A DNA stretch of 42,481 bases from the NCBI GenBank assembly GCA_947629175.1, contig CANRCT010000029.1:1-42481 (forward strand). Reading direction: 5' to 3'. A program made the position numbers and the translations under genes. The notes beneath the pieces are model-generated. The model worked only from the letters and a program-made list of their open reading frames with translations. It did not search any database and had not been told where the DNA came from. The DNA comes from an uncultured Muribaculaceae bacterium. Its GTDB lineage: Bacteria; Bacteroidota; Bacteroidia; Bacteroidales; Muribaculaceae. Shown here in pieces: positions 1 to 42,481 of the stretch. Numbering within the stretch: the first letter of the stretch is position 1; each line of letters starts with the position of its first letter.

Positions 1-71
1 CTAATAAATCAATTTCAAATCAAAAAATCAATGTCCTCTTGTATTTGACTAAATATTAATATTTTAATAAC

Positions 72-97
72 AGTGGTGAGATTTTTATCGCACCACT
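72..97 (-). terminator. Hairpin terminator after the parA-DUF3408 operon
   Basis: A perfect 7-bp inverted repeat (AGTGGTG / CACCACT) with a 12-nt loop lies directly after the stop codon of the last leftward gene. On the minus strand it is followed by GTTATTAAAA, an imperfect T tract. It would end the parA operon, so any tra genes further left probably have their own promoter. Positions 1-71 are AT-rich with no gene seen. Confidence 0.55.
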
Positions 98-98
98 A

Positions 99-641
99 CT
101 AATTTACCATCTCGGATATGAGATCTTCGCACACCGTAAGGTGTTCCATAACGATAGCTTCAAGATATGAACCGCAAGTGGGATGCTCTCCATTGACATC
201 GAACACGATACGCTTAATCTGATTCACCAGATCGCGGTTCATATAGATTCCTTTCAGGGTTCTCACCTTACCGTCACCTGTCAGATATTTCGCCTGATAG
301 ACTTTGGCCTCATGAGGCAAGGCATCCATCGCCGAGGGATTGGAATCACTCCGGAGTGATGCTTCTCGGAGACTCTCAATCAATACCTTGTGTTCAAAGA
401 TATGGCTCTCGACGATGCTCTGGACAAAAGACCCGACGGTCACTGTGCCATTGCCTATCAGATTAACCACTCGTTTGAGCGTCTGCACAAGTTCTGCCGT
501 AGCCTGAACACTTTTCCTTTCCCCGACAGGGAATGAGGTAAGAAAGGCCGCAGCATACTGCCTCTTTGTTTCTTCGCTGAACTGCGGCTCAGCCGGTGGC
601 TGTACCGCGTCAACAGACATTTCGGGATTATCGTTTTTCAT
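99..641 (-). CDS. DUF3408 protein with two tandem copies of the domain
   Basis: A 180-residue protein of the DUF3408 family, found next to parA in Bacteroides conjugative elements and annotated as conjugal transfer protein TraB/TraD-like; its biochemical role is not established. Residues about 29-95 and 114-180 resemble each other: each begins Tyr-x3-(F/Y)-Leu-Thr, continues with a basic strand and ends in a helix such as GSFVQSIVESH or GSYLEAIVMEH. This suggests an internal duplication of a ribbon-helix-helix-like DNA-binding unit. The gene is third in the leftward operon and overlaps the previous stop by 4 nt (ATGA), which implies translational coupling. DNA or ParA binding is inferred from context only. 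Confidence 0.8.
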   Translation of the reverse strand: MKNDNPEMSVDAVQPPAEPQFSEETKRQYAAAFLTSFPVGERKSVQATAELVQTLKRVVNLIGNGTVTVGSFVQSIVESHIFEHKVLIESLREASLRSDSNPSAMDALPHEAKVYQAKYLTGDGKVRTLKGIYMNRDLVNQIKRIVFDVNGEHPTCGSYLEAIVMEHLTVCEDLISEMVN

Positions 642-1036
642 CTTTTCGATTTACCCAATGGGCGTTTCGATTCAAAGCGCTCTTGTAGGAGCCGGTCAAT
701 CTCATCACCATATTTCTCGAAATGCTCCGAGAGAATATTGTGAAGAAATCCCGATAAAGTCAGACTTACATCTCCCTTTCCCAGCATCTTGACTATCGTC
801 TCAATTATCTCATGAAACTCTATGCAGATATATATTTTCTTGGGGAATACACCCCGAGGCTGGGTAAGGAATCTTTGCGAGTAATCACCTTTTCCGGCTA
901 CAATCTTAGCGGAGTCAGTCTCATTATCCTCGCTCCGCTCAGGAGGTGGCTTCTTGGCTGAGAGATCCGGAGTGATAGGCTCATACCCGTCGAGAAAATT
1001 CTCATCGCTAAACGGCTTTACAACCTTCTTAGCCAT
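638..1036 (-). CDS. DUF3408 protein, single domain
   Basis: A 132-residue small basic protein. The first 45 residues look disordered and charged. Residues about 52-120 form one DUF3408 unit (YSQRFLTQPRG, then a strand and the helix GFLHNILSEHFEKY), resembling both halves of the downstream neighbour. It starts 8 nt inside the end of parA and overlaps the next gene by 4 nt, so the three genes form one tightly coupled operon. ParA followed by small ribbon-helix-helix-like proteins is the gene order of type Ib partition cassettes. A centromere-binding or transfer-regulating role is an inference. Confidence 0.8.
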   Translation of the reverse strand: MAKKVVKPFSDENFLDGYEPITPDLSAKKPPPERSEDNETDSAKIVAGKGDYSQRFLTQPRGVFPKKIYICIEFHEIIETIVKMLGKGDVSLTLSGFLHNILSEHFEKYGDEIDRLLQERFESKRPLGKSKR

Positions 1037-1793
1037 CTGACTTGCCTGTTATGGCAAGGAATTCCGCCACCAGTTCTTCGATGCCGCTGTTTTTGATAAG
1101 CGATTTGTCGGGAGGGAAAAGTGTGCTGCGGAACACCGGGCGTTTCTCTTTGCTGTTGAGACCTCGCCGGAATCTGACACTGGCCGGCAGTGTCGTCTTC
1201 ATCACCGAGATATTGTATTCCTCCATGAGGTCGTCATAGGCGTGATACAGGTCAGTGCGTTCTCGGCTGTCAACCATATTCCACAGGACATTGACAGTCT
1301 TGATATTGCCAAGTCCGGTAGATATGAGCCTGTCATTGAGGTAACGGCAGAAGGGAATGGTGCTCTCGATTGCAAACTTATCCGCTGTCATCGGACAGAA
1401 CACATGATGGATGTTTGCAATGATATTCAGGATATGCACATTGTTGATTGTGCCGGGAAGATCGAGAAACAAAAAGTCAGGCTCATAGCGGTCGAGATAC
1501 AGCTGCACCTTGTCGAGTGCTTCTCCGAGGCCGGCCTTCATGATTGCATAGGGGCGTTTGCCAGTCTGTTCTTTAAGTTCATCCGCCATCTTTGAAAGAT
1601 GTGGAATCGCCCTGACATCTGACAGTTCTCGTTTTCGCTCACCATCGAGACTATGCTGGGGCGAGTCACAATCCATGACTGCGACATCATAACCTTTCAC
1701 ATAGTAGAGATAGCTTGCGAGCAAGACAGTCAGTGTCGATTTGCCGACTCCACCTTTCTGGCTGGAGACGGCAACAACGATTGTGTTGCTCAT
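1029..1793 (-). CDS. ParA-family ATPase of the ICE (TraA-like)
   Basis: A 254-residue MinD/ParA ATPase. The deviant Walker A motif KGGVGKST is at residues 13-20, followed by the Walker A' strand VAVMDCDSPQHS and the Walker B-like strand FLFLDLPGTIN. These are the hallmarks of partition ATPases that form ATP-dependent dimers on nonspecific DNA. There is no N-terminal HTH, as in the small type Ib ParA proteins. It is the first gene of the leftward operon, begins ATG at 1793, and directly follows the large repeat array at 1861-2217. CTnDOT-type elements have a ParA-like gene at the head of tra. Its role there, partition or transfer control, is not settled. Confidence 0.9.
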   Translation of the reverse strand: MSNTIVVAVSSQKGGVGKSTLTVLLASYLYYVKGYDVAVMDCDSPQHSLDGERKRELSDVRAIPHLSKMADELKEQTGKRPYAIMKAGLGEALDKVQLYLDRYEPDFLFLDLPGTINNVHILNIIANIHHVFCPMTADKFAIESTIPFCRYLNDRLISTGLGNIKTVNVLWNMVDSRERTDLYHAYDDLMEEYNISVMKTTLPASVRFRRGLNSKEKRPVFRSTLFPPDKSLIKNSGIEELVAEFLAITGKSDG

Positions 1794-1860
1794 TTTGATT
1801 TTTGAAAAAGAGTTTGGGAATGGTCGGCAACATTTGCCACAACGCCGGGACTACTGCCAC

Positions 1861-2217
1861 GGTCGGATATACAGCCGGCTGGCTGTAGGGATAGCCGATT
1901 GGTCGGCTGGATAGCTATCCGGTCGGTTAGCCGGACATACGGCTGTCTGGCTGCTTATCCGGTTGGATAGCCGGACGGTTGGATGGTTAGCCGGTCATTC
2001 GGCTGTCTGGCTATATATCCGGTCGGCTGGATAGCTGTATGGCTAACCAGCCGTCGGACCGGTTGGACGGTTAGCCACTCGGCCGGCTATACGGCTATAT
2101 GGCCGGATGGCCACTCGGCCGTACAGCCATACGGCTGTCTGGTCGGCTATCCGGATAGTCGGCTGGTCAGTTGGCCGGACAGCTATACGGATAGATGGTC
2201 AGCCGGATAGTCGGCTG
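1861..2217. repeat. Array of short GC-rich repeats upstream of parA (candidate centromere/operator)
   Basis: About 360 bp are built almost wholly from variants of CGGCTGG, TAGCCGG and TATCCGG in both orientations, at roughly 8-12 bp intervals. A higher-order period of 60 bp is visible: the block starting GGTTAGCCGG at 1925 recurs at 1985 with the same following CGGCTGTCTGGCT and TATCCGGT modules. There are no unique spacers, so it is not a CRISPR. A reading frame of 75 codons crosses it but encodes only low-complexity W/G/S-rich sequence and is not a gene. Its position directly upstream of parA suggests a partition site or multi-operator; this is inferred. Confidence 0.8.
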
Positions 2218-2240
2218 AAAACTTTTGAATTGATTTTTAG

Positions 2241-2465
2241 GAGGATACACCTCCATGTCAATGATTCTTTTCTCTAAGAATAATGAAATCATTGACCGGG
2301 CAATGTCTATTTTGCCAGTAATGGGCCCGCTTATATATGCGGTGCATGTAAAACTCGACCGCGTTCAATCGCTTGTCTTTCGACCAAGAGCGAGAGGGCT
2401 TGCCGATGATTTACGATGCAAAGTTAAGGGCATTTCCAGCCGTTTTCCAAATTATTTCAGCCAAT
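2241..2465. other. Non-coding stretch between the repeat array and the phased repeats
   Basis: No convincing gene is present. A small hairpin GGAGG-ATACA-CCTCC lies at 2241-2255, and a short inverted repeat CCGC-N8-GCGG at 2327-2342. An 83-codon frame from 2255 has no recognisable domain and unnatural composition. The whole 1794-2831 interval appears to be a control region holding, in order, the array, these small inverted repeats, the phased repeats, a promoter and the oriT candidate. Confidence 0.5.
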
Positions 2466-2512
2466 GTCCGTGTTTGTCCGTGCAGGGTCCGCTTATGTCC
2501 GGTTGATGTCTG
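2466..2512 (+). repeat. Five GTCCG repeats in helical phase upstream of the mob promoter
   Basis: GTCCG starts at 2466, 2476, 2487 and 2497, with a variant GTCTG at 2508. The spacings are 10, 11, 10 and 11 bp, so all copies face one side of the helix. The last copy ends 23 bp before the TAACTTTG -7 box at 2536. The layout fits an activator or repressor array, or a relaxosome accessory-protein site. The binding protein is unknown. Confidence 0.6.
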
Positions 2513-2535
2513 GCGACCGGAACATTAAAAGGCAG

Positions 2536-2543
2536 TAACTTTG
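2536..2543 (+). promoter_or_regulatory. -7 box TAACTTTG, likely promoter of the mob operon
   Basis: An exact match to the Bacteroidales -7 consensus TAnnTTTG, followed by GC. Transcription would start near 2547 and give a leader of about 285 nt before mobA that contains the inverted repeats of the oriT candidate. No clear -33 TTTG is present, which fits dependence on a factor bound at the phased repeats just upstream. Confidence 0.6.
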
Positions 2544-2660
2544 CAACATACAACAGATGCGATATTCAGCATCAGGCTTACACCTTATATATATACGCTC
2601 GATACGGGTAGGACCGGTACCACGTTTGAGCAGGTTATCCTCCACATTCAGACAATCACT

Positions 2661-2720
2661 ATGTTCACAAGAACATTGCAAGTTATGTCTTCTGCTGCAA
2701 ACAATTAAAATTGCAGCAGA
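2661..2720. other. Candidate origin of transfer (oriT): two inverted repeats before mobA
   Basis: Two perfect inverted repeats sit close together: ATGTTC-ACAA-GAACAT (2661-2676) and TCTGCTGCAA with its reverse complement at 2711-2720, loop 10 nt (2691-2720). oriT of Bacteroides elements usually lies just upstream of the mobilization genes and contains such repeats beside the nick site. No nick-site sequence is recognised, so the assignment rests on position and structure only. The second hairpin could instead control the mobA mRNA. Confidence 0.4.
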
Positions 2721-2831
2721 GAGACACTTGCCATGTGCATGGAGCGAAATCCTCCAAAGTCGGATTTCTGATAATTCCGGTGGAAGCCGGTGATGAATAA
2801 TCGCACTGCGAAAACACGAGATAGACAAGAT

Positions 2832-3260
2832 ATGAAAACAGACAATCTTCAAAAAGCCGGTCGGCATCCGAAGATTGACCCGATAGCATTTCGCTGTTCG
2901 GTCAACTTCACTGCTACGGAACATGCCATTCTGATGGCCATGTTTGATAAATCAGGGATTGAATCAATGGCTGCATTTGTCAAGATGCAGTTCTTCGGTA
3001 ATCCTTTCAAGGTATTTACGATAGATGAAAACACCAGAGTTTTCATCGACAAGCTCTCAGACTTCAATGCCCGTTTCAAGGTGATCGGGTCGAGTTACGA
3101 TGAATTTGTGAGGACACTCCGTACAAATTTCACCGAAAAGAGAGCCTTGTCGGTACTATATAATCTGGAACAAAAGACCATCGAACTTATCAAGGTCAGC
3201 CGTGAAATCATGGCACTCGCACAGAAATTCGACGAGCGATGGTTGCAAAAATCTCAATAG
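2832..3260 (+). CDS. mobA: Mobilization accessory protein MobA (relaxosome, MobC/RHH-like)
   Basis: A 142-residue protein of the small MobA family that precedes the relaxase in Bacteroides conjugative transposons. It typically begins MKT(D/E)NLQK(A/S)GRHPK followed by a strand and helices resembling a ribbon-helix-helix plus a C-terminal helical region. That start (ATG 2832) is preferred. In-frame GTG 2790 and ATG 2793 would add 14 or 13 residues of non-family sequence. It probably binds oriT and helps the relaxase melt and nick DNA. It overlaps the relaxase gene by 22 nt. The name MobA in this family does not mean the relaxase itself. Confidence 0.8.
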   Translation: MKTDNLQKAGRHPKIDPIAFRCSVNFTATEHAILMAMFDKSGIESMAAFVKMQFFGNPFKVFTIDENTRVFIDKLSDFNARFKVIGSSYDEFVRTLRTNFTEKRALSVLYNLEQKTIELIKVSREIMALAQKFDERWLQKSQ

Positions 3261-4552
3261 GCAATTCCCTCTACGGGGCTCTTGTCTATAATGGTGAAAA
3301 GCTGAATAAGGAGAAGGGAAAACTGATCTCATCCAACAAAATTTATAATGACGGCACCGGAAGTCTTGACATCCGCCGGGCATTTGAGGATTTCAAAAGA
3401 TGGATTCCGGCGCACACCCGCACTGAGCGTCCCATGATGCACATTTCCCTTAATCCACATCCGGACGACAGGTTGACGGATGCCCAGTTTTCTCAACTCG
3501 CGGATGACTACATGAAGATGATGGGGTTTGAAAATGTCCCTTTCATAGTTTTCAAACACGAGGACATAGACCGCTATCATCTTCATATTGTAGCACTGAG
3601 GGTCGATACCGACGGACGCTGTATTTCTGACAAGAACAACTTCTATAAGAATAAGAAGGTATGTCGCGAGTTGGAGAAGAAGTATGGTTTGAAAATAGCC
3701 GAGAGAGAAAAGGTATCTCCCGATACTCCCATTACCAAGGTTGATCCCAACGGCGACATCAAGCGTCAGGTGCAAAACACGGTCAAACTGGTTGGTATGC
3801 GCTGGCAGTTCCAGAGCATCGGCGAATATAACGCCATACTCGGACTGTATAATGTCAGATGCGAAATGACCGACGGCAAAGTCAACGGACGTGAGTATCA
3901 CGGTCTGGTCTATTTCGCCACCGATGATAACGGCAATATCATAGCCACACCTCTGAAAGCCTCCCGACTCGGCAAGTTCGCGAGTCGCACCGCTGTCGAA
4001 GGGAAGTTCGAGCGCGACAAGGAGAAAATCGACATCAAGCCCACAAAGAGGCTGGTGTCCGATGCAATGGCAGCGGCCACAAGCAAGGATGATTTCATCT
4101 CTAAGCTGAAGGAGAAGAACATTGACCTTGTGTTGCGCTACAATGCCGACGGCAGATTGTATGGCGCCACTTTCGTAGATCATAACAATCATGTCGCTCT
4201 CAACGGTTCCCGCCTTGGTCGTGAGTTCTCCGCCAATGCCCTCAATCTATGGTTCAATGACCCGACGGCAAAACCTCAGGTTCAGCCACAGCCGAGGCAG
4301 TCGCAAGGACAACAGTCGCAGGGTCAGCAGTCGCCACCTCCCGGTGGAGGTCAGCAGACCTCCGGTCAGACCCAGCCAAATCAGCCTCAGCAACAGCCAC
4401 GGCAGAAGCCGTCCCATTCAGACGATTTCGATTACTCGCCCGTACTGCCCGGATTGGAACTATTCCAGACCGGACCGGACTTCGACCCTGCGGAAGAAGC
4501 CTTCGCTCGCCGTGCGCGTAAAAAGAAAAAGAAGAAAGGACGCGGCCTGTAA
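3239..4552 (+). CDS. mobB: Relaxase MobB (MOBP-type nicking enzyme)
   Basis: A 437-residue relaxase that would nick oriT, attach to the 5' end and pilot the strand to the recipient. The metal-binding histidine motif is clear: H107-E-D-I-D-R-Y-H114-L-H116-I-V. Candidate catalytic tyrosines are Y12 and Y17 in the N-terminal segment GNSLYGALVYN. A second conserved stretch, CRELEKKYGL, follows near 140. From about residue 344 the chain is a disordered Pro/Gln-rich tail, and it ends in a run of Arg/Lys. It overlaps mobA and is followed 28 nt later by the coupling-protein gene, the mobA-B-C order of CTnDOT-like elements. Confidence 0.92.
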   Translation: MVAKISIGNSLYGALVYNGEKLNKEKGKLISSNKIYNDGTGSLDIRRAFEDFKRWIPAHTRTERPMMHISLNPHPDDRLTDAQFSQLADDYMKMMGFENVPFIVFKHEDIDRYHLHIVALRVDTDGRCISDKNNFYKNKKVCRELEKKYGLKIAEREKVSPDTPITKVDPNGDIKRQVQNTVKLVGMRWQFQSIGEYNAILGLYNVRCEMTDGKVNGREYHGLVYFATDDNGNIIATPLKASRLGKFASRTAVEGKFERDKEKIDIKPTKRLVSDAMAAATSKDDFISKLKEKNIDLVLRYNADGRLYGATFVDHNNHVALNGSRLGREFSANALNLWFNDPTAKPQVQPQPRQSQGQQSQGQQSPPPGGGQQTSGQTQPNQPQQQPRQKPSHSDDFDYSPVLPGLELFQTGPDFDPAEEAFARRARKKKKKKGRGL

Positions 4553-4580
4553 TATTCACTCAAAAAACAACGAAAAAACA

Positions 4581-6533
4581 ATGTCCCAGCAAGAAGATGA
4601 CCTCCGGGCACTGGCGAAAATCATGGATTTTCTCCGTGCCATCAGTATAGTTCTGGTCGTAATCAATATCTATTGGTTCTGCCCGGAACTCCACCCCACG
4701 CAACCTGACGATTTCTTCCGGATCGTCGATAAGGTGCTGAATGGTTTCGACCGCTCATGCCACCTGTTCCACAGCCAGTACACCGCCAAGTGGTTCGCCC
4801 TACTTCTCCTCGCCCTGTCGTGCTTCGGCACGAGGGGCGTAAAGAACGAGGACATTACATGGCGCACCATCTGGCTCTTTCTCGGAGCCGGACTTGTGCT
4901 GTATCTCATGCCCAAGCTGCATTACACCTTATATATAATGTGTACCGCATCCGGGTTCATCTGCCTGCTAATGTCCGGCAACTGGATAAGCCGCATACTC
5001 CGCAACAACCTGATGACCGATGTATTCAACAATGAAAACGAGTCATTCCAACAGGAGACACGCAAAATCGACAATGAATATTCGATAAATCTGCCCACAA
5101 GGTTCTACTACAGAAAGAAGTGGAACGACGGCTGGATAAATGTGGTCAATCCGTTTCGCGCCTCGATTGTACTTGGCACTCCCGGATCAGGAAAGTCGTA
5201 TGCCGTGGTCAATAATTTCCTTAAACAGCAGATAGAGAAAGGATTCGCGCTTTACTGCTACGATTTCAAATTTGCCGACCTCAGTACCATTGTCTATAAC
5301 CATTTCCTGAAGCACAGGAAGAAGTACCCCGAAGCCGCCAGATTCTATGTGATAAACTTCGACGACCCGAAGCGGAGCCACCGCTGCAATCCCATTGCCC
5401 CTGCCTTCATGACGGACATCGCCGACGCATACGAATCCGCCTATACCATAATGCTCAATTTGAACAAAACGTGGATCCAGAAGCAGGGCGATTTCTTCGT
5501 GGAGTCGCCTATCATCCTGTTGGCGAGTATTATATGGTATCTCAAACTCTACAAGGGAGGCAAATACTGCACATTCCCTCATGCCATCGAGTTCCTTAAC
5601 CGTCGGTATGAGGATATTTTTCCGATACTGTCCTCATATCCGGAACTGGAGAACTACCTGTCACCATTCATGGACGCATGGCAAGGTGGAGCCGCAGACC
5701 AGTTGCAGGGTCAGATCGCATCGGCGAAGATACCTCTGTCACGAATGATTTCGCCGCAGCTCTACTGGGTTATGTCAGGCAATGACTTCACTCTCGACAT
5801 AAACAATCCGAAGGCGCCCAAGATACTCTGTGTCGGCAACAACCCCGACCGCCAGAATATCTATGGCGCAGCCCTCGGTCTATACAATTCCCGTATTGTC
5901 AAACTCATCAACAAGAAGGATATGCTCAAATCGGGAGTGGTGATTGACGAGCTACCAACCATCTATTTCAAAGGGCTCGATAATTTGATAGCTACGGCAC
6001 GAAGCAACAAGGTTGCCGTCTGTCTCGGCTTTCAGGATTTCTCCCAGCTTGAGCGCGACTACGGCAAACCGGAAGCCGCCGTTGTGATGAATACCGTCGG
6101 CAATATCTTCTCCGGGCAGGTCGTAGGCTCTACCGCCAAGACCCTCTCCGAGCGTTTCGGCAAGGTGCTACAGAAGCGTCAGTCCATCTCGATCAACCGT
6201 CAGGACGTATCCACCTCCATCAACACGCAGATGGACAGCCTCATTCCGCCGAGCAAAATTAGCGGTCTGTCGCAGGGTATGTTTGTCGGTGCCGTCTCCG
6301 ACAATTTCGGAGAACGCATCGAGCAGAAAATCTTCCATGCCGAGATTGTGGTGGACAGCAAGAAGGTAAAAGCCGAGGAAGAGGAATACAAGACACTACC
6401 CATTGTCAATACATTCCTCAATGATGAAGGCAAAGACTGTATGGACGAAGTGATTCAACTGAATTATCGTGCCATCAAGGAACAGGTAAAAATGATTGTC
6501 TTGGAGGAAAAGGCCCGGTTGGGAATGAAATAG
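4581..6533 (+). CDS. mobC: Type IV coupling protein MobC (VirD4/TraG family)
   Basis: A 650-residue membrane ATPase that links the relaxase-DNA complex to the mating channel. The ATG at 4581 (MSQQEDDLRAL) is chosen. The frame stays open back to 4191, but that region overlaps mobB and reads as low-complexity shadow. Hydrophobic segments near residues 14-35, 70-80 and 92-130 anchor the N terminus. Walker A is GTPGSGKS at 199-206, and Walker B is VVIDEL with D456-E457. The central all-alpha region and the late arginine-rich motor segment match the VirD4 fold. Length is typical for Bacteroides MobC. It closes the mob operon; 156 nt separate it from the excision-type operon. Confidence 0.92.
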   Translation: MSQQEDDLRALAKIMDFLRAISIVLVVINIYWFCPELHPTQPDDFFRIVDKVLNGFDRSCHLFHSQYTAKWFALLLLALSCFGTRGVKNEDITWRTIWLFLGAGLVLYLMPKLHYTLYIMCTASGFICLLMSGNWISRILRNNLMTDVFNNENESFQQETRKIDNEYSINLPTRFYYRKKWNDGWINVVNPFRASIVLGTPGSGKSYAVVNNFLKQQIEKGFALYCYDFKFADLSTIVYNHFLKHRKKYPEAARFYVINFDDPKRSHRCNPIAPAFMTDIADAYESAYTIMLNLNKTWIQKQGDFFVESPIILLASIIWYLKLYKGGKYCTFPHAIEFLNRRYEDIFPILSSYPELENYLSPFMDAWQGGAADQLQGQIASAKIPLSRMISPQLYWVMSGNDFTLDINNPKAPKILCVGNNPDRQNIYGAALGLYNSRIVKLINKKDMLKSGVVIDELPTIYFKGLDNLIATARSNKVAVCLGFQDFSQLERDYGKPEAAVVMNTVGNIFSGQVVGSTAKTLSERFGKVLQKRQSISINRQDVSTSINTQMDSLIPPSKISGLSQGMFVGAVSDNFGERIEQKIFHAEIVVDSKKVKAEEEEYKTLPIVNTFLNDEGKDCMDEVIQLNYRAIKEQVKMIVLEEKARLGMK

Positions 6534-6566
6534 GCGACATAGCCTCGGAATCAGGCATAAAAATTA

Positions 6567-6684
6567 GATAGTAGAGCCATACTAACCAATAAGAAAATTT
6601 ATATCAAAATGAAAAATTATTTTGCTGAAAACGCTGGTAATTACGGATTTTCTTTGGATAGTACCACTCCATACTAACTAATAA
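6567..6684 (+). repeat. Two direct repeats about 90 bp apart upstream of the excision operon
   Basis: GATAGTAGAGCCATACTAAC (6567-6586, continuing CAATAA) recurs as GATAGTACCACTCCATACTAACTAATAA at 6657-6684, differing by a 2-nt gap and a few substitutions. The second copy ends 5 nt before the first gene of the operon and contains the stop codon of a possible 22-codon reading frame. The repeats may be operator sites, excisionase-binding sites or remnants of a duplicated leader. Confidence 0.55.
6609..6677 (+). CDS. Possible 22-residue leader peptide
   Basis: ATG at 6609 opens a 22-codon frame (MKNYFAENAGNYG and on to STTPY, stop TAA 6675-6677) ending 12 nt before the next gene. It is Asn/Tyr-rich, follows an A-rich upstream stretch (TATCAAA) like many Bacteroidales starts, and lies between the two direct repeats. 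A translated leader would fit attenuation control as known for CTnDOT tetQ-rteA-rteB. There is no homology support. Confidence 0.3.
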   Translation: MKNYFAENAGNYGFSLDSTTPY

Positions 6685-6689
6685 CCGCT

Positions 6690-7109
6690 ATGAAAAAGTG
6701 GGAAATTTGCATCAGAAACATTAACGAAAACGAAATGGATATGACTAAAAAATTCCCACCCACGCCTGAGGAACTAAACCTCACGCAAGAGCAGATGATT
6801 CGGGAGATGTATCTCGACCGACGCAAGTCAGAGTGGCCGCAAGATGTGGATGCGTACATGATAACCACAGAGGAACTTGAAGACATAACCGGTCTTTGCC
6901 GCAAGACATTCGAGCGTATGCGCGAACGCGGCGAACTGGAATGCGTCAAGTTAGGCCACAAGGTGAGATATTCCCTGATGCACTTGATGAAAGTGGCACA
7001 GAGCGGTCTCTTCCCCCGCAATAAGACAATGGTCTTATCGGAAATATTCCGTCGCAGGCTCGTATCACAGATCGAGTCAATACGGAAGAAAGGAGACGGC
7101 TATGATTGA
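6690..7109 (+). CDS. HTH DNA-binding protein, Xis2c-like (excision operon)
   Basis: A 139-residue protein with a MerR/excisionase-type helix-turn-helix at about 57-100: MITTEELEDITG, CRKTFERMRERGEL, then the wing KLGHKVRYSL. The fold matches the helix_turn_helix_17 excisionase group. In CTnDOT the excision operon is xis2c-xis2d-orf3-exc, and the order here (two small HTH proteins, a DUF3945 protein, a topoisomerase) is the same. It would act as recombination directionality factor and perhaps transcription activator. ATG 6690 is used; an ATG at 6735 is a possible alternative. It overlaps the next gene by 8 nt. Confidence 0.75.
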   Translation: MKKWEICIRNINENEMDMTKKFPPTPEELNLTQEQMIREMYLDRRKSEWPQDVDAYMITTEELEDITGLCRKTFERMRERGELECVKLGHKVRYSLMHLMKVAQSGLFPRNKTMVLSEIFRRRLVSQIESIRKKGDGYD

Positions 7110-7506
7110 CCTCGCACAAGTGATTCCTCCTGAAACTTCTGCCGAGCATCGTCTGGAGTTAGAAAAATGTCTGAGTCAGCTTTTCTCGCTGTTGATCCGA
7201 ATCTTTATCCCCGGCTTCTCATTGCTCTCACCGGTTAGCGATGAAGAAGAAACATACGGGTTGAATCCGGAGGCTCAGTATAACGACCAGGAATTTCAAC
7301 AGATGCTTGGGGTGACTGACAAGACCACCTACAGGTGGCGAAAAAACGAATTAATTGCCTACTTCAAGGGTGCAGGTGGAGGCAAAGGTGGTAAAATCTG
7401 GTACACCGGACAGGCCATCATTGATTTCTACCGGACCTACAGAGTAGCTAAGAGGCTTAAACTCTTGAAACCCATCTTCAAAGAAATCCCGAAAGGGCAT
7501 GTGTAA
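7102..7506 (+). CDS. HTH DNA-binding protein, Xis2d-like (excision operon)
   Basis: A 134-residue protein with a hydrophobic N-terminal helix (SQLFSLLIRIFIPGFSLL, probably packing rather than membrane) and a helix-turn-helix at about 58-90: YNDQEFQQMLGV, then DKTTYRWRKNELIAYFK and a Gly-rich wing GAGGGKGGKIWYTG. The second of two adjacent HTH genes, it matches Xis2d in position and size. In CTnDOT, Xis2c and Xis2d promote excision with Exc and also switch on tra and mob promoters. That role is inferred here from gene order. Confidence 0.72.
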   Translation: MIDLAQVIPPETSAEHRLELEKCLSQLFSLLIRIFIPGFSLLSPVSDEEETYGLNPEAQYNDQEFQQMLGVTDKTTYRWRKNELIAYFKGAGGGKGGKIWYTGQAIIDFYRTYRVAKRLKLLKPIFKEIPKGHV

Positions 7507-7527
7507 TCTCAAAAACAATCTCGCAAT

Positions 7528-8997
7528 ATGCAAGAACAAGATTTGAAAAACCAAGACGCGCTCATTGCGCACAACCGCCAGACAGGAGAATCAGGTGTGG
7601 TGACAGGACTCAAACAGGACGGTACACCACAGATGGAAGACCCTGCCAAGGCATCCAAATTCCTGACATTCGACCGTCATGCCGACATACTCGACAACTT
7701 CCTTCGCAACTTCATGGCCCAGTGCAAGAATCCGACAATCTTCGGCTTCTTCAAGGTGCCGGCGGACCAAGTGGGTACGGTAGGTTTCGCCGTAAACCAG
7801 ATGGTCAAGAATCCCGACTCGCAGGCCGCTAAAGAGATGCTCGCCGGATACGAGGTCAAGACCCCCGATGTAGCTCCCAAGCAGGAACAGTCCCAACCGG
7901 AGCAGAAGGAGGCCACAGCCGAGAGCGTCGGACAGGCTCCCGAGCCTGAGCAGCCCCAGCAGCCTCAACGCTTTCAGCAGATTGACGAATCCAAAATCAA
8001 CTGGGATAATCTCGCTCTCTGGGGAATCACCAAGGAGTCGCTCGGCGAACAGAATCTCCGCAACATGGTAAACAACCGAATGTCTGACCTTGTGAAAGTG
8101 ACTCCGACCTTCGGCAACGAGAAATATGAACTGGAAGCCCGTCTATCGCTCCGTGAAACACCGGACGGCAGCGTCAAGGTCGTGCCTCACTTCATCCGTC
8201 AGGAGCCCAATCTCTCGCAGGAGTTTCACGGCTACACCTTCAGCAAGGAGGACAAGGATATGCTGAAAAAGACCGGCAATCTTGGTAAGGTCGTAGAACT
8301 CAAAACCGCCGACGGCAAGGTCACCCCATCTTTTGTCAGCATCGATCGCAAGACCAATGAGCTGATGGCTCTCCCGGTTGCCGCGATGTATGTCCGAAAC
8401 AAAATCGGTGAGACGGAACTGTCTCCCAAGGAAATAGGCATACTCAAAGCCGGTCACCAGCTTCCCAAGGAAGTCATACTTTCCAACGGGAAGACATTCA
8501 AGACTGTGCTCCAGATTTCGGCGGCTGAGCAGAAGGTGGAATTTGTCCCCCATCAGTGTCGCCTTGACGCTCCGGCACAAAAGACCGAACAGGCTCAGGT
8601 ATCGAACGGTGAGAGCAAGCAGAAGACTCTCGACTGGCTCACCGCCGATGGTAAAATCAAACCCATCGGCAAATGGAAGGGTGTCGAGTTCACCGAACAG
8701 CAGCAGCGTGACTATCAGGAAGGCAAGACCGTCAAGCTTGAGAATGTCCCCGACAAAGCGGGAAAACCGGCCACGCTCTACATCAGGTTCAACATGGAAA
8801 AAGGCCGTCCCTATACCTATACTTCCGATCCCGACAACGCCAAGGTCATCACTCCCGCCGAAGAAAGCAAGACTCAGGTTGCGGTCAACAACGAGGGGAA
8901 GACCAATGAGGCTACCAAGGAGTTGAAGGAACCTCTCGACAAGGGGCAGACACAACCCAAACCGGAGCAGAAAAAGAAAACCGGACAGAAGCTCTAA
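7528..8997 (+). CDS. DUF4099/DUF3945 protein (orf3 position of excision operon)
   Basis: A 489-residue protein. The N-terminal 110 residues include NFLRNFMAQCKNPTIFGFF. A Pro/Gln/Glu-rich linker covers about 113-150. A DUF4099-like region starts at about 156 (INWDNLALWGIT) and runs to about 345. A DUF3945-like segment, KTLDWLTADGKIKP to the YIRFNMEKG strand, lies at about 365-425. The tail is charged and disordered. These domains occur in Bacteroidetes ICE proteins and in large polyvalent proteins, with no established activity. It lies 21 nt after the Xis2d-like gene and 99 nt before the topoisomerase, as orf3 does in CTnDOT. Confidence 0.75.
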   Translation: MQEQDLKNQDALIAHNRQTGESGVVTGLKQDGTPQMEDPAKASKFLTFDRHADILDNFLRNFMAQCKNPTIFGFFKVPADQVGTVGFAVNQMVKNPDSQAAKEMLAGYEVKTPDVAPKQEQSQPEQKEATAESVGQAPEPEQPQQPQRFQQIDESKINWDNLALWGITKESLGEQNLRNMVNNRMSDLVKVTPTFGNEKYELEARLSLRETPDGSVKVVPHFIRQEPNLSQEFHGYTFSKEDKDMLKKTGNLGKVVELKTADGKVTPSFVSIDRKTNELMALPVAAMYVRNKIGETELSPKEIGILKAGHQLPKEVILSNGKTFKTVLQISAAEQKVEFVPHQCRLDAPAQKTEQAQVSNGESKQKTLDWLTADGKIKPIGKWKGVEFTEQQQRDYQEGKTVKLENVPDKAGKPATLYIRFNMEKGRPYTYTSDPDNAKVITPAEESKTQVAVNNEGKTNEATKELKEPLDKGQTQPKPEQKKKTGQKL

Positions 8998-9009
8998 ACA
9001 GCTGATTCT

Positions 9010-9047
9010 CACACCACGGCTCGCAGGTGTGAAGGCATCTGCGAGCC
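9010..9047 (+). promoter_or_regulatory. Two mutually exclusive hairpins before the topoisomerase gene
   Basis: A perfect 9-bp stem GGCTCGCAG (9018-9026) / CTGCGAGCC (9039-9047) competes with CACACC (9010-9015) / GGTGTG (9026-9031), since the second uses bases in or next to the first. No T tract follows, so it is not a standard terminator. It lies between the stop of the DUF3945 gene and the topoisomerase start and could tune expression of the distal operon genes. Confidence 0.45.
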
Positions 9048-9096
9048 ATTCTTATACCCTTTTCGCAACAGTATAAATTTCTAAAACAGCCCATAA

Positions 9097-11100
9097 ATGA
9101 TTACTATTATAGCTCAAAACCAGCACGTTGCTCTCATCATAGCCCGTGCTATCGAAGCCGATGAAGAGGCTACTCGCTACTACTATAACGAGAAATACTA
9201 CGTCACTTGGATGACCGGTAAAATGGTTGAGATCAACACCCCCAGAGCTCTGGCATCATACTGGTTCCGCAACGGGAGTTTCCCTCATCTCCCCAAGCAC
9301 CTCACTCTTTCGCTGACAACAAAGAACCGCAAGGATGGTACCAGCATGACAGCGGAAGCCGCAGCCCAGAACGCCGCAATCCGTTCGCTCATCGCCAAAA
9401 GCGGCAAAATCATCGTCGCGACCGAGCCTGATGCCGAAGGTGAACTCAACTTCCGCTATCTCTACTCATACCTTGGTACTGACGTGCCTTTCTCACGGGC
9501 AATCATCAATGAGCTGACCATAAGCAGCATCCGCTTCGCCATCACTCATCCTGTCAAGGCCGAGAAATACGAGAACTGGTACAAGTCAGCCCGCCTTCGT
9601 GATGAGGCAAACTGGCTCATCAACGTCAATGCCCGTCGTGCTGTGGCTTTCGCCGCCGGTCGCAAGACCTATCAGATCGGTCGAACCAGCACTCCCGTGC
9701 TTCGCATGATTGCCGAACGCAATCAGGAGGTGGACAATGCACCGACTCCGGTGAAGATTCCCTTCACCACACTGGCTGTCAAGGACTCGGAAGGTAATAT
9801 CTTCGCAATGAAAAGCGATGTGGAGAACTCACGTGCTCCTTCAGCCGATTCGGATGTCAGAATGATTTCAGTGGAGAAGACAGAAGTCAAGATAAAGACT
9901 CCGAAACTGCACAATCTCGCCACACTCCAGATGGAGGCCGCCCGCGAATATGATATGGCTCCGCTGAAATCCTACGAAGCGGCAATGCGTCTCTACGAGC
10001 GCAAACTCATCTCGTTCCCGGCAACCACCGCAACCACTGTCACACGCCGCCGCTATGAAGAGTGCCGTCGTACACTCGCCAAGATGCTTGCGTACAAGAA
10101 CTTCGCATCTGTCGCTGCGGTGCAGCCCCAGACTCTTCAGGGTCGTGCGGTTGACACTCACGAAATGGGGCTTCAGGGCATAGTAATCACATCGGTACCG
10201 GCTCTGGTAATTGATGACGATATGTCGAAAATCTACTATCTCATCGTGCGTCGTATGTATCAGGCCTTCTCAAAGGCGGCTGTCATCATCCGCTCCAAAC
10301 TGGTAGCGGAATGCGAAGGGATTACTTATAGCTGGGAGGGGCAGAAATATAAGACCAAAGGTTGGCACGCCCTCTTCCCCGAAACGGCTCTCCCCAGCAG
10401 CCCGGTACCGACATTCGTGACCGGAGACACTGCCGCCATCTTCTCAAAAGGCAGTGGCACAGCATCGACACCAGTTCTCCGGTATTTCACTGTGGCTTCG
10501 CTCATGGAGCGACTGTACGAGGAAAGAGGTACAAGTCACGCCAATGAAATCGCCAAGGACATAATCCACCTCGAAGAGATGGGCATGATCAATCGGGACA
10601 TCTATGGCCACATCTTCCTCACCGAAAAGGGCATCGCGCTTAACAGCATCGTCAAAGGCATGAAGATTTCCTCAATGGATGCAGTGTATGAGGTAGATTC
10701 TCTCATCAGCAGCAAACTGCGCGGCACAATCTCCAAGTCGGCCTTTGACAAGCAACTCCAGCAGTTCACTGCCGATGTGACCGCCGAGATCCTCGCATCG
10801 CCTCGACTCTATCCCGTGATGGAAGAGGACGTTCCCTGTCCCCACTGCACCGAGGGGGGCATGAAAATATATGGCAAAGTCGCCAAGTGCGACAACCCTG
10901 ACTGCGGTCACTATGTGTTCCGCCAGTTCCTCGGTAAAATTCTCGACCACACCCAACTCAAAAAGTTGCTCACCACCGGCACCACAGACCACATCAAGGG
11001 ATTCCGCTCATTCAAGGGTAATCTCTTCGCTGCAAGGGTTGTAATCAACGCCAACGGAAATCCACAAGTGACAAGCAAGCCCCAATCTTCCAACACCTAA
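9097..11100 (+). CDS. Exc-like type IA topoisomerase homologue lacking the catalytic residues
   Basis: A 667-residue protein with the topoisomerase III layout: TOPRIM at 1-150, the central toroid (YQIGRTSTPVLRMI near 190), the active-site helix at about 300 and a C-terminal Cys4 zinc-finger-like unit starting CPHC at 581-584. Key residues differ. The TOPRIM Glu (IAEK in active enzymes) is Q7. The DxDREGE motif is E110-P-D112-A-E114-G-E116. The nucleophile motif (TYPRTD) is S-F307-P-A309, so the catalytic Tyr is Phe and the following Arg is Ala. It is therefore unlikely to cleave DNA. As recalled from the literature, Exc of CTnDOT needs no topoisomerase activity for excision, so a structural excision role remains plausible. 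Confidence 0.85.
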   Translation: MITIIAQNQHVALIIARAIEADEEATRYYYNEKYYVTWMTGKMVEINTPRALASYWFRNGSFPHLPKHLTLSLTTKNRKDGTSMTAEAAAQNAAIRSLIAKSGKIIVATEPDAEGELNFRYLYSYLGTDVPFSRAIINELTISSIRFAITHPVKAEKYENWYKSARLRDEANWLINVNARRAVAFAAGRKTYQIGRTSTPVLRMIAERNQEVDNAPTPVKIPFTTLAVKDSEGNIFAMKSDVENSRAPSADSDVRMISVEKTEVKIKTPKLHNLATLQMEAAREYDMAPLKSYEAAMRLYERKLISFPATTATTVTRRRYEECRRTLAKMLAYKNFASVAAVQPQTLQGRAVDTHEMGLQGIVITSVPALVIDDDMSKIYYLIVRRMYQAFSKAAVIIRSKLVAECEGITYSWEGQKYKTKGWHALFPETALPSSPVPTFVTGDTAAIFSKGSGTASTPVLRYFTVASLMERLYEERGTSHANEIAKDIIHLEEMGMINRDIYGHIFLTEKGIALNSIVKGMKISSMDAVYEVDSLISSKLRGTISKSAFDKQLQQFTADVTAEILASPRLYPVMEEDVPCPHCTEGGMKIYGKVAKCDNPDCGHYVFRQFLGKILDHTQLKKLLTTGTTDHIKGFRSFKGNLFAARVVINANGNPQVTSKPQSSNT

Positions 11101-11112
11101 ACACCCGTCAAT

Positions 11113-11532
11113 ATGAAAATTTCACTCGACCAATACGAGCGTATGCTCTTCAAATATCTCTCGGACAACAACTTTCCCGAAGCGGAAGACTATGGTTTCA
11201 TCGCTTCAAGAGCTGATGAAGCAGCCGAGGCGTTCAATCAGGCTCGTCTCAATGGCAAAAACGTCACTGAGGCACAGGAAATAGCCATACAAACACTTAT
11301 GGCTGACCTTAACGGAGAGACATTCGATGAACTCGTCCGTGGTATCCTTGAAAACTATTCACCGGAAGAGGGATACGACTTCTTCATGGCAGATATGGAG
11401 GAGCGTCTCGAAGACCTCCGTGAGAGATATACTCCCGGCGAATACCCTGTGTATTCGGCTGAGTACGATGCCTTCAAGACCGAACTGCTCGGTGTAATCG
11501 ACGATTATTTCACAACATATCTTCCTCTTTAA
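11113..11532 (+). CDS. DUF1896 protein
   Basis: A 139-residue acidic, mostly helical protein of the DUF1896 family, common in Bacteroides conjugative elements directly before the large methylase-helicase gene. Visible features are an N-terminal [21 protein letters not shown] and a C-terminal helix ending [12 protein letters not shown]. There are no catalytic motifs and no membrane segments. It sits 12 nt after the topoisomerase gene and 2 nt before the 2043-residue protein, so it is co-translated with them. Its size and acidity would suit a partner or inhibitor of a DNA-binding protein, but that is speculation and the function is unknown. Confidence 0.8.
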
Positions 11533-11534
11533 TA

Positions 11535-14500
11535 ATGGCATATAACAGACTACAGACGATGCGCGACAACATCGAGGCGATAAGGCTTGCCCTGCGTCTC
11601 GGTGTTGAGAAGCGGTCGGCGCAGACTGCCGAGGAGATTGCATTGCTGCGCAAGTATGCCGGGTTTGGAGGCTTGAAGTGTATTCTCAATGATGCCAACG
11701 AGCTGGCGGATGCCGCCAAGTGGAGCAAGTCAGATATTGAACTGTTTGCGCCTACGGTTGAGTTGCGTCGTCTGATTCACGACTATTCGCGTGACGACAA
11801 GGAGTTTAACCGATATATGGAGTCGTTGAAGGCGTCAACGCTGACCGCTTTCTATACTGACAGCCGTATTGTGGATGCGATCTCCGACGCGCTGAAACAT
11901 CAAGGAGTCGAAGTGAAAAAGTTTCTGGAGCCGTCGGCGGGTCAAGGAGTTTTCGTGGATTCATTTTTGCGGAATTATCCCGGCTCTGAGGTACTTTCGT
12001 TTGAGAAGGATTTGCTGACAGGTAAAATCTTACAGGCATTGCATCCGTCAACTACTGTGAATATCGAGGGCTTTGAGCGTATAGACCCCGATTTCAACGG
12101 ATACTTCGACGTGGCTGCATCCAATGTTCCTTTCGGCGATTTTGCCGTGGCAGATCCAAAGTATGCAACAAGCAAGGAGATTGGCTACCGTCAGGCGGCA
12201 AAGTCGTTGCACAATTACTTCTTTCTCAAAGGTCTCGATCAAGTGAGAGAGGGCGGTCTGATTGCCTTTATCACATCGCAGGGTGTGATGAACGCGGCAT
12301 CGCCCTTTATCCGCATGGAGCTTGTGAAAAAGGCTGACCTTGTGGCGGCTCTGCGTCTGCCCAACAACACTTTCTCCGACAATGCAGGAACGGATGTAGG
12401 CTCTGACCTGATTATTCTCCAGAAGCACACCGAAAAGAAGTCTTTGTCGGCTGATGAAGAGTTTTTCATTCAGTCGGTTGTTGACCGGGGTACAAAGGTG
12501 TCGGGCAACAAATTCTTTCAGGCTTTTCCGCAAAATGTGATATGCACCGATGCAAAGGTTGGCACTGACCAGTACGGCAAACCCGCAATCGTGTACCACC
12601 ATGACGGAGGTGTCAATGGCATTGCCGAAGACTTGCGCAGGGCACTCGATGAGACGCTGCACCTGCGCCTGAATATGGAATTGTATAACGCCAACGGTAT
12701 CAAGCCGCCTACGCCGGACCCTGTTACACCTACACCTACACCTACTCCCAAGCAGGAGGCAAAGGCAGAAACGCCAAAGGTTGAAAAGAAGTCGGGCCTC
12801 ACGAATACGCCGCTGATGCAACAGTATCAGGAGATGAAAAAGAAACATCCCGATGCTGTACTGCTTTTCAGAGTAGGCGATTTCTATGAGATTTTCGGTA
12901 AGGATGCGGTTATCGCCTCAGAGATTTTGGGTATAACCCTGACTCGTCGCCAAACCGGTATTGACAGCCGCATAGAGTTGGCTGGCTTTCCGCATCATGC
13001 CCTCGACACATATCTTCCCAAACTTGTTCGGGCCGGTAAACGTGTGGCAATATGTGAGCAATTGGAAGACCCGAAGCTGAAAAAGACACCGAAGCAGAAG
13101 GTGGTAGAAACGGTTACACCCAATCAGCCGCCCAAAGTAGAACCTAAGCCGGAGCCAAAACCTGAGCCTGAACCTGCTCCAAAACCTACTCCCGCTCCCA
13201 TAGAGCCAACAAAGGCTGAACCAACCAAGGAGATTGAAACTGACGGTAGTCCTGATTATACCGATAATCCCGACCCTCGCCTGTATGCCTACAATCTCTT
13301 TGGAGAATTAGAGCCAATCGGAAAGCCTCGCCGTCAGCCGAAACCTGCTGAGGATGCACCAAAACCGAAACCGAGTGTCGAAGTCAAGGACATACCCGTC
13401 AAAAAATTCCGTCCGTTAAGTGAAAAGGAATTGGAGTTTTACGGCTCTCTCAACTGGGAAGACAATCCTCCTATCAATGGATTCTATGAAACCATGATGT
13501 CGATAGCCCATCGTCAGTTGGAGGAAATGCGTCTTGAACGTGAGGCGGAAGAAGCAGCCAAACAAGCCGCCGCCAATGGCGAGACTATCCAAGAAGGTGG
13601 TACCACAATCCAACGTACCGAAGGCGATTTCGTTCCCGGTCAACGCTCTACCATCAAGGCAGAGCCTGTCAAGGTCGATATGTCGCCCCGTCCTTTCTTG
13701 GAGGATATTCAGTTCTTCCACCATAACGGCAGTATGGTGGTGCAGGACGGTATGGTAGGTTTCCTCTCGGAAGTCCGCAAGAACGGCGCAACGTTCAATC
13801 CGTTGTCCCTCAAACCGGAACAGGCGAAGCGAGCCATGCTGTATGTTACTCTGTCTGAGACGTATCAACAACTCTACAATTACGAGGCTGAGACGCATGA
13901 ACCATCGGAACATCTGCGCGAACACCTCAATCAGTATTACGACGAGTTTGTGGAGAAATACGGTAATCTCAACGAGAAACAGAATGTGAGATTTATCCTG
14001 ATGGATGCCAATGGCAGGGATGCTCTTGCATTGGAGCGCGGAGAAAATGGTCGGTTTGTCAAGGCTGACATTTTCGATCACCCCGTTTCATTCGCCATTG
14101 ACGAAGTTACTTCAGTAGATACTCCGATGGAGGCGTTATCCGCATCGCTCAACAAATACGGTGAGGTCAATCTCGAATATATGTCAGGACTGGTGGATAT
14201 GGATAAGGATTCTTTGGTGGATAACCTCGAAGGTCACATATTCTATAATCCGCTGGTCGAAAACTACGAGATTAAAGACCGCTTCATTGCCGGAAATGTC
14301 GTGGCGAAAGCCAATGATGTGAGGGCATGGATTGACCGAGAGGAAGAGCGCATCAAAGGCTTCCCCGGATATGACGGCGTTGAACCGTTCATAGCCTTGT
14401 CGAAAGACTCCCTCAAAGCGTTGGAGGAAGCCCGGCCCCGCCGTATCGAGTTCGACGAGCTGGATTTCAACTTCGGCGAGAGGTGGATTCCGACGGGTAT

Positions 14501-17500
14501 CTACTCCGCTTATATGTCGTATCTGTTCCACACCGATGTGAAGATTGCCTATTCTTCCTCAATGGACGAGTATTCGGCAGAGGCATCGAGAAAGAACATG
14601 ACCATCTGGGAGGAGTTCTGCGTCAGAGGATATTACCGCACCTACGACGGTATGAACCTTCTGAAACACGCCCTGCACAACACCGTTCCCGACATCAAGA
14701 AGTCGGCGGGCAAAGATGAAGACGGACACGACATCAAGGTGCCGGACAACGAGGCTATCCAACTCGCCAACACCAAGATTGACGAGATAAGAAATGGCTT
14801 CTCGGAATGGCTCGAAGCCCAGTCGCCTGAGTTCAAGGAGAAACTCGTTGACCTCTACAATGACAAGTTCAACTGCTTTGTGCGTCCGCAATATGACGGC
14901 AGTCACCAGACCTTCCCTGACCTCAATATGAAATTATTGGGTGACAGGTATGGAATCCACTCCATTTATCAGTCACAGATGGACTGTATATGGATGCTGA
15001 AACAGAACGGCGGTGGCGTGTGCGATCATGAGGTAGGAACAGGTAAAACGCTGATAATGTGCATTGCAGCGCATGAAATGAAGCGTCTCGGGCTGGCTCA
15101 CAAACCGATGATTATCGGTCTTAAAGCCAATGTTGCCGAGATAGCCATGACCTATCAGAGTGCCTATCCCAATGCAAGGATTTTGTTTGCCGATGAAAAG
15201 AGTTTCAAGGCCGACAACCGCGTGGCGTTCTTCAACCAGATCAAGAACAACGACTATGACTGCGTGATAATGTCGCACGACCAGTTCGGCAAGATACCGC
15301 AGTCACCGGAGATGCAGCAGCAAATCCTTCAGGCGGAGCTTGATACAGTCGAGGAAAACCTCGAAGTACTGAAACAGCAGGGGCATGACGTAAGCCGCGG
15401 TATGCTGAAAGGTCTTATCAAGCGTAAGGAGAACCTGACCGCCAAGATAGCGACCATTCAATATCAGATGGACCAGAACCGTGACAACGTGGTGGATTTC
15501 AAACAGATGGGCATCGACCATATCTTCGTTGATGAATCACATCAGTTCAAGAACCTTATGTTCAACACCCGACATGACCGTGTGGCGGGTCTCGGCAACA
15601 GTGAAGGTAGCCAGAGGGCACTCAACTTGTTGTATGCCATACGCACAATTCAGGAGCGTACTGGCAAAGACCTCGGAGCAACATTTCTGTCGGGTACTAC
15701 AATCAGTAACTCGCTTACTGAATTGTATCTGCTGTTCAAGTATCTTCGTCCGAATGAGCTTGAAAGACAGGACATCAGGTGCTTCGACGCATGGGCGGCA
15801 ATCTTCGCAAAGAAGACAACCGACTTTGAGTTTAATGTCACAAATCATATAGTCCAAAAGGAGAGATTCAGGTTCTTTATCAAGGTGCCGGAACTTGCGG
15901 CATTCTACAATGAGATAACGGATTACCGTACTGCCGAAGATGTTGGAGTTGATAGACCGATGAAGAACGAGATTCTTCATAATATCCCGCCGACGCCCCA
16001 GCAGGAAGCCTTCATCGAGAAACTGATGAAGTTTGCCGAGAGTGGCGATGCTACCATATTGGGACGCGCACCGTTATCTGAAACCGAGGAAAAGGCGAAG
16101 ATGCTCATTGCCACGGACTATGCCCGTAAGATGGCTCTTGATATGCGTATGATTGACCCCAACGCCGAGGATGACCCGAACAACAAAGCCTCTCATTGTG
16201 CCAAGATGATTGCTGAATATTACAGAAAATACGATGCCCAGCGTGGCACTCAGTTTGTATTCAGTGACCTCGGGACTTACAAGCCCGGCGAGTGGAATGT
16301 CTATTCCGAAATCAAGCGCAAAATGATTGAGGATTACGGTATCCCGGCGCATGAAATCAGGTTTATACAGGAGTGTAAAACCGAGAGGTCAAGAAAGGCA
16401 GTCATCGAGGCTATGAACAGCGGCGATGTGAGAGTTTTGTTCGGCTCAACAACGATGTTGGGTACCGGTGTTAATGCACAGCAGCGGTGTGTCGCGGTCC
16501 ATCACCTCGATACACCCTGGCGTCCAAGCGATTTGCAACAGCGTGACGGTCGTGCAGTTAGAGCCGGCAACGAGATTGCCAAGTTATATGCTGACAACAA
16601 GGTGGATGTAATCATCTATGCGGTTGAGAAATCTCTGGACTCCTACAAGTTCAATCTTCTTCACTGCAAGGCGACATTCATCGACCAGCTCAAATCCGGC
16701 GCACTCGGAGCGAGAACCATCGATGAGGGTGCAATGGATGAGAAGAACGGCATGAACTTCTCGGAGTACATGGCTATCCTCAGTGGCAACACCGACCTGT
16801 TGGAGAAAGCCAAGTTGGAGAAACGTATCGCGGCACTGGAGTCAGAGCGAAAAGCCCACAACAAGGGCATATCCGATTCAAAGTTCAGGCTTCAGACCAT
16901 CAGCCACGACATTGCCAACAATGAAGCGGCAATAAGTCGTATGAAGGAGGATGCTGCCAGATATGCGGCAGTTGTTCAGCGAGACAAAGACGGCAACCCC
17001 GTCAACAATCTCACCATCGACACCTGCAACCTCCGCGACGAGCAAAATATGGGCATCCACCTGCAAGGTCTGGCGATGAAAACCGACACCCACGGTCAGT
17101 ACCAGCGCATTGGAGAAGTCTATGGTTTCCCCATCAGCATTATCTCGGAGCGTAGTCTGGTTGATGGCAAGGAGACCGTACAGAACCGATTTGTGGTCGA
17201 AGGCAACTACAAATACAAGTTCAACAACGGCTTCATAGCCATGTCAGACACCCATGCCGCCTGCATGAACTTTGTCAACGCTCTGGAGAAGATACCCGGC
17301 ATCATCGCCCAGTATGAGGAACGAACCGCCAAACTAAAAGCCGACGTTCCCCAGCTCGAAGCCATCGTCGCCAAGCAGTGGGGCAAAGAGGACGAGTTGA
17401 AGCAACTCAAATCAGACCTCGCCGCCCTCGACCGCAAGATCACCGCCGCCCTCGCTCCCAAGAAAGAGGACGATGACGGCGTTGAGAACAAGCAGGTCAA

Positions 17501-17666
17501 CACCGTGGAAGCTCCTACCCAAACCAATGATTCAAAGGAAACAATGGTTGCAGAACCTGCGGCTCCCGACTACCGCCAACGCGAGCCGCTAAGTCCCCGC
17601 ATAATAATCGGAGGCTGCGGAGCCACTCCACCCGGAGGGTTTCGCGCCGCCGGCCCAAAACTCTAA
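11535..17666 (+). CDS. Giant methylase-MutS domain I-SF2 helicase fusion (DarB-like polyvalent protein)
   Basis: 2043 residues. An N-terminal adenine methyltransferase-like domain has a motif I-like [13 protein letters not shown] near 130 and NVPFGD (motif IV, normally NPPF/Y) near 196. Pro-rich linkers flank a MutS domain I at about 421-515, with VGDFYEIF (the Phe-x-Glu mismatch wedge), [16 protein letters not shown] and [10 protein letters not shown]. An uncharacterised region follows. The helicase has Walker A GTGKT near 1168, DESH near 1331 and motif [12 protein letters not shown] near 1668, then a coiled-coil tail. The methylase-helicase plan recalls phage P1 DarB, which protects incoming DNA from restriction. 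Anti-restriction or post-transfer DNA processing is inferred. Confidence 0.88.
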
Positions 17667-17675
17667 AATTAGGTC

Positions 17676-17713
17676 AGCCGGCCATGATGAAATAAAATTC
17701 ATTGTGGTCGGCT
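17676..17713. terminator. Bidirectional hairpin between convergent genes
   Basis: A 16-bp stem with G-U wobbles (AGCCGGCCATGATGAA / TTCATTGTGGTCGGCT) and loop ATAAAA fills the 62-bp gap between the methylase-helicase gene and the convergent RteB-like gene. There is no strong T tract. Confidence 0.45.
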
Positions 17714-17728
17714 GCTTATGTTCAGTCA

Positions 17729-19036
17729 TTAACGATATTTCATGGGAATATTATAGAGTTCCATCCATTTATAAAGTGTTTTTCTGGAAACACGCAATGT
17801 CGATGCAGCCTTAGCTTTGTTCCCTCTGCTTTCTCTTAATGCCTGTTTTATAAGTCTGGCTTTATCATGATCAGTGTCAAACTTATCAATGTTAGGAGTA
17901 AGAACTATATCATCCGGCTTTATCTTCTTTCTTGTCGTAACAGTTGCAGCGTGTCGCAAAACATGGAACAACTCTCTTATATTCCATGACCACACATGTC
18001 CTGCCAACTTCTTATAGGATTCTTTTGAAAGGCTGATATGCGCCCGGTCGTTTATTACGCAAAATATATCAAGCAGTTCTGTCGCCATAGGTTCAATGTC
18101 CGACTTAAAATCAGTAATTGACGGTATGTTCATCACATGACGAGTTATTATTCTATACAGATTCTCGGAAAAGATTTTATCCGAAACACGATTTTCCAGA
18201 ACACTGCTTGTGGAACATATGACCAGACCGTTGAATCTACGCTCTCCCTTGGGTGCCCTCGTTGCCAGACTTGAAAGCAGCACATCTGCCAAAATTTCCT
18301 GAGCCTCATAATCCAGTTTCTCTATTTCATGAAAATACAGAGTGCCCTTTTCAGCTTCAGAAAACATTGACTTCAGATTGTTTCTAAACGAGTCTTTCTC
18401 CGCCTTACCCCAGATCACATGGCCGTCCTCATCATCACTGTTGCAGTTTGCAAAAAGGAAACGATAAGCGCTTCTGCTGCTTTTTGAATGAGCCAATTGT
18501 GACAGGCAGTATTTTCCTGTACCCGGTGCCCCTTTTATCAGGACCACTTCACCGGGAGTGCCGTTGATTTCTTTTCTCATGCTCATGAACTCGCTTTTTA
18601 CATTTCCAACCCATTTTAGCGATGAGTCATGGCTGAACAGACTCATCAAAGGGATTGAAAAGGCATCCTGTTCGCTGCCAATATGGTAGAAGAAACCATT
18701 TTTTCCAACTTTCCACGAGTCCGCCGATACAGTGCTGTATCTTGAATGTGCTACACAAAAAGCCTTTATCTTGTCATGATTAGCACTGGCTATCTGAATC
18801 AACTCTTTTCCAACAGTGTCATACATTGTGATGTCCGCAATAAGGACACGGTATTTGCCCGAAAGCAATGCCTCCATTGCTTCCTGCTCATCAGTGAACG
18901 GGTCTACATATTCAGTCTTGAATGGAAGATGATGCAGTAAAAGATCAACTCCATCGCGAGTCGGACTGAATAGAAGTGCTCTCCATGAATCGGAAGCGCA
19001 CCCTTCGTTTGTGGATATTTTGAATATTTCTTCCAT
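17729..19036 (-). CDS. RteB-like AAA+ regulator with pseudo-receiver and Fis-type HTH
   Basis: 435 residues from the ATG at 19036; a TTG ten codons upstream lies in AT-rich leader. A receiver-like domain (about 15-110) keeps an Asp in VLIADITMYD but lacks the acidic pair after strand 1. The AAA+ domain has Walker A GAPGTGKY near 169-176 and the Walker B position YFHEIE near 234-239, where the usual Asp is His. The LFGHEKGAFTGA loop that contacts sigma-54 is replaced by VIWGKAEKDSF. A Fis-type HTH (RGNKAKAASTLRVSRKTLYKW) ends the chain. It resembles RteB, the CTnDOT regulator, but no RteA-like sensor kinase lies in the window. Confidence 0.82.
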   Translation of the reverse strand: MEEIFKISTNEGCASDSWRALLFSPTRDGVDLLLHHLPFKTEYVDPFTDEQEAMEALLSGKYRVLIADITMYDTVGKELIQIASANHDKIKAFCVAHSRYSTVSADSWKVGKNGFFYHIGSEQDAFSIPLMSLFSHDSSLKWVGNVKSEFMSMRKEINGTPGEVVLIKGAPGTGKYCLSQLAHSKSSRSAYRFLFANCNSDDEDGHVIWGKAEKDSFRNNLKSMFSEAEKGTLYFHEIEKLDYEAQEILADVLLSSLATRAPKGERRFNGLVICSTSSVLENRVSDKIFSENLYRIITRHVMNIPSITDFKSDIEPMATELLDIFCVINDRAHISLSKESYKKLAGHVWSWNIRELFHVLRHAATVTTRKKIKPDDIVLTPNIDKFDTDHDKARLIKQALRESRGNKAKAASTLRVSRKTLYKWMELYNIPMKYR

Positions 19037-19095
19037 TTTTTGAAAAATCGAATAAAAAAATATCAATGCAATTTGCGTAATATTTTTATACCTCG

Positions 19096-19103
19096 CAAAA
19101 TTA
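19096..19103 (-). promoter_or_regulatory. -7 box TAATTTTG for the RteB-like gene
   Basis: CAAAATTA on the plus strand reads TAATTTTG on the minus strand, a match to TAnnTTTG. Transcription would start near 19091 and leave a leader of about 55 nt before the ATG at 19036, consistent with that start. Confidence 0.55.
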
Positions 19104-19133
19104 GCAATTTACGCCTTTATATCCAAATTGTGG

Positions 19134-19199
19134 GGTTACACTTTTTGCATATTTAAGGTAACACATTGGAAACACAAAATGGTAATTAGGTAACACATT
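19134..19199 (+). promoter_or_regulatory. Repeated GGTAACACATT operator candidates upstream of the RteC-like gene
   Basis: GGTAACACATT occurs at 19157-19167 and again at 19189-19199, 32 bp apart (three helical turns). A related GGTTACAC lies at 19134-19141. They lie in the divergent interval between the RteB-like and RteC-like genes. In CTnDOT, RteB activates rteC, so these are natural candidates for RteB-like binding; this is inferred. Confidence 0.5.
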
Positions 19200-19219
19200 T
19201 TGCTATTTAATTCACTGCT

Positions 19220-20044
19220 ATGCAAGGTGACATCACGAACCAAAAGCGTATGTTTATGGTTTTTAGCTCAGAAACAGTTGATAAAATCAGCCGATTCCAC
19301 GTTCAACTAAATCAAGTAAAAATGATTAATAATAATTTACTACAAACGCAATTTGTATCTTCTCTTAAAAACGGAGACCACTCGGCGCTACACTCCGTAT
19401 ACGACACTTTCGCAGCCGAGGTAGTAGCCACATGCAAAATCCAGCCGGAGGAGTGGCTTGACGCACGCACTGCACTTCTGGCGGTCGAGGTGGAAATCCA
19501 GTCGTTCATCCACATAGCGTCTGTTGCCGCCAAAGAAACAATCGCAATAGCGAAGAAGGCCCTTGACCTTGTGAAAGGCGTGGCGGATATTATCAGGGAG
19601 TATTGCTCCCGCATAGCCATTCATATTCCTTCACGCACTACCGTCAATGATTCGGCACCTCCCAAGAAGGAATCAAAGCGCGAGACCAAAATGAAATGGA
19701 CAGGTACCAAGGCAGACCTCTATGAGAAAATCTACGGAGACTATCTCATGGGCAGCTTCAACAATGGGAAAGCCACACTTGCGGAGCTGGTAAGCCATCA
19801 TGGCGAGATATACGGCATGGCACTCACCGAAGAAGAGTGCTATCAGACACTGCGCCGAATGAAGGGACGCAGGGGCAAGGACAAGCGACCTTACCACGAC
19901 CATACATTCAAAATCCATTCTCGCACGTACTACATAAGTGAGGCTGCATGGCGCCTCAACGAACTGATGCGAAAGCATGAAGACGGCGACGGACGCCGCA
20001 CCAGAACAGAAATCAAACCTTATCCCGGCAGCACTATGATATAA
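19220..20044 (+). CDS. RteC-like regulator of ICE excision
   Basis: A 274-residue protein. The C-terminal 120 residues match the RteC pattern: MKWTGTKADLYEKIYGDYLMG, then NNGKATLAELVSHHGEIYGM, a Tyr-x-Thr helix and a run of basic residues. The N-terminal half is helical (EEWLDARTALLAVEVEIQSF). In CTnDOT, RteC activates the xis2c-xis2d-orf3-exc promoter. Here the homologous operon starts at 6690, so the same link is likely. ATG 19220 is kept, although the first 30 residues could be replaced by a start at M36 (MINNNLL). It is transcribed away from the RteB-like gene across the repeated operator candidates. Confidence 0.8.
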   Translation: MQGDITNQKRMFMVFSSETVDKISRFHVQLNQVKMINNNLLQTQFVSSLKNGDHSALHSVYDTFAAEVVATCKIQPEEWLDARTALLAVEVEIQSFIHIASVAAKETIAIAKKALDLVKGVADIIREYCSRIAIHIPSRTTVNDSAPPKKESKRETKMKWTGTKADLYEKIYGDYLMGSFNNGKATLAELVSHHGEIYGMALTEEECYQTLRRMKGRRGKDKRPYHDHTFKIHSRTYYISEAAWRLNELMRKHEDGDGRRTRTEIKPYPGSTMI

Positions 20045-20068
20045 CTCTACAAAATACGAAAAAAGGGA

Positions 20069-20108
20069 AAGCCCGTCAGACACGACTGGGGGTGTGTCCG
20101 ACGGGCTT
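20069..20108. terminator. Strong hairpin between RteC-like gene and integrase
   Basis: AAGCCCGTC (20069-20077) pairs perfectly with GACGGGCTT (20100-20108), extended inward by GACAC/GTGTC. It lies between convergent genes. The A-rich stretch on its left supplies a weak T tract for the leftward integrase transcript, and TTATTA follows on the right. Confidence 0.75.
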
Positions 20109-20128
20109 ATTACCTTGACCCTTGTTTC

Positions 20129-21424
20129 TTACAATATATCAGGGTGAGAAGGCTTACTCTTTTTAGAGTTGGCCTTTTTTGTTGCCTCATCAATTTCTTC
20201 TGCCGTCATGTTGCCGATTTCAGGAAGAGCCGAGGCAAGGCGTTGCATATCAGCCCTGATTTTCTCATTGGTGATTCGGGCGTATATCTGAGTCGTCTTG
20301 ATATTGGTATGACCGAGCATCTTCGATACCGTCTCGATGGGCATACCGTTGGCAAGTGTCACCGTTGTGGCAAAGGTGTGGCGGGCGAGGTGAAACGTAA
20401 TGTTCTTGTCGATGCCGCACACAGTGGCAAGTTCTTTCAGATAACTGTTGGTGCGCTGATTAGATATGACAGGAAGGACATGCCCGTCTGTGCATTGGCC
20501 CTTGTACTTCTCGATTATCGCGAGGGGATAATCAAGAAGTGGCACGTTGACGGCAACGCCGGTTTTCTGGCGATGGGTCATAATCCATTTTGACCCGTCA
20601 AAAGCCTCCTTGATGTCGCTCTCCATGAGATTGGCCACATCAATATATGCCAGCCCGGTGAAGCAAGCGAACAGAAACATGTCTCTCACATGGTCGAGAC
20701 GAGGAATGGGAATCACCTTTGAGGCGATACGGTCAAGCTCGTCAGTGGTCAGGTAGCCACGGTCCACTTCCTCCTTCTTGACCTTGTAGTTGAGAAACGG
20801 ATCCTTGAATATCATTCCATTGTTCTTGGCGTAGAGGACAATCATGCGAAGAGTCTGAATGAACTTGGCGGTAGTGTTCACACCGCACTTTGACACCCGG
20901 CGGAGATAGCTCTCATAGTCCACGATAAATTCGTAGGAGAGTTCACGCAGGGCAATGTCGGTGATGTTGTAGGCCTCCTTCATGAATTCCTGAAGGCGAC
21001 GGTAGCCGCGCTCATACTTGCGGTAGGTCTCTCGGCTCTTGCTTACATCGACGAGTTTTTCAGCGTTGTCCAGCCACTTCTTGAAAATCTCCATCAGAGT
21101 CTCGGCGCGGGCCGAGATACCGAGATAGGCGTTCTTGACCTTTTCGAGGGTCACTATCTCGTCACGTCGCTCCATTTCCTGAATATGGAAAAGGATGGCA
21201 GCTCTTATCTCTGCGAGGAAATCGTTGAGCTGATTCGCCTTCTTCGTCTTTCCTCTCATCTTGCCGGCTTCAGTGTCCCAGTCGCCGACTGCACAGGTTG
21301 CCTTGGTAGAAATCTGTGCTGCTTCCTTGTTGACGGTGAGACGGAGGAAAATTCCAGACTCCCCGTTCTTGTTGACCACGTTCTTCCTGAGGAAAAAGGA
21401 GGTCTTGTAATTGGTTCTTACCAT
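20129..21424 (-). CDS. int: Tyrosine recombinase (ICE integrase, IntDOT-like)
   Basis: 431 residues from ATG 21424 (MVRTNYKTSFFL); an upstream in-frame start would add 15 atypical residues. An N-terminal arm-binding region, a SAM-like core-binding domain (about 110-220) and a catalytic domain are present. Catalytic residues visible are the beta-hairpin Lys (THRQKTG), H345-x2-R348 in HLARHTF, H372 in LGHTNIKTT and the nucleophile Y381 in IYAR. The first Arg of the usual TGxR box is absent (CFTGLAYIDV), as in IntDOT and many Bacteroides integrases. It sits about 400 bp from the tRNA-Ser 3' end and is transcribed away from it, the expected layout for an element inserted there. Confidence 0.92.
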   Translation of the reverse strand: MVRTNYKTSFFLRKNVVNKNGESGIFLRLTVNKEAAQISTKATCAVGDWDTEAGKMRGKTKKANQLNDFLAEIRAAILFHIQEMERRDEIVTLEKVKNAYLGISARAETLMEIFKKWLDNAEKLVDVSKSRETYRKYERGYRRLQEFMKEAYNITDIALRELSYEFIVDYESYLRRVSKCGVNTTAKFIQTLRMIVLYAKNNGMIFKDPFLNYKVKKEEVDRGYLTTDELDRIASKVIPIPRLDHVRDMFLFACFTGLAYIDVANLMESDIKEAFDGSKWIMTHRQKTGVAVNVPLLDYPLAIIEKYKGQCTDGHVLPVISNQRTNSYLKELATVCGIDKNITFHLARHTFATTVTLANGMPIETVSKMLGHTNIKTTQIYARITNEKIRADMQRLASALPEIGNMTAEEIDEATKKANSKKSKPSHPDIL

Positions 21425-21456
21425 ACCTTTTGGATTTGAGAATTGTGCAATGTTGC

Positions 21457-21694
21457 GGGTACAGTTCAAAGTGCAACGAAAGATGGTTCATTGTCTCTGC
21501 TCTTTGATAATGTCCCCGGGTTCCGGGTACACCGTACCATGTGCAAAATTACGGGTTAAAAATCAGGTTGGCGAAGACTTGTGTCCGACTAAATTGCGAC
21601 TTTTCAGATACTTATGAGGGGCACTGTTGCAATTGGCAGTTTTACTGTTGCATTTTCGGTTTCTGCAACGATTTTTGCAACGGATATGCAACGT
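21457..21694. repeat. Integrase-proximal repeat cluster (candidate arm-type and control sites)
   Basis: TGCAAC occurs six times in 225 bp: forward at 21472, 21664, 21676 and 21687, and inverted (GTTGCA) near 21626 and 21647. The three forward copies at 21664-21693 are 11-12 bp apart. GGGTACA occurs at 21457 and 21525, the latter in the inverted repeat GGTAC-ACC-GTACC (21526-21538), and again at 21820 and inside the tRNA at 21867. Such clusters next to an integrase gene are typical of arm-type sites. No att core could be confirmed, because the other element end is outside the window. Confidence 0.5.
21544..21551 (-). promoter_or_regulatory. -7 box TAATTTTG for the integrase
   Basis: CAAAATTA on the plus strand reads TAATTTTG on the minus strand. 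The inferred start near 21539 falls on the inverted repeat GGTAC-ACC-GTACC at 21526-21538, which could therefore act as an operator. The leader is about 115 nt. Confidence 0.5.
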
Positions 21695-21775
21695 CATAGG
21701 GTCTGAAAGGGTCGTTTTCGAGTCGTTTTACTGTCGCAATTAACAATTCTTAACAATGGGATTGGTAAGATAAAA

Positions 21776-21805
21776 GCCTGTAACTTTGATAGTTACAGGC
21801 TTTTT
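21776..21805. terminator. Bidirectional intrinsic terminator downstream of tRNA-Ser
   Basis: GCCTGTAACT-TTGAT-AGTTACAGGC, a perfect 10-bp stem flanked by AAAA on the left and TTTTT on the right, so it works in both directions. It would end the leftward tRNA-Ser transcript and insulate the integrase. Confidence 0.85.
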
Positions 21806-21812
21806 CTGGTGA

Positions 21813-21826
21813 TGTACGTGGGTACA
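21813..21826. other. Inverted repeat at the tRNA 3' edge (possible att core)
   Basis: TGTAC-GTGG-GTACA is a perfect inverted repeat ending 5 bp from the tRNA 3' end. It shares GGGTACA with two sites by the integrase gene and one in the tRNA. Core sites of tyrosine recombinases are inverted repeats around a short coupling sequence, so this or the tRNA 3' end itself could be the crossover. The tRNA 3' end is the more usual place. Confidence 0.25.
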
Positions 21827-21830
21827 TTCG

Positions 21831-21917
21831 CGGAAAGACAGGGATTCGAACCCTGGGTACCCGTAAGGGTACAACGGTTTTCGAGACCGTCCCGATCGAC
21901 CGCTCCGGCATCTTTCC
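21831..21917 (-). tRNA. tRNA-Ser (anticodon CGA)
   Basis: An 87-nt class II tRNA. The acceptor stem GGAAAGA pairs with TCTTTCC, followed by discriminator G. The anticodon stem ACGGT/ACCGT holds loop CTCGAAA, so the anticodon is CGA reading UCG. A long variable arm (GTACCC-TTAC-GGGTAC) marks tRNA-Ser, and the T arm CAGGG-TTCGAAT-CCCTG is intact. CCA is not encoded. The integrase lies just past the 3' end, so this tRNA is the probable chromosomal target of the element and remains complete after insertion. Confidence 0.95.
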
Positions 21918-21935
21918 TTTAGCGGTTTTGCGATG

Positions 21936-21943
21936 CAAAGTTA
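21936..21943 (-). promoter_or_regulatory. -7 box TAACTTTG for tRNA-Ser
   Basis: CAAAGTTA on the plus strand reads TAACTTTG on the minus strand, 18 bp upstream of the tRNA 5' end. It is an exact match to the Bacteroidales -7 consensus. Confidence 0.7.
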
Positions 21944-22170
21944 TATCTTTTTTTTGATATACGCAATGTATTTTGAAAAAACATGCCTATCTCAGATAAT
22001 ATTGAGCCTTCAATTATTGAGCCTTCCGATTAAGCCCCCATCGAGTCCTTGCAACCCATCGAAATCGCTAATATATTGCCATCGGAGACATTACATCACT
22101 ACAGGAAGTCTGTTTCGCATAAACGTGAACGCGACGGCAGCCTAATAGGTTGAATGACAGAAACGGCAGG

Positions 22171-23463
22171 TCACTCTATCGTTTCCATCAGCTTCACCGC
22201 ATCGATGTATCGGGCTATGCCTTCGGCAACGTTTTTGGCGTCCTGCATAGCGTGAACCACTGTCGCCGGGCGGTCGGTGACATCGCCTCCGGCAAACACG
22301 CCCTTGCGCGTGGTCATGCCGTAAGGGATGTCGCGGGTAAGCACATAGCCGCGTTCGTTCACTTCAATGCCTTCGGTGGTCGAAATGATGCGCGATGCGG
22401 GTACCGATCCGATAGCGAGTATCAGCCGGTCAACCGGAAGTTCGGAACATTTATCGCCGGTTTTGATTGTGATGGATTGCAGGCGACGGCCTTCGCCCCC
22501 CTTTATGGCAACTACGGAGGTGTTCCACAGAAATCCGACACCCTCTTCCACTGCATCGTCGTATTCGGCCCGCAACGCCGACATTGTATCAATATTGCGA
22601 TGATAGATTACGGTCACTTCTTTGGCTCCCATCCGTAATGCCGTGCGGGCTGCGTCCATAGCGGTGTTGCCGCAACCGATGATCGCCACGCGGTCGCCGT
22701 CGCCCACCACCACTTCGTCGCGCGACATATAGCCGCTCTCGTAGAGGCTTACGCGACGTAAGAAGCGTATGGCCTGACGCACTCCCGGATGTTCGATACC
22801 GGGGATATCAAGCCGTTTGGGCACGCCGGTACCGGTGCCGATAAACACGGCATCGAATCCATCGGCAAAAAGATCGTCGACGGTAAAATCCTTTCCCGCA
22901 GTGGTATTGAGGTGTATTTTCACGCCGAGCTTCTCGATCTTGCTGATCTCGCGGCTGACTACTTCTTTGGGAAGACGATATTCGGGGATGCCGAATTTCA
23001 GCATCCCGCCCGGCTCAGCCTCCATTTCGAAAATCTCGACGGCAAATCCCTGTCGCGACAGATCGCCTGCGATTGTCAATCCGGCCGGCCCGGATCCGAT
23101 CACAGCCACGCGTCCGCGGGATTTCTCCGGGATATTCTCATGGCTCCATCCGGCTTCGCTGTCGAAGTCGGCCAGGAAACGCTCCAGTTTTCCGATATGT
23201 ATGGGTTCGCCTTTCTTTCCAAGCACACAATTGCCTTCACATTGGCGTTCGTGTCCGCAGACTCGGCCGCATATAGCGGGGAGATTGCTGCGGGCGTTTA
23301 TTATGGTCATTGCATTGCCGAAATTGCCTTTGGCGAGCTGTGCTATCCATTCGGGGATATCATTGCTGATCGGGCAGCCCTTCTTGCAGCCCGGCACCTT
23401 GCAGTGCAGGCAGCGCTGTGCCTCCCTGATGGCTTCGTTGAGTGTGTAATCAATCGGACTCAT
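22171..23463 (-). CDS. GltD-like NAD(P)-dependent flavoprotein (glutamate synthase small-subunit family)
   Basis: A 430-residue FAD/NAD(P) oxidoreductase. The N-terminal Fe-S region has Cys18, Cys21, Cys26 and Cys30 (CLHCKVPGCKKGC) and a second set in CGRVCGHERQCEGNC. The FAD-binding VAVIGSGPAGL is near 118, the family stretch GGMLKFGIPEYRLP follows, and the NAD(P)-binding VAIIGCGNTAMDAARTA lies in the middle. No large glutamate synthase subunit is adjacent, so it may be a stand-alone oxidoreductase or partner an unlinked protein. It resembles the NfnB-type protein at 26533-28008 but is about 60 residues shorter, mostly from the N terminus. It has its own promoter at 23489-23496. Confidence 0.85.
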   Translation of the reverse strand: MSPIDYTLNEAIREAQRCLHCKVPGCKKGCPISNDIPEWIAQLAKGNFGNAMTIINARSNLPAICGRVCGHERQCEGNCVLGKKGEPIHIGKLERFLADFDSEAGWSHENIPEKSRGRVAVIGSGPAGLTIAGDLSRQGFAVEIFEMEAEPGGMLKFGIPEYRLPKEVVSREISKIEKLGVKIHLNTTAGKDFTVDDLFADGFDAVFIGTGTGVPKRLDIPGIEHPGVRQAIRFLRRVSLYESGYMSRDEVVVGDGDRVAIIGCGNTAMDAARTALRMGAKEVTVIYHRNIDTMSALRAEYDDAVEEGVGFLWNTSVVAIKGGEGRRLQSITIKTGDKCSELPVDRLILAIGSVPASRIISTTEGIEVNERGYVLTRDIPYGMTTRKGVFAGGDVTDRPATVVHAMQDAKNVAEGIARYIDAVKLMETIE

Positions 23464-23488
23464 TATTGTTCGAATTGTTTTATGGCTG

Positions 23489-23496
23489 CAAAGTTA
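23489..23496 (-). promoter_or_regulatory. -7 box TAACTTTG for the GltD-like gene
   Basis: CAAAGTTA on the plus strand reads TAACTTTG on the minus strand, with a short leader of about 20 nt before the ATG at 23463. It separates this gene from the upstream nuclease-helicase gene. Confidence 0.65.
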
Positions 23497-23583
23497 CCAC
23501 GTCTTTGACAAGTGGACAAGCCACCACGACAAAAAAGCGCACCACACGATGCGAAACGATTGATCTTTGAAAATATTACCTGT

Positions 23584-25452
23584 CTAAATACGGCACTCCA
23601 CAAAATCGGAATGCCTGGCCGCTGCGCGACGAAGCATACCGGCAAAATCCGAAGAGGTATCGCCGACGGTTATCACCAGAGTGTCGATGGCTCTTGTCAG
23701 AGGCATCATGATCCATTGGCAGGCGCTCTCGTGCCGGGCTTTGGCCGGATCCTCGATCGCCGGCGACTCATCCGCTCCTGATTCATTGTATTTAATATCA
23801 TATAGATCATCAAGGCAATAGCAAACTGTGGCCCATCCTTCCAGACCGCGGCACGACTGGTATTGAAACACCCTGCAGCTGTCGAGCAACTCTCTGCAGC
23901 TGCACGAGGCAAGCGCCTTTGTGTCGGTGCCGTCAATCAGACTGATCCCCTCTTTGCCGCGCCATAAGTCGGCTTTCACGAAGCATTTATCGTAAACATA
24001 CGTTGGAGACACAAGCACGAGAATATCGTAGTTGGAGCCGCCCGCCTCACGGCACTCATCCTCCAGCCGATGGTGCAGACCGCCAGTATAGTCCTGAAGA
24101 ATCATCACTTTGCCCTCCACCAGCCCGGGCGCGGGATCGCATCCCGCACATGTGTCGGAAATCCCCATTTCTCCGGCAAGAGTTTTCAGAAACTGCACTA
24201 TGTTGGCTTTCTGGCGCAGCCCGACCGAAAGCCGGACGGTCGGCCGGCCCCACTTTGCGACGCTCTGACGACGCACTTTCTGCCATGCGCTTTTGGCCAC
24301 TATGACATTGTCCCTTCCAAATACCTTCTCGAAAATCTCCTTTTCATCGGGCGTGCAGTCCTGCGCCTCGTCAATGAGTAGGATTTTGTCCAGATCAAGG
24401 GCAGAGTCAGCGGCAAAAGCCCTCCTGCCATTGCGTTTCCACAGCCTGTCGACATGATCTTTCAATCCGTTCAATCCGTTGTCAGCCCCGAGGGTTGCCG
24501 CCAGAGAATAGAGATATGAATGAATCGTCTGAATCGACAGATTGTTGCGTGCGTCGGAAGAAGCAGGAAAGAAACTCACAAGACGCTGCAGATCCATCTT
24601 CAGGACATTGTTGTAAGTGAGGAGCACACAGCCGTAGCCCTCATCGGCACGCTTCAAAGCCGTCTGAAGGAGCAGAAATGTCTTGCCTGTGCCTGCTTTA
24701 CCGTCCACGCAACTGAATCCGTCGGCCGTGAGGATAGTCCTGACATTGTCGGCCAGCATGCCGGCCACGAGCTGCTCGGTCTTGCGGCGGAGCATAGGGG
24801 GAGCTATCGGCCGCAACTCCGTGAGATCCGAGACGAGACACGCCAGCGCGTTGCGTGCGCCGGTCTTGCCTACCGCGTCAAGTCCGGAATAAAACGGGAT
24901 CTGCCCCGACACGATTATCTGCTCTATCAGATCCGCAAACGTAAAGGCCGACAGCAGGCACGGGCACTTAGTGCTCCAGCCCCTGGCATCCCAGATTTCT
25001 GGCGTGACCGAACGCAGCCATACGGCATTGGAGATATATACATTATAACAGTGCTGCTGACAATAATGCAGCACGGCGAACTTCTGATTCCGATTCTGGC
25101 CTGAGGCATTCTTTTTCTCGCCGGTACTCGGATAATTCACGAAAATGTCAGTAGCATTGACAAAAACATCGGCTGCCGGCTGATCCTTTACCTCTATCGC
25201 CATACAGAAGCTTTTCACCGCGACGGTGCCCTCCGATGTCTCGACGCTGCAGTTGTCCAGCTCAGCCGTGACGAGAATATCTATATCCGACACTTTGCCG
25301 AACGGCAGATTCACTCCCGAAATAATGTCGATCGAACCGGTAGCCTCATCAGGTATTGTCCGGAGGATGATATCGCGCAACTCCCTGGCGGCGTCAGCTT
25401 CACAGCATTCGCCGCTCATATCATGCACATTGATATTCACGAGCCGATTCAT
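23584..25452 (-). CDS. NERD/PD-(D/E)xK nuclease-SF1 helicase fusion
   Basis: 622 residues from ATG 25452 (MNRLVNINVHD); a GTG 11 codons earlier also stays open. The N-terminal nuclease-like domain shows SDIDILV (Asp near 56-58) and AIEVKD (E87-x-K89), the PD-(D/E)xK pattern found in NERD-type nucleases. A UvrD/DUF2075-like SF1 helicase follows: Walker A GKAGTGKT at 251-258, Walker B LLIDEAQD at 358-365, motif V-like QSCRGLEGW near 533-541 and motif VI MPLTRAID near 583-590. Nuclease-helicase fusions of this kind occur in DNA repair and phage defence (for example Nhi-like). Which applies here is not known. It follows queE by 80 nt. Confidence 0.78.
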   Translation of the reverse strand: MNRLVNINVHDMSGECCEADAARELRDIILRTIPDEATGSIDIISGVNLPFGKVSDIDILVTAELDNCSVETSEGTVAVKSFCMAIEVKDQPAADVFVNATDIFVNYPSTGEKKNASGQNRNQKFAVLHYCQQHCYNVYISNAVWLRSVTPEIWDARGWSTKCPCLLSAFTFADLIEQIIVSGQIPFYSGLDAVGKTGARNALACLVSDLTELRPIAPPMLRRKTEQLVAGMLADNVRTILTADGFSCVDGKAGTGKTFLLLQTALKRADEGYGCVLLTYNNVLKMDLQRLVSFFPASSDARNNLSIQTIHSYLYSLAATLGADNGLNGLKDHVDRLWKRNGRRAFAADSALDLDKILLIDEAQDCTPDEKEIFEKVFGRDNVIVAKSAWQKVRRQSVAKWGRPTVRLSVGLRQKANIVQFLKTLAGEMGISDTCAGCDPAPGLVEGKVMILQDYTGGLHHRLEDECREAGGSNYDILVLVSPTYVYDKCFVKADLWRGKEGISLIDGTDTKALASCSCRELLDSCRVFQYQSCRGLEGWATVCYCLDDLYDIKYNESGADESPAIEDPAKARHESACQWIMMPLTRAIDTLVITVGDTSSDFAGMLRRAAARHSDFVECRI

Positions 25453-25532
25453 TCCTGATAATCCTTTTGTCACTCCAGAAGTCACCTAAATAGAACACGC
25501 ACGCCACGTCATCGGTTCCTGCCGCGGTACAG

Positions 25533-26141
25533 TCATCTTATGCCGAGCATCTTATGGGTCTGCAGCGACAGACGCCATTGCGGATGGGCCTTAATGTAGC
25601 CGATGCACTCGCGAAGAGTCGCCGAATTGCGCCGGTCAGCCTCCCCGCAACCGTCAGGAAACGACTTCGAGCAGTCACAGGGCTGCATGGAGTAGCAGCG
25701 TGCCGCTACTGCGCCGAAACGTCGCGCTCTATCATCGTCGAGGCCGTCGGCCATATAAAGCAGTTTTATTTCGTCGACACGCCCGCATGCTATGCGATCT
25801 GTCTTCGGCGAGCAGGTTATCCAGTCTACATTACCGGGCAGAGGGAGGGTACCGTTTGTCTCTACCTGCACGTACCATCCGGACGCGTGCAGACTGTCGA
25901 CCAGCGACGCATCTATCTGCAACGCCGGTTCGCCACCGGTTATCACCACATGGCGGGCGGGATAGTCAGAGATCTTCCGGAAAATCTCCGCTTCATCCAT
26001 CACTTCTCCATCCTCATGGATCGTGTCGCAGAACGGACACTTCAGATTGCACCCCGACAGCCGCAGAAACACGGCAGGAGTACCCGTAAAGAATCCTTCG
26101 CCCTGAAGCGAATAGAATATCTCATTGACTTTAAGCGCCAT
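25533..26141 (-). CDS. queE: 7-carboxy-7-deazaguanine synthase QueE
   Basis: A 202-residue radical SAM enzyme of queuosine biosynthesis, converting 6-carboxytetrahydropterin to 7-carboxy-7-deazaguanine. The SAM-binding cluster cysteines are C31-x3-C35-x2-C38 in GCNLKCPFC. ITGGEPAL, VETNGT and CSPKTD follow in the family order, and the C terminus LSLQTHKMLGIR is diagnostic. A Cys-rich insert (CYSMQPCDCSKSF) between the core strands resembles that of the longer bacterial QueE proteins. It starts 8 nt after queD, so the two consecutive pathway enzymes are co-expressed. Confidence 0.95.
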   Translation of the reverse strand: MALKVNEIFYSLQGEGFFTGTPAVFLRLSGCNLKCPFCDTIHEDGEVMDEAEIFRKISDYPARHVVITGGEPALQIDASLVDSLHASGWYVQVETNGTLPLPGNVDWITCSPKTDRIACGRVDEIKLLYMADGLDDDRARRFGAVAARCYSMQPCDCSKSFPDGCGEADRRNSATLRECIGYIKAHPQWRLSLQTHKMLGIR

Positions 26142-26149
26142 GTCTCACG

Positions 26150-26503
26150 TCACAATATGCAGTCGCCGCAATCATCGCGCACATAGGCCGCCACATTGCC
26201 CTCGCTCTCCTGCACTATGGTCTTATAGCATTCCGGAATCCGCTCGGTGATCCAGCGGGCAATGTTCTCGGCCGTCGGGTTGAAAGGGAGCACATCGTTG
26301 AGGTGACGGTGATCAAGGCGCCCCTGGATATCCTCCTTGATACGGGTAAAGTCACACACCATGCCGTCGGCATTGAGCGTCTCGGCCCGGCAGAAGACCG
26401 TCACAATCCAGTTGTGGCCATGAATATTGGCGCACTTGCTCTCATACGACAACTCCAGGCGGTGGGATCCCGAGATCTCTATTCTTTTCGAGATATAATA
26501 CAT
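26150..26503 (-). CDS. queD: 6-carboxy-5,6,7,8-tetrahydropterin synthase QueD
   Basis: A 117-residue T-fold enzyme converting dihydroneopterin triphosphate to 6-carboxytetrahydropterin. Zinc ligands H14, H28 and H30 (SGSHRL and IHGHNW), catalytic C24, LDHRHLND and PTAEN are all present. ATG 26503 is chosen; an in-frame TTG at 26536 would overlap the upstream nfnB stop and adds atypical residues. It lies 29 nt after nfnB and 8 nt before queE. A near-consensus -7 box (TGACTTTG, minus, 26528-26535) could give it its own start. Confidence 0.94.
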   Translation of the reverse strand: MYYISKRIEISGSHRLELSYESKCANIHGHNWIVTVFCRAETLNADGMVCDFTRIKEDIQGRLDHRHLNDVLPFNPTAENIARWITERIPECYKTIVQESEGNVAAYVRDDCGDCIL

Positions 26504-26532
26504 CTTATATTGCTCTCTTTGTTGCGGCAAAG

Positions 26533-28008
26533 TCAATGCGCCTGCTTCAGGGCGGCATCCATTCCGGCTGCCGCACGGCGACCGTCGCCCATCGCAAGAA
26601 TCACCGTGGCTCCGCCGCGCACTATGTCGCCTCCGGCAAACAGACCGTCGACCGACGATTCCATCGACACCTCATCAACCTCGATCGTGCCGCGCCGGCT
26701 GACATTCAGACCGTCGATCGACGCGGGAATAAGCGGATTGGGCGAGACGCCTACGCTGACTATCACCAGATCTACCGGAATCTCGCGGATATCGCCCTCT
26801 ACAGGCACCGGCGAGCGCCGGCCCGAAGCGTCAGGCTCGCCGAGCTCCATGCGCTGCACCCGCATAGCCCTGACGTGGCCCCGTTCGTCGCCGAGATACT
26901 CCACAGGATTGAACAGAGTCATGAACTCCACTCCCTCCTCCTTGGCGTGATGCACCTCCTCAAGACGCGCCGGCATCTCCGCCTCGCTGCGTCGATAGAC
27001 TATGATGGCGCGCTCCGCACCCATACGCCGGGCTGTGCGCACGGAGTCCATTGCCGTGTTGCCGCCGCCGACTATAGCGGCGGTGCGACCGGTCAGCACC
27101 GGAGTGTCGTGTCCTTCCAGACCCGCGCCCATAAGGTTAACACGAGTCAGATACTCATTGCTGCTCATCACACCGATCAGATTCTCTCCCGGGATGCCCA
27201 TGAATCTTGGGAGACCGGCTCCCGAAGCCACAAACAGGCCGCGAAAACCCTGCTGCTTCAGCTCGTCATAGGTAACGGTGCGGGACACTATGCAGTCTTT
27301 GACGAAAGTCACTCCGGCAGCCTCCAGGGCACGGATCTCGTCGTCGACAACAGCATTGGGCAGACGGAATTCGGGGATGCCGTATTTCAGGACTCCCCCG
27401 ATCTCGTGAAGCGCCTCAAACACCGTCACATCGTAGCCGCGTGCAGCCATGTCGCCTGCAAACGACAGCCCCGCGGGTCCGCTTCCGGCCACAGCTACTT
27501 TTATGGCTCCCGGAGCAGGACGGCGATGAGGAGCAGGATTCCTGCGGGCCTCTTCACGCGCCCGGTCGGCCGCGAAACGCTCCAGATAGCCGATAGCCAC
27601 CGGCTGACGCTTCATCTTGTGGTAGATGCAACGGCTCTCGCACTGCTTCTCCTGCGGGCACACACGGCCGCAGACAGCCGGCAGCGCGCTCGTCATGCGC
27701 AAAACGCGGGCAGCCTCGCCGAACTCGCCGCGCTGTATATTCTTTATAAAACCGGGAATGTCGATACCTACCGGGCACCCGGTGACGCACTGCGGATCGG
27801 GGCAATCCATGCATCTGGTCGCCTCTGTCACGGCCTGCTCTTCCGATATGCCCTGATTCACCTCTTCCGAACGGGAAGTGACACGGTAGGCAGCATCCAG
27901 TTCCGGCATCTTCACGCGTTCTATCGCCGTGCGGTCTTTCGCACTCATGGCACCTCTGAGGGCCGCCCGCCAGGAAGCGTCGCGGCTATTGTCTTTCTCC
28001 ATAGTCAT
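26533..28008 (-). CDS. nfnB: NfnB-type large subunit (GltD-like), NADPH-dependent ferredoxin:NAD oxidoreductase
   Basis: A 491-residue GltD-family flavoprotein. Two Cys sets for [4Fe-4S] clusters (CMDCPDPQCVTGCPVG and CGRVCPQEKQCESRC) precede the FAD motif VAVAGSGPAGLSFAG, GGVLKYGIPEFRLP and the NADPH motif AAIVGGGNTAMDSVRTA. Its partner, the FAD/[2Fe-2S] small subunit, is encoded 7 nt upstream. That pair is the signature of electron-bifurcating NfnAB (or sulfide dehydrogenase SudAB), which exchanges electrons between NADH, NADPH and ferredoxin in anaerobes. Glutamate synthase small subunit is the usual automatic name but fits less well given the neighbour. Confidence 0.88.
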   Translation of the reverse strand: MTMEKDNSRDASWRAALRGAMSAKDRTAIERVKMPELDAAYRVTSRSEEVNQGISEEQAVTEATRCMDCPDPQCVTGCPVGIDIPGFIKNIQRGEFGEAARVLRMTSALPAVCGRVCPQEKQCESRCIYHKMKRQPVAIGYLERFAADRAREEARRNPAPHRRPAPGAIKVAVAGSGPAGLSFAGDMAARGYDVTVFEALHEIGGVLKYGIPEFRLPNAVVDDEIRALEAAGVTFVKDCIVSRTVTYDELKQQGFRGLFVASGAGLPRFMGIPGENLIGVMSSNEYLTRVNLMGAGLEGHDTPVLTGRTAAIVGGGNTAMDSVRTARRMGAERAIIVYRRSEAEMPARLEEVHHAKEEGVEFMTLFNPVEYLGDERGHVRAMRVQRMELGEPDASGRRSPVPVEGDIREIPVDLVIVSVGVSPNPLIPASIDGLNVSRRGTIEVDEVSMESSVDGLFAGGDIVRGGATVILAMGDGRRAAAGMDAALKQAH

Positions 28009-28015
28009 CTCTTTT

Positions 28016-28798
28016 TCAGTTATACGACCGCAGCCTCATCAGCATCTCGTCGAAATCCACCTGATGGGCATCGAATTCGGGGCCGTCGACACACACGAAC
28101 CTCGTGCGTCCGCCCACCGTCACACGACAGGCGCCGCACATGCCTGTGCCGTCCACCATTATTGTATTGAGCGAGCACATCGTCGGCACTCCATAACGCT
28201 CCGTCAGCTTCGCCACGAATTTCATCATGACGGCCGGACCGATCGTCACTACCTGATCGACCTTCTCGCGCCTTATCACATCCTCTACACCTTCGGTCAC
28301 CAGACCCTTGCGGCCATACGACCCGTCGTCGGTCATTATCACCACCTCGTCGCTCCACGGACGCACCTGATCTTCGAGTATGATAAGATCGCGCGTGCGG
28401 GCTGCAAGCACAGTCACCACGCGGTTGCCTGCCTGCTTCATCGCCTTGACGATCGGGAGCAGCGGAGCCACGCCGACACCGCCTCCGCAGCACACCACGG
28501 TGCCAACCTTGGCGATATGGGTGGCCTGTCCGAGCGGCCCGACAACGTCGGTAAGCTCGTCGCCCGGCTCAAGGGCGCATATTTTGCGGGTGGAGACGCC
28601 TACCTGCTGCACCACGAGCGTGATCGTGCCACGCTCTGTATCTGCATCGGCTATAGTGAGAGGAATGCGTTCGCCCCCCTCGCCGCAACGCACTATCACG
28701 AAATGGCCCGGGCGGCGCGAGCGGGCTATCTGCGGCGCTTCGACTGTGAATTTCATCACATTTTCGGAGAAATGCTCCTTTTCGAGTATTCTGAACAT
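28016..28798 (-). CDS. nfnA: NfnA-type small subunit (FAD/NAD and [2Fe-2S] protein)
   Basis: 260 residues from ATG 28798 (MFRILEKEHF); a TTG nine codons earlier falls on the promoter. A ferredoxin-NADP reductase fold with FAD site RPGHFVIVR and ERIPLTI, NAD-binding CCGGGVGVAPLLP and a C-terminal [2Fe-2S] motif (C in MCSLN, MCGACR and VCVDGPEF) matches NfnA/SudB rather than the pyrimidine-pathway PyrK. It is the first gene of the nfnA-nfnB-queD-queE block and has a clear promoter at 28823-28830. Confidence 0.88.
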   Translation of the reverse strand: MFRILEKEHFSENVMKFTVEAPQIARSRRPGHFVIVRCGEGGERIPLTIADADTERGTITLVVQQVGVSTRKICALEPGDELTDVVGPLGQATHIAKVGTVVCCGGGVGVAPLLPIVKAMKQAGNRVVTVLAARTRDLIILEDQVRPWSDEVVIMTDDGSYGRKGLVTEGVEDVIRREKVDQVVTIGPAVMMKFVAKLTERYGVPTMCSLNTIMVDGTGMCGACRVTVGGRTRFVCVDGPEFDAHQVDFDEMLMRLRSYN

Positions 28799-28822
28799 CG
28801 GCAATGACTGGTTTATTATCCG

Positions 28823-28830
28823 CAAAGTTA
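28823..28830 (-). promoter_or_regulatory. -7 box TAACTTTG for nfnA
   Basis: CAAAGTTA on the plus strand reads TAACTTTG on the minus strand, followed by GCGG. It gives a leader of about 20 nt before the ATG at 28798 and rules out the upstream TTG start. Confidence 0.7.
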
Positions 28831-28928
28831 AGAAAACTTTTCCGTTCGGAGCATGTCACTCGGCCGCAATATATGGAGATAATTAATCCAAATACCATAA
28901 ATCGGCCCGGAAATCGGGCGAAAATGAT

Positions 28929-28936
28929 TAACTTTG
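28929..28936 (+). promoter_or_regulatory. -7 box TAACTTTG abutting the udk start codon
   Basis: TAACTTTG ends only 4 nt before the udk ATG at 28941. With the usual distance from this box to the transcript start, the mRNA would begin at or within 1-2 nt of the ATG, making it leaderless. Confidence 0.6.
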
Positions 28937-28940
28937 CACT

Positions 28941-29546
28941 ATGATTGTAATAGGCATAGCCGGAGGGACAGGCTCCGGGAAGTCAACCGTCGTCAGCCGC
29001 ATCGTGGAGAGCCTCCCCGAGGGGGCTGTGGCGCTGTTGCCTCAGGACAACTATTACCGCGACCTCAGCCACCTGCCTATCGAGGAGCGTCGCAAAGTCA
29101 ACTTCGACGAGCCTAGGTCGATCGAATGGACTCTGCTCGAAAGCCAGTTGGAGACGCTGCGCGAGGGCCGTGCGGTGGAGATGCCCACCTACAGCTACTT
29201 GACATGCACCCGCCAGGCTGCCACCGTCAGGGTGGAGCCTCGCAAGGTGGTGATAGTCGAAGGGATCCTCGTGCTGACGGAGCCGCGGCTATGCGACATG
29301 CTCGACATCAAGGTGTTTGTCGACGCCGATGCCGACGACCGTCTCATCCGCGTCATCGCCCGCGACTGCATATCGCGCGGACGCACTCCGCAAATGGTCA
29401 TCGACCGCTATCAGGAGGTGCTCAAGCCGATGCACGAACGCTATATCGAACCCTCCAAGCGCTTTGCCGACATAATCATACCCCAGGGAGGCCACAACAC
29501 CGTGGCTATCCGCCTGCTCACCGACTACATCATATCGCAGGTGTAG
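28941..29546 (+). CDS. udk: Uridine kinase
   Basis: A 201-residue P-loop kinase phosphorylating uridine and cytidine in pyrimidine salvage. Walker A GGTGSGKS is at 8-15, followed by DNYYRDL and NFDEPRSIEW of the nucleoside site, PTYSYLTCTR, the Walker B-like VVIVEGILVL, and R-x-I-x-RDCISRGRTP of the lid. Full length for the family. It is transcribed divergently from nfnA and followed after 55 nt by the transporter gene. Confidence 0.96.
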   Translation: MIVIGIAGGTGSGKSTVVSRIVESLPEGAVALLPQDNYYRDLSHLPIEERRKVNFDEPRSIEWTLLESQLETLREGRAVEMPTYSYLTCTRQAATVRVEPRKVVIVEGILVLTEPRLCDMLDIKVFVDADADDRLIRVIARDCISRGRTPQMVIDRYQEVLKPMHERYIEPSKRFADIIIPQGGHNTVAIRLLTDYIISQV

Positions 29547-29601
29547 CGCAAACTATCAACCCACACACCGAGTGCTTGCTACCTCGTAAAAAACAAGAAC
29601 A

Positions 29602-30264
29602 ATGAACAGACAACCCCGACAGATCTCAATGACGTTTCTGCTGCTGGCAGTGACGTTCTGCGTGTGCCTCATCACGGCCAACCTCATGGAAATCAAGACC
29701 GTCCCTCTCGGGCCGCTGACCATCACGGCCGGAGTGGTGGTATTCCCTGTGTCCTATATCATCGCCGACTGCGTGGTGGAGGTCTACGGGCTGCGCCGCG
29801 CCCGTCAGGTGATATGGCTCGGCTTCGCGGCCAACCTCTTCGTCTCCGTCATGCTCCAGATCGGCATATCGCTCCCGGGCACCGAGTCATGGCAGGGACA
29901 GGAGGCCATGACCACCATATTCGGCGCCGTGCCCCGCATATTCGCCGCGAGCTTCATAGCATTCCTGGCCGGCTCGATGGTCAACGCCTACGTGATGCAC
30001 CGCATGCACCTCGCCCACCCCGACGGAAGCCGTTTCTCGGTCCGCGCCATTGTGTCGACTCTCTTCGGCGAAGGGGTCGACTCCCTGATATTCTTCCCGG
30101 TGGCTTTCGGAGGCGTGCTCCCGGTCGGAGTCATCGTCTCCCTCATCCTCACCCAGGCGATGCTCAAGACTCTTTATGAAATAATCATACTGCCGGTGAC
30201 GCTCAGCGCCGTGCGCCTGCTGCGGCGCATCGAGGAGACCGGCCCGGCCGCTGAAGAAGCATGA
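29602..30264 (+). CDS. Queuosine precursor transporter (YhhQ/VUT family)
   Basis: A 220-residue inner-membrane protein with about six hydrophobic segments. Family marks include ITANLMEIK in the first helix, FPVSYIIADCVVEVYG after the second, FIAFLAGSMVNAYVM and the C-terminal FGEGVDSLIFFPVAF. YhhQ of E. coli imports preQ0/preQ1, and the family is now named for that function. Its location 3.5 kb from queD-queE supports a role in the same modification pathway and suggests that the cell both makes and salvages the base. Its last 4 nt overlap the next gene (ATGA). Confidence 0.9.
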   Translation: MNRQPRQISMTFLLLAVTFCVCLITANLMEIKTVPLGPLTITAGVVVFPVSYIIADCVVEVYGLRRARQVIWLGFAANLFVSVMLQIGISLPGTESWQGQEAMTTIFGAVPRIFAASFIAFLAGSMVNAYVMHRMHLAHPDGSRFSVRAIVSTLFGEGVDSLIFFPVAFGGVLPVGVIVSLILTQAMLKTLYEIIILPVTLSAVRLLRRIEETGPAAEEA

Positions 30265-30986
30265 ACTCCATCATCGACACCCGCTGTATCCGCACCGTAT
30301 GGGTCGACCTCGACGACACCATAATCGACTTCCGCGGCAATTCCCGCCGCGCCCTCAGCCGCGTCCACGCCGTGCATCCTGCTGTCAGCCGCCTGTTTCC
30401 CGACGCTGAAGCATGGATCGAGGCCTACGAGCGCCACAACCATCAGCTCTGGGCGCTCTACAACCGCGCGGAGATCACGTGCGCTTACCTGCGCGATGAG
30501 CGTTTCATCCGGCCGCTAGCCGATGCCGGGATGCCCCGTGCCGAAGCGGCTGCCGTCACCGGCGAGCTCGACCGGCTATATCTCGACCTCCTCGCCCGGG
30601 AACGGACGCTCGTCAACGGCGCCCGCGATCTGCTGTCGCGTCTCAGGGGAGCCGGACTGACCGTCGGAGTGCTCTCCAACGGCTTCGCCGACGTGCAGCA
30701 CCGTAAGATCGCCTCTGCAGGCATCGGCCCGCTGATCGACCTGACAGTGCTTTCCGACGACATCGGGATCAACAAGCCCGACGTCAGGCTCTACCGCCAC
30801 GCGATGGAGCGCGCCGGCAATCCCGATCCGGCCACCCACCTGATGATAGGCGACAATCCCGCCACCGACATCGAGGGAGCCCTTGCCGCCGGCTGGCAGG
30901 CCATACTCTTCAACCCTACCGGATTGCTGACCGCTCCCCCGCCAGCTTCCATCGCGGCAGCGCTCCGCGACATTGTCATCGCCTGA
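30261..30986 (+). CDS. HAD-family phosphatase, YjjG-like
   Basis: A 241-residue haloacid dehalogenase-type hydrolase with D16-L-D18-D-T (nucleophile and acid), an all-alpha cap, LSNG (motif II), the motif III lysine in INKPD, and IGDNPATD (motif IV). The cap and size resemble YjjG-type noncanonical nucleotide monophosphatases, which would fit beside uridine kinase, but substrate cannot be read from sequence. It overlaps the transporter gene by 4 nt, so translation is coupled. Confidence 0.85.
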   Translation: MNSIIDTRCIRTVWVDLDDTIIDFRGNSRRALSRVHAVHPAVSRLFPDAEAWIEAYERHNHQLWALYNRAEITCAYLRDERFIRPLADAGMPRAEAAAVTGELDRLYLDLLARERTLVNGARDLLSRLRGAGLTVGVLSNGFADVQHRKIASAGIGPLIDLTVLSDDIGINKPDVRLYRHAMERAGNPDPATHLMIGDNPATDIEGALAAGWQAILFNPTGLLTAPPPASIAAALRDIVIA

Positions 30987-31078
30987 AAAAGCCGCCCCGA
31001 TTTATTCCAAAAGTCATATTTAATAAATTTTATGTTTTCGTTACGCTTAAGCGCAGCATCCTACAACACTGCATTTTA

Positions 31079-31087
31079 CCCCCCCCC
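31079..31087 (+). repeat. Nine-cytosine homopolymer tract
   Basis: A run of nine C in the AT-rich 220-bp gap upstream of the frameshifted surface-protein gene, about 90 bp before its -7 box. Such tracts slip easily and could alter promoter spacing. It may equally be neutral. The rest of 30987-31174 holds nothing recognisable. Confidence 0.6.
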
Positions 31088-31174
31088 TCCATTTCAATAC
31101 AGAAGGACTCCCGATAAAAAAATATTGGCAAATAATTCCACATGGCAGAGTGTGATAAAAAGAAGCATAATAGC

Positions 31175-31182
31175 TATCTTTG
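31175..31182 (+). promoter_or_regulatory. -7 box TATCTTTG for the surface-protein gene
   Basis: TATCTTTG matches TAnnTTTG and lies 24 bp before the ATG at 31207. Confidence 0.6.
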
Positions 31183-31206
31183 TAAACATTTAACCGATCA
31201 CACTGC

Positions 31207-32576
31207 ATGGAAATCCACCACCAATCCGACACGACATGGAGGCATCCGGTCCATTGGCCCCTCATGCTCGTGGCGCTTCTGCTTATACTGACGATCCCCG
31301 CTGCCAATGCATCTGACAAGGCCCGAACCGACTCCGTCTTCACTTTCCGCTTCGTGCCGGGCAAGGACATGTTCTATTCGCCCTGGGGCGGAAACGGCGC
31401 CGAACTCGACCGGCTCGTCAAGGCCATCGGCGCCAACCGTGAGGCCATCGAAAGCGGACAGATGTATCTTTGCGTGACGAGCCACGCCACGACGGGCGGA
31501 AAGAGAACCGCACGGGTGCGCCGACTCCGCGTCAAGTCGGAGCTGATCACTCGCGCTCACATCGCCGAGGATCATTTCGTCACCGACCGCGACATCGCTA
31601 CGCCGTATTCCGATTCACTTCGCGACGTAGTGGTTGTGATCCTTCCCGCCCCCATTGAGAAAGTGGCGCGGATAGCAGGCCCTGAGGCGGCTGCATCAGC
31701 CGTTCCACCATCACCCCCTGGACCGACGGCGGCAGCTTCGAGGGCGACGCCATCTTCATGCAAGGATATTGGATTGACGATGCCGGAACGTACAGAATCA
31801 CTACTGACGAGGGAATTACCGCATGGGACGAGGCTCTAAAAGCCGACAATTCAATAGATTGCCGTCTTGAAGCCGACATCGTGCTGCCAGATGCTCATGA
31901 CGGGGGCAGCAACTGGAAGCCTATCGGAGGCGATGAATTCATTTATACCGGCACTTTCGACGGCAACGGCCATACCATCAGCAATATCAGAGTCTCGGAG
32001 ATGGTGAACTTCAATGCCGGCTTCATCGGAAGACTCGGAACTTCCGGCACGATTAAAAATCTCACCATTGAAAACTCCTCCATTGAAGGAATTATGGATA
32101 TCGGCGCGTTTGTCGGAACCAATTTTGGTACCATATCCAACTGCATTATGGGAATCGGATGTACCGTCATCGGCAACAGGGCCGGAGATACCGGAGGTAT
32201 AGCCGGCTTTAATTCAGGCGGTACGATCGACGACTGCCATCTATTGAGCGGCAGCGTCGTCATGGGCATGACCGAATCACGCGTAGGCGGCATTACAGCC
32301 TATAACAATGCCGGCACGATTTCAAACTGCTCTATGGAGCGCGGGAGCACCGTCTCCGGCAAGAAAGTAGTAGGAGGAATAGCCGGCGTGGAAATGGCAG
32401 GAAATGTAACTGCATGCTATGCTCTTGGCACAGTTGTAGGCAGGAAAAATGAATCCGCAAGATCCCGGCCGCCTGAACTCCGCTGTCACATAGGCGGAAT
32501 CTGTGGATCAATCAGTTATTCTACCATGCTTTCATGCTACTCCGACTGTTCTTTTACCGGCGAAACTGACGTATAG
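31207..32576 (+). pseudogene. Frameshifted exported protein: OmpA/DUF3868-like N part plus GLUG repeats
   Basis: The N-terminal frame (31207-31839) has a signal peptide (PLMLVALLLILTIPAANA) and a segment FRFVPGKDMFYSPWGGNGAELDRL, VRRLRVKSELI as in Bacteroidales OmpA/DUF3868-like exported proteins. After about residue 155 it turns to nonsense. The continuation lies in another frame, open from just after the TGA at about 31683: ITPWTDGGSFEGDAIFM, then GLUG-type repeats (GGIAGFNSGGTIDDC, GGITAYNNAGTISNC, VGGIAGVEMAGNVTAC) to 32576. A single indel near 31685 would join them. The GLUG part is also short for the family, so the 3' end may be lost. It is probably a decayed cell-surface adhesin-like protein; a sequencing error is possible. 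Confidence 0.65.
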
Positions 32577-32634
32577 ATTCGGCCAGGATCCATATCTTGT
32601 GCGACCCATACTCGTTTTTTAATCTTCCGAACCG

Positions 32635-32749
32635 TCCCTGCGGCTCTTCTACGAAGACGCCGTGAGGTGCAGCCCCCACAACCCCACCAAGCCACCCTAC
32701 GGGCGGCATGGCGGGGTTTACAGATGTCGCCCGGTCTACGACCGGTCTC
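32635..32749 (+). repeat. Copy A of a ~113-bp repeat flanking higBA
   Basis: Shares with the inverted copy at 33532-33643 the blocks TCCCTGCG, CTC-x-TCTACGAAGA, CCCCACCAAG, CATGGCGGGG and GGTCT-x-CGACC in the same order. The two copies face each other across about 780 bp that hold only the toxin-antitoxin genes. The rest of the 32577-32822 gap contains no gene. Confidence 0.65.
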
Positions 32750-32822
32750 ATCCCACCGCCACCACCATTTGACCGCCGCCCACACCTGACCTGCATCAGT
32801 TGAATAACGAGCGAATAAATAT

Positions 32823-32841
32823 TTCCACTTATTTAGTGGAA
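32823..32841. promoter_or_regulatory. Palindromic operator of higBA
   Basis: TTCCACT-TATTT-AGTGGAA is a perfect 7-bp inverted repeat ending 16 bp before the -7 box at 32858, so it covers the -33 region. This is the standard place for autoregulation by a HigA-type antitoxin. Confidence 0.7.
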
Positions 32842-32857
32842 CATCAAGGAAAGGCAT

Positions 32858-32865
32858 TATCTTTG
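32858..32865 (+). promoter_or_regulatory. -7 box TATCTTTG for higBA
   Basis: TATCTTTG followed by GC, 25 bp before the toxin ATG at 32891 and just downstream of the palindromic operator. Confidence 0.65.
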
Positions 32866-32890
32866 CAAAACTAATCCGAAAAATCAGACG

Positions 32891-33209
32891 ATGGAAATAT
32901 ACTTTGACAAGGAATATTTACGCCAACTGTATGAAGACGGGAAGACAACCGACAAAAAACACCGTTTCCCCACCGCATATCATATCGTGGTATCAGCTGC
33001 GTGTAAAAGTGCTGGAACAAGCCGAAAGTATTGAAGATCTCTATCCGATCCGCTCGCTGCACTACGAAGTGCTGAAAGGAGACAAGGCTTCCATTTCTTC
33101 CATCCGAGTAAATGATCAGTACCGCATCGAATTTACGGTAAAACAAGTTGCGACCGAATCGGTTATAACCATATGCAATATTCTGGAATTGTCAAATCAT
33201 TATAAATAG
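32891..33209 (+). pseudogene. higB: HigB/RelE-type toxin with a +1 frameshift
   Basis: ATG 32891 begins the family sequence MEIYFDKEYLRQLYEDG, TTDKKHRF. The frame then runs into a run of four C (32968-32971) and leaves the family pattern. The rest (HIISWYQLRVKVLEQA, SIEDLYPIRSLHYEVLKG, SIRVNDQYRIEFTV, NILELSNHYK) continues in the next frame to 33209. Removing one C restores a 105-residue HigB. HigB is a ribosome-dependent mRNA interferase. The break would remove everything after residue 28, so the toxin is likely inactive unless translation slips or the base is an error. An internal ATG at 32904 gives an intact frame but lacks the true N terminus. Confidence 0.75.
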
Positions 33210-33219
33210 AGATTTTAAT

Positions 33220-33528
33220 ATGGGAGAATACACATGTCAGCGTCCGATTCATCCGGGCGAACTGCTTAAAGAGGAGATTGAGTGCCGGCAATTGCGACAG
33301 ACACGTCTGGCCGCTCAGACGGGCATATCCTATAAGATACTGAATGATATTCTGAACGGTCGACGTCCTCTGACCACCTCCACGGCAATGTTGTTCGAAG
33401 CCGCTCTGGATATCAGTGCGGGACTGTTGATGCGAATGCAGTTAGACTACAATATTCAACAGGCGACCCGTGACAAATCTTTCATGGAGAGGCTTGCTCA
33501 AGTAAGGAAATTTGCAGCCATACTTTGA
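33220..33528 (+). CDS. higA: HigA-type antitoxin (XRE family)
   Basis: A 102-residue protein with an XRE/Cro helix-turn-helix at about 25-65: RQTRLAAQTGISYKILNDILNGRRPLT in two overlapping helices. The family opening IHPGELLKEEIE and C-terminal helices suit toxin binding. It lies 10 nt after the toxin gene, the toxin-first order typical of higBA. It would repress the operon through the palindrome at 32823-32841 and neutralise HigB. Because its partner is frameshifted it may persist only as a repressor or as protection against related toxins. Confidence 0.9.
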   Translation: MGEYTCQRPIHPGELLKEEIECRQLRQTRLAAQTGISYKILNDILNGRRPLTTSTAMLFEAALDISAGLLMRMQLDYNIQQATRDKSFMERLAQVRKFAAIL

Positions 33529-33531
33529 CAG

Positions 33532-33643
33532 GAGAGGTCGGAGACCTCGCGACCTCTGCTCCCCGCCATGGCGGGCGTAGCCACGCCTTGGTGGGGATCC
33601 GCAATACCCGTCGGCATAAGCTCTTCGTAGATGAGCGCAGGGA
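33532..33643 (-). repeat. Copy B of the ~113-bp repeat, inverted relative to copy A
   Basis: On the minus strand this matches the repeat at 32635-32749 block by block. It contains a perfect 14-bp palindrome CCCGCCATGGCGGG (33562-33575) and the nested hairpin AGAGGTCG / CGACCTCT (33533-33557). It could be a REP/MITE-like intergenic element. It fills most of the gap between higA and the fucosidase gene. Confidence 0.65.
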
Positions 33644-33696
33644 GAGGCTTCTAAACCGAAGAGTCATATTGACTTGGGTATTTCGCGGGAAATGAG

Positions 33697-33704
33697 TAAT
33701 TTTG
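33697..33704 (+). promoter_or_regulatory. -7 box TAATTTTG for the glycosidase operon
   Basis: TAATTTTG followed by GC, about 60 bp before the preferred fucosidase ATG at 33765 and about 30 bp before an upstream in-frame ATG at 33735. Confidence 0.65.
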
Positions 33705-33764
33705 CAGTGCGGACGCCGCTGACAGCGTCCCGCCATGTCATACCTTAAATACACTTTCATTTTC

Positions 33765-35159
33765 ATGAAGAGATACCTCAGACTGGCAGCCGTCACTGCG
33801 ATCGTGGCGGCGGCCGCCACGGCACAGGCACAGCAGGTGCAGGGTTTCGTCCACCAGCAGTCGGACGCGTCGGGCTACGAGTGGCCTGCGGATACCAACG
33901 TCGTAAACAAACTCAACCAGTGGCGCGACCTGAAATTCGGCGTGCTGTTCCACTGGGGACTCTATTCGGTGCCCGGCATCGTGGAATCATGGTCAATATG
34001 CTCGGAGGATGTCGACTGGATCACCCGCAAGGGCAATCTTCCATACGACGAATACAAAAAATGGTATTACAGTCTGGCCGACTCGCTCAATCCCGTGAAG
34101 TTCGATCCGGCACAGTGGGCCGACATAATGACCGACGCCGGAATGCGCTACGCCATCTTCACGACGAAGCATCACGACGGATTCTGCATGTTCGACACCG
34201 ACTCCACCGACTTCTCCATCGCCAAGGGGCCGTTTGCATCGAATGAGAAGCGCGACGTGGCCCGCCACGTGTTCAACGCTTTCCGCGATAAGAATTTCTG
34301 GATAGGAGCCTATTTCTCGAAGCCCGACTGGCACACCGAATGGTTCTGGAATCCGGAATTCGCCACCCCCAACCGCCATATCAACTACAAGAAGGAGCGT
34401 CATCCCGACTGGTGGAAACGCTACCAGGACTTCACCGCCGGCCAGATCGGCGAATTGCTTTCGGGCCGCTACGGCAATCTCGATATACTGTGGCTCGACG
34501 GCGGATGGATAAGAGGCGACGAAGTGGGACTCGACAGCCTGCTGCTCGAAGCCCGCGCCGGCCGTCATCCCGGCCTGATAGCCGTGGACCGCAGCATACG
34601 CGGCCGCAACGAGAACTACCAGACACCCGAGCGCGGCATACCCGACAAACAGCTCCCCTACCCCTGGGAGAGCTGCATCACCCTGAGCAACGACTGGGGA
34701 TGGGTGCCCAACGCGCCCTATAAGTCGCCCGAAAAAGTCATCGCCCTGCTGACGGAGATCACCGCCAAAGGAGGCTGCCTGCTTTTAGGCGTAGGCCCCA
34801 CGGCGGAGGGTCTGATTGAGCCTGAGGCTGAATGGCGTCTGCGCGCCGTCGGCGAATGGCTGCGGCGCAACGGCGAGGCGATATATTCTACGGTCACCAC
34901 GCCGGTGTATAACAACGGCCCGGTATGGTTCACGGCCTCAAAGGACGGATCGACTCTCTATGCTATCCTCACCCCCGCCGAGGGCGAGGCGATGCCTGCG
35001 GAGATCAGCTGGAGCGGCAACGAGCCCAAGGGCCGCATGACCCTGCTCGACGGCGGCCGCAAACTCAGCTACACCACCGGCAAGGACGGCGTGACCCGCG
35101 TACGTCTGCCGAAGGGACTCAAACCAGGCCCGCTTGCCATTAAATTCACGAAGAAATGA
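33765..35159 (+). CDS. Alpha-L-fucosidase, GH29
   Basis: A 464-residue exported enzyme removing alpha-linked L-fucose from glycans. The signal peptide starts at ATG 33765 (MKRYLRLAAVTAIVAA, cleavage near AQAQ); an ATG at 33735 would add ten residues before it. GH29 marks are LKFGVLFHWGLYSVPG, TTKHHDGFCMFDT, the nucleophile D245 in ILWLDGG, and the late GCLLLGVGPTAEGLIEP. A C-terminal beta domain follows. The end is coupled to the GH3 gene by a 4-nt overlap (ATGA). With fucO nearby it suggests breakdown of host mucin fucose, the protein acting in the periplasm or at the outer surface. Confidence 0.93.
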   Translation: MKRYLRLAAVTAIVAAAATAQAQQVQGFVHQQSDASGYEWPADTNVVNKLNQWRDLKFGVLFHWGLYSVPGIVESWSICSEDVDWITRKGNLPYDEYKKWYYSLADSLNPVKFDPAQWADIMTDAGMRYAIFTTKHHDGFCMFDTDSTDFSIAKGPFASNEKRDVARHVFNAFRDKNFWIGAYFSKPDWHTEWFWNPEFATPNRHINYKKERHPDWWKRYQDFTAGQIGELLSGRYGNLDILWLDGGWIRGDEVGLDSLLLEARAGRHPGLIAVDRSIRGRNENYQTPERGIPDKQLPYPWESCITLSNDWGWVPNAPYKSPEKVIALLTEITAKGGCLLLGVGPTAEGLIEPEAEWRLRAVGEWLRRNGEAIYSTVTTPVYNNGPVWFTASKDGSTLYAILTPAEGEAMPAEISWSGNEPKGRMTLLDGGRKLSYTTGKDGVTRVRLPKGLKPGPLAIKFTKK

Positions 35160-37507
35160 GAAGCGCATTCATAACCGCCGCAATAGCTCTGGCCGCATCG
35201 GCATATGCCAAGGACGCCATGCCCCTCTACCGGCAGGCCTCGGCGCCCGTGGAGGCGCGTGTGGCCGATCTGCTCGGCCGCATGACTCTGGAAGAGAAAG
35301 CCGGACAGCTGCTCTGCCCCATGGGGTGGGAGATGTATGAGCGGCTACCCGACGGCACGATTGTCGCCTCGGAGAAATTCAAGGCCCAGAACCGCGGCGA
35401 TATGCCTGTGGGCGGCTACTGGGCCACGCTGCGCGCCGACCCGTGGACGCAGAAGACCCTCGAGAACGGACTACATCCGGCGCAGGGAGCCGAGGCACTC
35501 AACGCCCTGCAGCGGTTCGCCCGCGACAGCACCCGGCTCGGCATACCTATACTCTTTGCCGAGGAGTGCCCCCACGGCCATATGGCTATCGGCGCCACAG
35601 TGTATCCCACCGGTCTGGCGATGGCCGGAACATGGAATCCGGAACTGATACGCCGAGCCGGCGGGGAGATAGCTCTTGAGGCCCGCTCCACTGGCGCCGG
35701 CACGGGCTACGGCCCCGTGCTCGACATAGCCCGCGAACCCCGGTGGAGCCGCATGGAGGAAACCTTCGGCGAGGATCCATGGCTCAGCGGAGTGATGGGA
35801 GCCGCCATGGTCGAAGGCATGCAAGGAAAGAGCGGCGCTTCGATGGCCGACGGGCGCCATCTGCACTCCACGCTCAAACATTTCGCAGCCTACGGCGTCC
35901 CCGAAGGGGGGCATAACGGCGCCGAGGCCTCAGCGGGTCCCATACGCCTGCGGAGCGAACTGCTCGAACCGTTCCGCCACGCAGTAAAGGCAGGAGCATC
36001 CACTGTGATGAGCTCCTACAACAGCGTCGACGGGATACCGTGCACGGCCAACCGCGAGCTGCTGACCGGACTCCTCCGCGACGAGTGGGGATTTGACGGC
36101 GCGGTATATTCCGACCTCTACAGCATCGACGGTCTGGCCGGACACACAGCCTCCGACCGCACCGAGGCGGGAGCACAGGCTCTGCATGCCGGGGTTGACA
36201 TCGACCTCGGAGCCGCCTGCTACGGCCCGCGCGCCATCGAAGCACTGCGCCGCGGACTCATCACCGAAGCGGAGATCGACACGGCCGTGGCGCGCATACT
36301 GCGGCTGAAATTCGATCTCGGCCTGTTTGACAATCCTTACACCGACCCTGCTGCAGCCGCACGCATTGTCGGATCGGCCGAGCACCGCGCCACAGCCCGC
36401 GAAGTAGCCCGCCAGGGGATCGCGCTGCTCAAGAACGCCGACGGGCTCCTACCGCTCGACCGTTCGAAGCTGCGCCGCATAGCCGTCATCGGGCCCAATG
36501 CCGACGAGCAGTACAATCAGCTCGGCGACTACACCGCTCCGCAACCCGACGACAAGATAACGACCGTACTCGAAGGGATCCGCGCGGCCGCTCCTGATGC
36601 GGAAGTCATCTACGTGAAAGGGTGCGCCGTGCGCGACACCACGCTGACCGACATCCCGGCCGCTGTAGAAGCCGCCCGCAATGCCGACGCGGTCATACTC
36701 GTGGTCGGCGGTTCGAGCGCACGCGATTTCAAGACATCCTATGCAGCCACCGGTGCAGCAAAGACCGATCCCACCCATGTAAGCGACATGGACTGCGGCG
36801 AAGGTTTCGACCGTTCGACACTCACGCCGCTCGGCGACCAGCTGCGGCTGATGGAAGCGATTTATAACACCGGCAAACCTGTCGTCACCGTCTACATTCA
36901 GGGGCGCACGCTCGACATGAATCTTGCAGCCGAGCGCTCGGGCGCGCTCCTGACAGCCTGGTATCCGGGCGAAGAGGGGGGCTCGGCGATAGCCGACGTG
37001 ATTTTCGGCGACTTCAATCCGTCGGGACGCATTCCGGTCAGCATACAGAGATCGGTCGGCCAGCTTCCGGTGCATTATTCCCGTATGGGAGGGGGCCGCG
37101 ACTATATGGACGGCACGGGCGAACCGCTCTACAGTTTCGGCCACGGACTGAGCTACACGACGTTTGAATACTCCGACCTTACGATGCGTCCGGATGCCGA
37201 CGGCAAGAGTTGCGAGGTCAGCTGCCGCGTCACCAATACCGGTAAGCGGGCCGGCGCCGAGGTGGTGCAGCTCTATCTGCGCGACGTCGTGGCCTCCGTA
37301 AGTCAGCCTCCCATGCTCCTCAAAGGCTTCGACCGCATAGAACTGAAACCGGGAGAGAGCCGCGTGGTGACTTTCCACCTCGGATCCGACGAACTGGCCA
37401 TCTACAATCCCTCGCTGAAACGCGTCGTAGAGCCCGGGCTCTTCAAGGTGATGATCGGCTCTTCAAGCACCGACATCCGCCTCAAAGGAGAATTCACACT
37501 GAAATAA
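35156..37507 (+). CDS. GH3 glycoside hydrolase (beta-glucosidase/beta-xylosidase type)
   Basis: A 783-residue exported enzyme. The signal peptide (MRSAFITAAIALAASAYA) precedes an N-terminal TIM barrel (MTLEEKAGQLLCP, GTGYGPVLDIAREPRWSRMEETFGED, STLKHFAAYG) with nucleophile D320 in VYSDLYSIDG. The alpha/beta sandwich (IAVIGPNADEQYNQLGDYT) and a C-terminal fibronectin III-like domain (VTNTGKRAGAEVVQLYLRD) complete the usual GH3 architecture. Exact sugar specificity cannot be told. Translation is coupled to the fucosidase by the 4-nt overlap, so both likely act on one glycan. Confidence 0.93.
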   Translation: MRSAFITAAIALAASAYAKDAMPLYRQASAPVEARVADLLGRMTLEEKAGQLLCPMGWEMYERLPDGTIVASEKFKAQNRGDMPVGGYWATLRADPWTQKTLENGLHPAQGAEALNALQRFARDSTRLGIPILFAEECPHGHMAIGATVYPTGLAMAGTWNPELIRRAGGEIALEARSTGAGTGYGPVLDIAREPRWSRMEETFGEDPWLSGVMGAAMVEGMQGKSGASMADGRHLHSTLKHFAAYGVPEGGHNGAEASAGPIRLRSELLEPFRHAVKAGASTVMSSYNSVDGIPCTANRELLTGLLRDEWGFDGAVYSDLYSIDGLAGHTASDRTEAGAQALHAGVDIDLGAACYGPRAIEALRRGLITEAEIDTAVARILRLKFDLGLFDNPYTDPAAAARIVGSAEHRATAREVARQGIALLKNADGLLPLDRSKLRRIAVIGPNADEQYNQLGDYTAPQPDDKITTVLEGIRAAAPDAEVIYVKGCAVRDTTLTDIPAAVEAARNADAVILVVGGSSARDFKTSYAATGAAKTDPTHVSDMDCGEGFDRSTLTPLGDQLRLMEAIYNTGKPVVTVYIQGRTLDMNLAAERSGALLTAWYPGEEGGSAIADVIFGDFNPSGRIPVSIQRSVGQLPVHYSRMGGGRDYMDGTGEPLYSFGHGLSYTTFEYSDLTMRPDADGKSCEVSCRVTNTGKRAGAEVVQLYLRDVVASVSQPPMLLKGFDRIELKPGESRVVTFHLGSDELAIYNPSLKRVVEPGLFKVMIGSSSTDIRLKGEFTLK

Positions 37508-37523
37508 TCAAAAACTCATACAA

Positions 37524-37775
37524 ATGGCAAAACATTATCACTACACGCCTCAGGGCACATGCTCGCGCGACATAGAGATAACAGTCGGCGATGACGGACG
37601 GATCGAGAACGTGACATTCACCGGCGGCTGCCACGGCAACCTGCAGGGGATAGGATCGCTCGTGCGCGGCATGACGCCACAGGAGGTCATCGGCCGGCTC
37701 CAGGGCATACGCTGCGGCTCCAAGCCGACATCGTGTCCCGACCAGCTTGCCTGCGCCCTCTCTTCAGAACTCTGA
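37524..37775 (+). CDS. TSCPD domain protein (TIGR03905 family)
   Basis: An 83-residue small cytosolic protein whose signature TSCPDQLACAL lies at the C terminus, with Cys residues at TCSRDI, GGCHGN and RCGSK. The domain is also found at the end of some ribonucleotide reductases, where it may bind metal. The free-standing form is common in Bacteroides and Clostridia with no proven function. It starts 16 nt after the GH3 gene and so ends that operon, though it is likely unrelated to glycan breakdown. Confidence 0.88.
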   Translation: MAKHYHYTPQGTCSRDIEITVGDDGRIENVTFTGGCHGNLQGIGSLVRGMTPQEVIGRLQGIRCGSKPTSCPDQLACALSSEL

Positions 37776-37797
37776 CGCGATCTGTCAGCACAAAAAT

Positions 37798-37843
37798 AAT
37801 CCCCGGCCGCATGACTCTCTGCTGAGACACCCGGCCGGGGATT
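37798..37843. terminator. Bidirectional terminator between TSCPD gene and fucO
   Basis: AATCCCCGGCCG (37798-37809) pairs perfectly with CGGCCGGGGATT (37832-37843); the 22-nt loop lies between. It separates convergent genes and is flanked by A-rich sequence on the left. Confidence 0.8.
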
Positions 37844-37870
37844 ACTATGTCGGAATCTGTCAGACCGATA

Positions 37871-39025
37871 TCAGAGCACCTTCTTGTAGAGGGCCTTGAT
37901 CTCGTCGATATTGCAGTCGCGGGGATTGCCCGGAGTGCAGACGTCGGCGATAGCCTGCTCGGCCAGAGCGGGAATATCGCTCTCCTTGATGCCGAGATCG
38001 GTCAGATGCTGCGGGATGCCCACACGGATGGCGAGATCCCTCACGGCGTCGACGGCTGCCTGCGAAGCCTGCTCCTTCGTCATGCCCTTGATGTCAACAC
38101 CCATTGCCTCGGCGATATGGGGATATTTGTCAAGGCATTTCGGCATGTTGAACTCCATTATGGTCGGGAGCAGCAGAGCGTTGGCCACACCGTGGGGCAC
38201 ATCGAAAAGCGATCCCATCGGATGAGCCATGCCGTGAACCAGACCCAGGCCTACGTTGGAGAACGCCATGCCGGCGATATACTGCGCCACAGCCATGCCG
38301 TTGCGGCCCTCGGGATTCTGAGGCTCGTCGACAGCGACAGGCAGATAGCGGGCGATCATGCGGATAGCCTCGATCTCAAACATGTCGCTCATCTCCCAGG
38401 CGCCTTTGGTGATATAGCCCTCGATGGCGTGGGTCAGGGCGTCCATGCCGGTGGCTGCCGTCAGACTCCTGGGGAGCGAATACATCAGCTCGGCGTCGAT
38501 TATGGCCACAGCGGGGATATCGTTGGGATCCACGCACACCATCTTCTTTTTCTTCTCCTCGTCGATGATCACGTAGTTGATCGTGGTCTCGGCGGCAGTG
38601 CCGGCCGTGGTGGGCAGAGCTACCATCGGTATGCTCTTGTTTTTGGTCGGCGCGCAGCCTTCGAGCGACACGATGTCGGCGAAATCAGGATTGGCCACGA
38701 CAATACCGATACCTTTGGCGGTATCCATTGCCGATCCGCCGCCGATGGCTATGAGCAGATCGGCCTGGGCGGCCTTGAAAGCGGCCACGCCATCCTTCAC
38801 GTTGGTCACGGTCGGATTAGGCTTCACTTCGCTGAAAATCTCGTAAGCCACACCGGCCTCGTCGAGCACGTCGGTCACCATCTTGGCCACGCCGAACTGG
38901 ATCAGACCCTTGTCGGTCACCACCAGCGCCTTTTTCTTGCCGAGGCGGTCGATCACTTCAGGGAGCACTTTGCGTGCGCCGGGTCCGAAATAAGAGGTTT
39001 CGTTCAATATAAATCTCTGAACCAT
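37871..39025 (-). CDS. fucO: Lactaldehyde reductase (iron-containing alcohol dehydrogenase, FucO)
   Basis: A 384-residue group III alcohol dehydrogenase reducing L-lactaldehyde from fucose or rhamnose breakdown to 1,2-propanediol with NADH. The NAD-binding GGGSAMDTAKG is near 97, and the iron ligands lie in DALTHAIEGY and HGMAHPMGSLFDVPHG (Asp and three His). Length and C terminus match FucO. It faces the fucosidase operon across a shared terminator, which supports a role in anaerobic fucose fermentation, although other fuc genes are absent from the window. Confidence 0.92.
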   Translation of the reverse strand: MVQRFILNETSYFGPGARKVLPEVIDRLGKKKALVVTDKGLIQFGVAKMVTDVLDEAGVAYEIFSEVKPNPTVTNVKDGVAAFKAAQADLLIAIGGGSAMDTAKGIGIVVANPDFADIVSLEGCAPTKNKSIPMVALPTTAGTAAETTINYVIIDEEKKKKMVCVDPNDIPAVAIIDAELMYSLPRSLTAATGMDALTHAIEGYITKGAWEMSDMFEIEAIRMIARYLPVAVDEPQNPEGRNGMAVAQYIAGMAFSNVGLGLVHGMAHPMGSLFDVPHGVANALLLPTIMEFNMPKCLDKYPHIAEAMGVDIKGMTKEQASQAAVDAVRDLAIRVGIPQHLTDLGIKESDIPALAEQAIADVCTPGNPRDCNIDEIKALYKKVL

Positions 39026-39092
39026 AGAATATAAGATATTTAATTTAAGGATTTGACATTCCTGCGGGCGGAGGCACTCCCCGCTCCACCAT

Positions 39093-39100
39093 CAAAATTA
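39093..39100 (-). promoter_or_regulatory. -7 box TAATTTTG for fucO
   Basis: CAAAATTA on the plus strand reads TAATTTTG on the minus strand, giving a leader of about 60 nt before the ATG at 39025. Confidence 0.5.
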
Positions 39101-39196
39101 CTTCATTTTTGGCAATTTCCCAATAATCCTCCCCGCTTTAATCTTTTTTCAGACGGCAATTTGCCGCGAGGATGGAGATAAAAGCGGAAAAATTAG

Positions 39197-39204
39197 TAAT
39201 TTTG
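39197..39204 (+). promoter_or_regulatory. -7 box TAATTTTG for the PBP1A gene
   Basis: TAATTTTG followed by GCGC. The transcript would start near 39209, just before the ATG of a 24-codon upstream frame. Confidence 0.65.
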
Positions 39205-39211
39205 CGCAATC

Positions 39212-39286
39212 ATGGCGATATCACACCCGCTGCCGCGGGATAAACCACGCCTGTTCCTTAACCAAAAATCCGGCATCTTCCGATGA
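39212..39286 (+). CDS. Possible 24-residue upstream peptide coupled to PBP1A
   Basis: ATG 39212 lies about 3 nt after the predicted transcript start and opens 24 codons (MAISHPLPRDKPRLF, ending SGIFR). Its TGA (39284-39286) overlaps the PBP1A ATG (39283-39285) as ATGA. The layout would make translation of mrcA depend on reinitiation after this frame. There is no homology support. Confidence 0.35.
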   Translation: MAISHPLPRDKPRLFLNQKSGIFR

Positions 39287-41670
39287 AACTCCTTGACACC
39301 CTCAAAACCCCGATAAAACCAGGCCAGCGCAAAGTCATCAAATGGCTATGGATAGCATTCGGCGCCGTGACGGCCGCCATGCTGATATTCTTCTATCTTG
39401 TCTACAACGGAATGATCGGCTACATGCCTCCGGTGGAAGAGCTTAAGAATCCTCATGACCGGTTCGCATCGGTAATCTATTCAGCCGACGGACAGGAACT
39501 CGGACGGTACTTCCGCAACACCGGCAACCGCGTATACGCCGATTTCGACGAAATATCACAGAATGTGGTGGATGCCCTCATATCGACCGAGGACGCGCGG
39601 TTTGAGGATCATTCCGGCATCGACGTCAGGGCACTGGCCCGCGTGGGCGTAAAGACTCTGCTGCTCGGCCAGCGCAACGCCGGCGGCGGATCGACCATCA
39701 CGCAGCAGCTTGCCAAGCAGCTGTATTCACCCGAGTCGCACGGACTGATGAACCGCGTGATGCAGAAACCCATCGAATGGATGATCGCCGTCAAACTCGA
39801 GCGATTCTATTCAAAGGAAGAGATCATCAAGATGTATCTCAACCAGTTTGACTTCCTCTACAACGCCGTGGGCATCAAATCGGCCGCACACGTGTATTTC
39901 GGCAAGACGCCGGAGGAGCTGACCGTTGAGGAAGCCGCCACGCTTGTAGGCATGGTAAAGAATCCGGCATATTACAACCCAGTTAGACGTCCTGAGCGCA
40001 CTCTGCAGCGGCGCAACGTAGTTCTCGACCAGATGGTCCGCAACGACAAGCTCACCCAACTGCAGGCCGACTCGCTCAAGGCTCTACCGCTTAAGCTCGA
40101 CTTCCACCGTGTTGACCACAAGGAGGGGCTCGCTCCATACTTCCGCGAGGAACTGCGCCGGATGCTCCGCGCCCACAAACCATCGCTCAGCGACTACGCG
40201 CAGTGGGACCGCCAGAGCTTCTACGACGATTCCATCGCTTGGGAGAACAATCCGCTTTACGGATGGATCGACAAGAATCCCAAGCCCGACGGATCGAAAT
40301 ACGATATCTATACCGACGGCCTGAAAATATACACCACCATCGACTCGCGCATGCAGAAATATGCCGAGGATGCTGTGGAGGAACATATGAGCAAAAAGCT
40401 GCAGCCGGCGTTTTTCCGTGAGAAACGCGGATCGCAGTCGGCGCCCTACACGACCAACCGCACCGAGGTGAGCCAGCAGCAGATCGACAAGCTGATAGAG
40501 CATTCCATGCAACAGACCGACCGCTACCGGCTGATGAAAAAAGCCGGAGTCTCGAAAGAGGAGATCGAGAAAGCGTTCCGCACTCCGCGCGAGATGAAAG
40601 TTTTCTCCTATCAGGGCACTCTCGACACGATAATGACACCCTTCGACTCGATGCTCTACAACAAGCACTTCCTGCGCGCCGGATTCATGGCCATGGAACC
40701 CAAGAACGGGCATGTGAAGGCCTACGTGGGCGGCCCGGACTTCGAGCATTTCCAGTACGATATGGTTTCGACCGGACGCCGCCAGATCGGTTCGACCGTC
40801 AAGCCGTTTCTCTACACCTATGCGATGGAGGAGGGATTCACGCCATGCGACCAGTTCCTCAACGAGCAGCCGGTGCTTTACGATGAGAACGGACGCCCGT
40901 GGGCGCCGCGCAACTCCGGAAAATCACGCATAGGCGAGATGGTCGACCTTCGCTGGGCCCTCACCAACTCCAACAACTGGATATCCGCACGCCTGATCAG
41001 TCAGCTCTCGCCGGCGTCGCTCGTGCGCACAATGCACAATTTCGGCATCACGGCCCATCTTGATCCCGTCATGTCGCTTTGCCTTGGGCCGGCCGACGTA
41101 TCGGTAAAAGAGATGGTAACCGCCTATTCGGCGTTCGCCAACCGCGGCATGCGTGTCGACCCCCTTTTCGTCACCGCCATCACCGACGCCAACGGCAACG
41201 TGCTCGCCGAATTCTCACCGCGCCACACCGAGGTCATCTCCGAGGAAGCCTACTGGCGTATCCTCTCGATGCTGCTCAACGTTGTCGACTCCGGCACGGG
41301 CAACCGTATACGCCGACCGCCGTACAACATCACAGCCCAGACCGGCGGCAAGACCGGAACGACCAACTCCAACTCCGACGGCTGGTTCATGGCATTCACG
41401 CCCGGACTGGTGGCAGGCACCTGGGTAGGCGGCGAAGAGCGCTACATCCACTTCAACTCCATGGCCCAAGGACAGGGCGCATCGATGGCGCTGCCGATCT
41501 ATGGCCTGTTCATGAGCAAGGTCTACGCCGATCCGTCGCTCCCCTACAATCAGGACATGCGCTTCGAGTTCCCGGCCGACATCAATCTCTGCGAAAAAGA
41601 CTATTACGGCGATTACGTCGACTCCGACAACAACGCCGAGGAAGCTTCGTTCGAAGGCGTCTTCGACTGA
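39283..41670 (+). CDS. mrcA: Bifunctional penicillin-binding protein 1A
   Basis: A 795-residue cell-wall synthase with one N-terminal membrane helix (about 20-42). The GT51 glycosyltransferase domain has E103-D in STEDARFEDHSGID and GGSTITQQLAKQLYSP, and polymerises lipid II. The transpeptidase domain has S504-T-V-K507, TNSNNW (SxN) and GGKTGTTNSNSDGW (KTG), and cross-links peptides. An insert of about 100 charged residues between the domains (near 370-450) contains KKLQPAFFREKRG. It acts in the periplasm. Its 3' end overlaps the convergent esterase gene by 58 bp. Confidence 0.95.
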   Translation: MKLLDTLKTPIKPGQRKVIKWLWIAFGAVTAAMLIFFYLVYNGMIGYMPPVEELKNPHDRFASVIYSADGQELGRYFRNTGNRVYADFDEISQNVVDALISTEDARFEDHSGIDVRALARVGVKTLLLGQRNAGGGSTITQQLAKQLYSPESHGLMNRVMQKPIEWMIAVKLERFYSKEEIIKMYLNQFDFLYNAVGIKSAAHVYFGKTPEELTVEEAATLVGMVKNPAYYNPVRRPERTLQRRNVVLDQMVRNDKLTQLQADSLKALPLKLDFHRVDHKEGLAPYFREELRRMLRAHKPSLSDYAQWDRQSFYDDSIAWENNPLYGWIDKNPKPDGSKYDIYTDGLKIYTTIDSRMQKYAEDAVEEHMSKKLQPAFFREKRGSQSAPYTTNRTEVSQQQIDKLIEHSMQQTDRYRLMKKAGVSKEEIEKAFRTPREMKVFSYQGTLDTIMTPFDSMLYNKHFLRAGFMAMEPKNGHVKAYVGGPDFEHFQYDMVSTGRRQIGSTVKPFLYTYAMEEGFTPCDQFLNEQPVLYDENGRPWAPRNSGKSRIGEMVDLRWALTNSNNWISARLISQLSPASLVRTMHNFGITAHLDPVMSLCLGPADVSVKEMVTAYSAFANRGMRVDPLFVTAITDANGNVLAEFSPRHTEVISEEAYWRILSMLLNVVDSGTGNRIRRPPYNITAQTGGKTGTTNSNSDGWFMAFTPGLVAGTWVGGEERYIHFNSMAQGQGASMALPIYGLFMSKVYADPSLPYNQDMRFEFPADINLCEKDYYGDYVDSDNNAEEASFEGVFD

Positions 41671-42332
41671 CCGCCGAACATCCATCCGAAAGCCCGGTCA
41701 AGCCGCGGAATAGCATTCTGGTAGTGGTTGCCAGGCACAATCTCGAAGAAGTCGCGGATGCCATGTGCTGCCAGATATTTCACGATCTCGACAGTATCGG
41801 TCTGCACGCTTCGGAACTGAGGCACCTTTGCCTGAGCCTCCCTGTTGCCGAGCAGAAAGTAAGCACGCCCCTTTTTCTGCGGGATGCTGACTGACTTCAC
41901 CCACTCCACGAAACCTTCATACCAGAATGATCCCGACAATGAAATGATGTTGTCGAAAAGACCGCACCCGAGCCACTGCCACAGAGCGAACAGCCCCGAC
42001 AGGGAGTCGCCGGCAATGGTGCGCTCCGCATCAGCCTCTATGCCCAGACGCCGCTCGGTCTGAGGCATCACCTCTTCCCGAAGCAATCTCAGAAATTCCG
42101 GCGCCTCGCCGGCGAAATCGGGGCTCCCCGCGGGCACGCCTTTTGCTTTCCATGGCGTCAGCGCATTGTCCCAGTCAATGCCTGTCACCACGGCTATCGA
42201 TACGCCATATTCCCCGGCTGCGCCCTCTATCCAGTCGTGAAGGCCGTCGAACGGATAAAGAATGTAGCATATCCGCGAGGCGTATGCCCCCACAGCGGTT
42301 ATTTTAAGATTCCGTATGCTGAATGTCATCAT
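41613..42332 (-). CDS. Alpha/beta-hydrolase, esterase-D/IroE-like
   Basis: 239 residues from the ATG at 42332 (MMTFSIRNLKIT); an in-frame TTG at 42404 adds residues without family character. The nucleophile elbow GDSLSG has Ser110, preceded by GIEADAERTIA, and LSGSFWYEGF follows. A late GNHYQNAI carries the likely catalytic His. The pattern matches the putative esterase (PF00756) group of Fes/IroE/feruloyl-esterase-like proteins. It has no signal peptide from this start, so it is cytosolic. Substrate unknown. It ends 58 bp inside the convergent mrcA gene. Confidence 0.8.
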   Translation of the reverse strand: MMTFSIRNLKITAVGAYASRICYILYPFDGLHDWIEGAAGEYGVSIAVVTGIDWDNALTPWKAKGVPAGSPDFAGEAPEFLRLLREEVMPQTERRLGIEADAERTIAGDSLSGLFALWQWLGCGLFDNIISLSGSFWYEGFVEWVKSVSIPQKKGRAYFLLGNREAQAKVPQFRSVQTDTVEIVKYLAAHGIRDFFEIVPGNHYQNAIPRLDRAFGWMFGGQSKTPSNEASSALLSEST

Positions 42333-42447
42333 ATCGCAGAATTCCTGAAAGTTCTTTGAAACCGATACTATGATATAACGAGCGGGCGCCGGTGGTTGTT
42401 TCAAGATTATTGCTGTCCGATAAAACTTTTTGAGACAGGTACGAAAT

Positions 42448-42481
42448 AAGGGCTGGCACCTATTGCAGGAGTCAGCCCTTT
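42448..42481. terminator. Hairpin at the right edge of the window
   Basis: AAGGGCTGGC (42448-42457) pairs with GTCAGCCCTT (42471-42480) with one G-U wobble. On the minus strand it is followed by ATTTCG, so it may end a leftward gene outside the window. The esterase promoter must lie between this hairpin and 42332, but no clear -7 box is seen. Confidence 0.65.

Follow-up and report, generated by a model that had tools for sequence, protein, structure and literature searches.

The closest described systems to the locus presented here are the ICEs CTnDOT and CTnERL, in which the topoisomerase Exc is encoded after HTH genes and orf3. CTnDOT Exc reportedly still supports excision when its catalytic Tyr is mutated, and the reason for a topoisomerase in CTnDOT-type excision has been puzzling, since that residue would be dispensable. 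In CTnDOT the action of Exc and of the Xis2 proteins extends to the transfer operon. Our locus resembles these elements in the position of its exc-like gene after HTH genes and orf3, in the overall fold and length of the product and in the type of ICE, with MobB/MobC and RteB- and RteC-like genes. CTnDOT-type active Exc proteins are the nearest active relatives of our protein, both by sequence and in the orf3 tree, and we take them to be equivalent to CTnDOT Exc from their gene content. However, active Exc has the catalytic Glu, Lys, Tyr, Arg, HH and loop, whereas the protein described here has none of these, and, while the Tyr mutant reported for CTnDOT Exc was engineered, this one belongs to a natural lineage.

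Two other type IA enzymes are useful for comparison. Entry 1i7d of E. coli DNA topoisomerase III, with the same ring fold and also a Phe at the active-site position, is titled as a noncovalent complex with an 8-base oligonucleotide (single-stranded DNA), so that a protein of this fold can bind DNA without cleaving it; the Phe of 1i7d is reportedly a laboratory substitution in an enzyme left intact elsewhere, whereas our protein is changed at other catalytic positions too. The chromosomal topoisomerase III of the host (topB) matches the same Pfam families but forms a separate clade outside all Exc forms, and the host genome carries both topB and topA intact.

The element and its gene order

The window, by which we mean the whole stretch of 42,481 nucleotides analyzed, is an entire contig of an uncultured Muribaculaceae bacterium, the left half being the end of an ICE and the right half looking chromosomal. 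The ICE half carries, in this order, ParA, DUF3408 genes, a MobC_2-type mobA, mobB (relaxase, 3239-4552, + strand; NF041325, 510.8 bits with a cut-off of 400), mobC (coupling protein, 4191-6533, +; NF041326, 1037.1 bits with a cut-off of 900), two HTH genes in xis2c/xis2d-like position (an HTH_17 protein of 139 aa, 6690..7109, +, and an HTH_17-like one of 134 aa, 7102..7506, +) and orf3 (489 aa, 7528..8997, +), the upstream partner of the topoisomerase-derived gene, in which Pfam recognizes DUF4099 and two DUF3945 repeats. A G+C-rich hairpin of 13 pairs with a 4-base loop (9018..9047, +) sits between orf3 and the putatively inactive exc gene (9097..11100, +). The next gene of the module encodes a DUF1896 protein (Pfam; 139 aa, 11113..11532, +), present also in three other elements of the same clade (see below), and is followed by a methylase/helicase-like gene belonging to the element (2043 aa, 11535..17666, +), an RteB-like sigma-54 activator (17729-19066, -), an RteC-like gene (19220-20044, +) and, at the end of the element, a tyrosine recombinase (integrase, 20129..21469, -) that adjoins tRNA-Ser(CGA) (21830-21917). 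The 2043-aa protein shows a strong match to MutS domain I (PF01624, E=5e-37, residues 425-529), and the RteB-like activator is without a receiver-domain match in Pfam.

The initial annotation had equated this order of two HTH genes, a DUF3945 gene and a topoisomerase with the exc position, and Pfam supports it, the second HTH_17 match scoring 26.6 bits, just below the cut-off of 27. Relaxase, coupling protein, RteB/RteC-like regulators and integrase are all found in the ICE of the inactive gene, and its contig terminates within the transfer region. A full-length Bacteroidales TraG was not found in the assembly (best match 95.7 bits, cut-off 261.55), and this copy of the element may therefore be incomplete. 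Three related elements (in genomes G055, G130, and G195) carry a full-length TraG together with the inactive gene.

Loss of catalytic residues

The topoisomerase III-like ORF described at 9097-11100 encodes 667 aa, with Pfam matches to Topoisom_bac (E=6.2e-38; residues 157-525, 9565..10671, +, the active-site segment that holds F307 and A309 falling near 10015-10023, coordinates from residue numbers) and to Toprim_Crpt, the C-terminal topoisomerase repeat (E=8.4e-12; residues 602-655, 10900..11061, +), while Toprim reaches 21.4 bits, slightly below the cut-off of 23.1. The protein still has the Cys pairs C581/C584 and C598/C603, and it is predicted to retain the four-domain ring fold with its Toprim domain.

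The initial annotation had listed four catalytic changes, and three of them stand in full. Alignment to active Exc, chromosomal topB and the E. coli topoisomerase III entries puts F307 at the position of the active-site Tyr, and active Exc and topB place A309 (two residues further) and Q7 of the Toprim domain opposite the catalytic Arg and Glu, respectively. The list of losses is in fact longer, with N8 for Lys, K42 for the histidine of the GH motif, both DHHA His, S198 for Gln, and a 12-residue gap opposite GIGTPATRAAII of active Exc; the GIGTPATRA loop is absent. The fourth change holds only in part. The motif EPDAEGE at 110-116 does differ, although from the DAGREGE of the active Exc relatives (which also keep Glu, Lys, YPR, HH and GIGTPATRA) and not from DxDREGE, which we reject as the ancestral form. 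Acidic residues remain at 110, 112, 114 and 116 (E110, D112 and E114 among them), so that the motif alone is no proof of lost metal binding and is the weakest of the four. In relatives of the protein the acidic set is lost or altered (EPTQE, DPTER, DPTDR).

The three related genomes mentioned above show the same set of losses, and sequencing error, which the initial annotation had already discounted, is rejected by their recurrence across four genomes. A set of 31 active Exc shares 132 sites with a conservation of at least 97%; the four proteins have all departed from the active residue at 50 of these and all retained it at 39, the other 43 being mixed. Judging from the alignments, the residues required for strand cleavage, phosphate contact and religation are gone, and the window protein should be devoid of topoisomerase activity.

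Closest relatives

Searching 297 genomes of the family gave one full-length relative at 57% identity and two at 35%. In a tree of Exc and topB proteins with the motif columns dropped, they group with the window protein in one clade (100/100) within the Exc radiation and apart from topB; the Tyr-less forms thus do make a clade, a point that the initial annotation had raised as a question. Glu7, Lys8, Tyr, and Arg are kept in the 62 aligned rows other than the four clade proteins, a reading that took in 29 of the 30 order-level matches (G483:C20 left out). A profile of the four proteins matched at E<=1e-60 in 12 of 397 family, 2 of 34 genus and 18 of 393 order genomes, with no further clade member among them. 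The P0001 scans of the genome_contigs and viral_contigs collections gave no relative, nor did viral_contigs when searched with the profile of the clade, with the half-length set or with the Ser set (see below), and in genome_contigs the clade profile found, besides two members already known, a single distant active form. Matches in the plasmid and phage collections all stayed below 60% identity; of four such records read for motifs, three are active-type at the positions covered (in one, the stretch read is without the N-terminus). The fourth, a Parabacteroides distasonis plasmid record (L170, 301-2061), is partly altered: its 586-aa protein, annotated as topoisomerase and encoded behind a DUF4099 gene, has Glu7 replaced by Asp, Lys8 by Arg and the GH histidine by Asn, with YPR and HH kept, and is a possible intermediate form.

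The three related elements have a single HTH gene before orf3 instead of two, and the inactive ORF of G130 translates into 668 aa without a stop, so that a stop flagged in its profile match is taken to be the terminal one. Their neighboring genes include two interrupted ones, the kind of insertion being judged by eye in both cases. The mobC of G195 (L083+L084, ~28522-30171) is split by an ORF resembling a group II intron reverse transcriptase, whose splicing could keep mobC working, and the helicase gene of G130 (L081, ~14495-17689) is interrupted by three tandem tyrosine-recombinase-like ORFs.

A wider family found through orf3

Weak topoisomerase matches in two clade genomes turned out to be more degenerate genes directly behind orf3, and orf3 itself was therefore searched. 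Within the Muribaculaceae it was found in at least 64 places in at least 40 of 397 genomes, counts that are lower bounds with at most three candidates scored per genome. Together with the two places from the weak matches, 66 were examined, and in 61 a topoisomerase-derived gene lies downstream; four of the other five soon reach a contig end (L108, L135, L144, and L146), and L143 is without a topoisomerase gene. All six tested catalytic residues (E7, K8, D110, E114, Y307, and R309) are kept in only 10 of the 61, one of these being split (L116), while the remaining 51 keep three (5 genes), two (25), one (19) or none (2). Tyr and Arg are never kept together in these 51 inactive forms, in which the Tyr position is Ser in 22, Phe in 6, Asn in one and still Tyr in 22. 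Counted by genome, inactive forms are present in 34 of the 40 with orf3 and active-type ones in 8, five having both. The case first noticed thus belongs to a radiation of inactive forms that is far larger. These fall into the full-length clade of the window with Tyr changed to Phe, proteins of 652-693 aa with Ser for Tyr and C-terminal Cys pairs, others of 511-539 aa with Ser for Tyr and the C-terminus absent, half-length forms of 295-388 aa (Toprim and domain III), most with Tyr and without Arg, and a single 416-aa form with Asn for Tyr.

At the level of the order, orf3 was found in 24 of 393 genomes. Out of 15 stretches read, two duplicate active ones already seen, Exc-type genes that retain YPR and HH occur in three (L156, L160, and L154, where the gene is split), and two from another family (code f20; L161 and L162) have orf3 followed by altered topoisomerase genes with broken frames (ILAGKASA, EPDED, and ITYPK/ITFPK). 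The other eight, one of them at a contig end, lack a topoisomerase gene within the part read. Altered forms are therefore not strictly limited to the Muribaculaceae, although the intact inactive ones were found only there in the genomes examined. Some orf3-bearing ICEs have no topoisomerase gene at all (L143, and outside the family L155, L163, and L166), so the role of the topoisomerase-derived gene is not universal.

Structured gaps between orf3 and the topoisomerase gene, differing in sequence, were detected in 16 of the 24 inactive loci measured (z <= -2.5 with 30 simple shuffles). The five active loci of CTnDOT type, with gaps of 53-62 bases, had none, while a sixth active locus, L152, gave a z of -2.9. 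The DUF3945 repeats of orf3 reach 95-96% in hhalign against the C-terminal repeat of type IA topoisomerases, a comparison in which a control region also reached 66%, and an hmmsearch matched 14 of 47 orf3, none from inactive or CTnDOT-type elements. The two kinds of repeat look homologous.

A proposed non-catalytic partner in excision and transfer

Loss of the catalytic residues in a gene kept intact under selection (see below) suggests reuse as a non-enzymatic helper for movement of these elements of gut Muribaculaceae. We consider it reasonably probable that, in the excision-transfer module with Orf3 and the HTH proteins, Exc turned into a partner without catalysis, and the exact role we infer is that of a nucleoprotein subunit. 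Its Toprim-domain III cleft would bind DNA, probably single-stranded or distorted DNA at att, oriT or promoters, and it would act in complex with the xis2c/xis2d-like HTH proteins and with Orf3, whose repeats, related to the Exc C-terminal repeat, could provide in trans the domain missing from the half-length forms. The steps helped would be Int-mediated excision and/or activation of the transfer genes; a role in this activation, or another role, agrees with these data too.

A non-catalytic role outside excision and transfer control, as decoy or competitor of the host topoisomerase III or in the protection or replication of the transferred strand, seems unlikely to us. It would agree with the ring retained by the fold, with the active topB and topA kept by the host and with the tie of the gene to excision itself being a putative one. 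However, the ring is lost in the half-length forms, and the linkage to orf3 is constant (61 of 66 places). Immediately before orf3, 46 of the 61 loci have a related HTH ORF (by a profile to which some of these hits had contributed), and an int gene follows close behind in L093, L094, L095, and L098.

A probable single loss of catalysis

The trees favor a single origin of the inactive forms. In the topoisomerase tree (370 columns, motifs dropped) all inactive representatives form one clade (99/96), with long branches, above all L111. As these cast doubt on that tree, orf3 was taken as an independent marker. With much shorter branches, the orf3 tree recovers the partners of inactive genes as one clade (26 rows, 98/96) beside seven CTnDOT-type partners, the window clade itself being unresolved there as a single group. 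Catalysis was probably lost once, in a sister lineage of the CTnDOT-type elements, and the inactive proteins would then have radiated, some staying full-length, others losing the C-terminus or about half of their length. That it was lost several times, the single clade being an artifact of long-branch attraction, would accommodate the varied Tyr replacements and the long branches of L111 and others, but appears improbable given that orf3 returns the same clade.

Selection, divergence and movement

Inactive genes are under purifying selection. Their dN/dS ranges over 0.071-0.337 in 54 pairs (not independent, with shared and identical sequences among them), most values exceeding those of 14 intact active pairs (0.057-0.117). 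G055 and G130 give a dN of 0.0128, a dS of 0.173 and a ratio of 0.074, similar to neighboring genes, and the window gene against G195 gives 0.386, 1.76 (near saturation) and 0.22, and, although identity is down to 57%, its frame has no internal stop, against about 20 expected under random change. Inactive forms also diverge faster, with 57% identity where orf3 has 74% (active pairs 71-81% at orf3 70-77%), and 34-36% where orf3 has 51-53% (49-66% in four active pairs at orf3 50-53%). This, together with the higher dN/dS, indicates a partial release from constraint. Between G055 and G130 the elements are 94.9% identical along 13.9 kb and 92.5% along a further 5.2 kb, while the rpoB loci are only 80.0% identical and the genus codes differ; as the ancestor common to the two genes had already lost catalysis, the element crossed between genera later than that loss.

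A decaying pseudogene on a dying element, to which rapid divergence relative to orf3, graded shortening of relatives and broken copies in some elements (L116, active-type, L154, L161, and L162) might point, is very improbable, and we reject it for the clade on the low dN/dS, the stop-free frame and the crossing of genera with ORFs intact. Least credible of all is a still active topoisomerase with another nucleophile and metal site, since, for all the acidic residues retained at 110-116 and six Tyr invariant over the four clade members (Y293 being new to the clade), F307 occupies the place of the active-site Tyr, the joint losses comprise Arg309, Lys8 and Glu7 as well as the His pair and the GIGTPATRA loop, and relatives lose the acidic set too, so that another Tyr as nucleophile is rejected on the remaining residues as aligned.

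Implications

Judged by title or abstract start, neither an inactive Exc nor DUF3945 together with a topoisomerase is the subject of any paper that we found, in a search that most subscription journals fall outside. Taken jointly, the data allow a tentative reading, to which we give nearly even chances, of a non-catalytic family founded by Muribaculaceae ICEs from a type IA topoisomerase through one loss, with a dispensable gate (domains II and IV), a constant Toprim-domain III and a partner, Orf3, built of topoisomerase C-terminal repeats; its core would read or bend DNA for excision and transfer control, and topoisomerase chemistry would not be the contribution of Exc to these elements.

A topoisomerase fold has here been retained in mobile DNA as a probable non-enzyme. 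Inactive topoisomerase-derived genes match topoisomerase models although no topoisomerase action is expected of them, a warning for annotation. A natural lineage that shed catalysis and then the gate domains, under selection, offers a ready series of trimmed variants with which to locate the part that matters, and the finding may have a larger meaning if the half-length forms are the working core.
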